Shown: positions 1 through 64,000 of the stretch, in pieces
Layout of the letters: each line of letters begins with the position of its first letter
Position numbering within the stretch: the first letter of the stretch is position 1
NCBI GenBank assembly: GCA_026874595.1
Contig: CM049308.1
Span: 53,021,624 to 53,085,623, forward strand
DNA length: 64,000 nt
Origin: Sipunculus nudus
Lineage: Eukaryota; Annelida; Sipuncula; Golfingiida; Sipunculidae
Direction of reading: 5' to 3'
Notes under the pieces: model-generated
Databases searched by the model: none
What the model was told of the DNA's origin: nothing
Seen by the model: only the letters and a program-made list of their open reading frames with translations
Program-made: the position numbers and the translations under genes

Positions 1-350
1 AAACGTCCCACTTATGAAAAAAAAAGTTGGATCACCACCTTCGCATCAAGGCATTTACTTACATATACAAGCCTGTATATGGTTTAATGAATTTTGTACA
101 GGGCAAGTATAAATTACATTCCAGGTGGTACCCTTAAAGTTTCGATATCAATACTAACGTACATTAATACTATTAATACCCGCTCATTATTTGCCTTAGA
201 TGTCCTGTTTAGCTTCATTCTAAATACGCAGAGGACACTCCATCTTCACCCACTGGGTACACAGTCGTATTTCTGATAGACGGCGCTGTGATAACCCCTT
301 CAAAATATAATGTTAAGTTTTCCGGGATTCGGTTCCAAAACTGATGAATA

Positions 351-373
351 CCCCCCCCCCCCCCCCCCCCCCC
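351..373. repeat. Poly-C tract (23 bases)
   Basis: An uninterrupted run of C. Similar C or G runs recur at about 7600, 8808, 13857, 16300, 19446, 30190, 32579, 42132, 53288, 53653 and 53862. Several of the later ones lie inside small transposon-like elements. Confidence 0.95.
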
Positions 374-1275
374 ACAAAGGACCTACGTGTTGAAGACCGT
401 AAACCGCAATATCCGAAGCGTGACCCGAGAGGAGTTCCGTGACAAAGGTGAAGTGGGATCACCGTCAATTATAACATACATGTATATATAACAAACCTCT
501 TATTTTTCGATCAGTGATATCAAATTTTCAGGAAACAATTAAAACCTGAAAAAATATTAGCTTGTACCCTCACTGCTGCTCGGTTGTTCTTAATTTTCTC
601 CCAAAGGAGGTAATGTTTTCACCCGTGTTTGTTTGTCTATATTCTGGTTGGATTGTTTGTCTTTTAGTAGGATTAAGCAAAATAACTACTGAACCCATTT
701 CTTCATAAGGAATCTGTAGGTCATGGGCCAGGGAAGTTTGGTGCGCATACTGATACAAGGGTGAATCCATTTGGATTATTTCCATTGGCGTAGGTTTGAG
801 CTATATGAATGCTAGTCTTGTTGTATTCGAGAAACATGTAGAAAAGTCAATAAATACAACAACAAAAAAACTGTAGATATAGTGCCTCCCTCACACAGTC
901 ATCAAAACCTATCGTAAAACTCCCTAGTGTCCACTTATGTCGCTAACATTTCATTGTAGTCTGTCTTAAGTTGCTGAAGCTGATTTCCCAGTGGCTCATA
1001 TTGAGAAAAACACGGAAGTGATATCATTAGTGTTATTATACCCGGAGACTTGGGTTTCCATATTCGTGTATACTCCATTAACGTGGAAGCTTTGTGAAGA
1101 TTGATGTGTCTCTATTAACTAGAATGTATATATCTTGGGATGTGGGCGGGGCAGTATAAACATGGCTTTTAGATTTCCCTTAAATTGGTTGAAATGCAAG
1201 ATTATTGCCACTTCTTATAAATCGCTTCTCAAACTGAAGAGATAATATGTCGGAAGGTTTTTTTTCAGAGACACC

Positions 1276-1278
<3 letters not shown>

Positions 1279-1329
<51 letters not shown>

Positions 1330-1343
1330 GTGTGTGTGTGTGT
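1279..1343. repeat. (TA)n then (TG)n microsatellite
   Basis: About 25 TA units run into a short TG stretch. An open frame crossing it encodes alternating Ile-Tyr and is an artefact of the repeat. Confidence 0.95.
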
Positions 1344-1952
1344 ATTATACATATATTAAGCATAAATTAAACATATATTATACATACATGTATATAAATG
1401 TCACATTCTATGAACCTTTGGGGAGGGCACTGCATGGATAAAAGGCTCAAGTTCGCGAATAATTCAATACATTTGACTTATTTTTTAAATTTAAAATGAT
1501 GTTCCTCTGCGTAACTAATGACGTATTTAGTCTCACTTGCATAGCATGCAACCCAGACCGTCATGCGACTTAGTACATATATGAACCTGTTACAATTTGT
1601 AATTTTATATCGGCTTTAATTATCCTACGTGACTTCCGACAAAGTATGACACATAACAAGGCCCAACGCTTTGTTTCCTGCAGGGCATCCTGTGGTCGGA
1701 AGTCCGTTCCAGGTTAATTAGTTCCTTTATTCTGAGCGGAATGGCTGGTTTTGTACAATTCTTTATACTATTCGTGCAGTTATGTAAACTATTATTGTGA
1801 TAATCGTTCAGCCCGCGTTACGCAAATCCGAAGCTTACCCATATTTCAAAACTTCGCACCCTGCCATAATTTAGTGTTTCGTATTATCTTGAGATAATAA
1901 GCCCCATATCAAAACATAAAAATTGTAGCCCTTGTTATAATCAGGTCAAATT

Positions 1953-2550
1953 GATAATATACTACATCAGCATAATATACTACATCAGCTTAAATATACT
2001 ACATCAGCATAATATACTAAATTAGCATAATATACCACATCAGCATAATATACTACATCAGCATAATATACTACATCAGCATTATATACTAAATCAGCAT
2101 AATATACTACATCAGCATAATTTCTTACATCAGCATAATATCTTACATCAGCATAATATACTACATCAGCAAAATATATTACATCAGCATAATATATTAC
2201 ATCAGCATAATATACTACATCAGCATAATATACTACATTTGTATAATATACTACATCAGCATAATATACTACATCAGCATAATATACTACATCAGCATAA
2301 TAAACTACATTAGAATAATATACTTCATCAGCATAACATACTACATCAGCAAAATATACTACATCAGCATAATATATTACATTAGCAAAATATACTACTT
2401 CAGAATAATATACTACATCAGTAAAATATACTACATCAGCATAATATACTACATCAGCACAATATACTTCATCAGCATAATATACGACATCAGCATGATA
2501 TACTACATCAGCATAATATACTACATCAGCATTATATACTACATGAGCAA
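1953..2550. repeat. 18-bp minisatellite, about 33 copies
   Basis: A tandem array of the unit ACTACATCAGCATAATAT. Single-base variants are scattered through it (for example TTACATCAGC, ACTTCATCAG), but the period is held. The unit is a multiple of three, yet no long open frame results, because the unit carries TAA/TAT-rich triplets in several frames. It is not a CRISPR: there are no spacers and the host is a eukaryote. Confidence 0.95.
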
Positions 2551-4299
2551 AGTTTTAACATTATTGGCATGTGCAGCTGAAAAAGAGCATTTTCTTTTAT
2601 AATTGTTAGGTTTTCATTCACTTGGTTAGAATGATTTTTATGTTAGACTATTTCCGTATTTATGCAACCTGAGTAGGAATTTCTGGATCTCCGACTGGTA
2701 TTTGGAAGAACAGGGAAAAGCAATCAGTGATATTTTCGATGATGTGTGTCGACTGACAGGGTGTAGGTAGATGAAAGGGATTACAGGACTTAAGTACAAT
2801 AGATAGCTTGATGAAAGCGTTACTGTGGTGTTATGTTTAAATGAATCATTAATTAAAGACGGCACTTTAAGAAATTTCCCCTGGGTATTTGCCTGTCGGA
2901 ACACATCCGAAGTAACAAAATGGATATTATTCTTCTAAGTCCGTATCATTGTGTTCATTCTGTATCAACACAAACGTACAGTAATATAATCCCTTTGTAA
3001 ATTGACACGATTTATTTTATAAAACGGTATGGTATGAAGTATTTGCTAATAGCAATGGATCTCGGGGATAAGAATCGCGTTGTTATAACACACATATATA
3101 TATTATATGTAAAAGAGCGGACATCTATAAAATTGAGATATACTTTACAGGGTAAATTATGTATACATATACATATATACATACATTTATATCTTTTAAT
3201 AATGATTAATACTGTAGGAATACGTCAGTTCATATATACTGGGCTATACCTGATAGGCGAAGAGTTCCATGTGGGATATATATGTAAATTACTCTTTGTA
3301 AAAGAAGTGGATATTGTCGCATTTTAATGATGAACAACACATACACGCACATCAGTCAAAAACATTAAAGGTGCATGTCTTTAATGAGTAAACAGGGACA
3401 TGATTATTAACCTGTATTATTTTTGCGGAGTCTTCATGGATCTGCATTTACAACAGATTTTATTTATATAGAGTCCTATTAGTAGAAACCTGTTACTAAA
3501 TCTAGCAGGATAGGATATCGAAACCCGCCCCTCGTCCAAGGACAACCATGCAAGTCAATAGTGGCTCGATGTTGTTTATCTCCATCCCACGACTCTGCAA
3601 ATGTACAACACAAATCAACTCTGTAACGCCACGTTATTCTTAGTTCAATATTTCATATTAGAGGTACACATGTTAAATATTGTAAACTACAATTACAGTA
3701 AATATTGTCACAATTAGGCGCTTGTCAAGGTTTTTATTGACAAGATTTTCGTAGATCTTTTATAATTTTACCACAAACACATCTGATATTTTCCTACTGG
3801 GATTTCAGTATATTTTCATTTAAATGTAATATACAACAAATTGTACTTTATTATATGTGTACAATTATAGGGATTGGTTAAGTTATCCTTCTGTCTCACA
3901 AAATGTATTATATAATATTTTCATTGTGTATATACCTGAAATTACTATTTAAATATGTTGCCAATTATAAACCTGACTTCAGTTGGTTTTAACTAAACGT
4001 TAAATAAACAGAACTGCCTTGTCCATTCTTTTTCTGAGATGTTACCTCAGTAATAATAACCGAGTCTATTATATCCTTATTACATTACACTGTCCCTTAA
4101 CTATTGTAATAAGTGAGTAATCGTGCCATATTATCACTTCGACTTGGCAATAAAGGTCATGTAGCCTTTCCACGACAATAACAGGCCTGCCGTAACAAAA
4201 TCGATCTGATGTCAAAAAGTGAGTTATAACAATCATGTCCTTAATCGACAATGTGATGTTTCAATAACTTATTATACAACTCTTATTTAATAAATGCAC
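2551..4299. other. Intergenic, nothing recognised
   Basis: AT-rich single-copy-looking DNA with short (TA)-rich stretches near 3090 and 3160-3190. No gene, RNA or terminal repeats were seen. The short open frames have no recognisable motif. Confidence 0.5.
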
Positions 4300-4440
4300 G
4301 CGGGTTGCCGGCCCGGGGAGCTGTCAGTCAAAACGAAATGAAACGATATGGCTTTGGGCATTCGTCGCTTGGTTGGTATCCATTTTGCCTGCAACGGATA
4401 CATGGCTACGACAAAATAGTTTTAATGTGATAATAGGTCG
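4300..4440. repeat. Interspersed repeat, relative of 52360-52500
   Basis: The segment aligns by eye with 52360-52500. Both have a GAGCTGT-(N)n-CAAA(A)CGAAA block, then an ATACATGGCTACG block, then TAAT-rich sequence ending GGTCGATGA(A/T)GCG. Family unknown. The second copy lies in DNA absent from a third, related locus (47761-47852), so it may be part of a mobile sequence. Confidence 0.55.
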
Positions 4441-4475
4441 ATGAAGCGGGAACAACGTTTAAGTCACACGCTTAA

Positions 4476-4770
4476 GGCCAAAAATAAAAAGGTATGGTTC
4501 TCAGGCTCTTTTTCTGTAAGAAATCACTGCGTGCGGGTGGTATTTACTTTTTTCTTTGTTAAATGAAAATATCATGTGATCAGGGAAAAGCATGAAAATA
4601 ACTGTTTTTCTCATGCTAAACAGGTAAAAGCACTACATAACAAAGGAAATCGTATCAAATTTGTATTATTTTATCTTCTTGAAACATGAAAATCAAAATA
4701 AAAATGTTGATGCTGGCGGTTAAAATGGACGCGGGCGATGCCTGAGAACCATACTTTTTTTTGTTTGGTC
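4476..4770. mobile_element. PIF/Harbinger-like MITE, 295 bp
   Basis: The left end begins GGCCAAAAATAAAAAGG and the right end is its imperfect inverse. The two ends share a perfect inner block (GTATGGTTCTCAGGC and its complement), giving inverted repeats of about 30 bases. The element is bounded by TAA at 4473-4475 and TAA at 4771-4773. A 3-bp TAA/TTA target duplication and ends starting GG are hallmarks of PIF/Harbinger elements. It has no coding capacity, so it is a non-autonomous copy. The superfamily call rests on the duplication and end bases only. Confidence 0.8.
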
Positions 4771-4773
4771 TAA

Positions 4774-5230
4774 TACTCGACGGTTATGCCTTACTTAAGT
4801 CACGTCACTGCTTAGGCAGTGTTTATCTTAATTATAACAGCAATTTTATTCTGTCTTAAATTCCATAATTACAGGCCAAATAAGAATGTTACTATGGTCA
4901 TATCTGTTTTCATATTATTTGAGAATGTGTCTACTAGTCATAGCGTTAGTCAAATTCTGTGAGAATGTTACTTGTTTTGTAGTATATACACCTACTTATA
5001 CACATTTTAAATATAAATGCGGCCGGAAAGATTTCTTTGGGTGAATATTGCAGAATGAATTGATGCTCCGCATATATTGCAATAGGCCAAACAATGTGTA
5101 GTGTAGTCATTCACGAACAATGTTTGGCAGTCGTTTTCTGACACTATTTTTGGGCTGTTAGTTTTGCTGTATACCAACTAACGGATGTTCCCCCTATGTT
5201 AGTAACTTTGCACTTAAAACAGTTATACAT
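4774..5230. other. Intergenic, nothing recognised
   Basis: AT-rich spacer between two MITEs. No gene or repeat was recognised. Confidence 0.5.
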
Positions 5231-5352
5231 CAGGGGCGGATCCAGGACTAAGGAAGAGGAGGGGTCCAACCCAGGAAGCCAATAACAAAGTATGAAAAAT
5301 TGGTCTGAAATACTTAAAACCCACTGGACCCCCTCCCCTAGAACCGCTTCAG
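5231..5352. mobile_element. Short MITE with CAGGGGCGGAT ends, 122 bp
   Basis: The left end reads CAGGGGCGGATCCAGG. The right end reads CCTAGAACCGCTTCAG, an imperfect inverse. TACAT stands immediately before and immediately after the element, consistent with a 5-bp target duplication. Related copies lie at 24949-25098 and 53632-53905, and a decayed start is seen near 27924. The superfamily cannot be named with confidence. Confidence 0.65.
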
Positions 5353-5574
5353 TACATAACATATGAACTTGTCTGTTTAAGACACTATGATTACTATATA
5401 ATGGGACCAGTATATGCATGTCTTACAGATCACCAATCCAAGGGCTACACTGATCAGCATTGTTTCATATGGGTATAAATATTTTCTTTAAACCTATGTG
5501 AAGTAAAATAATGAAATACTTCATGATCCACAAAATGGTTACACATATCATCTATACCCTCGCATATTACTGAT

Positions 5575-5961
5575 TCCCCCTTAACGAATTAACGTTCGCA
5601 CCCGTTTCCTTAATATATCTGCCATTTTACTGAATATACGATAAAAAAAAAAACACTTTACCAATGGATCGACCCTGACACCTTAACCCTGAAAAAGTCC
5701 GCCGTGACAGCCATATTCTTAATGGATATGTCATAACACCCAAAACCTTAACGGGTCGCTAACGCTCTCTCTCCTACTGGATCTGCCAAAAACCCAGTCC
5801 CTTAACGGGTCAAAAATTAAATCCGTTTTCTTGAAGGATATATACCCAAAACACCTATTCCCCTTGTCACTGCTGATGGGTCCCTGACACCCTCTCTTAT
5901 AACTGATATACTCTGACACCCACTGTGTTAAAGATCTGCCATTACATTTACTATTATAACG
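5575..5961. repeat. Degenerate 28-bp minisatellite, about 13 copies
   Basis: Tandem units of 26-30 bases can be cut at a recurring (A/G)T(C)TGCC...ACACCC...CTTAACGG pattern, for example the starts ATCTGCCAAAAACCC, ATATACTCTGACACCC, ATCTGCCATTACAT. Divergence between units is high, so the array is old. A short minus-strand frame at 5731-5919 is a by-product. Confidence 0.7.
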
Positions 5962-6690
5962 GAACTACATCAATGAATTCACCAGAAAACTGGTGATTTC
6001 ATGAGTTTCTATGCTTGTTCAATTATATTTTGTCTGTTAAAGTTACAAACTAAAATAAGTAGAGCATTTTTATTTAACATATTTGTTACCATGGTGAGCG
6101 CGATGGTTTTCAATGATAAATGTTACTCCAGCAATTCCGTCTCCTTCATTATTTTATACATACTGAGAGCGAAATATGTTTTAATGTCAAATGTCATGAG
6201 GTAACCATAAATGCCTGTGCTCTTTGTCGCAACATGGCGCAGGTTAAAAGAGCAAAACAAAAGTAAACAGGGATGAAAGCAAATGTTCACTAATTACATC
6301 CATTTCAGATGTAACCCTAGAAGATTAACGGTTGGGAGTCAATCAGTTTGACCAGTAGGGAGAAAAGAAAGTGTAATTGACTTTACCATCGAGCACCGTT
6401 AATTCCCACCCCAGGACGTGATCATTAAACGTCCTGACAGGTCAGTGACAGATATGTCTGGCTGCAGAAGGAAACGTGTTGGGTGCCAAGCAAAGGTGCC
6501 ATTATTTCAAATCGAGTTCTTCAAGGGAAAAAAAAAGGAATCGGACGATCGATATTTCAACAAAGTTCAGTGTCCCTATAGCTTAGGGCCTCGCGACAAC
6601 CTAGGAGTGAAAAAACTCTGGTTAAGATTTTTAGTCTGTAGCTTAAAGTGGTTTGGTAGTGACAACTCCTCGCGGTGATTGTCCGGTATT
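5962..6690. other. Intergenic, nothing recognised
   Basis: No gene or repeat was recognised between the 28-bp array and the poly-C tract at about 6692-6704 that precedes the 39-bp array. Confidence 0.45.
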
Positions 6691-6699
6691 TCCCCCCCC

Positions 6700-7602
6700 C
6701 CCCCGGTAGTTTGGTACTTTGTACTCGTCGGGGAAAGTTTTCCGGCATATACTCGCCGGGAAACGTTTTCCGGTAGTTTTGTTTGTAGTATTCCTCGGGG
6801 AATTTTCCAATAGTTTGGTATATAGTACTCGTCGGGAAAGTTTTCCGGAACCTTTGTATGAAGTACTCGTCGGGGAAAGATTTACGGTAGTTTTGTACGT
6901 GGTTCTCTTCGAGAAAAATTAATAATATTTTGGTGCATGATACTCGTCGCAGAAAATGGTCAGGTGGATAGGTAAAGGTAATCACAATCGGAAGGTTCAT
7001 ATGTATTTCATTTTTAACACACAAGAGTATAACTTACTTCCCTGATGGTTTGCACTCCGGGGGACCCACGAATACTTTGTATAAAAATTGGGAAACAAAA
7101 TATCGATATAGTAATAAACTCATTTATCCCTACAAGTTTACGGTGATTTTGTATTTGGTACCGTAGGGGAAAGTTTTTTTCCCGGGGTTTTGTATGTCTT
7201 ACTCATCAGGGAAAGTTATTTCAGTAGTTTGGTATATGGTCCATGTCTGGGAAAATTTTCAAGTATTTTGGTATATAGTACTCTTTGGGGGAATTTTCCC
7301 AGTAGTTTGGTAAATGGTACTCTTCGGCGAAAGTTTTAGGGTAGGTTGTATATTCAACTAGGGGGAAGTTTCCCGTTGTCTGGTTTCTGGTACTCGTCGG
7401 TGAAAGTTTGGTATATATATAGTATATGGCATCATGTACCAAACTGCCGTAAAACTTTCCCAGACGAGTGATTCATTTTAAACATACAAGAGGTTAACGA
7501 AATTCTTGATGCTTTTCACTCCATGAGACTTATGGAAGACTTGTATGTAAAATGTGAACCGATATATCGATATAGTAATAAACTCATTAACACCCAAAGG
7601 GG
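6700..7602. repeat. Two-level tandem repeat: 39-bp units in a 464-bp period
   Basis: A block of about seven diverged ~39-bp units (6700-6965; core TACTCGTCGGGGAAAGTTTTCCGG then TAGTTTGGTATATAG) is followed by a ~120-bp spacer (7017-7130). Then comes a second block of about eight units (7135-7470) and a second spacer (7479-7602). The spacers share TATCGATATAGTAATAAACT at 7101 and 7565, a 464-bp offset. Because 39 is a multiple of three, the minus strand reads a 13-residue repeat across much of both blocks. I regard this as a repeat property and not as proof of a gene. Confidence 0.8.
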
Positions 7603-8086
7603 GGGGGGGGGGGGAGGTCAGACTTAATAGGAATGCATGAGTCGTGCTTTAACGGCGATTTCGTCATTTGTGATGATGAATTATCATCAAGAAAATTTTG
7701 CAAGTATTGCAGACGTGTGACCAATGTTTAATTTAGTAATTTCTAGTTACATTTTGTATATGTTGATTGCAGAATTAAGTAACTTTTCAGTGTTTAAATT
7801 ACAAATAATTATGTACTTTAACGATAATTTGCAAAAGCCAGATATCGAAGACTGCAGTATAAGGCAAATTAAGATTTGACCTTTGACAAGTTGGTGCTCC
7901 ATGGTTACCCTGAAGTGAGCCCTCCCGAGAATCCCAACAAGGTTCAGTATAAATGGGAAATCGCGGTTTGCGTTGATTAGTCAAGCATTTACCTCACAGC
8001 AAGAGAATAAGTCAATACACAGATAACTCGCCTCGAGACTCAAACAGACGGAGCCGGTCCCTATCTCTTTATTTGAACTTTTAACA
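7603..8086. other. Intergenic with poly-G tract
   Basis: A G-rich run at about 7600-7615 borders otherwise plain AT-rich DNA. No gene was recognised. Confidence 0.45.
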
Positions 8087-8175
8087 AGGTCCCCATTGGC
8101 ATTTTGTATTTTCTCAGTGTTTATGAGCGTGTAACTCACCACACCGCAACCCTAGAGATCAAACATTCCTTTTTA
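8087..8175 (+). repeat. Direct repeat, copy 1 (partner 8563-8650)
   Basis: Both copies carry TTTGTATTTTCT(C/A)AGT.TTTATG then GTAACTC(A/G)CCACACCGCAACC and AGA(T/C)CAAACAT. The copies are about 476 bases apart. No terminal repeats or coding sequence tie them to a known family. Confidence 0.65.
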
Positions 8176-8562
8176 TTAAAGGCCACACAAGAAATGAAAG
8201 TGGAAGTACTTCATTTTTACGGCTCTTCAAGGGCATCTACCGTTGAAACACCATGTGGGCAAGTAAGCCCACGGCCATAAATTAGGTTTTATGCACGTAA
8301 ATCCTTACTGTTATGTAATTCCTAAACGTAATATGTGGTGTTTTATACACCTTTCTTCTTAATGGTATGAATCATGCCAGAAAAGGTAGTGGTTTAAATT
8401 AAGCCTTTTTCTTTACTTCACAAAATGACTTTTGTTACTGTTTTGGCGTACTTGAAGCTACGACTTACGCACGAAGACAAACCGATACACATTTTAAATT
8501 CACATAGCTGTCAAAACACACATGTCGCTCTCAATGGTACTAAAGAACTAATTGGTACTTCA

Positions 8563-8650
8563 AGATCACCAATAACTTTGTGTATTTTCTAAGTATTTAT
8601 GTAAGTGTAACTCGCCACACCGCAACCCTGGAGACCAAACATCGTCATTG
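8563..8650 (+). repeat. Direct repeat, copy 2 (partner 8087-8175)
   Basis: Same unit as 8087-8175 with several substitutions. The pair is consistent with an old local duplication. Confidence 0.65.
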
Positions 8651-10314
8651 GAATAAATGTTGAAATAATTCAGTCAAACGGTAATTTGGGAGAAACAGGT
8701 TGTAGAGACTGTAGTGCTTTCTCCAAACATCACTATCATCATTATGGCATCAATTGGAGGAATATTACCCGTCGGCACAACTTCCTTGAGCAATGTTGTG
8801 TGTGTGGGGGGGGGGGGGGGGGGGGAAGGGGGGACTTATTTATTTTGCAATAGTTAATTTCTTATTTTAAGTCTTTACACTTCCATTAATTATTTAACTT
8901 TTAAAAGGTGCAATTAATGGCTGGGTGCCACGAGGTTGTGGAAAAAAGTTTATCATGTCACGTTATCATGTCATATTTGGTATTTTAGTCACATCTGCAT
9001 AAGACTGAAGTTCATTGATGTTTTAGGAAATTTGCCTCCCTAATACACAATTATGTTAATCATTCCCATCCGTTTTACGGATTTAAATGAGATCCCATTT
9101 TTTGTATGGGAAAGTGACATTCTTTTAATTGCCAAAATGTTTGGGATATAATATGGTATGTCCCTCATGGTAGGCAATGTTTTGACTATCAACGAGTAAA
9201 AAAGATGTATTTAATCAATGTCGCATCTGGTGGCATGCACTAACTGTCGACTCTTAGATCTTCCAAAGCATAATATTCTAACAGCTGCTTCAAAGAGTAC
9301 ATATTTTCCAAATGGACTGCTCATAATGAAATTTGTGAATTTATTGGAAGAGTACACAACAAGAAAGTTAATTAATTAGTCATTAAGTCAAATGAAATCC
9401 TATATTATGAAGAACCATTATGTTCTGCATACATTACGTTGTGTTGCTCTTATATTAACCTTGTTTTTCCCGTTTTTACCTTTTTATCAAGATCATGAAG
9501 CATTTTTTTTATAAACAACCTTTTATTAACTATGTAGCATTGTTTAATAAACATGCTGTTTGTTTTATTCTGATCATTAATTAGTCTCTGATAAACGTAA
9601 AATACGGCTCTGGGACCGTGCTGAAATAGGGTATTCTTTGCAAACTTGGAGCGCTGAGAATTCAAGTTGCCTTGGGCCACACAACATCATTTCCTTAGGC
9701 AACAGTCCCTTTGACGTGGCAGGTGTCTCCGCTGAAAACAACATGGCCTGACCGGAAACGTAATGCGACCAGCATTCTTGGACGGAATTAAGTTACACTG
9801 AAATGTACCTCATGTTGTCAATTTCTGTAATGGAGAGGTGATGCCAACATTGGTCAGTAAATTGTACTAAGCTTCAATTAACACTGTGGCTACAATTCTG
9901 TGTACCAATTTCAAATAATCGATTTATTTCGATAAATGGCTAATTAAGAAACTAGAGGCGGGATTCCCATTATACGGCAGTGACTGTAATCACTTCAGCA
10001 AGATACCATAAGAAGTAGGGAGATTATTTAGCCGCCTGCAGCGACTAAACGTCTTGCACCGTTAAAGGACGACTGTATCACTCTCAGATATAGGCCGCTA
10101 TTTAAAATTTTAGTCACCCTTGGTGGCTAGGAGGTTAAATTGGTAGATAGGGCTATATATCACCGTAATTAAGTAATTTAACGATATTATAGTATGTCCC
10201 ACCTTCAGGTGCATATTGACATGTTAAGCTTTAAATTTATATTGTCTGAAACTTAAATATATTCACACGATATGACTTATACGAATCAGGGGCTAATTTG
10301 AATTGAAGAGTGTC
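8651..10314. other. Intergenic with poly-G tract at about 8808-8825
   Basis: No coding region was recognised. A short block near 10040-10090 (GCCGCCTGCAG..A.T.AAACGTC) resembles 38108-38150, hinting at another low-copy repeat. Confidence 0.45.
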
Positions 10315-10510
10315 AAAGGCCAATTTAACCGGCTCAAGGGTTCATGAATTCAAATCTCAGCCAAAAAGCGGTGAGATTTTCACGGGAGGACCTAGCCCAG
10401 GGTGAGCGCTCTGCAGGCTGAATGCAGGCGTCTCTGAGGGGTTCATCGATGTTACGGGCTAGCAATGAGGATTTTACATCAGGATGTAAAATAAAAAAAA
10501 AAATGACAGG
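10315..10510 (+). mobile_element. SINE relic, family B, with A-rich tail
   Basis: The order is: a decayed tRNA-like box B (GAATTCAAATCTCAGCC), GGTGAGATTTTCACGGG, then CCCAGGGTGAGCGCTCTGC, GGGGTTCATCGATG, and an A-rich tail at about 10488-10502. The same order appears at 14787-15002 (+), in reverse at 45355-45550 and more weakly in reverse at 36100-36290. SINEs are copied by LINE machinery supplied in trans. Pol III boxes here look too worn to be active. Confidence 0.65.
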
Positions 10511-11630
10511 AAGCGAGTGCTTCTGCCCTGACAAGCAGTTCCAAATCAAAATGGCCGCAGATGTTAATCCTCAATAAGTAGATAAGTCAGCAGTAAAAAT
10601 GGAGGCGGTTACTTCAACCAAAAAAATACCAACATTTATACTTAACAACTTTCAGGTTCTTGTGAATGTTGTGGTTAGGTGACATGGCATCTGTTCCTTG
10701 TACATCTTTGTAAATATGATCAGTGACCTTGACCTTCATAAAAAAAAAGTAAAAAAATGTTTTATTTCAGATACAGATTTATTGCTTGTTGTGGCTTGGG
10801 CTTCATTTTACTTAAAGTTAACTACGCCTGTGCCTTATTCCGTTATCACAGTTTACCTTATTGAATATTTCTAGCATTTTATGAAATAATTGCCAAAATC
10901 CAATGGACACCCCAGCAGTTGAACATACTGTTTAAACTCCATATAGCGTTTGATTAAGAAGTTCGTCCATGTTTAGACGATGAAAAATCGACTAGAGAAC
11001 TACAGAGAGAGAAATCTGTCTGAGCCGATTTAATATGGTAATACTGCCCAAAATCAGAACACATATGTAGTATGCTCCGTGCGTGAAGAACGTTTTGAAC
11101 ATTTCGGTTCCTAATATCTGTCGATATACAATGTATAATTTTATTTTATTTATTTGAGCTCTTTTTACGGGGTTTCCAAAGTGAACCATTTGGCAACAGG
11201 TCTTTCTCCCTCTGCAAAGGAACATTATTTATGCATGACACAGAGTTAAATGCCTTCTTATATAGCAGGTTCCTATTATAGAGTATGAATCCTCGTTGAG
11301 AATGCATCGCACATGTTTCTTTAACTGATTCATTACGCTTTCAACTCTATAAAATTATTCATAAAATATGGTTACTATTTCATAAAATATGTTTAATATT
11401 GTTAATAATATATATGGCAACCTTTAGTACTGAGCAATTTCCAGAAAAGGTCCTTCAGGCGAGGACTGATCCTCAGTCCTTCCCATCTGTGTATGCTGTG
11501 TATTATGAGACTATAATGAGACTGACATTAGGCATATTCGATTGGCAATATTTCATGCCGTTTAATTAAACTCCGCCAAACCGCTTCCCGGATCGAATTT
11601 CTTTGTTCTACACGGAAATAGCTTGCCTCA
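10511..11630. other. Intergenic, nothing recognised
   Basis: AT-rich DNA with short poly-A runs. No gene, RNA or bounded element was recognised. Confidence 0.45.
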
Positions 11631-11636
11631 TATATA

Positions 11637-12508
11637 AGTGGAGTGGGGTAGCCGAATAGTTCAAATGGAGATACAAGCATTAAATTTGGCATGCATATTT
11701 TCTGTACCTGTTTGAATAAATATCAACCTGTGGCAATATTTTTCGTATGTTATCAGATTTTCACAGGCTTTGTCTTAATTTTCTACAAATTATTTTGATC
11801 ACACTTAAATGAAATTACTTTACGTGAAGACTGTTAAGACAATAAAGAAATTAGTAGTAGGTATGGCAATGGCTTTATGGAATCCCTCGTTTCGAATACA
11901 TTGGTGTTGCTACTTTTATAATGAATCCTCGTGGCCTTGTTCGGCCATCTGTGACGTCCAAAAACTAAAAATATGCGGGCCGTGTGCAAAAGTCAAAAGC
12001 TGAGTCCGCCCTCCTCGATAAAAAGAACATTTTCTCATCTGTATGCTTTTTTATCAAAAATATCTTTAAAACGGCTGCATAGTTCTCAATAAAGCCGTAC
12101 ATCATCAAAATGTGTAATTCCGCAGGTATCTAAAATATCGTTAAAGTTCACCTTTATACTTTTACATTATGTTTTCAGCATTTTTAATCTAATGGCCGCC
12201 ATCTTGGAATTTACATATGTTAAGGTAGTGAAAACAATGTATGTTATGCTGTTTATATTCCTGATAGTCATAATATATTGGAAAATAAAATTATCACAAC
12301 CTTTTTTAGAATTAGTCAATCAACCTTAAAAAAGCACACATTTCAGGCGGCCATATTGGAAAATGACCGCCATATTGGAAAATTGCCGAAACCTTGGTGG
12401 CCAGAGGTTGATATTTATTCAGGAGGGTGTTGAAAATAAACTTGCTAAAATTCATGCTTGCATTACCATTTGAACTATTCGGCTGGTATTTTGGACTTAC
12501 CCGCCCAT
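11637..12508. mobile_element. Non-autonomous DNA transposon with long inverted ends, 872 bp
   Basis: The left end contains AGCCGAATAGTTCAAATGG. The right end contains its exact complement at about 12468-12486, and similarity continues inward through a GAATAAATATCAACCT block and its complement (about 11715 and 12409-12424), giving inverted ends of about 100 bases. TATATA stands at both borders (11631-11636 and 12509-12514), so a TA or longer AT target duplication is possible. The interior repeats GGC(G)GCCAT(A/C)TTGGA motifs on both strands. No transposase was seen. Superfamily unassigned. Confidence 0.7.
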
Positions 12509-12514
12509 TATATA

Positions 12515-13660
12515 GCCTTAAGAGACCTACAGCCCTCGTAAATGAAAGAGAATGAAGGCATGATTGGTGGTAGATTGTTGAATCGTTTAAATGAGATTAA
12601 AAAAGCATTAAGGGTCTCATTTATAGAGCTGACCTAAAACAAATATTGAAATATTAGCGCTGAACTTTCACTTAAAAAGTTAAGTTTCCTGCCTGTGTTA
12701 GTTGTAAACCACGCTCGCGCTCTTTTGACCTGGCGGAAATCATGCATGGCCACGAAGTTTAAGAAGGTTTACAAATGTCGTGTTGTACGGTGACGATTTA
12801 TGAATATTAACGTGATAAAATAATTAAAAAATATAGGTGTTTGAACGCTGGAGTGTTTTGCATTCTACGCTATTGCGCAGTGGCCTATTGAGAGGCCTGA
12901 TTAAGGTCACGTGATTATTTCACGCACTTATCACATCCTGAAATTTGTACATTGCTTCACTGAGATGCTTCCCCCTGCCAGTCTAATACAAAATGTGCTT
13001 CACGGGCTGACCAGGCTTCACGGAAACGCCCTATCAAATATGGCATTTCCCTAAATACAGCGCATTTCCAAATCAACCTTTCCAGAATGGGTGCCATATT
13101 TAACCATAAGACCTGATACGATATCTGACACGCAAAATATCAGACCTCCGGACATGTACCACTAAATAACTCACAATTACACAATTCTGTATCAATCTGT
13201 GGTCAAAGGGAGCAGATTAATCTATCATGATAACTGAGGTGTTCGTGAGGGTTTGCGAGACCTCAATACCTTTTGTAATTTCTTGAACAGAAACAGAGAA
13301 ATCAACTGGAAATTCAATTCAGCCAATGGAATAACTAAAATCTTCTCTTGATTAAGCAGTTAATATCACCAGTTGATAAGATTTCTGGGTAAATTGTGAA
13401 AAAAATTGCCGAAAAATTTATGTCAGAGCATAGCTTTTGATATCTATGACATATTTTTCTTTCATATCATTTTAGACTTTATGTTCTCTTGATCATAACA
13501 TAAATATCCCGAGTTCACAAGGTTTTGAGTAATATATGAATGTAACCTGTTCTTTTTTTTCTTATAATTATCAAATAAAAAAAAAACCTTTGCAGATATA
13601 ATTGGACAGGGGCTTCCACCGTTGTTGACAAAATACTGGATCACAGGGGTATATAAATGA
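12515..13660. other. Intergenic, nothing recognised
   Basis: No gene or repeat was recognised. The minus-strand frame at 13462-13644 has no motif and is AT-driven. Confidence 0.45.
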
Positions 13661-13670
13661 CATATATATA

Positions 13671-13727
<57 letters not shown>
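13660..13727. repeat. (TA)n microsatellite
   Basis: Nearly pure AT dinucleotide array, followed some 130 bases later by a poly-C tract at about 13857-13867. Confidence 0.95.
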
Positions 13728-13729
<2 letters not shown>

Positions 13730-14786
13730 GAACCTGAGTTAAGGAATATTCCGCAGAAAGAAAAGATATTCCTTGTGTAATAAATTTTCCAAAACAGCTT
13801 CTGAGGTAAATCGGGTCACAGACCTGTTTGGAGCAATCCCCAGTTAGCTATAATACCCCCCCCCCCCGACAATATATATGAATATATATTCCTTAATTAG
13901 GCTAGCATCTAATATTACAAGTGGAAGCTGTTTGTAACAACGGGTTACCTAATAAGTACAGTTCAGGATTACTAGTCCATTTGTATGCATTAACTGAGTG
14001 GTCGTCTTTTTAAAGGTTACGTTTGTTTTCTATAAAAAAAAACTTTACCACGCTGTTTTTTTTTAGCAGTAACCCTGAGAGCTCGTCTGGAATTATGTTT
14101 CCAGATACACTGGCCTCCCCAGAACGATGCAGGAACGGAAATCGTTACATGATCACGCCATCCCTTTCGTGTTTGTTTTAGCACCTTGTAAATGTTTTCT
14201 TTTTTTTTTTTTGGCTTGTCCGTATCTAATTACGGCTAAGCAGGTGATAAACCGTGATGTATCAAGGTAAATATTCAGTAATGATGCTGTATTCACGTTC
14301 ACATTTTCAGTCCCCTGACCCTGGCAGCAACATTTGAGTACTAGAGAACTACAAACAGGTTTATTTCAGATACATTTTATCTTATAATCCCTTTTTTCTT
14401 TATTCACATGGAGTGTTCATAAAAACATGTCTTAAAATGATATCAGGTGTACCCGATTTGTTCACGTCAAAACGATGAATTGTGTATTAAAGAATATGCT
14501 TTCCATGTAGTTATTTGTATTATTTGTTAAATTTTTTAAATGTGTTATTTAATATAAAATAAAAGCATCATTACATACATGCAGATGTGCAACCTTTCAT
14601 ATCAACTAATTTTTTTTTTGCATTGGCAGTAACACGTAGTGACTTCGATCGAGCTTACCATTGCTGATGTGATAATGAAATGTACATTTATCAAATGCGG
14701 CTCATGATGTACCCAAAAAAGTTTACGATAAAATATGGTTTCTACCTATTCTACAAAATAGACAAAATGGTATTTTAATCGGTTTC
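13728..14786. other. Intergenic, nothing recognised
   Basis: AT-rich with short T and A runs. No coding region was recognised. Confidence 0.45.
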
Positions 14787-15002
14787 TGTGGCTCTGGGGA
14801 AGTGCACAGGACTCAAAGCTCTGAGATTGTGAGTTCGAATGTGAGTCGAGCCGGCGAGATTTTCATGGTCGGCCTCCACCCAGGGTGAGCGCTCTGCTGG
14901 CTTTATTGGAAGGCCGTGTCGAACGGCCGAGTTTCAATTACAAACGAATGCTCCTTTCGGGGGTTCATCGGTGGTATGATCCAGGAGTGGAGACGATAAC
15001 AC
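14787..15002 (+). mobile_element. SINE, family B, best copy
   Basis: A tRNA-like head ends in box B GAGTTCGAAT (14831-14840) followed by GTGAGTCGAGCC. The body has GGCGAGATTTTCATGG, then CCACCCAGGGTGAGCGCTCTGC, GGGGTTCATCGGTGGTATGATCC, and ends at GATAACACACCC, where family A sequence begins. The matching order at 45355-45550 (minus) defines the family. Two tRNA-like boxes and the lack of any ORF fit a SINE. Confidence 0.7.
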
Positions 15003-15235
15003 ACCCTGGACAGTCGAGGCCTCCGCTAGCGACCCGGGTTCGATCCTCGCCGTGACTACGTGAGTGGGTGGTAGTTGCCCGTCCAAGGCCGGTGGTTTTC
15101 TCCGGGTTCTCCGGTTTCCTCCACGGCTGTAGTCTACCAAGCGCCACCATCTAAGCCAGCGAGAGTGCCGCGATTAGTTATAATCATCATTTGTACAATC
15201 CATGTAAAATAAATAAGTTTATATTTATATTTATC
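15003..15235 (+). mobile_element. SINE, family A, joined to a family B copy
   Basis: It begins (C)TGGACAGTCGAGG and has box B CGGGTTCGATCC near 15035-15046. The body is CCAAGGCCGGTGGTTTTCTC then CGGGTTCTCCGGTTTCCTCC, and the tail is TACAATCCATGTAAAATAAATAA. The second copy is 54545-54776. The CCGGGTTCTCCGGTTTCCTCC block resembles the shared core reported for mollusc/metazoan SINEs (MetaSINE/MESC type); that identification is from memory. Box A is shortened compared with the 54545 copy. Confidence 0.75.
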
Positions 15236-15472
15236 AATTGCACCAAGGGCCCGCAGGTACAGTAGTCACCGGGCTTGGTTAACACCTGGATATAAAATGA
15301 GAGAAAGCGTATGATAATTCCATGTCACGTAGTCCGAAACCATAATGGAATTCTGCAGGTGTACTTATACTTAGTTACTAGCATTACAAATTGGAGGTGG
15401 TTACAACTGCAACAACGAAAAATATATAAAAAATGGTATTTTCCCTGCGTCATTCCTTTTTAAATATATAGA

Positions 15473-16752
15473 TGCAACATTTCTCATTTTCAGATAGAGT
15501 TTGATCTAAAGTTATTAACCTATATATCCTGTCTGCTGCTCGCCAATATTAATGTTCGGGCAGTAAAGTAAAAAAAAGGTTGCCGCGGATATTAAGTCAG
15601 CTTCTCATATACGGACGTTTTCCCGTAAAATGCTTCTCATGTAGTTTTTGCCATGCGGGTGGGGACCGGGTGAACAATGGTCCTGTGTGTTCATGTCGTT
15701 TGCCAGACTGGTCCAATCTAAAATTGACTAGTCAATACAAACAGACCATTTGAGAAAAACCCGAATAATCGATCGTTTCGAAATTTTATGACCCAGCGAT
15801 GCAATTTCCTCCCTTGTAAGGAAAAGATATTTTCTTTAATAAAGCCGTGAACTATTAAAGACTGATTATATTATATACAGAGGCACATTATGATAAAGAT
15901 TTCAGAAATTTCAAATTTTATGCACTGATCAATTAACAATCCAGAATTTAGTTTAACTTTTATCAATATTTGTTTCCCTGAATTAAATCCAAGAGACCAC
16001 GGAACAAATGATTTAACTAAATTAACAACCGGTTCAGTTCAAATAAATAGTCTCTCTTGGTTCACCACATTTGTTTTGGTCAAGTTAAGTTTGGGATTTT
16101 TTTTTGTCACAGGTTGTTGAATAAAGATTAAAATAATCAAATGATAATTTTTCATTGATTATTTGTTGTCATTTCTGCAGAGTTATACATGTATAGGGAG
16201 CGAAATAAATAAGAAGCCATAGCAGTTGTTTTGATATACGACATATCTATAAAATATATGACTCGAATATATTTTTTTACAACATCAATGCAGGTTGGTG
16301 GGGTGGGGGGGGGGGGGGGTTTGGGCGGAATAACAACCTCGCAAAATTATGACGTCATGATGTGAACTCAATTATGTGGACTAGTTGACAAAATTACACA
16401 AATTAATCAATATTACTTTAAATCAGTGGACCAAATTTATTTGTAATTGGAAGTTTCAATTCATACATGCCCGGAAAGGTTACAAATACTATAGAAAACA
16501 TCCGTTTTAACAAGGCTTATTAACGGCATCAATAAGACCTGTGTAATTTTTAAAAAAATATTATTAATACGTCAGGGAGATTTAATTAATAACGCTTCTC
16601 TGTAAATGTCAATCTGGACCACTATCTGGACAACAGAAAATCTTCCATAAAGGAATGATTGATAAAATCGGTCATTAGTTTATATTTGTTTTTTAAGCAC
16701 AAATCAGATTTCTATATTATATATTATCAAAAATATAAACCACGTATAAATA
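15473..16752 (+). repeat. Tandem segmental duplication, copy 1 (1.28 kb)
   Basis: It aligns almost end to end with 16753-18010. Anchors at a constant offset of about 1280 include TGCAACATTTCTCATTTT (15473/16753), TAGTTTTTGCCAT, TCCAGAATTTAGTTTAAC, AGAGACCACGGAACAAATGATTT and ACAAATTAATCAATATTACTT. Many substitutions and small gaps separate the copies. A poly-G tract at about 16300-16318 is unique to this copy. No gene was recognised in either. Confidence 0.9.
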
Positions 16753-18010
16753 TGCAACATTTCTCATTTTAAGATCTTACCTAAGCCAAATTTATTACCT
16801 ACATAGCCTGTTTTGTTGCATCGTCAATTTTAAAGTTTCGGCAGCAATATAAAGTAAAAAATGGTTGCCGTGGATATTAAATAACATTCTAAAATACGAA
16901 TGTTTCCCCGTAAAATACTTTTCATGTAGTTTTTGCCATCTGGGCGGGAACTGGGAGAACAATGGTCCTGTGTTGTTCATGTCATTTGCCAGACTGGCAA
17001 AATCTGAAACTGACAAATCAATATTAACATACCTTTAAGAAAAGCCCGAAAATAGATCGTTTTGAAATTTCATGACCAAATAAAGCCGTGAACTTAATGA
17101 TGCAGATTATATTTTATACAGAGGCCCATTATTATAAAGATTTCAGAAATTTTAAATTTTATGCACTGATGAATTAACAATCCAGAATTTAGTTTAACTC
17201 AATATTAGTTTCCCTGAATTAAATCCAAGAGACCACGGAACAAATGATTTCACTTAATTAACAACCGGCATAGCTCAAATAAATAGTCTTTTCTGGTTCA
17301 CCACTTTTGTTTGGATCAATTTAAATTTAGGATTGTTACAGGTATTTGTCACCATCTGTGTAAGAGAGATGAAAATAATCAAATGATAATTTTGCATTGG
17401 ATATTTGTTTTCATTCCTGCAGAGGATAACATGTACCGGGATGGAAATATCTAAGGATCCATAGCAGTTGTTTTAAAATACAATATAACTGTAACATGTA
17501 TGACTTAAATTAAAATTTTGAATAAAACCGTCAAATTTTCCTTAAAATGTGATAAGGGAGGCTAGTTTAATGCGGGGGAGCTATTGGTTGAATAAAAACC
17601 CCTCACAGGTATGACGTCAAGATGCGAACTGGGTTATGTGGACTGGTTGGCTAAATTGCACAAATTAATCAATATTACTTCAAATCAGTGGAGAAATTCA
17701 CCTGTTATTGGATTCCAATTCATAGATGCCCGTAAAGATTACAAATAACTTTAGAAAACATCAATTTTAACAAGACTTATAGACGGCATTAATAAGACCA
17801 GTGTAATTTTTAAAAAAATTATTATTTATACGTCAGGAAAATTTAATTAATAACTCATCTCTGTAAATGTCAATGTGAACCAGTATCTGGACAATAGAAA
17901 AAATCCCGTGAAGGAATGATTGTTAAAATCGTTCATTAGTTTATATTTGGTTGTTTTTACCACAAATCAGGTTTCTATGTTAGATGTTATTTTAAAAAGA
18001 TAAATCATAA
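16753..18010 (+). repeat. Tandem segmental duplication, copy 2 (1.26 kb)
   Basis: Second copy of 15473-16752. It ends near 18010, where TTTCTATGTTAGATGTTAT matches the end of copy 1. The short minus-strand frame 16795-17016 lies in a conserved part but is not kept as a clean open frame in copy 1, so coding is not supported. Confidence 0.9.
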
Positions 18011-18268
18011 CTTTGTCAGTTGCATGAAATCTAATTGGAATAGTTAATTAGCATGGGTTCACTTGAAACTTTTTATGGCTGGCTCGCTTTTCATAGGGGA
18101 AAATTCTTAAATGACAAGAAGTTTCAGTCTCTAAGGTCTCAAGTATGCCCGCGTTTGGCCTACACACCTGTTTTGAAATAATTACGAAAGTTTGTGCTTA
18201 TTTATACTCAATAGACAATGTTGCCTTAGTTTCCGTTGTCAAGTCAGCCCATCCTATTTTTTTAAGGT
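18011..18268. other. Spacer, nothing recognised
   Basis: Plain DNA between the tandem duplication and the next element. Confidence 0.4.
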
Positions 18269-18564
18269 CAGGGCTGTCAATATAGGATGGTTGGAGTGTA
18301 AATCCCAACCACTTTTAGCAATTGGGGATGGTCAATGAAACCACCTGCTGGTATTCCGAGAATAATATGTATATATTAGAAATGGAATATATAACCAATT
18401 AGAATGTTGGACTTTGGTTTCACTTCTGAGTATGAAATATTATATGACCGAACCTGGTTTAGAAATTATCTTTACTGGCAATATAATACCTTATATAGTC
18501 TTCATATATATTAATATATTACTAATTTTAAAATTTATCACACACAACATAAAAGGCATATATA

Positions 18565-18637
<73 letters not shown>

Positions 18638-18655
18638 GTTTTCCCAATCTTGATT
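18269..18655 (+). mobile_element. hAT-like MITE, worn copy containing (TA)n
   Basis: It starts CAGGGCTGTCAATATAGGATGG, matching the start of 32549-33014. Further shared blocks include GAGAATAATAT.TATATAT, GACTTTGGT, GAGT.TATGAAATATTATAT and ATAATACCTTAT, in the same order. The right end is not recognisable. The long (TA)n array (about 18560-18634) occupies the same internal position as the array in the other copy. Confidence 0.6.
18560..18634. repeat. (TA)n microsatellite inside a MITE
   Basis: About 37 TA units. An overlapping frame encodes only Ile-Tyr repeats. Confidence 0.95.
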
Positions 18656-18889
18656 ACCCTCTCATTCCTGCAAGTAGTATAGTCATGGTTAAAATTAAGG
18701 CGATTACCTCAATAAAAAATGAAAAGGGTTTGAGTATATTGTTAACAGCTTGCAAAATATCACTGCTTTGACAATTGAATAATAATGTCGAGGACATGAA
18801 AATGTATCAACGAATGAATGTTGAGAGTGAAATATATTTTTTTTTTCTTTTATGTAATATTACGTATTTTATGTAATATTAAGTACTAT

Positions 18890-21800
18890 TGAGTCAGTTG
18901 TTTAATTCAAATATAAAAAAGCCCAATCAATATCCAGGGCTCTGGAAAAAAAGATTATTTTAATTTTTAATCAGGTCTTGATTAACTGCATGAGACTGGC
19001 CTCCTGCAAAATAAATTTGTAGTGACTATATATCAAGGAACATCAGCTCCATAATGGGCCATAAAAGAAGAAGCCGAGGATTGCAGGATTTTTACAAACT
19101 AGGTTACCATCTCTGAAAGCTCACGAAAATCACTCTCTGACTTCCAGCACCATATGATATTTTCCAATAATACGTGACTTTTTAGACATATTTTATTGTG
19201 GACATGTGATTCCGAAGGTTTTGCCTTCGTTCCCTGTTCCTGGTGTTTCAGATCAGTTCCGAGTGTTCCTTCGACTGACTGAATCTGTCAGATTTCATGT
19301 ATACAGCATCGTATATGGTGGTGATGGCAGACTTTCATTGACAATATTCTACCAACACATGCCTCCGACCATTAACCATTCATGACAGATTGGTGAACAT
19401 GTGAAACTAGAAATCTGCATACCACGGAATGCAAGCCACCGCCTTGGGGGGGGGGGGGGTCGGACTATTGTTGGATGCAGACTTTTCTCGGTGTACGCAA
19501 GCCGTTTCGCACCTATACACTTGACACCTTCACTCCGAGTTACTGAGCTCGACCGTGGTCTGAACGCCTGGAGCACAAGAAAGAACCGCGTTTACATTCA
19601 CTTTATCGTAAACATCCCCAGATTAATTCATCCGTAATGGTCTGCACATTTGTGAAAATTCCTAGGAGTCTTTCCTGGATCCATTGCATGAGCCGGACCT
19701 ACACAAAAATCTAATCTATTCTTCGTAGACCCATCCCGAGGTGCCCTAAAATTTCATGATTGAGCGATTCAAATTGTTAACAAACACACACACATACGCA
19801 CAAACACACACGGACGGGAATGAATGCATTCCCTCATCACGGAGGCAAATATTGGAACGTCCCAGAACTTCAGAGACATATATCCCAGTATTTTTGGGTG
19901 AGTGAGTGCAAGTGGGATGTAGTATTAATAAAGTTAATATATTGGTATAGGTCACTGTTTAAAAATGTATGATTATTCAGAGGAAAACCTGCCATCATAA
20001 ATATGTATTGTAAACAAATCAACTTATATATCTAGAGAACGAGTTGCTTCTCTTTCTTTAGTATATATGCAGTATTTTCCGGTAAAAGATATTGATTCCT
20101 TTGGTGGATAAAAAAAAAAGAAAGAAACACGCAGTCGATTACCAGGGTCCACAAAATGAGAATATTTTATGTTTAACCATATTTCGAATATCTACGGGGA
20201 AACTGCTTCCTGCAGAGTAAATGTAAATATTTTATGTCGTTTCAATATTGACAATGCCGATTTCTTTAAAAAAAGCGAAGTTATTTTATTTATGACGAAA
20301 TATCGGGATTCTCACAAACTAAGTTACTACACTATTATCTAAAGAAAAACGTCTTCTAGTAACCATAGACATCATATCTTCTTTATGTTTTGTCATCGGT
20401 CACTACTGCTGTACGCTCTTCACACAGCGGACATACACTGCAGTCGTCCCAGATCTCCTCTCGTGTAACCGCTGCTTTATAAAGAGAGTTTTTTTTGTTC
20501 GAACACCAGGGTGACCACAGAGTAAACAGGCCAATGAGAATGCGGTATCGTATTGTGCATCCAGCTCCAAATTTTGAACATGCAACACCCGCTCTCATTG
20601 GTCTAATTTCACTAGGACACCCGCTCTCGATTGTCTAATCCTTGGCCATGATCGTCGTTTACAACATGGTTTTCTTTTTTAACAGACTGGTGACAATATG
20701 CAAACATCATCCAGGAAATAGCCAGGTATTAACAAGAGGGATATTATCCGATTTTTATACAGTAAGCAGCTCGGTAAAGGTCGCGGCTTTTAAGGTTGAA
20801 TAATTATATGCAGGACGAATTTGCCATGATTCAGAGGCACTGCGAATGTAGCAAGGGACTTGCGAGATCATGATTTATTTCCCTCCTTTAGTTTATATGC
20901 AATACGATCCTGCAAAGAGTGTTCAGTTCTTAAGTCAATAAAAATAAAAAAAATCGATTTCCAAGGCTCAAGACAGTAGAATATTTTAAGATATTAGTAT
21001 TCTCATCCCTCTAAAGGCAAATTGCTTATTGCATAGTATATTTGGATTGAGTGTGTTTCACGGAATGTCAACTCTCACAAAGGCGGCATCAGTGATTTTT
21101 ATTCGTAAAAACAGATATTTAGGATTCCTACCAAATGCCTTACTCTCCTCATCATAAAAAAATACCAGAAGGGCAAAGTCAGTCTTCCTGCCACCAAATG
21201 CTATATCTCGAATAATACCTGGCTCATTTTATACATTACACGTTATATGGAGGACGCTTGAATCTAAAAGCTTTGCTTTTGCTTTGTGTTTCGTTGACTG
21301 TTGGAATCCGTCAGATTTCTTGTACAACATCGATGCTTTAGACGACCAGATATATCTGCGTTATATGTATGTCATAGAAGATATTCCACCGACGATATGC
21401 CATCAACGCATCTCTCCAACAGTTATATCCAGCTGTGACAGCTGGGCCAACTTAGTCAGACCTTTCTTCTTTCACAGTGCAGACCAGACCTTTTCCTAAG
21501 TGTATTGGGCCACAGTAGAACATGGATTGATATTAAATGAACGGGCATCTAAGTCCCGAGGGATATGTATTCAGGGTAGTTTTCAGGAAATGCGGGATAG
21601 ATAATAAGTGGAGTTAGCGAAAGGTCACTGCTTAGTCTAAACAATAATACAGAGCGGAAATCCGTCATCACGTAGGCGTTATGTACATAAATTAACGGAC
21701 AAAGATGGGGCGCCAATTGCTATATTTTCCCATAGAGAGTACTTAAAAAAAGAATAATACAAACATCGATATCCAGGTCTCAGGAAACGAGAATATTTTA

Positions 21801-22130
21801 ATATTTAATCATATTTAGACTCTCTACAGGCAAATTGCTTTCCGCAGAGTATAGTTTAATGTCTAATCCAATTTATCACATGGGCGGATATGAAGAAAAT
21901 TTTTGGAATACGGAAGCTTAGGACTCCTTACATCTTTATTTTTTTTATGCAAACGCAGCAACATCCGTCCTCAAGTAATTTCCTCTAACAAAACATGTCT
22001 TTTTGGTCATTACACATTTTATGAGGGGAAAGTAATTCAACTGGTTTTGTCTACGTTTCCTGCCGCTGTTTGTAATTATCATCCTCTGTTCCAAGTTGGT
22101 TTCTGTCATCTGTTAAATTATTAATAAAGG
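18890..22130 (+). repeat. Four diverged copies of a ~820-bp tandem repeat
   Basis: Marker blocks of the type TCCAGG(G)CTC...GAGAATATTTTAAT, then CTCTA..GGCAAATTGCTT.C.GCAGAGTA, recur at about 18930, 20140, 20960 and 21772. The last three are about 820 bases apart; the first gap is about 1.2 kb. Copies 1 and 3 also share a CTGTTGGAATCCGTCAGATTT-like block (19275 and 21300). Some extra length between copies 1 and 2 is the separate repeat at 19640-19880. No terminal repeats or conserved frame were found. Confidence 0.7.
19640..19880 (+). repeat. Interspersed (CA)-bearing repeat, copy 1
   Basis: The order is TCCTGGATCC, CCCTAAAATTTCATG, a CACACACA stretch, then CGGGAATGAATGCATTCCCTC and CGGAGGCAAA. 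The same order is found at 35155-35440 (+) and, reversed, at 46660-46960. Family unknown. Confidence 0.6.
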
Positions 22131-22519
22131 AAAGATGCCTTGGGTCATAACTGGTCAGTAAGGTTTTATTTCTGTCTATACAAGCGCAGCCTTTTATCTA
22201 ATCCTGGTTCAAAAGATAAATGGATATGAACACATTTCAACATTCATTCGTGGTCATGAATGTAGCATAAAACAGATAAAAAATACACCAATGAGTTAGT
22301 CCCTTGTGTGGATTTTAGCTCCTGTATGGAAGAGGGACGGGGAGCATCATGGAATATAAAGTCAACGGTGATTACTGGGTTGTTTAATTTAATGATAGGA
22401 CACCAAAATGTTTCTTTGTTTGACTGAATGCATTTCCAGTTTTGTATATTTTTTTAAAGGCTTATTGTGATGCTCAAGGTGATACAATAAACGCTGGCTT
22501 TCATATTCAACTCATACCC

Positions 22520-22935
22520 CTTACATATGGCAAATGCAAAACGGTTTCATAACCGATTTGAATGCAGATTATGCATTCACACGGCAGTCCAAAGCGTTCG
22601 AATTCAAAACAATTTGACTGAACGGTTTAAATCCAGTTCAGGAGGTGGTTTCAAACCGTTTCCATCGCAAATCGAATTATTCGCTGAGATGATGTGCCGT
22701 GAGAACGCTCAATTTGCATTCGACACGGTTTAGACCAAGTTTTGAAGCAGCAACATGAATCACAGCACATGGATAAACGATTTTGTCAACATGCCATATT
22801 GATCCACATGTAAAACTTACAACTCATGCAATGGTGCTAGATGCCTGTACGAACGTACAATACGGCTTGAAACCGATTCGACTACTCCGCTTTGAGCAAC
22901 ACGTTTTAACACCGTTTTTTTGTGTGAAACGGGTA
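22520..22935. repeat. Segment rich in AAACCGTTT/AAACGGTTT motifs
   Basis: In about 415 bases the motif AAACGGTTT or its near relatives (AACGGTTTAAATCC, TTCAAACCGTTT, CACGGTTTAG, TTGAAACCGATTCG, AACACCGTTTTTTTG, GTGAAACGGG) occurs on both strands. This gives the segment a loosely palindromic character. It could be a worn DNA transposon or a binding-site cluster. Borders are approximate. Confidence 0.45.
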
Positions 22936-24948
22936 TCTTACTCCGATAAAAATAGCTGATTCATGCAGCTATTTTATGGAGTAAATCCTATACCACTGGC
23001 CTAGGATTCGGACACGAGAAAAAATAAAGTCCTTACTATAAATCTTTCTCTGCTTAAAAATAACCTAGCAAGGCAGTCTTCTTTTTTCTGACCTGACTAA
23101 TAATTAAGATGGCGTTATATCTTCGGAAATCATCCGCTACCATTTTAAATAAAAAACAGATACCACCGGATTCACCGTGTAATTAGCTAAATTTCCTAGC
23201 ATTGTTCATATGCTTAGTTTCGCTTGTGCATTTTCATAATCAAATTATCATTCAATGCGATATCAAAAGAATCGCGTAAACATCATGCATGGGTTCCATG
23301 GCATGCAGTCTGGCATTTGGTGTGTTTGATTCGGATTGTTTTGTTCATATGTGATACATAATCGAATATGCTTTAAAGGTTGCCTAAAAAATTTTGCTCC
23401 GGGTTTACCTGACATCTGCGGTTACTTTGTAATCCCCTGTTCATGCAATATCAACTGTAAGCTAAAGCTGCCGTTTTAGGCTAGAATATATTTATTATCT
23501 TGTTGTAATAAATAAAAGTATTGCAGGTTATTCAGTGGAAGCGTAAAAATAATATATTTTATTTAAGGTTGTCATCTGTTGACACCTGTTGATACACAAA
23601 GGATACACTTACCTATCCACCATTTAGGGATTTACGTAGCCAGTTTACCTGAGGCCCAAGTCTACCTATGGACATCCCTTACCTGTAAACAGCATCTACC
23701 TGTGACAGACTCTTCGCTAGCCTCAGCCTCTATTATACCTCTGCTCGTGTCTATAACTTTGAACAGACACAACCGCTGTAACAATCAATACCTATACGAA
23801 ATTCTGGCTCTGGTAAAAATGGCTATGCCTTTAAACTTATTTTCAACCTACCCTGCATCTTCCGTTCCACCTCACTCATATATACCCAAGCCTTTTACGT
23901 GAAGACATTAATTTGCTTTATTGTGCATCCTATAACCTACTTAATTTATTGCACTTTGTTGTCGACATCAAGGTATAGTTTAAATAAAGTGAAGATTAAA
24001 TAAGATTAAATTCAGTGTCAGTGTAAAAAAAATTGAGCTTGCAGTTAAGTATAATTGGTACAGTGTTCATACTAATTGGTACAAGCGAAACAGCATCAAA
24101 AGCCATAAAGGTAATCAATATTAAATGGCCACAGTTATTTTTTATTCTTCTGTGGTTACAAACGTTCATATTTTCGTGTAAAATAGTAAACTCTGTAAAT
24201 GGGCTATTTCAATCTATAAATATATTTTCCTGATATTTTCCCTTTTCACAAAAAAATTGCAAATCTGCACCCATGGCAGATATGAATCCAGCCACAGTAG
24301 GGCCTTTGGGGAAATTTCACGATGCAAGTTTATTTGGCCGCTGATTAACCTCTGACCTTTGCCTGTGCAGCTTCCACTCAAGGTGAGCGTCTGAATCAAT
24401 GATGGATTGGTCCAAACCAACACCAGGTCAGTTCCCAAATTACAAATGTCCAAGAACGTTACATCATCTCGCAGTCGATTGTGATTCATTCACTCTGCGA
24501 CATGTAACACTGCCTGGGTGTTATTTATGTCTAAAACATTCCTCGGATCCACTGATGACCACGGAGCGGTGTTTTGTTGTTGTTGTGAGTATTGACTGAA
24601 CCTATTGAGTCCGATGGTGGTGTTCAGCAATTTAATAAGATATTGTGATCACAACGTCTTCTCTCATCAAAGTTTTCTCTCTGAAAAGGAAAGTGATTCT
24701 GAAAAATATACAAAATTACACATATAGTAAAAACGTTTATGAAGCATTATGTATAACACACAAGATAAGTTTTGGTGCAAACGGATAGAACTTTCTAAAA
24801 CAATAATGTTGATAATGATATACGCTGGTATTGGTACATGTATTTCCTGTTTAGTAATTAAACCAGTGGACTTCAGTTGATTGTGATTTTATATTTTTCA
24901 TATTTTGTTTTATGTGTTTTAAAATGAATTGAAATGAAATGTGTCAAA
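22936..24948. other. Intergenic, nothing recognised
   Basis: Open frames of up to 107 codons (23579-23902) lack recognisable motifs. TACCT(G/A) recurs five times between 23609 and 23700 without a fixed period. Confidence 0.45.
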
Positions 24949-25098
24949 CAGGGGCGGATACAGGACCATAGATAAAAGGGGGAAATTACTCAACACCTTT
25001 TTATAGGTAAACGTGTGCCGGGAGTTCATGTAGTAAACAACTAAATGTAATTTTATTTAGAAAGGGGTATATTTGCGCCCCCTCTTAATCCGCCCCTC
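24949..25098. mobile_element. Short MITE with CAGGGGCGGAT ends, 150 bp
   Basis: The left end is CAGGGGCGGATACAGGACC and the right end is CTTAATCCGCCCCTC, near-perfect inverses over the outer 10-12 bases. Same family as 5231-5352. Target duplication is unclear (TCAAA before, TAAAT after). Confidence 0.65.
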
Positions 25099-28000
25099 TA
25101 AATTAAAAGAAGATAATACAGAAGTCTTATTGGCAAATTCTCAAAAAAACTGCAATGTTGCTGTTTTGCAAAGATATAGCTTCTTCGAAATAGCTCGGCT
25201 TGTTGAAAATAAATGCACAAAACCCCTAGGTTTTTTTTTACCAATTTCGGTCACGTTTCAGTAGAAGACGGTATGAGATTTATTAGAAACCTCTGAGAAT
25301 GTTCTGTGACAATATGATGTGTTTGTCAAATGGGAACACAGAGAGGAAACAATTGAGCCACTTTGTCAATATTTCCCAAAGACAAGGTGCAAACATGATT
25401 AACAAAAACAAACGAAATATTTACTAACCTTGGTGTATATAAAACATAAATATCAATAGCTGTTTAGACCTATCAGTAAATAAAGCATGGCCGGATCTTT
25501 AATGCAAACCGTCATTGTGTTGGTAAGATAACCTCTTTGTAGAATCATGCATCAATACCCAATCAATATATCTCCCGACCATTTCCCACCATCTGAGCGT
25601 TGATATCGGTTATTTCTAAAATAATTTTTATGGAGATGTTGCAGTTATCTAAAAGAAAACATGAAGAAAAATTACAGAGATAAAGTTTTAACGATAGTAT
25701 GTCCATTAACCGGGTCATCTTTTCAAAAAAAAATTTCGCAGCAGAGTTACTGAATTATGGATTAAAACCACATCAGAGGATTTTATATATAGGAACAGAG
25801 CAATGATATATAGCTGAACCGTATGTTGTAAAATGAAGTCCGTTCGGAACAATATGTATGAAGAAATCGTAGAGAAAGAATATATTCGAAGGAAATCGCA
25901 TGTAAGGCCTGGTTAAGGAACAATATTTGGTAATTGGGTGGTAGAGAACTCAACAACTGCTTGAGCTCATATGTTCCTGATTAGGAAGGTAAACTTAACC
26001 AGAATCAACAAGAACAAACGGACAACCTGGTCCATATCACAGCATAAATACGCTACCATTAGCTGTCTTCATCTTTGCCCTTTGGCAAATCTAAGCAAAC
26101 TTTCAGGACAGACTATCGCAAGGGTATGGAACTTCATACCCGCGTGGTTCATGATCTGTCATCCTTGTCATTAGAATCAGCCAGCTAGACTGAGATAATG
26201 TTTACTTTAATTGACTCGACCTTTCGATTAATTAAGCCTTACAAGTGATAAAACAGACGGTTCTGTAAAACAATACTACGGTTCTTGGATCGGACCAAAG
26301 CGTAATTATGTCTGGTCTATCCAAAACCTTTAGATGAAAAAGAATGAAAAAAGATATGGGTCAACATTGTAAATTAAATATTTGTATGTAACTAGAGAAG
26401 GGACCCTCGGGATCATAGGGAAAATATAAAACATATATTATTGGTGTCAGTTTAAAGATCTTATTGGGAAGATCTTATGAAAACGATCATATCTATTAAA
26501 ATAGATCAGGCATTCCATTCCTATACAAGTCAGCCACCATATACATCCGCCAATGCAACCGTTCATTACTGAAGCATCAGGTTAAGACAAAATCCCAGTT
26601 TGCCTCATAACCGTTAGACTGGCCCAGTCGGTGCAATGGTAAAGACATATTCCTTCCGCAGACAGGACCACATAACCTTTTTCTCTGTATAGTATGGGAA
26701 TCGTTCTGTGAATTGTCTCCAATAAAGTCAAACAGGTGCACACATGCCAGTGTATATAATCTCTGTTCATTTGTTTGAAAGGCAATTATAGTTGAAGATA
26801 CCAGGTACATATTTAGACTGACAAATGGCAATTGGGGATTCATAACCCATGCCCGATCATGCTGAGTGAGGTGTTGATTTTTTTCAAAGAATCACGTGTA
26901 AGTGTCCATTTTTATCAGATCATATTTTTACTATATACTATACCTTACTTCAATACCTCACATAAAGCCATATAGCACCATGTGTAACAAGGAGCTTGTT
27001 AACAAATATTTATGGTCGTCTAAAACACAGTGGTTTGTGCTAGGACCATTCAGTAGAAGATCAAAGCATAACATATAATCAACTTTAAGTTTTTATGTTT
27101 CTTACAGTTACTGCAAAACACAGCGCCATTGGTTACGCTTTATTTATGAGCAAGATAAAATGGTACCAATAGATGTGAACCGTATAGGTTGTCGGTAATT
27201 GCTCTGTCAAGCGTCAAATTAAACTTCATAAACGGAGGATAGCACGTTTTCTCATTACTTAAGCAGGCTGACATTTAACTAGTTTAAAAATCGAAGTAGA
27301 TCGTGAAAAGGACAGATAAGAACGTTGGCATTTTTGTATAAAGCTGCTGCCGAGGCGATGAAAACGCCCAGTGCTTAAATAACACTATTCTTTGCACAAT
27401 CTGAAAACCACTTTAGAAAATGACGTTAAACGGTTGAGTCCGGCCATTGATATAGGTGCCTTTGAGGTTAATGGTGTCACGTGTTCGCTTTATCCTAGAG
27501 TGATTGATCAATGATTGCTTCTTCCATTTAGTGTTCTCCTCTTATTAATGCAGCCATTGTAAGATCATTCCAGAGTTAACACACACTATCATCATAACCG
27601 GAACCTACCTTTAATCACTACTCCAGTGTTTGCTCAGATCCTACTATCCTGTCACAGTGATCGATGATGACGAATGGAGTGTTGTCCTTTCTGATAACAC
27701 AAAGAACAGAGTAAAGTGAACTTTGCCAGCTTTCAATGGCATGCACGTATCTAATAAAATAATGCAACTGCCTGGTTGTTTGAAAGTACTATGATACAAC
27801 CAAAACTAAAATTTCATTTTAATTTTTACAATTTTGAATATAATTGTATTTAAAGTCATAAACATTCATTGGAGTAGATAATTTTATATTATATATCAAT
27901 AATCGGTAGGGCATTTATATACAATGCCGGATCTAGGACTCCTTTAACAGGGGGAATGCTAGGGAATGGTCCATGAAATGATCAGCAGAACATGTTTTAA

Positions 28001-28214
28001 TATGTATTACAATCAGTGTAAGCAAAAAAGCAGATACGTTTAATATTACTTATAGTTTTATAGTGCGACTGAACTTAATATTTTTACTAAGTTTTAGTAT
28101 AGGAGCGTTTGGAAAAAAATTCTGGTAGGCATTCTTTGACCTCTCTATAAACATTCTTGCGTCAGAAAAAAAAGCAATATAATCGAACTAATGGGCTTAT
28201 ATTAATTTAATAAG
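25099..28214. other. Intergenic, nothing recognised
   Basis: About 3.1 kb without a supportable gene. A decayed start of the CAGGGGCGGAT family is seen near 27924 (GCCGGATCTAGGACTCC followed by a G run), without a right end. A box-A-like GTCGGTGCAATGG at about 26629 has no convincing box B. Confidence 0.45.
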
Positions 28215-28805
28215 AGTATTATATATACAGACTTAATTATAACACCGAAGAACTGCATCTGAACATAATCATAACAGAAAGACGATTTATAACTTTAATC
28301 TTCCTCAGCGGGTGCTGTTATTTTGTTTACTCGGACATAGTTAGCTCCATTAGTGTAAGGACAAAGTTCATGCTTATTTTAATATGCGTATAAGCTGCTT
28401 TTCATTAAGAACATTATTGTTTTAGACGCAGGTGAACGGTTTGGGACAAGTTTAATGTTCAACATATTGCGACAGCTTTGTCGCCAAGGTACTGTGTGAG
28501 AAAGAGAGAGAGCCGAGCGAAGTTTCCTTTGAGTGCGTGTCTATAACTAGTTTCTGTAAGTTGAAGTAACAGCGCTATACAGCCGGGGACGTGTTGTGAA
28601 CAATAGCTTTGAAAACCAAATGGAAGCTTTTGACGTAAATCTTGTGATGTCCATTGTTACGCTGGAGTGGATTACTGAGTTTCCAGCTTGTTGACAGACC
28701 ATTTTGCTAGACGTCGGATCATTTTCTCTCTTTCAAATTCAGAGCAACAAATGTCTGTGCTCAGGACTAACTTTGCTGTTATTGATATACTGCTGTATAA
28801 AGGAC
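28215..28805 (+). pseudogene. MKP-3-like (DUSP6/7/9) 5' region and exon start, copy 1, broken
   Basis: This segment is a direct copy of 30543-31190 at an offset near 2.38 kb. Its last ~160 bases correspond to the ATG-containing part of copy 2 (ATG at 28647-28649) and still read the core LLDVGSFSLFQI. However, a one-base insertion after GAGTT, a four-base gap before the LLD core and a one-base loss beyond it disrupt the frame compared with copy 2, giving an early stop. The ~430 bases upstream, including a GCGACAGCTTTGTCGC hairpin, are conserved as well. The copy therefore arose by DNA duplication and not by retroposition. Family assignment comes from copy 2. Confidence 0.4.
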
Positions 28806-29399
28806 CAAAACAATATATTCTGTAAGCAAGGCTTTCGCTAAGCTTTTCTTCGAGAGACTTTGCGCAGCCAAGTCACTCTGCAAGCAATTTCATGAATTAG
28901 GAACAAGGGAATTGAATTAGCCAAATGACTCGCGTATGCTCCAGAGCAAAACAAATATTTTACCTTTTTATTTAGCCTTGCAATACTTATTTATGCCAAT
29001 ACAAGAAATCTAACCGAAAACCAGACCAGTCATATTATGACTTGTAAACCTATCCAAAATCTGGCGCATGCCCTCTTTTTCACATATAACGAAAGTTAAT
29101 TATATTTATGTGTACTTTTATTTATATATCAAACCCATACAGTACAAACTGTACCAGGAACAGCCATATATTGTTTTAGGTCTGTAGTCTTGTACTCTGC
29201 TTGTACTTACAGTGCACATGTTGAAAAATATATAAATTTTCCAAAGGAACAGATCATGGAACTGTTATATTATATATGTGGTGCTGAACCAAACAGTTCG
29301 CTTTCAGTAGTACATGTTATTAACACAATTAATTGTATTCAGTCCAGGGAAAACAATTTTTTAAATTTAATTTTTGTTTGAAGGATAACATTTATATTT
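28806..29399. other. Spacer, nothing recognised
   Basis: AT-rich DNA between the first DUSP-like copy and the inverted-repeat segment. The short frame 29190-29381 has no motif. Confidence 0.4.
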
Positions 29400-30520
29400 A
29401 GATCTCTGGATTTGCTACAATGAGCTTGGTGATAAAACTAATTTAGTGTTTTGTATGCTTGAATCACGTGGTTATAATATTTATTTAGTTTACTCCACAT
29501 GTATGTTAGTTAAATAACCTTCAATGATTGGTAATTCATTATAGTCAATTACTTGTGTTGATAGTTGTAAGTACTATTACAACATGTACGTAATCATTCC
29601 GTTGATTCCGGGTATACCAGTACAGATATAAGGTTTTAGCGTTTTAGCAGATATTTTGGTCACCTAGTTCTGAACATATTTTTTATTTGAAGTAAACATG
29701 TATTATGAACAGACCAGTTGAATGTCTGAATTGTTGACCCATGATTGTGCCAGTACGTCATCGAGGATACGAGGTACGCTGGTGCAACAATAGCGAAACG
29801 TCTCATATCAGAGGAGCCTATATATGTACATCACGAAACCGGTCAATTGATATATCAAACCGTGCGCATATTCGTGCTGTCGTGCGCCGTGTATCGGCGT
29901 CGGAACATATGAGTCTGGACCTGGCGTCGGCGAGTTAGGAAATCTTATATTGGTTCAATGTTTCTTGAAAATTATCCCGAATTTTCTTTATTATTCGCCG
30001 CATAATCATGGGACCTAACGCAGCTACCATGCTCCATGTTTACTATTTAGCGGGTATTCATGAACAAAAGGCGACACAAAGATGATCCGGTGTTCCTATA
30101 ATGCAGATGTATATTTTCGTTGATATTGCAAACAAATACTCCTACGCCGCTTCTCTCGTACCCCGGGCAAACAATCGTGTCAAAAATACATATGAACCCC
30201 CCCCCCCCACTAAAAAAATGATTTTATTGTACGTCAACGACGGCGTTACAAATGCGCACACTGCGTTTATAAGGAAGCCACTGTACTATACGTCTTTGGA
30301 GTTTGGCTCTTTTTGTACACATAAATAATAATGATGAATTCTCATGATACTGAAAACCTGGAGAACCCGTGCTCTTCCTGCACTCCCAACAGTCCTCCAA
30401 ACATAGTGACAGCATAGTTTCGGCAAGAATGCCAGGTCTAATATATCTTGCTTCTCTTCAACGGCAGTGCACATTGCTTGACAATTTTACACTGCAGCTG
30501 CAGAACGCTCGGTTACCAAG
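29400..30520 (+). repeat. Interspersed ~1.1-kb repeat, plus copy (inverted partner 41800-42820)
   Basis: It aligns with the complement of 41800-42820. Shared blocks in order: GGAT(T/C)TGCTACAAT.AGCTT, TTTTGGTCACCTAGTTCTGAAC, GTTGACCCATGATTG, GTGCGCATATTCGTGCTGTCG, GGACCTAACGCAGCTACCATGCTCC, GCGGGTATT, a C/G run, TTTGGCTCTTTTTGTACAC, TCTCATGATACTGAAAAC and AACATAGTGACAGCATAG. The plus copy is broken relative to the minus copy, which keeps a 116-codon frame. Family unknown. Confidence 0.8.
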
Positions 30521-30542
30521 ACATATTATTTTTAATTTTATG

Positions 30543-31190
30543 TTATACATCTTATACAGAATGAATTATAACACCGAGCAACGGCTGCAACCGAAATGAT
30601 AAATGAAAGACGATATCAAGTATAACTTTAATATTCCTCAGCGGGCGCTGACACATTTTGTTTACTGAGACATACTTAGCTCCTTTAGTGTTAGGATATA
30701 ATAAATGCTTTTTTTCAATGTGCGTATATGCTACTTTTTATTATGAATATTATAATTTTAAACGCAGATGAAACATATAGGGCACATTGAATTTTCTGTG
30801 TCATAAGGAAAAATGGAAAATATAATAGCGAACAACTGAAGACGATGTTCAGATTTTGCGACAGCTTTGTCGCCAAGGCTCTCTGAGACAGAGAGCGGAG
30901 CGAGGTTTCCCTTGAGTGAGTGTCTATAACCAGTTTCTATAAGTATCAAGGCTATACAGCCGGGGTCGTGTTGTTACATTTGCATTGAAAACCAAACGCC
31001 AGCTCTTGACGTAGATCGTGTGATGTCCATTGTTACACCGGAGTGGATTATTGAGTTCCAGCATGTTGACAGGCCAGACGTTTTGCTAGACGTCGGATCA
31101 TTTTCTCTCTTTCAAATTCCGAGCAACAAATATCTGTCCCACGCGACTAACTTTACTTTTATTATTATGCTGCTGAAGAAAGAGCGGAAA
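30543..31190 (+). pseudogene. MKP-3-like (DUSP6/7/9) 5' region and exon start, copy 2
   Basis: An ATG at 31023 opens a frame whose first ~56 codons read like the N-terminal rhodanese-type (kinase-binding) domain of MAP kinase phosphatases of the DUSP6 type. It has TPEWIIEF, then PDVLLDVGSFSLF, then SHATNFTFIIMLLKK. Human DUSP6 has VAWLNEQL, then RLLLMDCRPQELY, then [23 protein letters not shown] (recalled, not searched). Such enzymes dephosphorylate ERK in the cytoplasm. Here the CR/CG of the core, the SHI and the arginine pair are altered or shifted, and similarity stops at about 31190. The frame then runs into repeat DNA, and no phosphatase domain follows. It is most simply a decayed partial duplicate with ~480 bases of its own upstream DNA. 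A chance similarity is possible but is made less likely by conservation between two copies. Confidence 0.4.
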
Positions 31191-31316
31191 ACACATAAAT
31201 GTCAGTTGAAAAAGGTGAAACTCTGTGGAACTAAAAGACAACTATCCCCAGACAATAACCTCCCCGTCAATTATCCCCCTCCCCGAACAATTACCCCCAT
31301 TTTACAAATATACATT

Positions 31317-31319
31317 TTA

Positions 31320-31379
<60 letters not shown>
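31317..31379. repeat. (TA)n microsatellite
   Basis: AT array just downstream of the second DUSP-like copy. The open frames on both strands across it are repeat artefacts. Confidence 0.95.
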
Positions 31380-31383
<4 letters not shown>

Positions 31384-32365
31384 TTAGCCTTAAGTTGTCT
31401 GAATATTCTGATCGTAAGGGGAAAAATCAGCTGATAATAAACATAATTGAAATATCCGATTTTTAAGTAAAACAAATATATCATAAAAATGTTGAATACC
31501 CAGTACATTAAATGTCCATTAAAAAAAACAAGCCGTAGGCAATGCCTTTATGTTTGCGATATTATGTATTTTATTTTAAAACCTAGCATTTAATGCCAAT
31601 CCCACACGCTATTGAATTTCTGCAATATATATCTTATGGTACTTCATTTTTTTACAGTGAAAAATGTATACTCTATATTACTGGGGCTAAATGACCGGCT
31701 AATTGTCCAGTGTATAACGTCCTGTTGCCGTCATGGACATTGTAGGCCCTACAGGGATTCCGCTGCACCTGTTTCTGTAAAACAAATACTTGTGACAGCC
31801 GAGGACGTGTTTCCCCATCTGTAATCCGGGGACGTGTTGACACGTTGACAGCCCATCGGAACGCTCACACATGACTTCCTGATCCTGAAAATCGGAAGGC
31901 CACGGCGAGTCGTTCTGGCGTCAAATCGCAAATGAAAATTGATATTCCTGCTATTAGGTATGCGGTAAAATGAGTTCATAATCATGTGTTGAATATTTTG
32001 TTCGGGGGAGGGGGGTATAACCAATAAGGATTGGTTAATCTTTAGAGGACAGAAAACGCACCTGTTTCAACCAAATAACTATTGGCTAAGTAAAAGCAAC
32101 GTATTTGAGAATATACAATCGATCTCGTTTAATTCAATATCGTATTTTTCAACAGATAATATTCATTTAAGCGAGCTTTTCAAATAAACGGGTTTTGAAT
32201 CTTCAAGGTTTTATCTCATACATTGTACACAAGCTGTTATTTTTTTTTCTTGAATCTGGAAGCTTCAATCGAACCATCAAAAATACAGTTGTTAACCAGT
32301 TGTAAAGAGTCACGATTTGCTCCGCTTTCTCTACTGGGGTTTGACCTTTTCGAAATACACCGATA
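31380..32365. other. Intergenic, nothing recognised
   Basis: No gene or bounded element was recognised. Confidence 0.4.
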
Positions 32366-32548
32366 GCTTAGGTATAAATGTAGTGAAGAGGGTAATGTAG
32401 TCCGTTCAAATACACGTATTGGATAAGAATTCGTCCAAGGCTAATTTCATAAACACAAAATAAGTAATATTTTGCAAGCATGCGCATTTGCAATGTAAAC
32501 AGAAGGTGTTTCCCTGAAATGTAACAATATTTTATTTTTAAAAAAAGC

Positions 32549-32852
32549 CAGGGGCGTCAATATAGATGGGGGAAGGATGGGGGGGGGGTATATATCCCCC
32601 CTTTTTTTGGCAAGGGGGGGGGGGGGGTGGTGGTCAATATAATCATCCCCCCAAACTATTCGGAGAATAATATTTATATATTTCAAATAAAAAAATATCA
32701 GTATATAGAATTATAGACTTTGGTATCATTTTTGAGTTTACTATGAAATATTATATCTAAACGTAGTTTTGAATCAACTTACATACTGGAAACATAATAC
32801 CTTATTTTCTAATTCCTTTTACTTAATTGCAATAATTTTAAAATGTGATCAA

Positions 32853-32897
<45 letters not shown>

Positions 32898-33014
32898 AAA
32901 TGTGTCATACCGGCACTTACATATTTAAAATGTGTCATACAGACGATACATGTGTGTGAGGGTGTGTGTGTGCAAGTCATCCCCCCAATCCTGGAAAATA
33001 TATTGACGCCACTG
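32549..33014. mobile_element. hAT-like MITE, 466 bp, inserted in an older repeat
   Basis: The ends are CAGGGGCGTCAATATA and TATATTGACGCCACTG, 16-base inverses with one mismatch. The CAGNGGCG start is typical of many hAT elements. Sequence before (AAAAAAGC) and after (AGTTTAGC) agrees at half of eight positions, a worn 8-bp duplication at best. The interior holds G runs (32579-32588, 32617-32628), a (TA)n array and a (TG)n stretch. A related worn copy is at 18269. Confidence 0.75.
32852..32895. repeat. (TA)n microsatellite inside the hAT-like MITE
   Basis: About 22 TA units at the same internal place as the array in the copy at 18269. Confidence 0.95.
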
Positions 33015-33060
33015 AGTTTAGCTGTTAATTCAAGTAGTCCTGGCCGTCCCACAGTTCCTA

Positions 33061-35154
33061 CCAAATAAAAAGCTGTAAGTTATTAGTAGAAACTATCTCT
33101 GGCGGAAGGGTGGGATGTGATTTCGACACCTTTAGTACAGATATCCGGGGCACCTACAACGTTAGGTTACAGACCTGTCATTGAACCAAAGTACAATATC
33201 AGCCTCAGGCGTGTTTCCAATTTATAACCAAGACGTGTCAGTATCACATTGAAAACCTAACAGTCTAACTCGCCGGGGGGCAGCCCTTGTTATGAATTCT
33301 GCGAGACCTGGAAAACCTATAGTGACTCGGTCTTTGAAAGCAGGTTTGCAGTGGGTTTATTATATCTCCCATGTCTTTAATATCTGCGCGCCAGCGTGGA
33401 TTGGGGCTATTTTGGCGGCCCCAGGTTTTACTTATGATCTGAAAAGTGTTTCTCATGGTGGCTTTTTCACGCCTGGGACTGTATGGATCTAAATGGGCTC
33501 ATACACTTTTATAGCGTTTTATTTTACAATCAAGCCCATCTCAACTACAGGCTGGTTTGGTGGCAAGCTATTCTTAGACGCACTATTCGTCTCTACAACA
33601 AAGACGGAGCGAACAGAGTGATTTCCAAATAAGATAACAAAACATACTATCCGAATGCAAAATTTCGATGTGATGAGAGAACGTTTCTAACCAGAGATGA
33701 CATGTGGCTTAGGGTAACCGTAACCGTCTACTTTTTTATACTTGACAAAACAGTACAGAATGGTCCCTCTCAGGACGGAGATGTGGTCATACTATCTAAG
33801 CGTCCTTTTTAATAGTATTAATTGTCATCACAATCGTCGTTGTTGAAGCGCGGACATACTGAGGACATACTAAGTCGTAAGGTGGCCAATGTACATTTAA
33901 ACGAAAATTAGAAATCTGTATTTTAACTTCATACTCACGTTCATGGATCCGAAAAGCTAATTGATTTTTCATTGGGCCATTCTCGAAAAGCCCACTTTAA
34001 AACTTAAATAAATGGATACATTTTCCAATATAATAATTTTATATTGATCAATATATGAAGTAAGGTTTATAAATGACGGTAGTGAATGGCAATGAAAGTT
34101 TTGTTGACAAACTTACACCTTGTCCTACGCATATGTATACCCATTAATAAATCCGGCTATAAAAAGAGTGCAATGAGCGGAATTCAGGTAATTAAAACTC
34201 CTTGGGTGTAAAGGAAAGCTAATTATGATGATCCCTTTAAACATATCAATACAAAATATAATACCAATCATAACCAATGGTCAAGGCCATTTAATGTTTA
34301 ATTATTAATGGGATCGTAGTTTTGTATTTGCGGGCGAGGAGATGTCTGTTGCCATGGTTGAGCGATTGCAGAATGGTTAATATCTGCCACTAAACGAGAT
34401 ACTTAATCTCCATGGAATAAATAACTCCATGACACAGAAGCGCTAGCAATTTCTTCAGCTAACAGGTCCATGATTATTGATCGCCCATGTGGCGGTTTTC
34501 TCACGCCCGTAAGTGTCAACATGTATTGATCGTTCAATCTCCATATCCAAGTTCATTTGCTGCTCTAAAGTATTTAACAGAGAAAATTGGAAGCTTGATA
34601 AATGATGTGGGTGTAGCACACGCTTGTAAATTCTTATTGCTACAAAACATGAACGCCTAGTGTCGGTTAAAGCGGATGAGTGCAAGTCTAGAGGTCACAG
34701 GGTAAACTCACATGATTACAGTGACGGATGTTATGGCGACTGATGGAAAATTCCTGCCATGCGTAACATTATTGACCAAATTTAATATTTTTATATTAAT
34801 ACATATTATAAGTCGTTAGGCGGTGTTAAATATTAACTCCTTAGGAATAATCCATTAGATTTTGGGGATAATCAGGAACACCATAATGTGTTGTAATTAA
34901 AAGAATTATATACCATTATGACCCAGGGCGATTACTTTGACCCCGGGTAGAAACCGCCCATTCACAGGTATTAAGGAATGACTTTGTTCTGCTACTCTTT
35001 AGGTGAACCCGTGTAATTGAAGCGCGATTGTGTAAAAAAGATTCAGGCGAGGACTGTGGGCTCGATCTACATAATCTAGTTTCCTCTGCGTCCGTGTGTG
35101 TTTGTGTTTGTTCACAAAAAAACTCACTCAATCATGAACAAAATCGAATGAACA
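33061..35154. other. Intergenic, possible regulatory stretch 34180-34420
   Basis: No coding region was recognised. Between about 34190 and 34320 there are several TAATTA/AATTATGAT-type homeodomain-like sites in compact order, and GTTGCCATGGTTG at about 34350 resembles half of an RFX X-box. These are common short motifs, so function is speculative. Confidence 0.3.
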
Positions 35155-35440
35155 TTTTATGGAATCCTTCCCGTATTCACAGGTTCATTCGTGCATAAAT
35201 GACTGTATATGTGTGAGTTTTCCCCTTGTTGATGTTCCTGAATCCGGATCAGTTCCGGATCCACAGCAAAATCTTATCGATGCTTTATTGGCCCATTCCC
35301 GAAATGCCCTGAAAATTTCATGGGATTCTATTTCAGATTGCGTGAGTTATATTGTGTTTAAAAACACAAAACACACACACAACCACAAAAAACGGGAATA
35401 AACGCGTACCCTCCACGCGGAGACAAACACTCTGTTTCAA
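35155..35440 (+). repeat. Interspersed (CA)-bearing repeat, copy 2
   Basis: Order: GAATCCTTCCCGTATTCAC, CCTGAATCCGGATCAG, CCCTGAAAATTTCATGGGATTC, GATTGCGTGAGTTATATTGTG, CACACACACA, CGGGAATAAACGCGTACCCTCC and CGCGGAGACAAACACT. It matches 19640-19880 and the complement of 46660-46960. The 80-codon plus frame at 35159 lies entirely inside this repeat and is not a gene. Confidence 0.7.
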
Positions 35441-36099
35441 GTGCCCGATATATATTTAAAATGGAGCTCAGTAGACGTGTCTGATGATTATATACATATG
35501 TGGTTAAACCACGGTGTCTCTTGGCACACCCGCCAAATAAACACCCTGCGGCGGGTTCTATTTAAGACCATAACCTTTTCCAAAGATGCCTATGTTTTTT
35601 TTTATCACGGAAATGTCATGTCATTCCTTTTAAAATCAGCTGCAAAAGGTGCTGTAGCAAAGAAACATATATAGGGCACCTGAAAGGTGTGTTCCTCTTC
35701 CTCTTACTTTAATGGCGTTTGGCGTTGTTTATTCCTGTTTCTAGGGAAAGATCTTCTATATTACAGTAAGGTCTAGGTGCATTTTGACATTTCTTAGTGA
35801 GGGCCATATCTTTAACCGTGATATATGACGGTTATATGCATTTGCTATTGTATGAAATTCCGTTTTGACGAGACTTTATTCGAGATGAATGTTTATCCCA
35901 TACCTTGTCACTCTTTTTATGACAGAATCCTTTGTTGGAACTGCTATCAGCTATTAAATATACGGCTTTAATATAAAGTTGTTTCTGGACTTTACTGCCT
36001 CCATATTTTAATGCAAGCTTAAAAAAGTACTATGAACATCTGCGGAATTTATTCTTGTGTGGACTACGTGACAGGGGCTAATACGCGATAATCCTGGCT
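35441..36099. other. Intergenic, nothing recognised
   Basis: No gene or repeat was recognised. Confidence 0.4.
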
Positions 36100-36283
36100 T
36101 AACCATGCTCGGTTTACCACTCCCGCGGGACCTGGGTTTATGTTATAACACTCGTTTGTGTGTGATCACCACTTTCCGGAGTCTCCCATGAAAAATCTCA
36201 CCTCTCCTTGGCTAAGAAATGAACTAACGATCTGCCAACTTTAAGCCCTGTGCTCTACTCCAAGTCTACAGGATTTGCGGCTT
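36100..36283 (-). mobile_element. Worn SINE, probably family B
   Basis: Read on the minus strand it gives a tRNA-like start (TAGACTTGGAGTAGAGCAC), then GGTGAGATTTTTCATGGGAG, then GTGGTGATCACAC...GTGTTATAACATAAACCC. This corresponds to GTGAGATTTTCACGGGAG and the ...AGTGGAG...ATAACACACCC end of the better copies. It is heavily diverged. Confidence 0.45.

Positions 36284-36321
<38 letters not shown>
36284..36321. repeat. (TA)n microsatellite
   Basis: About 19 TA units abutting the worn SINE. Confidence 0.95.
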
Positions 36322-36323
<2 letters not shown>

Positions 36324-37085
36324 ACACTATTCTTACTTTCTGTCGTTCATGATAATTGTTGGGATGTAAATCAATGTATACTTCTGATGTAAATTTCACC
36401 GATCGCATGCATCAAGAGAAAAAAATGGTCACCTCAGTTCAAGTATCAACAGAGAAACATTATGGTCATGCGTTTTAGTTTTATCTTCAAACAAACTTTT
36501 AAACGGCCACAATAATCTTATTTACCTGACTGTAAACAAAGAGTCTAATAACCTTGCATTTACCATTCAGTTTGTTTATCTGTTCAAATCGTTTACAGAC
36601 AACTTCATGAAAATCACGAATAAAATAGTTTTCGATTACTTCGAATTGAAAATGTTTAATCAAGGGTTCTATCAACATGCACAGGAAATACATACCAGGA
36701 GCACTTATAAACCATACTTGCCGTGTTTACCGTCAATTGATTTTCTCCTCCAGGTCCAAATATTCATAAAAAAATAATTAATTCAAAAAGAGCATTTTAG
36801 TGCATCTCTATCCTGACAACAAACGTTTACCAGATACTTAATATGTTTCATCATTTTGTCGATAGGTTTCAAGTTTTCAAATAAATGGTTTCCATTACGG
36901 CTGGCTGAACATTCAATAAGTATCCCTCGGAGCTCCCAGGAAGTACATCCTGTAATTTGTTTGTATTATCACACCGTATACAGATGTAAATATCATTTCA
37001 TTAAAATTTTAAATCTCATGTTTTCAGCTTGTATGAACTAATAAGAATCATACAAAACGCTGGTTTCATGAAATGGAGAAAAACG
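36322..37085. other. Intergenic, nothing recognised
   Basis: No gene or repeat was recognised. Confidence 0.4.
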
Positions 37086-37089
37086 AGAA

Positions 37090-37251
37090 TATTAATAATA
37101 ATAATAATAATAACTAATAATAATTATGATAATAATTATAATAATAATAATATTATAATTACACTTATTATAATTATCATAATATAATAAAAATAATAAT
37201 AATTATTATTATTATTCTTTTTATTTATTATTATTATCATTATTATTATTA

Positions 37252-37298
<47 letters not shown>

Positions 37299-37323
37299 TT
37301 CATTATTATTATTATTATTACAT
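37090..37323. repeat. (TAA)n/(TTA)n trinucleotide array
   Basis: Starts as (AATA/TAA) on the plus strand and turns into (TTA) after about 37200, so the two halves can pair as a long hairpin. The minus-strand frame 37136-37420, rich in Ile, is an artefact. Confidence 0.9.
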
Positions 37324-39452
37324 TTCTATATATCAAGCATTTTTTTGGTTCCCTGGATGTACAATATAATAATGCAAGCAGGCATCTTAATAAAAAAATT
37401 CTTTTGCGACCTATCATCAATTATAAATAATTATAAAAATGTACACAGATGCCTTATGCCTAGAGGTGCCTGTATAGCAGTGTGACTTTGATATTTTTCC
37501 ATAATGCAGGCCTTGCACTTTAGAAATCTTATCTATGACACGGTAGATGACATTTACCAGTATTAGCGGCTCCAGCTTTAGGATTATCCCGCGGCTATAA
37601 GCGCCAACACGTGACGGGGTGTTCCGATCGAAAATCTTCCTTGCATGTGACCAAAGGAAGTCTGTCCAAAAGGATCATCTGTCGGGGCTATCTTAATCTC
37701 TTATGGAAGAGTGAAACGTTATTGTCCTTCTTATCCGATATATGCCGCGACAAAACTGTCCATTGAGCGTTGGTTGTTATTATCTGGTAGATGAATCCCG
37801 TACAGACGCACGGGTGGCACTAAATAAAGCGACTAAACCAGTTGTCAGCGGCAGGAGACAAGTTTGATAACGCCTTTTGATGGAAGTGGATCATGTTCCA
37901 GTCATTTTTGGTCTGAGACCACGGATGAATATGCTACCAAATTCATCCATTGTCCACAAAGGAGAGCCTATTAAATACCATGGCGAAGAAGGTTATGTTT
38001 TGACACATGTATGTTTGTTTGTTCTTATGATAGAAAAGATAACGGAAAATTGCTATTACTGATCCGATGTCAAGGGAACATTGATACGGACCAAAATAAA
38101 AGGTAGCCGCCTGCAGAGATGAAACGTCCTGTAACGGACCACTGTTTCGCCATCACATTTATTGAGCTTTGTGGTGTTTAAACAAGTAACGACCGTATAT
38201 TCTGGAAAGAGGCAGCTTTACTTCGGCTTATTAAGACTTCCGCACCATGATATAATTATCATATTTGTAACCCAACTGCAACATATTGCATTAAACTTCA
38301 ATGATAGTGTATTTTGATTCATGAAAAGACGACAATGAAATAAGCAGTGAGAACGTATTTGTAGTTGCGACATTGTTTCATGTACTATCAGAGTTTCATA
38401 AGGGATATACTTTCACTTAAACTGGGAATAAATACAGTTAGCTTGCCATAACTGAAATATACCTTAATAACACTATATGTCCGAGATTAATATGAGTGTT
38501 CTCCGTTCCAAGGACACAGATCGTGCGGAGCTCAGAAACCCTTTTAAGTGCGTATGTGGGGTGGTGACTCAAATGTACTCTCAATAATGAAAAGTTTAAG
38601 CACCCATGGTGATTAGATAAAAGGGCGAATCCATTAGGATTAGTTTCCTTTTAACTAAGTATCATTTTCGTTTGCGTCTGTCTTTAGGCAGAGGTGTTCC
38701 TTTGTCATTTGTCAGTCAGCAAACCGCAACCCAATCAAAAGTTGGTAACATGTCGGTAAAATTGCATAACTATATTAAAGAATATGTGGACTTTAAAAGC
38801 TTCTGCAAATAAATGGATGTTTCAAAAGGCTGTCAGTCTGAACATGCGATGCAAATGTGTGACGCTGGGGTGCACATGACCCGAAATGTGTCGTAACAAA
38901 ACACGTCTTTGCTTTAATTACACGAAAGTGATTCGCTGATATGTTGATGGTAGTGTTACGATAGATGCTAAAACGCATATTTGGTAAGGGTTGCGCTGGT
39001 CCCAGAAAACAATTGTCATTTACAGTCCATGTACTATTATTAGATCATAGGTCGAATTTTGCTCCCTCTGCATTCTCGGTTCATTGATGAAGTATCAATA
39101 ATGTAGTATTTAGGAATGGGATACCCAGGAGAATTCTTTATATATTCATGCCGAGGAATATGGCGCAATGTGGGTCAAGGGTGAAAGCGTTTGTGGGAAC
39201 CTGTATGCTGGAAACCACATGAAGGCACAGCAGATTTAACTAAACACAGACTGCATGTTAACACAGGGATGTATTTGGTTATTTAAACTACTAAATCTGT
39301 AAACAACACATATTTATTATGCATTTAACATGTTGTAGATTTTAATATTTAAAAAAAATACGTAGTGGTGCAACTGGAAAAATTGAATTCAGAAATATTT
39401 TTATTCTACAGACTCTCGCACCAAAAGTATGATGCGAGGGATTATTTTTTTC

Positions 39453-39455
<3 letters not shown>
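37324..39455. other. Intergenic, nothing recognised
   Basis: A short block at 38108-38150 (GTAGCCGCCTGCAGAGATGAAACGTCC) resembles 10033-10085. Otherwise nothing was recognised. Confidence 0.4.

Positions 39456-39456
<1 letters not shown>

Positions 39457-39495
<39 letters not shown>
39457..39495. repeat. (TA)n microsatellite
   Basis: About 19 TA units. Confidence 0.95.
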
Positions 39496-39498
<3 letters not shown>

Positions 39499-40548
39499 CA
39501 AAAAAAATTTAGTCCATTTCCACACCTTTAAGAATTATTTTAGGGAATCGGTCTTCATTGCAAAAAAAGATCCTAAAAATGGAAGCGGCGAATCCGTAGA
39601 GCAATAATTGTTTGTATTGCCTTAAATCGGAAAATAATGAAAAAAATGTTGATAGCAGAGTTTTTTTATCAAACTACCAAATGCACGAGCTATTTTAGAA
39701 GAGATCATATGTCTTGTGGTGCCCTGGGAGCACCTGATACTAGCACCCAGACAGTTCATAATTTCGTTTCTGAGACATGATTTAGTCCTTTTCCTACAGT
39801 TAGCCTTTGACGCAATCAAGAATAATAGTATTATATTTCGTCTGACCTTCGGACTCCTTTTCCCGAGACTGATATATGGGATTTCACAAAGGTCAGATTG
39901 ATAAGGAACGGAATGGGATATCCCCACTGTTTAGACAATGAGCTACTCGACCAGCAGCCTTAACACGAACAGCATGAAAAACCAACCGGCGACGCCAACC
40001 AGACAGTTTCCCCCGAAAAATTCAAACTATGAACCTCTTGTGTTCTCATTTAGAAGAAATAAAAATGAAATTAGATTAACATTGAGTAAAGTGTGGTAAA
40101 ATATAATTTGGATGCTTTTCCCCATGCACATCCAATTCATAAAGTCCTATTTAACTGAGTGCTAGCCAAAGCAACAAAAAAGCAAATGTTTAGATTAGGG
40201 CAAAAACATAACCTCCTTTGAAGAGGTCAAAATATAATAAATATATAAGATTACCAAATGCCTATTATTTGGTTGCAGACACTGGGTTTACTGTTATTCA
40301 TTAACTATTTCGTTCTTGTTCTTCTTAAGTTCTTTTGTCTCGGAGTATTGCAGTATTGGATTGTTCCTGTTTTACTTTCGCCCAGAGTGCTCTTCCTATG
40401 CTTCAAGAGATCTGAGTCGACTGAAACCCATGCTTAAATGATATCACGCATCAACACACCGACTTTCACACTGCGACGACTCTGCTGTTTTGGGATTATT
40501 GAAGTCAAAATCTGTCCCCACACAATGCACCAGCGTGTCTAAATACAC
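39496..40548. other. Intergenic, nothing recognised
   Basis: Overlapping open frames on both strands at 39622-39927 show no motif and are not supported as coding. Confidence 0.4.
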
Positions 40549-40765
40549 CAGGGGCGTAGGTAGGTATCAATGTAGTGAAAGGGATAACGCAGCCCGTTCA
40601 AATGTGATGGATAAGCATTGTTTCAAAGCAAATGGTTTTTGTGTAAAGGACTTCACGGAATCAGTAATTTTGTGTAAGCATGCGCATGTTGATTTGAAAT
40701 GTAACAAAAGTTGATTTTAAAGTTTGAAGTCTGAGACAGGTAGTGCCGGCCGCCCCACAGGGCCC
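40549..40765 (+). repeat. Interspersed repeat, copy without the MITE
   Basis: It carries the pre-insertion arrangement of the repeat at 32366-33060, with TTTTAAAGTTTGAAGTC at about 40715-40732 in place of the 466-bp element. It begins CAGGGGCGTAGGTAGG and ends near GCCGGCCGCCCCACAG. Confidence 0.65.
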
Positions 40766-41799
40766 AAACAGACGAGATTCGTTTCGAATAGAAATGGAAG
40801 GGTGACCAATTTTATATAGATTATAAGCATGCTAGCCTGAACATCTTAATAACTCTAGTTCATGTTTTAATTAATTTTTGGAGGGGCCCATCATGCTCTA
40901 GAGACGTGGATATATACAACCTCTGTAGGGTAGGGTCGGTGTTTTCTGACTTATTTTCAAGTCATAAATGAATCAAGGGATCATCTTCAGTAAATAGGCG
41001 TCAAATTCCGGAATATAGGCTCCTATAAATAATGTCCACGTATGGATTTGCGAAAAAAAAGCCCCAGCTATCGATTTTTACAAACAACCTCGTCCGTATT
41101 CAGTCGCAGGCTGAACTTTCAGGTCGTATAAACCCAGATCTACGATATTCCTGATTTAACTTAAGCACGGCTGGATTGCGTTGTATAGTCCCATGGCGTT
41201 GTCATGAGTTTCTTTGATATCTGTCTGTCGATCTCTGTCTGGCGCGGAAATGGCAAAAGGCACGAGTCACCTGAAATATACCGGTATTTCCTACAATCAG
41301 CAAAATACCTTGGTATCCAGTTAACCTATTTTGTGTGGATATAGGCTAATTTGTATTGTCTCCCAGCCAATTTTTAACGGAAGCGGTGTATACCATAACG
41401 TGTAGCTTCCATCTGTCCAGGTCTCTAGGAACATTGTACAAACCATAAGGTTACAGATGGGGTATGATGTGACTACTTGATTCATGTTAATTATCGTTAT
41501 AACGAAAACATACAAAATATACGAGTTTTAATATTTAGCTTTCGTATTCACTTTTATTATATATATACTAAAAACGAAACATATGCCAGATGAGAATTGT
41601 TCTCACAGAGCTTCATATACGTGCTCTCAGTTTTGATTTTATATTTACATCACACGTGCACACATATGTCATAACAGCGGCAGTAATACTACCGGAATTT
41701 CCAGTGATGACATTTTCAAGAAAATAATTCGTTACCCTCATCCACTGATCATTTATCGTCTGACAGGCCCACAACACTAGGAAATCGAGTTGAGAACAT
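40766..41799. other. Intergenic, nothing recognised
   Basis: No gene or repeat was recognised. Confidence 0.4.
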
Positions 41800-42820
41800 A
41801 CTTGAAGCTTTCCACGCCTGTCTGGGTAACCGAGCGTTCTGCCGCAGCAGTGTAAAATTGTCAAATCGAATGCCGTTGTAGGGAAGCAAGATAAACTGCT
41901 GACTTAGCATTCTTGCCGAAGCTATGCTGTCACTATGTTTAGAGGACTGTTAGGAGTGCAGAATGAGCCCGAGTCCTCCAAGTTTTCAGTATCATGAGAA
42001 TTAATCATTATCATTTATGTGTACAAAAAGAGCCAAACCCGTATGACCTATAGTACAGTGGCTTCCTTATAAACGCGGAGCACATATATAACATCGTCGT
42101 TGACGTCCAATAAAATCGATTTTTTTTTTAAGGGGGGGGGGGGGGGGGAGGCTAGATATGTGTTTTTGAAACGATTTATTTCCCTGCCGTACGAGAATCG
42201 GCATAGAATTATTTGCTTGCCATATCAACGAGAATCGATATAAAAATCTACGTCTGCATAATGGGAAACACGGGAACATCTTTGTGTCGCCTTTTTGGTA
42301 TTAATACCCGCTAAATAGTAAACACGGAGCATGGTAGCTGCGTTAGGTCCGATGATCAAAAAGCGAATAATTTGCAGGAAACATAGGATCAATATAAGGT
42401 TTCCTATCTCGACGACGCCGGGTCCTGATTCAAATGCTCTGATGCCCAATAAACGGCGCACGACAGCATGAATATGCGCAAGGTTTGACATATCAATGGA
42501 CCGGTTTTTAGTGATGTATACATAGGCTCCATAATGTGATTTATACATTGACCCATGAGGAACTGGTTCAATCATGGGTCAACAATGATAAACATTCAAT
42601 TTGCATGTTCAAAATTCATGAGATTACTACAAATAAATAAATTTGTTCAGAACTAGGTGACCAAAAATATCTACTAAGATGCTGAAAACCTTTCATCTGT
42701 ACTGGTAATAATTTAATTAAATTAAATTTTTATTATTTCCACGTTATTCAAGCATACATAAACACTAAGTTACTTTTAACACAAAGCTTATTGTAGCAGA
42801 TCCAGGGATTCCAAAAAATA
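41800..42820 (-). repeat. Interspersed ~1-kb repeat, minus copy (inverted partner 29400-30520)
   Basis: The complement of 29400-30520 with many substitutions. A G run at 42132-42150 sits where the plus copy has a C run (30197-30208). On its own minus strand it keeps a 116-codon frame (42575 down to 42225) that is interrupted in the plus copy. The frame has no recognisable domain, so I do not call it a gene. Confidence 0.8.
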
Positions 42821-44566
42821 TTATCTGCTATCCACTTGTGATGCCATCCGTGCACCTATATGCTGGCAAAACGGACCAGGCAGGTCTCAGGGAAAGCGTT
42901 CCTGTACAAAACGTATACCAGCATATTCTGATAAAATTCTGAACTACGGATCACCTAAAAATCCTCAATAAAAGTTCCATGGTTCTCCAACAGATTTCAT
43001 TTTCAATCATGTAGAAATATGGAATAAAAATTTCTGCTTTCGGTTCAACTTCGAGATGCTATCGATTCTTCTGTCTCCAAATATCCAAACAGAGACAGAC
43101 AAAAAGAAAAACTAACATGGGTAACAACATAAACGGAGGAGGTTTGAGCCTAGCTGTGAACGATTCAAGAGGCTAAACCCCCTGGGAGCTTGGAAACATG
43201 CTGTTCTTGTTATGACACTATGAATACACTTTTAATAATTTATAACAATATGAAATTATGAACCAAAGTGACATAGGCATGAAGTGTATAAGCATGATTA
43301 CTTGTGCTTTGGAATCAATAATCAGTGTAGCTACCTTCGCTGTCATGGCCTGATTTAGAAGGTTGTAGATTGTTCCCGTGAGAACAGGGAAAAGTGCACA
43401 CAATGGGGTTTAAATCATTTGATAATACCCCAAAGGAAGCTAACATTTGCTTATTTCATGAACCTTTCTGTCGATAACCTCTCCTGGCTGATATCATCTC
43501 AAATGCAGGCTCCGTTATTGTTAGTAAATATACTCAGTATAACTGTGTTTGTAAAATTGATCCCTTTCCCTTATGGTCCATGCTAGTATGGATATTATTT
43601 TTTTTCTTTAATCACCTGACAATAGGCGATGATAGTGTGATGTAAGTACAATCGGCTTTTGCCCAAGGCATCCAAAAGGCAATCAGTCTCTATATCAAAA
43701 TATTCCTGAAAACTTTATGCAGCACACTCTCTGCCGAATGGTCCATACCTACTAATCATTCAGCACGGGGTGAATGGCCATCTGATTCACCGGGGTAAAC
43801 TGTCTGGTTATATTTCTTAGAGTGTGGGTTACCAGTAAAATTAAAAATACATAATAATAGACAGAGTTTTGTTGAAATGCATCCGACTGATTTTCCATCT
43901 TCTTCTAAATAAACATTTTAAAATTGAACAATGGCACATATTTGGAGAACCTGAAATTTGAACCGTCCCTGACTTAGCATTTTAATATTCTAATTGATTA
44001 AAGATTAAATATTTAGGTTCCTTATTATATAAATCAATATTTACATGACAGGTATTATCTTGCTCAGCTGACACTGAATCTTTTCCACATTTTCAACAGT
44101 AACCGCCGGGAGAGGTCATTTAGGTTAATGGACATCTTCAGAACTGTCTTTTAACCTGTAATGTGTTTTAACTCAAGCCAAATGATGGAGTTGGTGCCAG
44201 TCTTATGCGACCTCGGGTTGGCTTTAGACCAGTGTAAGGTTTAAGAGTGCACGATCTTAGGCTGTGGTAATGAAAGCTTTTTTATGCAACGAAAGGCCTT
44301 TCCCTGATTGACAGCGCCGAGATGAAAGGCGCCAGCTACCTTGAAATATATCATTCGAAGTGTCATTCTAATGGACTAATGTCATTCCTGTCGAGACAAA
44401 GTACATATCACTCGTCTGTTGTGTTTACCTGTCATGGAGGACACTGAACTCCCAGGCCTAATTAAATGTTTCGTTTCTTTATTTGAAACTGTTAAGCTGC
44501 CAATTATTGATTCTCCGCCATTGCTGGTCCAGAGCGCCAGTAATCACATGAAATAATGGAAAGAGC
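42821..44566. other. Intergenic, possible regulatory stretch 44100-44560
   Basis: No coding sequence was recognised. From about 44100 the base composition becomes more balanced and free of simple repeats. TGATTGACAG at 44305-44314 equals the classic PBX-MEIS/PREP composite site. Enhancer function is an inference. Confidence 0.3.
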
Positions 44567-44772
44567 CTATTTTTTTTCAATTAGCACCTCACATTACTTC
44601 TTAATATTTTTATTATTTTTAGCTGAAACTGTTTGCTATTTGGTTGCATTAGCGGTAGACGCTTGTAATGAAACAGCCTGCTTTTTTCAATAAGCACCTC
44701 ACATCATTTCTGAATATTTTTATTGTTTTTACCTGGAACTGTTTGGTTGCATTAGCGGTAGACGCTAGTAAT
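44567..44772 (+). repeat. 103-bp tandem duplication (two copies)
   Basis: Both copies carry TTTTTTCAAT(T/A)AGCACCTCACAT, then ATATTTTTATT.TTTTTA, and GTTTGGTTGCATTAGCGGTAGACGCT. The last block starts near 44642 and 44741. Only a few differences separate the copies, so the duplication is fairly recent. Confidence 0.9.
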
Positions 44773-44966
44773 TACAAGGTAAAATGGTCAATGTCACGCC
44801 TTTCCGAATATCCAAACAATTTATATTTAAGGAAGTTCATACAATATTCTAGATGGAAAATGCAATTAAAATCTAGGCCTGCATAGTAAATATACTGAAC
44901 TCTCCACCAATAACTTTCTCCAGAATCCGTAGCATCAGATGATGTGTCTGTTTCAAGGGGGAAATA

Positions 44967-44969
<3 letters not shown>

Positions 44970-45027
<58 letters not shown>
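44970..45027. repeat. (TC)n microsatellite
   Basis: About 29 TC units. The Leu-Ser frame across it is an artefact. Confidence 0.95.
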
Positions 45028-45031
<4 letters not shown>

Positions 45032-45354
45032 ACCAGTGTAACAGTTTTAACGATTTTTTAGCCTTGACGTTATTAATTATTTATTATTCAACTAATTATT
45101 ATTATCCCATCTTATTGGCCCTTCAAGAATATATCGAACAAACTTAAGATCATGTTTGATATATCAAAATAGGCAGGAATAGTCAGGTAAACAGGGCAAG
45201 TAGAATACATTAGTTTACATTAGTTGAGAAGAGCAATTTCTTTTATTTTTTACTGATGATATTTTTTAGAATGAGAAAATTTTATTTATATTTTCATATT
45301 TGTTTAAGAATTTGTGGTGGGGTTACCGCCTTCAGTCGAAATTTAATTTCGGTT

Positions 45355-45550
45355 TGAGACAATATGACAAAGCTTTTGCACTCTGCGGATCCCGGGTGTG
45401 TTATAAACTCCACTGCTGGTTCATAACCCCGAGGGACCCCAAAAGGCGCACTCCGGTTCATGCAGAACACTCACTCTGGGGTGGGGGCCGATCTCACGAC
45501 TAATAGGCTGAGATTTGAACTCACGATATCCAGATCATTTGGTTTCGGTT
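45355..45550 (-). mobile_element. SINE, family B
   Basis: On the minus strand: box B GTGAGTTCAAATCTCAGCC, then GTGAGATCGGCCCCCACCCC, AGAGTGAGTGTTCTGC, GGTTATGAACCAGCAGTGGAG, TTATAACACACCCGGG. This matches the body of 14787-15002 block by block. Confidence 0.65.
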
Positions 45551-45907
45551 TGACGATTCCTGTGTTATTCACATCTTCTCTGCACTGTGCAAAACAAACT
45601 AAACTAACATTACATGTATAAATAAATGTTCCTAATTAATATTTTGAGGCACGTGTAGCAAGTGGTAGCGGCGCAGGTGGCACTAAACTTGTTATTTTTA
45701 TTTATTTTTGCTGACTTTCCGAGAATGCCTACTTCGACAATTTGCACATTCCATGAAACGTCACTTGGATTACATTATATCAACAGGTCAATGGACGACG
45801 TGTGTGTCAAAGGTTTAACTACATTCCTGTAGGCGTTTAGGCGTCCCCGCCCCTACCAATCCTTATCACATTTAATAACCTGACACTATACTCTTTAACA
45901 TAGTATG

Positions 45908-45909
<2 letters not shown>
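45551..45909. other. Spacer, nothing recognised
   Basis: No gene or repeat was recognised. Confidence 0.4.

Positions 45910-45957
<48 letters not shown>
45910..45957. repeat. (TA)n microsatellite
   Basis: About 24 TA units. Confidence 0.95.
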
Positions 45958-45960
<3 letters not shown>

Positions 45961-46445
45961 TGTATATACCATGTAATATAAACTCACGTAAAGATTAATA
46001 AATGGATACTTATATAAGTCTGAACACGCAGTTATTTACAGACCATAACCAGCTGAATTAAATGTACTGAAAACCCGATCGGAACAAAATCCGTTATAAG
46101 CTTGTTGTTTCTTGAACTCCAGTCAGTGGCGCCGTCTGTAGCAATTTCACTGAACTAAATGCCGTTCCTCGTGTCATATTATAGTTAATATAAAATCTGC
46201 ATCGTCATATTACCTCCCCTTAAGCTATCCTCATTTTAACCTTCTATACGTCTGGACAATGGGTCATAAAATATTGTTTATTTGTAACAGAAGAAAACAG
46301 TCGACACTTAAGATTACATAAAAGAGGATATAGTTTCAATAGAAGGATATTATTTTGAATGATAACAATGGACCGCAATTTACTCTGCAATCTGAAGTTA
46401 TCTGATAGTGATTCTCCAAGATTTGATCAGTGCACTCTGTAAGAA
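45958..46445. other. Spacer, nothing recognised
   Basis: No gene or repeat was recognised. Confidence 0.4.
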
Positions 46446-46472
46446 GAGAGAGAGAGAGATAGAGAGAGAGAC

Positions 46473-46505
<33 letters not shown>

Positions 46506-46520
46506 GAGAGACAGACACAC

Positions 46521-46579
<59 letters not shown>
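46446..46579. repeat. (GA)n microsatellite with GACA interruptions
   Basis: 134 bases of almost pure purine on the plus strand. GACAGACA blocks in the middle separate it from a clean (GA)n run at about 46527-46579. Such mirror-repeat tracts can form triplex DNA. Frames across it on either strand are artefacts. Confidence 0.95.
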
Positions 46580-46582
<3 letters not shown>

Positions 46583-46659
46583 AGAAGAGGCCAGGAGGTT
46601 TATATCTAGAACGTGGCAGGAAAATCTCAATGTTCCAAATATATAGTTCTTCTGCTGGG

Positions 46660-46960
46660 TTTAATTTTTCTGCCTCCGCCAGGAGTTCACGCGTTCATTC
46701 AAGAGCGTGTGTGTGTCGGTGTGGGTGTTTGTATGTGTATGTACAGCATAACTCACGCAATCTTTGACCGAATCTCAGGGCAATTCGGAAATAGGCCAAG
46801 GAAGAATCGATAAAATTTTAGTGTTGATCCGCATCATGATCCGGGTCCAGGAAGGACCCAGGAATGTCAGCAAAGAAAATTCAGAAATGTACAGTCACAC
46901 ATACACGAATGGACCAGTTAATATGGATCGAATAGGTGATTGCAGACACGGGTTGGGAGA
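46660..46960 (-). repeat. Interspersed (CA)-bearing repeat, copy 3
   Basis: Reverse orientation of 35155-35440. On the plus strand: GTTCACGCGTTCATTC, a (GT) stretch, CATAACTCACGCAATCT, TCAGGGCAATTCGGAAATAGGCCAA, GATCCGGGTCCAGGA, then TCACACATACACGAATGGACC. Confidence 0.65.
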
Positions 46961-47760
46961 GCTTCTGAGTGAATGCAAACACCTTTAGGGGAGCATCCCA
47001 CATTAAAACTCGCGAACATGGCGGAGGCCTGCATTCCTGAGAATGCATATTTCTTGTTTACCCGAGTCCACTGTTTAAGGAACTCGGACTTTGAACTGAG
47101 TATCTTTTACCCGGACTTGTGCAGGGACTCGGACGTAAGGACTGGTCCTCGGACTCGGACAGTATGGACCCGGCTACATCACTGTTATTAAACCATCTGA
47201 TTTTCAAGTTTTCAATACATGGGTCAAAGATTACAAGTCATTAAGAAATTAGAGCTAATCACTAATTAAATTCTATGGAGAATTTACCGCAGCGCCTTTG
47301 TGGTATTGATGAGGACTGTAGTTGGGACCTTCAAGCCCAACGCCTAAACCACTGGATTTCGTTCTACCCAATACTATAGTAACGAATGTTTTTAATCCTT
47401 GATCAATGTCGTATACTCTTTCGTATAAACTAACAAACACGTATGTGAATAAATTATATGATTTAACGCAATTTATGAAATACTGTGGATTCAGAATTGT
47501 TCGTTCGGTCAGTGGACCCTGTGCATTGAGTTAGGCCTATGACATCGTGTTTGCCCGCTGACACCGTCCATGCTAGCAAATATCAATGATAAATAAAACG
47601 CAAAGAAAACGATATGTTGCCCATAAATTAAAAAATACTAATATTGTAAGGAATGATATTCAGTTCCACCTTGGGGTGAGCAAACAAATCAAGATTTAAT
47701 CAGTGTCGTACTTACAAGTGACTGTTGAAAGTGCGTCCGCACTTACACTGGTATATGTGT
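46961..47760. other. Intergenic; GGACTCGGAC-type repeats at 47080-47170
   Basis: CTCGGAC recurs at least four times in about 90 bases (47086-47161), a short imperfect repeat. Otherwise nothing was recognised. Confidence 0.45.
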
Positions 47761-47852
47761 ACGCTCCCGAGGCAGCGGAAATCTTGCGCTTCTGAAGAAG
47801 CAACTGATATAGGAAGTAGTCCTATAGGTAAAGCGCTGTGTAAAGAGCGTAG
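47761..47852 (-). repeat. Short copy of the repeat at 52068-52757, lacking ~580 bp
   Basis: ACGCTCC.GAGGCAGCGGAA...GAAGCAACTGAT is followed directly by ATAGG.AGTAG.CCT.TAGGTAAAGCGCTGTG and AAAGAGCGTA. In the inverted copy at 52068-52757 these two parts are separated by about 580 bases. Confidence 0.75.
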
Positions 47853-50800
47853 TATATGTGGACCTGCTCGCTCTAATTTCATTTTGCTAAAAGTCGTAGG
47901 TAAAGGTCATATTGCCCTGCTAATCATATTAGATTGTTCGTTTAAATAAAATAAACAACCGTGCGGCAGAGTAAATCTAGTTAGCCCCCGGCTGGGTGAT
48001 AAGTCAGGGTCAGCTGGCACAATTATGAGCTTGAGGCCATGCAGTCTACTGTGGCCTGGTTACCGGGTACGTGAGTCGAAAGGGGATACCTTCTGAACGA
48101 ACGACATACCTACACCTGGCGTCGGGACTTGCTCTCGTAAACCTAGTTACACATTCAGACAGACATGTTTACATTTGATTGACACAGGTAGAATTATCCC
48201 TGATAAATCTATTGAGATGTACCCAAACATTTTCAGATAAGTCAGCCGATATTTTTGTCATTGAGGCAGTCGCTTGTACCGGGATTGCGTGAAGTTGACA
48301 TTTGATTTAAAGAGTCAGAAAAGTGTAAACATTCAATGGATTTTTAACAAAAAAGAAAACACTGATTTTTTACTTATTTTTAGGTCTGTTCACATAATAA
48401 TTTTGATACCATGTATGACTAGGAACAATAAATCCACGAAAGTTTTAACCCAACGAATAGTGTTTCAGGTCAAACCACGATATTTTAAACCCACGGTATT
48501 TTCTGAATCCACAGTATTAAATGCTACCCGAGTCTCTAGGTATTAAGAATGTATAGAATTAACTCGTGCAACCGAGGCGTTGCTATTAAATCACCACGGA
48601 GCCCACCTCCGTGACCAAAACACGTTGGTCCCATCAGGAGACCTAAAAGTGTGTTAGTCTGTAGAAGTTGAAGGCTTTCTCTCACGTAACACATCCAGTT
48701 AGGGAAGGCTGGCGCTAATGGACGACTTTATCTGACCTCGTCGGGTCCTTTAGCGGCTCAGGCCTGCAACAGCACGAAAGTGAACCAAAGGTCATTCCTG
48801 ATGGATACTTGGGTTTTAATTGGTACGCGCTACAGGCCTAGATTCCCGGCAGTTCGTCTTTTGATGTTACGTTACAGCCGCTCCTATGAATTGATTAAAA
48901 CGATTGACAAATATAATCAATTAATGAATATTTGTTTGTTCTTTAAAATTTGCTTCGAGTGACAATGTTTTAAACTGTTATCAAAACGTTCACACCATAT
49001 GTTTTATCATTGCAAAAGTATATTTATAAGCTGTATCCACTGTTTATGTTTTATATATACGTCTGATATCAGCCGTTGTTTCGGATATTTTTTTTCTGTA
49101 GAAAGGTCTGTGATATGTTAAAAACAACAATTTCTGTGAATAAAGACACATTCAAATGTAAAATTCAATGAGCATATGTTCTATAGGGACAATTATAGCA
49201 TATAATGTATGTTTTTACATACGCATACATACATACAAAACAGTAAGACACAAGGGAATTACTGTGAATGAGCCTTCCCCATTAGGGAGAGGATGCTTAC
49301 AGTGGGTATAAATGAGCTCATTTCTTTATTGACATTTGAAGGGGTAGATGTCATTTCTTCCCGTCCTGGTTTGAGCGAGAATTCCAATACGGCCATTCTG
49401 TAAACAGAATGCTTACAGGAGACCTGATTGATGAAATAGTATTTTTTTTATTTACCTTGCAAAACATTTCAGACTCGACGTAATCAGCATATTTTCATAT
49501 TCATTATTGCTCAGTATTTTCTCGACGTTGAGTACTTCTCTAGAAAGCATGCTCTCTTTGAAACTTATCATTGAAAGCATGCTGGTACTTCATGTTGAAG
49601 GTCAAGGTCATACAGTAGTTTACTACTGGAGCTGGAGACGTTGGGGATGTGGGAAAGGGGACGGGGTAGCCGTAAATACACGACTCAGTGGGCATTATTT
49701 TTATTGGGCTTAGTAAGCCAAACCCGAGTTGTGATAAAAGCCATACGGGGGAATGTATTGCAACGGTCATGTATCCTGTTGCACATACATCGTGGCAAAC
49801 ATTCAATATTCTTAGGCTACGAATGATGAATTTACTCAAAAGAATACATGTGAACTCCCAAACCAAACTGAAAATCCGTCTCAATTGTAGCGCCTCATTT
49901 CATGTGTCGCCTTCAAATTTGATCCCGCCTGGTAATCCGTGATCGCTGGGCGATTCCAGGCCTCGTGTTGGCTTATTTTATGCATATGGATAATCACTGA
50001 CTCATTAATCGAGCTGATTTGTAATATAATATATATTTAGCGCCTCTGGTGAGCGCTAAGGATAGTACATTAGCTGGCTGTGGTTGTCAGTTGCACAGGA
50101 CGGCGTTATCTACACGTTGACGTTAATGGAACATTAATCCTTCAAGGTCATCATTAGCTGTTATAGAAGTCTGTTTAGTGTCTATAAATAAGAATGATCA
50201 GAATCAAGATAATATGGTCGTCATATTTGATAAAATATACATTCAATAACCAATAATTTATATATCTTTATTAAGATGGTAATATATATTTTTAAATATG
50301 CGGTTTGCAGAGAAGCATAAATATATAAAATGATAAACACACTTAACAGTTAAAGGTAACGGTATTTATAAATAAAGATTGCAATAAAGAAACAAAATTT
50401 CCATAAACTGTCCACGACGACCATGTTGACAAAATAAAGAAATTCGGGGTAATTTGTACGAAACATTAGGCCCTTATGCGATCTTCCTACTAGCCGCCGC
50501 CATGTTTTAATTTATACATTCAAATACCAATTAACGTCGCCTTTGCCTACTATGCGCCGGCTAAAAATGAGGATATGATGATTTCATATCGTGGCATTGA
50601 ATGCAAACGCTCCTTGTGCTTTATGTACTTCCATGAACTTGCCCTGTGTAATGTTTTAAAATTTGTTTGTTTACTTGATTTATAACGAGTGAACTTAACT
50701 GACGTCACGCGTCCCCGATATTAAATTAACCGACATATTATAGCACTTCATTTATATAGATGTACTGCTGGTATTAGATGAACATTTTAATACATAACAC

Positions 50801-52067
50801 GTTTCCTCCTCAATCCATCTCGCTTGAAAAGAATCTTGCATACTTTATATTATCACGGTCGGCGGTCCTATGGGTTTCACTACCTGACGGCGGTAACGAT
50901 TCCGATTACGTGCGAACTGAATGGATAATCGTAACGTAAAAAACATTAATGGGGAGCTTCGCGGACCCAGTAATCTAACCACTTAACCTGCCAATCAAAA
51001 TGCTTTCAGTGCGACTCGGTGAAGATAAAAGCGAACAAGACCAATTGGGTTGATGAGACGTCTTTATTCCGTTTACTCGGGATGCTACGCGCGTGTGGAT
51101 GCATACTTATAGATTTCTCGCCTGAATTAAGCGTAAGAAGGTAGTTCCCCTTGGCCTGATGCCCGGACAAGTTGGAGGGTCTTAATGCCGGTAAACGAAG
51201 AAGTTGAGTCTGATGAACATTATCTTTCGCAGACACCCGGGGTAAATTCTTGCTGACAACCCAAGGGGATGACATGTTTGATTTATCAACGGGTAATATC
51301 TATAATCAATTCGTTCTTCACAATAACATCCATATCAGAGCCGCCTCGGCGTCTGAGGACATGATGGACATCACAATTGGGAAAATTCCCACCACACTGA
51401 TATCAGATGGAACCTAATTTGTGAAAGAATACTTTGGTTTCTTTTTCTCCATAATGATCACTCAATTGAAAATCATCGACTGACAATGACTTTTTTATCA
51501 TCCAGCTGTATTCATTCGTCAATAGCATGATGTTGCTCAATCGTCTATTTAATGCACACCCGTGCAGCACCAATTCCCATTTGAATTTATACCTATTTTC
51601 CTTTCATTTACGATTCTGGAAGAAACCCCTTAATAGTTTTTTGGTTAAGGGATAGGGAATTTGGATATCAATTATCATCAAGGTTACAATTCAGGTTAAT
51701 TCACTGGGAATAAAATCACCCTATAGTCCATACATAACGTTTCTTATTTATAGACTCATTATAATCATGACTTATAACTACAATATTTTCTTGTCTGTAT
51801 TTTTGTTATAGACAGGGTTGTTGTGACAGTGTTGTAGATACAGAGCCATAGATCTCTGGCTACATTTATCTAGCGGGACGGAGCGAACACAAAATGCAAC
51901 GCATTACTTATTGTGACCTCGCATGTATTGGGCCTGTCCCAGTGAGTCGACCATTGGTTACACTCGCTTTTATTTCAGCCATGCCATGGGTCGGAAATTA
52001 ATATAAAATTGATAATCTGGACTACATCAGGTTACTACAACAATAGGAGACTCAATGGAGCAGATAG
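47853..52067. other. Intergenic, nothing recognised
   Basis: About 4.2 kb without a supportable gene. Overlapping frames at 49507-49942 on both strands have no motif. TCAAGGTCA at 50142-50150 is the consensus for ERR/NR5-type nuclear receptors, but a single 9-mer is weak evidence. Confidence 0.4.
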
Positions 52068-52757
52068 GTTGTACGCTCTTTACACAGCGCTTTACCTAAA
52101 GGGCTACTACCTATATAGTAAGGCGCTGTTTGTTATGACCTCGTATCCTGAATTTCTACACCAGAGGGGAGCACTGTATTTTTGTCCAATCATATGAGAC
52201 CTTGTGCTGGAAGACAAAGCCAAGCGAGGAATACACGGAGCCAATCATGTTTATTTCGTTTTGAGTGACAGCTCATCGCCCCGCGTAACCGTCTGAACAG
52301 GCCACAGGCTCAGAGAGAATTGCCCCTGACGTGGTTTGCACATAGGGCACATAGGATGCTCGGCCGGTGAGCTGTTATTCAAACGAAACGTAACAACAAA
52401 GGCTGCGTGCACACCTCGCTGGCTTGTTTCAGTTCTGTAGACAACAGATACATGGCTACGCTAACACAGTCATAATGTCATAATCGAATCGGTCGATGAT
52501 GCGAGAATGCAGAGGGAGTAATTTTAATTCGACCGGAAACTCATCAAGCGGCGCTTGAAGCGCAGCAATGGGCAGAGCCAGGATGCCTGTCGAGTGTTTG
52601 TTTATTGGCATCTGATTGGCTGTTTGTCACATCAGACGCACGTTTATTTCAGCGGACAACGAACCGCCATCTGGTGTCTAAATATATCATAAATGGTCAA
52701 AGCTGGCAGCGTGAAAATCAGTTGCTTCTTTAGAAGCGCAAGATTTCCGCTGCCTCA
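52068..52757 (+). repeat. Repeat containing a ~580-bp insert
   Basis: The outer parts (52068-52118 and 52708-52757) are the inverse of 47761-47852. The insert (about 52119-52707) holds an internal inverted pair, TTTCGTTTTGAGTGACAGCTC at about 52256 and GAGCTGTTATTCAAACGAAACG at about 52369, and a segment related to 4300-4440. No ORF was recognised. It may be a palindromic transposon relic, but no clean terminal repeats or target duplication were found. Confidence 0.6.
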
Positions 52758-53036
52758 GGAGCGTAATAGGTTGATGATTAAAATAATCAATAATATTTCA
52801 AAAAGGTATTTCACAATGACATACACTCTCCTTCGTATACTTTGAAATAGACATTTTTAACAAGAGGATTTACCTAATCATTAACCAGTTTTATGCAGGG
52901 TAGGTTTTTCCATTGCAAATATGGATGTGTCACACTATTGGGCCAGTCTAAGTACAGGGGCGTAGCCAGGATTGAGGGAAGGGAGTGGGCCGAAATATTT
53001 AGCTTAGGCAATTGTTGTAAATATAAATATGTATAA

Positions 53037-53067
<31 letters not shown>

Positions 53068-53631
53068 ACAATTCCATACAAAAATAATTTTTTAATTCCA
53101 ATTTGAAATATCAGTTGTACAAGATGAATAAATAAAAAAGAAACATATCTGCAGGATCAAATATATCCCAAATCTGCGGATACCAGCGACAGGAATTTCA
53201 TGATTGTGTTTAGAAAATGTAACCATTATAAGACTAAGTGAAATTCCGGGAGTACTGCACAGGCATACTGGATGCGACCAAGGGACGGAAGAGGGGGGGG
53301 GGGGGGGTTATAATAATCTCGAGATATCAGTGTGTGGTGAAAATCTACCGCAAGCACTCTGTCTCGCCAGATGTTACCCTCTGCCTCACTGGTGTCATTT
53401 ATCGAGTCTTTCGCATGATTCCCTGGATATAGCATAAACAGTTACGGCGCCGAGACGTGGCCACCTGTCAATCACGCGATGGTCTTAATATCCGTTCAAA
53501 GCTTGAACCCGATCCAGAGTGCACCTCTGTTTTACACAACTCGCTTTTATTGATTCTTTCCTACAATAGCTAAATATTCTTGTTTTTATTGATATTTTAT
53601 CTCGACCTTACCAGTACCTGACAGGGGAGGA
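52758..53631. other. Intergenic; repeat end at 52957, (TA)n, poly-G
   Basis: CAGGGGCGTAGCCAGGATTG at about 52957 is the style of a DNA-transposon end, with no partner found. A short (TA)n lies at 53038-53067 and a poly-G run at about 53291-53307. No gene was recognised. Confidence 0.4.
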
Positions 53632-53905
53632 TTTAGGGGAGCGCAGGTCCAGCCCCCCCCCCCCCCCCCCCCACTTTTCACCCAAAAATGGAAATGGGGT
53701 ATGGAAATGTAAAATAAGGGCTTAATAGCCTAAAACAGAGCCGGAGTTCGAATTATGATGCTTTTAAAACAACTCCATATATCGCCATTACAGCTAAATG
53801 AAAAAGATAGTTTCTACACTTCGGGAGGGGGTTGTCATTCCGATACTCTCCCCTCTGAAGACCCCCCCCCCCCCCCATTTTACTACATTCCTGCATCCGC
53901 TCCTG
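53632..53905. mobile_element. Short MITE with CAGGGG ends, 274 bp
   Basis: The left end is CAGGGGAGGATTTAGGGG and the right end is CCTGCATCCGCTCCTG. Two C runs (about 53653-53672 and 53862-53875) lie inside. It is related to 5231-5352 and 24949-25098 by its ends. Target duplication is unclear. Confidence 0.55.
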
Positions 53906-54544
53906 CGTCAGTACGTAACGTACTATGATTAAGTTCTGTTGCCAATTCCTTTGTTCTTACAATTCATTTTCAATTTTATCTGGAATTATTACCCGTACAT
54001 AAGTTGATGAACATATGCTAATTTCTAGTTAACACCATGAACAAAATTTAAATTGCAAAAAAGAAGGTCAGTCATAAGTGAAGGAACGCACGTTCCGGTA
54101 TATTTAAATATTCTTCAATGTTCAACTTATGGAACATTTCAAATAGTCATCTCGTCTGTTAGCAAGGAGGTCCATTTAAAATGTCCTAATCGGACCCACG
54201 CTCCAGGAAATACATTAGAAAACGTTGCTCCTGGAATCATCTGTTAACCCTCTATGTACACAATGCCTGGATCAATTATGATATCAAATATAAAGTTTTG
54301 CAAAAAACGGAAGACATATTATCTTAAGTGCATTCATGATTCACCAATGAGCGGGTTCTCTACAAATCTAAATATTATTTGCCCGCTGTATATAAACAGC
54401 ACAAAGTGCTCCAGCACTGCTAACGAAACCAGTTGTGGACTTATGTTATAAGATAACGTTGGTGTCAACGGTCATGTCACCAAGTTTATTCATGACGAAT
54501 AGGAAACGCCATGAGAGGTCTCTTGAGAGTCGCGCAATAACGGG
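53906..54544. other. Intergenic, nothing recognised
   Basis: Short frames at 54053-54247 and 54254-54451 have no motif. Confidence 0.4.
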
Positions 54545-54776
54545 ACTTGGACAGTCGAGGGGTAAAGCGCTCGGCTCTCTCCGCTGGCGACCCGGGTTCG
54601 ATCCCTGGCGTGGCTAAGAGAGAGGGATGTTGTGGCTCTCCAAGGCCGGTTGTTTTCTCCCGGTTCTCCTGTGTCCGCCAGCATCAACGATTATCAAACG
54701 CCATCGTACGAGCCATGGAGGGTGCCTTGATTAGTTATTTTAACTATTTATACAATCCATACAAAATAAATAATTT
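54545..54776 (+). mobile_element. SINE, family A, best copy
   Basis: A tRNA-like head runs from CTTGGACAGTCGAGGGGTAAAGCGC (box A region) to CGACCCGGGTTCGATCCC (box B, about 54590-54605). Then come CCAAGGCCGGTTGTTTTCTC, CCGGTTCTCC, a variable stretch, and the tail TTATACAATCCATACAAAATAAATAA. It matches 15003-15235. A pol III transcript copied by a LINE is the expected mechanism. Overlapping frames here encode SINE sequence only. Confidence 0.8.
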
Positions 54777-57641
54777 TTTAAAGAAAGTAAATATGTTTCC
54801 ATGTGAAAACACAAAAATATCATTCCGGTATTTGGCAACCATATCCATTAGCAAGACCAGATATATACAGTGCATGCTTTTAAGCGTCAAACAAACAATT
54901 TTTTTCACATGTTCGATTATTCTTGTTAACCTGTATATCTGCGACAGGACATAGGAAATAGTCGGCGAGGAATCAGTGTGAAGGAATTCTAAAACATGTA
55001 CCAAGGTAAAAACCTCATTTTCTTATCTCGAGAATGAGAAACTGGGAAGACAAAATGGAATTTTTCTACCGTGACGTCAGAGTACATTAACAGAGACTTA
55101 ATCACCGAGACAATAATGGGAAACAAGAATTTTGTATTGAAAATATTGTGCTTCCTTCCTCGTTTTTACCATATTCCAATAAGAATATCTATATTTATTA
55201 CCAGACAATTTCCAAATACAGGCAACGACAATATCTTTGCGGCAACCTTGACGTCAATCCACGCAAAAAGATAATTACTTGTTAATATAATGGCTAGACT
55301 TGTTTTACACAAAAAGGGTTTTCCTGGTGTGATGTTAGTTATTTTCCTCTTTAGATAATAAGAGTACGTAGCTTTTTCCTGTATACCCGTAAATCATTCT
55401 ACGGCAGTCCATTTAATACTAGCAAATACCCATTAAAGTCAATATACTCAACAGGAAACGGTGAGTGGCAAATATTTGTACTCTTAACTAGGTTATTATT
55501 AATTACTGAATGGACGAATACGTTGCGCAAAGGTAAGAGTCCGTTTTATTTCTTTCGGTTAAGAACCAGTTATTACATTGGTAAATGATGCGAAAATGTT
55601 TGTATCCGGAAATACAGATATATCTGAATTTATGCTTGTGACGATACAGAGAAAGTTTTCATGAAACATGTTTTTTTTTTCTTGATCATGCCTTAACAGT
55701 CACCGTGCTCTTAAAATAAATGAAGCTATTTCTCTGCTGTCTCAGTCAATGACGACAACTTGATTTAGTGGCTGAAAATGTGCCCGGAGTAAAACAGGAA
55801 GTCTATTTTACGGCAGTAAAATGTTACTGGCATTCAAGGAAAAGGCAATAAAGGGCAGGGAGGTTACTTGAACTATCACGCACGGTCACCGTAACAAAGA
55901 CCCTGGGAGAACATAAAATTCATTTTACTGTTGTACTGACACTAATACAAGGCGGGTTAAGGCAACTGACTATTATTCCCAGTGAGTATGGGAAAGGTCA
56001 GGGATTTTATAAGGCCAAAAAAAAAAAACGTGGGTTGCTGTTTTGCTCTGCCCTCCGTCACGCAGTTATAAATTTAAACTGTTTATTACTTGGTTGGTTA
56101 GTTGTTTTGTCTGCTAAAAAGTTTACTCAAAAGTTATGAACAATCTTCAATGAAATTGTGTTGATGGTTTGGGCAACACCCTTGGATTAACCAGTTGCAT
56201 TCGGGAGGTAATCCGGATCATTATCACGTTTTCCTTTAATATATTACCTACGTTTGCAAGATAGAACATTTGTCTAACCCGAACAAGGGCGATTATTATT
56301 AACTGGTATTAGTTATTAGGGATTAGCCTTTGTTTTGGCATGCAGAGCTGTCCTGTGATGCGACCATTGAGTTGATAGACCATGACGCACTTTATTCTGG
56401 CCTGCATTAATATTTCCCTGATTTGGCTTAGCACTAACCAAAGATAGTACAGGAACCCAGCGGAGGTATATAATTATGCGGTTCCAGGCTGCTTTCTAGT
56501 TCAGACTGCACTGCTGGCAGTTAAAAAGGAAAACCCAACATGTCCGTATACCGTATATGTTCCAGTGTCTCCACTTTGATAAGCGAGGCGGCCGGGGTCC
56601 TTTCTTCTACGGCTGGCAGAAATAAAGCAAATATGAAATGGTGAGTGTATAGTAAAATCCCTTAAGCAGCTTGAACATACCAGCAGCAGTGACTGGGTTT
56701 TAAGTCTTTTCACTTCGTGGATTTTATTTGAATTATGCTGTAGTATACTGGTTAAACAGAAATAGAATGCTTGACGGTTGAAGTACAGCGTAATATATAC
56801 AGATGCATATAAATATATGTCACAATAAATTTGGGAAATTAGAAAATACATGTAATTCCTGATTCACTCAGTGACTTCATTTATTTAATGAAACTCTCAG
56901 AGAATACAAGTATTTCCTGAAATTAAGGGGTAATTTTTACCAAGATTTACTTAATTTTGCAGTGAATAAAAGTAGAAGATCCACAGGTCGAAAGAATGAC
57001 TAGTTATGTCATCATACCATAGCTTAATTACCAAAGGCTTTTTAGGGAAGGCAAGAGTTGTAACCAGCTTTTGTGATAACACTGATAACTTCAAAACCAT
57101 AATTTTCCTTCCATCAGAATCCAAAATATAAACACTTGGTCAGGAAAATACTAATTATACCAATCGCTGAATACTTCTTCCTCCTCGATGATGTAAATTA
57201 GCAGCTGCCTATAGTCCAGAGGAGCGAGAATTTAAGGGGCTTTAAGCGCTATCATTTGTTTGCAAAGCAGCTTATTTCAATGAAGAATTTAACCTATTAT
57301 TGTATGTATTATGTTGAAAATTATAATAATACAACGAAGCATCCTATTCTTGAAACATCTCCAAGTGTAATCAGAATATTAAGAGGTATGTTGATGGTGA
57401 TGCGTGTGCACAGCTACCTTGATCATGTTATCATGAATTCTAACGGTATACAGGTAAATAAATATGCGACAAAGCAGATTATTATCAATGTTTTTCATCT
57501 CAGTAAATGTGTGAAATTTCTGGCCCTGTATTTTAGGAGATACACGTATTTCTTAGAATATTCAGTAAATATGTGAAGTTACTGAATGAATTACCAATTA
57601 AATGTATATACTGAAATTTTCAGGAAATACGCTTATTTATG

Positions 57642-57645
<4 letters not shown>
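54777..57645. other. Intergenic, nothing recognised
   Basis: Frames at 56501-56851 (-) and 57256-57576 (+) exceed 100 codons but have no recognisable motif and biased AT-rich composition. A poly-A run lies at 56021-56030. Confidence 0.4.

Positions 57646-57708
<63 letters not shown>
57646..57708. repeat. (TA)n microsatellite
   Basis: About 31 TA units. Confidence 0.95.
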
Positions 57709-57712
<4 letters not shown>

Positions 57713-58679
57713 CGCCTTATGACGGTTAACAGAGCCGGACCATGGATGATTCATGTTGTCCCATTGTAGAATCATGCACTCATTCTAATATTTTATTTGG
57801 AGAGTTTTATTGTCATTGTACACCCCTCTGTTTTGTCCAGATTTAAATTTCGAACTTTTATTTAATTTTCTGCTGCCCCCAAAATGTGATATAAGCATAA
57901 TGTTATGCTTTAAGCTGAAGGCATTTCTTTCCGATATTTAAATTTATGACCCAAAAGGGGCGATATTGTTTTATTATCACTTAAGGTGTAGTTCAGAAAC
58001 GAGAGAATCGATCTTAAGTGAACCCACAATAATTTCAGTATGAGAGTTTTAAAATGCTATCCAATCGGTTATATGTTTTCCTAGCTTCAGTTGTTTTCAG
58101 CTTTCGACTTAAACTTCAAGTTATCCACTTGAAACCCCCACGCCATTGTTAGACCAAAAAGACTTCACCAGACACTCAACAGGGACATTTACTTAAGAAA
58201 GCATAAAGTTGTCACGCCCAGTGTCACAAAGCACACTGTCACGCCCATGGAGATGTTTGGCATGCGCAAGAAACTAATTAAACACGATTGAGGGCAACAC
58301 AAAAGCCGCGTGACCAGATTTTTAACCAGGATTACAAAGAGGACCTTTTATATTGATCATCATTAATTAACACTGATCATGAGATTTAACATTGTTTTAG
58401 CACAGAAAGTAAACCACGCCCTGTCATAATACCCTTCAGTTTCGAGATCGTGACGTACTTAAATACAAATATGTAAACGACAATTAGGTTGAAAAGAAGG
58501 AATTGCATCTTTTCAAAGAAGACATACGTTTGACGAAGGCGCATCACCGCGAGACAGAAATAACCTGTGAAGCTGGAATCACTGAAAAATCGATTAAGCT
58601 GAATTTCTGTAAGAAGACATGTTTGAAAAGAGCCTAGGGCTTATCTGTAACAAGTCGATCTCGCCCGCCGCATTCACTT
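57709..58679. other. Upstream flank of the globin gene, nothing recognised
   Basis: No exon or bounded repeat was recognised. A 5' untranslated exon of the globin could lie here or further upstream but leaves no readable trace. Confidence 0.4.
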
Positions 58680-58768
58680 TTGGAACCAGTCTTCGTGCCA
58701 CCTAAAGGCAGGCAGACGTAACCCCACATCGCTAACAGGGGTGCTCTATCCAACTGTATGAGGGAATC
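58680..58768 (-). mobile_element. Decayed tRNA-derived sequence
   Basis: On the minus strand ACAGTTGGATAGAGCACCCC looks like a tRNA D-arm and box A. It is followed by a possible ACCCC/GGGGT stem with an oversized loop, and GGTTACGTC stands where box B should be. The arms are incomplete and the loop is wrong, so it is not a working tRNA. It is probably the head of a third SINE type or an old tRNA pseudogene. Confidence 0.35.
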
Positions 58769-59412
58769 CAGGAGACAATTTGAAATCAATGTTGAAACTG
58801 AGACAGTCTGTTGAGACTTGCAGGTTTATTTGACTTACACAGTTGTGTTAAGCAGGGGAGCTGAAACTAACGGTCGCACTGGATGTATCTGATACATCTA
58901 AAACGCTGGCATACAAGGTTGGTATATAAACTATAATACAAGATTAAACACTACCTACAACATTCACCACTCCGGGTCTTTGAGTCATGCAGCGGCGGGA
59001 TATGACGTTAATTTATGACGATGCAACCCTGAAGAACTAGTTCCAGCTACAGGTGTAGCAGCCTGGACGCGACGGCAAATAGTGTTGCGCCGATCTTTGA
59101 CAAAACAGCCTACTGAAGCCAGAGAAACTTGATTGGAGACAGCTATAATCCTAATTTGGATAACTATCCCACGTGCTGTTGCTGCGCTTTACGGTAGGGT
59201 ACATTCGCTTCATTTATCAGTTGCTAACGGACGGTTTCGAAAGCCATCACCAGACTTTACATTGGCATCGTTTGCATGAAAAGAAAGGATTGGAAGTCAA
59301 GGGAAGTGGTTTGGACATACCGCATAGGAAGTATTACAAGTTAATCACCGACATATCATAGGTGGAATATTGTAGAGGAGCCACGCAGCTTTCAAATGCT
59401 TTCCAGGAAGGT

Positions 59413-59446
59413 TTAACTAGACGTATTGATTTTGCCGTCTAGTTAA
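59413..59446. other. Perfect 11-bp inverted repeat upstream of globin
   Basis: TTAACTAGACG (59413-59423) and CGTCTAGTTAA (59436-59446) flank a 12-base loop, about 150 bases before the globin start codon. In RNA this would fold into a stable stem if it is part of the 5' leader. In DNA it could be a palindromic binding site. Transcription start is not known. Confidence 0.7.
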
Positions 59447-59596
59447 CTTCATAGTAACGTACCTTTAGGTTGGGTTTTCTGTCACTCGTCGTCGTGCGTG
59501 AATAGGATGGTGAAAAGTCTCTCCTGAACTGGACTTTTTATATTTGTGAACTAGAACGTACAGTAGTGCAATTCCCTTAGTATAAATTGATTACAA

Positions 59597-59838
59597 ATGG
59601 GAGCCCAAAATTCGAAACGGGAACACCCAAAGAAAGGGCGCAAGAGAAGCGGAAGTGACTATAGAGACATAATGCGCAGAATCAGCGCAATGTCGGAAGG
59701 CGTGGACACGCTTCATGTGCCACCGGAACTGATTGCACAAAGACCGGAGCTGACACCATACCAGATAGAGGTTCTTCTACGGTCATGGAAGACCCTTCAG
59801 GAGGATGTCACGCGGGTTGGAGTCGTTATGTTTATGCA
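59597..59838 (+). CDS. Globin X-like protein, first coding exon (myristoylated)
   Basis: Membrane-anchored heme protein of the globin X branch (close to neuroglobin). The 80 whole codons begin MGAQNSK: Gly2 and Ser6 fit the N-myristoylation rule, so the product is expected at the inner face of membranes. There is no Cys for palmitoylation near it. A basic linker (KKGRKR, residues 12-17) and a ~50-residue extension typical of globin X precede helix A, LTPYQIEVLLRSWKTL (52-67), with the conserved Trp64. Helix B, VTRVGVVMF, ends with Phe79, which falls at B10 when aligned to neuroglobin. The reading frame is cut after two bases of codon 81 at CA|GTAGGT, exactly the ancestral B12.2 intron. The start is fixed by an in-frame TGA at 59588-59590; +4 is G. 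Heme-binding helices E and F lie beyond the window. Other myristoylated neuroglobin-like globins remain possible. Confidence 0.85.
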
Positions 59839-59921
59839 GTAGGTATCTCCATTTTATACTATATGAAATTATAATATTAATTTATAACATGAATCCATGA
59901 TTATATATATAAAAATATATA

Positions 59922-60061
59922 TAATAAAAATCTCGCCTAACGACCAACCTTTAGCGACTACCTCAGAATAACACGGTCCCAATTCTTTAAGTTCTTTATG
60001 TAAGACCTCGCTTAGGTGCAACAACTTTATCGAGGTCCGGTTGATCGTAATTTCGAGGTTT

Positions 60062-60067
<6 letters not shown>
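59922..60067. mobile_element. MITE-like repeat with CTCG..TAACGACC ends
   Basis: The left end, AAAAATCTCGCCTAACGACC, and the right end, GATCGTAATTTCGAGGTTTTACTATA, are loose inverses. The interior repeats GCGACTACCTC and GGTC motifs. Sequence of this style (blocks of TAACGACCACCT) is widespread in invertebrate DNA transposon relics, as recalled and not searched. It lies only ~80 bases inside the globin intron. Confidence 0.5.

Positions 60068-60127
<60 letters not shown>
60066..60127. repeat. (TA)n microsatellite in the globin intron
   Basis: About 31 TA units directly at the right end of the MITE-like repeat. Confidence 0.95.
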
Positions 60128-60137
<10 letters not shown>

Positions 60138-62447
60138 TACGTTTTCGTTTGCTTTTGTATGTTTCTCAGAATATAAGTAATACTGTTTTAATCGAAAGTA
60201 AAAAATAATTTTTCCTTTAAAACTAAAGGTAACAGTTCTGTTAATTCATCGTGTTCGCCAAAAATCATGATGTCTTAAATGAAAAAAAAAGAATCGCTTT
60301 TCATCCTGGAAAACTGATCATGTGAAATGTTTAAATGATTAACTCTGGGTTCATTGTCAACAAGCAGTGTGAAAAACGATACTGTTTTTCTCGCTCATGC
60401 AAAAACAATGGATTTTACCTGCAAATATTTTATAAGTATTCTTTGTTTGATCATTTAGTTTTCATGAGCTGCCCAAAGTTTTTCTAACTATATATTTTCT
60501 TTCTGATGTAAATTTCATGACTGTGCCATGAAACCTGTCTGGTTGACAAGATCATCTTGGTGATAGTGGAATAAAATGAATCAGGGTTGATACAGGCCGG
60601 ACTCCAAGGAAATAATCGAGGCGTTTTCATGAAAGTATTCATATTTCAAGTTTTCCTAACTTTATAAGAAAAATGCACCAGAGAAATAAGTATGAAAGAG
60701 TGGATATATGAAATTTTATAGTGGAAAAAATATTATTTTATTTATTTGTTTTCTTTTTGTACCGTTAGTTGCTTAACAAGATGTAGGCCTAAACTGGCGC
60801 TGGATTTGTAAAGCCTGTCTAAAAAAAACCTACTCCTCTCTATAAAAGACTGAACATTATGTATTAAGTAAAACATTAGGAAAAGGAATATTTGTATATG
60901 CACATGTAGCAGGTGAAAGTTTTCTCAAATATTTAAGAGAAAATCAGGTATTTCATTGAGATGATTGCAAATGACTATAAGAGGATCCGACCTGCTCATA
61001 ACCCGGTTGGGAGTTGGGAGCAATGTATTTTCCTTTTCAGCGGGCATTTGTTTATTTCAAGGACCATTTTCCATCATGATATCCAACAAACCTTTCATTA
61101 AAAAATAACCATCTTCGCATCAGTTGGGCCAACCTTGGCGTCATCTAGTTCGTTCTGCTCCCGAGTTTTTTTTCTTTATTGGTAAGGCCAGCAAGCCAAA
61201 AATGTTTATGCCAAGGCGAAAAAGAGGACATTGCGTAATAAACTTTTAAAAAAAGTAATTTATATGATTTTACTGTAGACAATTTTAAACAAAACATAAG
61301 AATCCCGTCCACAGTTGGCAGCATCATTCCGCCATCCGCATGAAATGGACATACCAGTAAACGGTGATGACGTCATTACAAGACGTTACGGTAGGAGCAG
61401 CATAACTTGAGAACTAATTATAAAGAATTGGCGAGCACCTTATTTTGATTCTTACATTCGCCTAGCATCACGTCATATCCAGGTTGGGAAAATTATGGTA
61501 ACAAGCTAGTAACGCTGTTAATTAGGGATAAATACACAGTCAACTAGGCCGTAAAAGTGAATAATATTTTGATTAACAGGTATGCCACAGACAATTACCT
61601 ACGCACTCTGCCTTCGGGGCAAGCACTGTGTGGCAAATGTGCTGTATAAAAAATATTCGCAAAACAACAGGCGGAGAGGGCCTGAGAACGTATTAGAGTT
61701 AAACGTGAAGGAAATTACTTTGCATTACGATGGTCCCTGTCTCCTAAAATTATGACACAACCAAATCGCGTTTCGAAGTTAATTACATTTATAAGAGGAG
61801 ACAAACAGGTTTAAAAGATAGTTTGTAAAATTCTAAGAAAATTTCTGCTTTGATAGGCGAAGTGGAATGATATGTAATGGCAAGGACAGAAAATGGAGAA
61901 ATGAATTAGACATTTTGTTTGTGTGGCCGCCCGGTCAATCATCAAGCAACTGTAATAAGGTAGAACAGTTTTCGAAGCTTCTCACAGGAGTACAAAATTA
62001 AATTGATTTAAAAAATTGGTGTTTTTTCATGGTTTGATTTCCAGCAAAGTCGGATTCAATCAAGTCTTTCAAATGAACCATTTTATTCGTTTTACAGTAA
62101 GCCTCTTTATCTATTAATCGATTCATAGTCCAGGGTACACTACACGTGCAGTTGACTCCTAGTTCTGCAGTCGTGAATGGGAACGTGCAACTACAATTCT
62201 CGATAAATGCAGTTCAATTATTTTAAAGTTTAAAAAAATCAGGTTTTTATTTTAACGTGTAGCTGACCCCAAACGGCGCAGTTAGAAAATCCATGTTTAA
62301 ATAATTTATAATTATCGACCAAGCGTATCAAAGCTAAACACCATATATTTTACATTCGTATAAGATTGTAAGTATTCTGTTACATTTCTTTGATAATTAT
62401 ATATAGTTTTTTTTACAAATATTCATAAAATTAATAATAAATAAAAA

Positions 62448-62496
62448 CACATATATATATAAAGATATATTTATATACTCATTATATATATATATA
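62448..62496. repeat. Imperfect (TA)n stretch
   Basis: Interrupted AT dinucleotides in the globin intron. Confidence 0.8.
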
Positions 62497-64000
62497 AACA
62501 AACTCGATTTCAGCCTTGTTTCTACAGGTAATGGTTCAACCTTCAAATGGAACGTGTGTTTTCCTCTCAGCGGGGCTTACATATCTAGTGGCTTGACTTC
62601 AGTTGCGCGATTCTAAGATTTCCTTAAAATATAATCTTTCGTTGTCATGCATGAAGAAATGTGTTTTCTTTTTTTGTTCACTTTGTGAACTTATGCGCTG
62701 GCGCAGCGTATCCTGTCCACCGTCCACCGTCTATTATCAAATATCTGTATAAGCCGCTGCAGTTTATTCATGAAACTTTGCAGACTTTTTTTATCATGTG
62801 ATGAATATGCAAAAGAAAGCTCTTGGTGCAGCATCCTACGTTAATATACTTTCTGCGGGCTGAAATGATCATTTCCTCTTTTTCCAATTAGATTATTAAG
62901 TACTAACATTTTGGCTGCATATCAAAGTTAATAGTTTCGTAGAGGAAGGGCAATAAAATGAGTATAAATTAAGTTAAATTATTTTCAAAATCGTGTCTTT
63001 ACGGAAGTTCAAATTTTGTCGATCGTAAAATTTGACAATTTGTTGTTTCCATATGTGATGTTATGCCTGTTACAAAATATCCCAGGAACTGCTGCAGCCT
63101 ACAACACCAAATTTCACAGGAATGTTGGGGCATGTGACTGCTATGTGATTTTGATCTGCAGCTGGCGCCACCTGTGTTGACCTACTTTCTGCAGAATGTA
63201 ATGCTCCTTTTCTGCTTTTTACCGAGATATGTCATAAGTATTAATATTTTTTTGGTTTCGTATCAATATATGAATATATTGAAAAAATATTGTTTCTGTA
63301 TTTATGTATATAATGGGAAAATACTGTCTCATGGCAGTCCGTGTCTATCCGTGCAATAATTCGTTAATCTAACCCCGTGACCACAGACACACAACTATAT
63401 CGTATGTTCACTCATGCATGCTTCTTTTCGTTTGAGTAGCTTTCAGCCATGTCTATGCATTTAATCGTCCTTTAAAGAAATTATATAACAAAATTATATA
63501 TAAACATGATACTGATAATGCCTTTATTTAATATGTCAAACTCTTTTTTTCATTTTTGTGCGGCAAGCAAATGGAAATATTATGGACAACCTATTTACAT
63601 ATAATGATATTAAAGCCTGTCATTTTAAGGTATGTGTGTACTAAAGATGTAAGTATTTATAAGGCTCTTTTGTGGATACGGGCTCTGCAAGTCTGCACAA
63701 TTTGTGAATGGAAGACAAATTCTGTTTGACAGGCTGACGGCCATAACAGAGTTACTGTCACTGACTGAATCCAAAATAAAACAAGCTATTCTGATTTGTC
63801 GGGCAATGTACCATTACTTGCATACATGCCGGTCTCGAATTGCCGTAAAACTTGTCTACAGTTCCATGGTAACTTTAGTTTCGGTTGTCATGGTGACTTA
63901 GCTATAATCTTACAGCAAGTGAGACAGGATTGTCCCGATAACAGATAGTACCGAAGCACAAAATACGAAATCATGATTCTCCCTCTGGATTAAATTACAA

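Follow-up and report, generated by a model that had tools for sequence, protein, structure and literature searches.

We identified a globin first exon (exon a) near the 3' end of an otherwise empty-looking window of the Sipunculus nudus genome (the window being the whole stretch of DNA analysed, 64 kb in length, C3:53021624-53085623 of the 1.43-Gb genome). Together with two similar exons outside the window (exons c and b) it probably forms a set of alternative first exons that serve one globin X-like gene, in which each first exon would supply its own N-terminal tail and helices A and B to one shared heme core. This reading is based on sequence comparisons within the assembly, on profile and structure database searches, and on published intron positions and targeting data for related globins.

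A globin first exon in the window

The following features were located in the window (window coordinates unless marked C3):

59588..59590, + strand: in-frame TGA, three codons 5' of the ATG at 59597
59597..59838 (C3:53081220-53081461), + strand: first coding exon a, 80 codons plus 2 bases; N-terminal tail and helices A and B
59597..59647, + strand: residues 1-17, MGAQNSKREHPKKGRKR; predicted N-myristoylation site (G2, S6, K7), zero Cys, 7 K/R
59672..59674, + strand: another in-frame ATG, at codon 26; position -3 is A
59750..59836, + strand: helices A and B, LTPYQIEVLLRSWKTLQEDVTRVGVVMFM; Trp A12, Gly B6, Phe B10, placed by the A-B profile and the PDB alignment
59839..59844, + strand: GTAGGT, splice donor in phase 2 (following the second base of codon 81), corresponding to B12.2 of globins
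59839..64000, + strand: putative start of the intron, 4,162 of the 72,120 bases before the shared exon 2
1..59596, + strand: putative intron of isoform c, if exon c is used

The open frame runs from the ATG at 59597 (protein start MGAQNSK...) through 80 codons plus CA to the GTAGGT donor, and the TGA at 59588..59590 makes this ATG the first in-frame start. Trp64, Gly75, Phe79, and the donor correspond to A12, B6, B10, and B12.2 in an ungapped register against myoglobin and neuroglobin, the helix names being those that we take to follow from the usual globin numbering. The exon features that the original prediction had read from the DNA (MG..NS at the N-terminus, Trp64, Phe79 at B10, a phase-2 donor at codon 81) are confirmed by the sequence and by this register, and its remark that no Cys lies nearby holds for all 80 residues of the exon. 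B12.2 is a conserved intron position of globins as defined in PMC3206486.

For helices A and B a profile was built from nine globin A-B segments. The 29-mer of exon a scored 15.6 bits and ranked first among the 23,593 stop-free six-frame 29-mers of the window (runner-up 1.1), a score that was matched by 1 of 200,000 shuffles and that falls within the range of the nine real globin segments under leave-one-out (9.9-30.3). The exon has a G+C content of 51%, reached by 0.9% of window stretches of equal length. Its scores with whole-globin HMMs were weak (E 8, third among 3553 ORFs; in another run E 1.1, rank 1), and motif regular expressions for helices C-H returned noise in the part of their output inspected. 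In the protein search that had been proposed as a check, neither Pfam (no match) nor PDB returned a globin with the exon alone, designed TIM barrels standing on top of the PDB matches to the A-B fragment (E 2e-4). All five matches of a whole-genome search with exon a lay at globin loci, on the correct strand. A whole-genome search with a paralogue first exon as query likewise placed all of its 11 matches at globin loci, on the correct strand. Positions 59597-59838 of the window are thus almost certainly a real globin first exon; the profile rank, the genome matches, and the exons found downstream all bear out the predicted globin gene start.

Two signals at the ends of the exon are less than ideal. 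The ATG at 59597 has C at -3, which counts against the model, and the in-frame ATG at codon 26 is a possible leaky start that would yield a form without the tail and without Gly2. The donor of exon a is mediocre, at the 89th percentile among 7063 GTs according to a generic position weight matrix; by the same matrix the neighbouring GTs at 59655 and 59843 score slightly above it, the latter sitting behind a TAG.

The description of the rest of the window as gene-empty holds as far as tested, with no tested ORF above the Pfam cut-off and no match in the tRNA and Rfam searches. Of the 41 ORFs with a length of 90 aa or more, 29 were put through the Pfam test, along with one of 60 aa, and none exceeded the cut-off; three ORFs gave four sub-threshold matches (E 0.03-0.09), and the 12 ORFs omitted were mostly repeats or overlapping frames. 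The window also contains a minisatellite at 1954-2549 (33 copies of 18 bases, the minus strand of which is open in one frame for 189 codons), an imperfect tandem duplication of about 1.25 kb at 15571-17955 (74-89% identical in pieces), and two copies of a repeat at 15021-15105 and 54579-54663 that are 72% identical and contain GGGTTCGATCC. We take this word to resemble a tRNA B-box, and the repeat is probably a tRNA-derived SINE.

Exons 2 and 3 and the joined protein

A Pfam globin search of the genome gave 14 matches, one of which lies 72 kb 3' of exon a on the same strand. It led to two exons:

C3:53153582-53153807, + strand: exon 2, acceptor ttacag, donor gtgagt following GAC, B12.2 to G7.0
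C3:53158188-53158319, + strand: exon 3, G7.0 to the stop codon, unbroken

Exon a is separated from exon 2 by 72,120 bases and exon 2 from exon 3 by 4,380 bases, all three being on the + strand. The protein joined from exons a, 2, and 3 has 199 aa. Searched against PDB, for which isoform a was the only joined protein used, it aligned from residue 49 through helix H (Caudina Hb, E 9.9e-13) with a gap-free a/2 junction, and, when it is aligned with Caudina Hb and neuroglobin, HisE7, HisF8, and PheCD1 are all in place. PF00042 is matched by the joined proteins of all three isoforms with 72.1-72.7 bits against a cut-off of 22 (E 4.5e-20 to 6.9e-20), but as this match begins at residue 74-79 (residue 79 in isoform a) it rests on exons 2 and 3; exon a is tested within the joined protein by the PDB alignment.

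Downstream globin exons, named beforehand as a check on the prediction, were therefore found on the same strand and encode helices B-H, but they lie 72 kb away and outside the window; within the window, positions 59839-64000 yielded no globin-like exon downstream of exon a. An intron of 72 kb for exon a, or of 138 kb for exon c, is long and counts against the model. In this genome, however, members of the subfamily usually have long first introns: two paralogues have introns of about 29 and 93 kb, and in a third they measure 57 and 93 kb. Exon a quite likely serves as one of the alternative first exons and is joined to exon 2 across this distance.

Further first exons ahead of the same core

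Whole-genome searches, together with scripts run on the fetched region, revealed two further first exons at the locus:

C3:53015588-53015814, + strand: first exon c, starting MGIRHSRHSKKHD..., 5.8 kb before the window and 138 kb 5' of exon 2; donor GTAAGT
C3:53126052-53126281, + strand: first exon b, starting MGNIRSIESPEAP..., 27 kb 5' of exon 2

Exon a lies between them, 72 kb from exon 2. Exons c, a, and b each have an MG start, Ser6, Trp A12, Gly B6, Phe B10, a phase-2 donor at B12.2, and zero Cys, and the c/2, a/2, and b/2 joins are all in frame. Within C3:53011701-53283600 (271,900 bases, no N) tblastn identified a single exon 2 and a single exon 3 besides the three first exons, so that several first exons of the same phase precede one shared exon; the shared exons 2 and 3 are the only globin exons found for the first exons to join. 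Taken alone, the match to exon c is weak (E 0.27 with exon a and E 0.06 with the paralogue first exon as query), and weak first-exon matches were accepted on place, strand, and phase.

Suggested assignment to the globin X-like family

The gene has introns at B12.2 and G7.0 only, the E10.2 and H10.0 introns being absent (exons 2 and 3 run unbroken through these positions). Vertebrate globin X (GbX) resembles it in the Gly2 acylation site, the long N-terminal extension, and the B12.2 and G7.0 introns (PMC3176823, PMC3206486), yet fish and frog GbX also carry E10.2 and H10.0 (PMC3206486) and the present gene lacks both as well as Cys3: each of the three first exons has Gly2 and lacks Cys3. A strict globin X identity is therefore unsupported. 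Globin X-like (GbXL; clade II, bilaterians; PMC7457136, PMC7771090) shares with it the restriction to B12.2 and G7.0, which applies to nearly all arthropod GbXL (PMC7457136), as well as an extension with a myristoylation site and the heme residues. Differences are that most arthropod GbXL carry a motif for both myristoylation and palmitoylation (PMC7457136), of which the first exons match the myristoylation pattern while lacking the palmitoylation Cys, and that three first exons precede one core. The presence of only B12.2 and G7.0 points to globin X-like rather than globin X, an assignment by intron positions that is suggestive, since arthropod GbX mostly have E10.2 but a few, two of them named, have lost it (PMC7457136). 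Among the best 60 of 99 PDB matches no chain was named GbX or GbXL.

N-terminal tail, acylation, and location

Residues 2-17 of exon a comprise 7 K/R and 1 D/E, and the net charge over residues 2-20 is +2 in exon c, +6 in exon a, and +3 in exon b. The starts of all three exons agree with what we take to be the PROSITE-type pattern of an N-myristoylation site (MG, small residue at position 6), as do 14 of the 86 ATGGG sites in the window. Gly2 of the isoforms is probably myristoylated, to judge from this pattern. That a myristate and basic residues together tether the protein, as had been proposed, is plausible, the myristate itself being a prediction; G2 and S6 are kept in three of three first exons. 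In the Platynereis paper the combination of myristoylation and a basic motif is regarded as a likely anchor (PMC7771090). The use of myristate without palmitate, which had been contrasted with vertebrate globin X, is not new: for most arthropod GbX the prediction is myristate alone (PMC7457136), and GLB-26 of C. elegans carries a myristate, while the portion of its report drawn on here describes no palmitate (PMC3520999). In zebrafish GbX both Gly2 and Cys3 are required for proper membrane targeting, and a C3S mutant that keeps Gly2 is nuclear with no membrane signal (PMC3176823), which calls for caution regarding the Cys-free tail of exon a.

Residues 11-17 of exon a (PKKGRKR, with KKGR at residues 12-15) can also be read as a nuclear signal, in which case the plasma membrane would not be the place of isoform a, which would instead be found inside the nucleus or at its membrane. 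Src/MARCKS type tails, the make-up of which is like that of exon a's, bind the plasma membrane, and this argues against a nuclear address. The nuclear zebrafish C3S mutant speaks for it, and so does GLB-26, which resembles exon a in its Gly2 myristoylation (in exon a predicted) and in a basic PKK run at about residue 11-12: its predicted PKKNKPE signal at position 12 accompanies a location mainly at the nuclear lamina of cultured cells, although the protein was seen at the cell membrane too (PMC3520999). A nuclear place for isoform a is accordingly a possibility to be taken seriously, if a somewhat improbable one, and the chances that the three tails give different locations appear about even.

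In the arrangement that we propose, with three first exons serving one core, each first exon would have its own promoter and would be spliced to the common exons 2 and 3, giving globins of 194 (c), 199 (a), and 195 aa (b) with one heme core. N-myristoyltransferase would acylate Gly2, the differing basic tails would set the strength of the hold or the membrane concerned (plasma or nuclear), and the heme placed at the membrane would perform redox, NO, or ROS chemistry instead of oxygen carriage.

Paralogues and other globin loci

A whole-genome search with exon 2 retrieved four members of the subfamily, all on C3, the other three being 56-67% identical to exon 2 of this locus. The paralogue at 88 Mb has two first exons, at C3:87875020 (L039, MYSQRSEG...) and C3:87911116 (L033, MAEPDKSAKK...), neither of which starts with MG, and one exon 2 was found (C3:87968196), the DNA between having been covered by the search; this paralogue is perhaps a soluble counterpart of the acylated gene. 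So far, the paralogue at 19.6 Mb (MGANHAKERV...) and that at 30.0 Mb (MGLCFSRHRK..., with Cys4) have yielded one first exon each. By search, a further pair of first exons, both with Cys3, lies at C3:69982362 (L041, MGCV...) and C3:70069635 (L040, MGCGSS...) before a Pfam globin match at C3:70082603, which contains one TAA. Taken alone the paralogue first exons are weak matches (E 1.3-9.8 with the paralogue first exon as query), and their counts are lower bounds, as the searches score the best candidates only.

Seven of the 14 Pfam globin matches in the genome are on C3, spread across 78 Mb. Two adjoining intronless globin ORFs at C6:66396574-66398895 (L001, L005) start with MGCGSS and MGCGHSS and thus have the myristate-palmitate type of start that the gene in the window lacks. 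A further match (L002) was judged by eye to be a mollusc-like hemoglobin. Another, C136:38607-38924 (L003), falls in a 422-aa open frame that by eye resembles a flavohemoglobin, and its 82-kb contig is probably a bacterial contaminant or symbiont in the assembly.

Conservation of the first exons

In pairwise comparison the first exons agree at 11-16 of 31 residues (35-52% identity). Differences at codon positions 1, 2, and 3 number 16, 5, and 19 for a/b, 15, 8, and 22 for a/c, and 16, 9, and 21 for b/c, and this sparing of second positions indicates coding constraint on the first exons. At the mean stop frequency of the region, the chance of three open 77-codon frames is about 1e-6. The open frames together with the spared second positions suggest that the first exons are most likely kept by selection. 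When the DNA flanks of exons a and b were compared, with only 96 bases before exon a covered, the sole match comprised the exon end and a few intron bases. A tree of the 31-residue A-B segments from nine sequences grouped a and b (0.53), placed c beside the pair from 88 Mb (0.82), and united the 70-Mb pair (0.997), the segments being too short for dating the duplications.

Exons a and c might instead be relics of tandem copies without exons 2 and 3, exon b alone being used. Exon b lies at the shortest distance from exon 2, and its donor scores above that of exon a (2.39 against -0.04 by the generic donor matrix), and tandem globin copies do occur in the genome in the form of the two intronless ORFs on C6. 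A dead exon so diverged would, however, be expected to be broken, whereas even at this low identity each of the three exons retains an open frame, an intact start and a phase-2 donor, and the substitutions avoid second codon positions while leaving G2, S6, Trp A12, Gly B6, and Phe B10 in place; we therefore consider relics unlikely. Still less probable is an ordinary globin gene with a single promoter, its tail a mere tether and its other first exons rare noise without a role, since many animal globins of these clades are indeed predicted to be acylated (PMC7771090, PMC7457136) but more than one member of the subfamily has several first exons (three in the present gene, two in the paralogue at 88 Mb) and those at this locus are under coding constraint.

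We lean towards the interpretation that this GbX-like branch has repeatedly duplicated its first exon, so that one heme core would be combined with interchangeable modules of lipid tail plus helices A-B in a KChIP-like targeting switch, with three MG exons at the present locus and two non-MG exons in a paralogue.

Known parallels and implications

KChIP genes similarly use alternative 5' exons to attach cytoplasmic, myristoylated, palmitoylated, or transmembrane tails to a common core (PMC3973911). They encode an unrelated calcium-sensor fold, and in the globin gene the swapped exon includes part of the fold itself (helices A-B). For GLB-26, a nematode globin, no alternative first exons are mentioned in the excerpted text of PMC3520999; the term "first exon" is absent from the main text of PMC7457136 and PMC7771090, and none of the literature matches listed (open-licence papers) concerned alternative first exons in globins. 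Acylated globins are already known, while a globin gene in which each of several first exons supplies a tail together with helices A-B would be new, not having been found in the open-licence literature searched.

If the proposed arrangement is true, the same heme core with three natural tails would constitute a ready experiment on why membrane attachment is so common among animal globins, one in which the chemistry is held constant and the address varied. A further suggestion from the arrangement is that the B12.2 intron, a conserved position in animal globins, can serve as a swap point. Use of exon c would place the entire window within one gene and would explain why 64 kb look empty. Globin gene models with a single first exon may miss isoforms.
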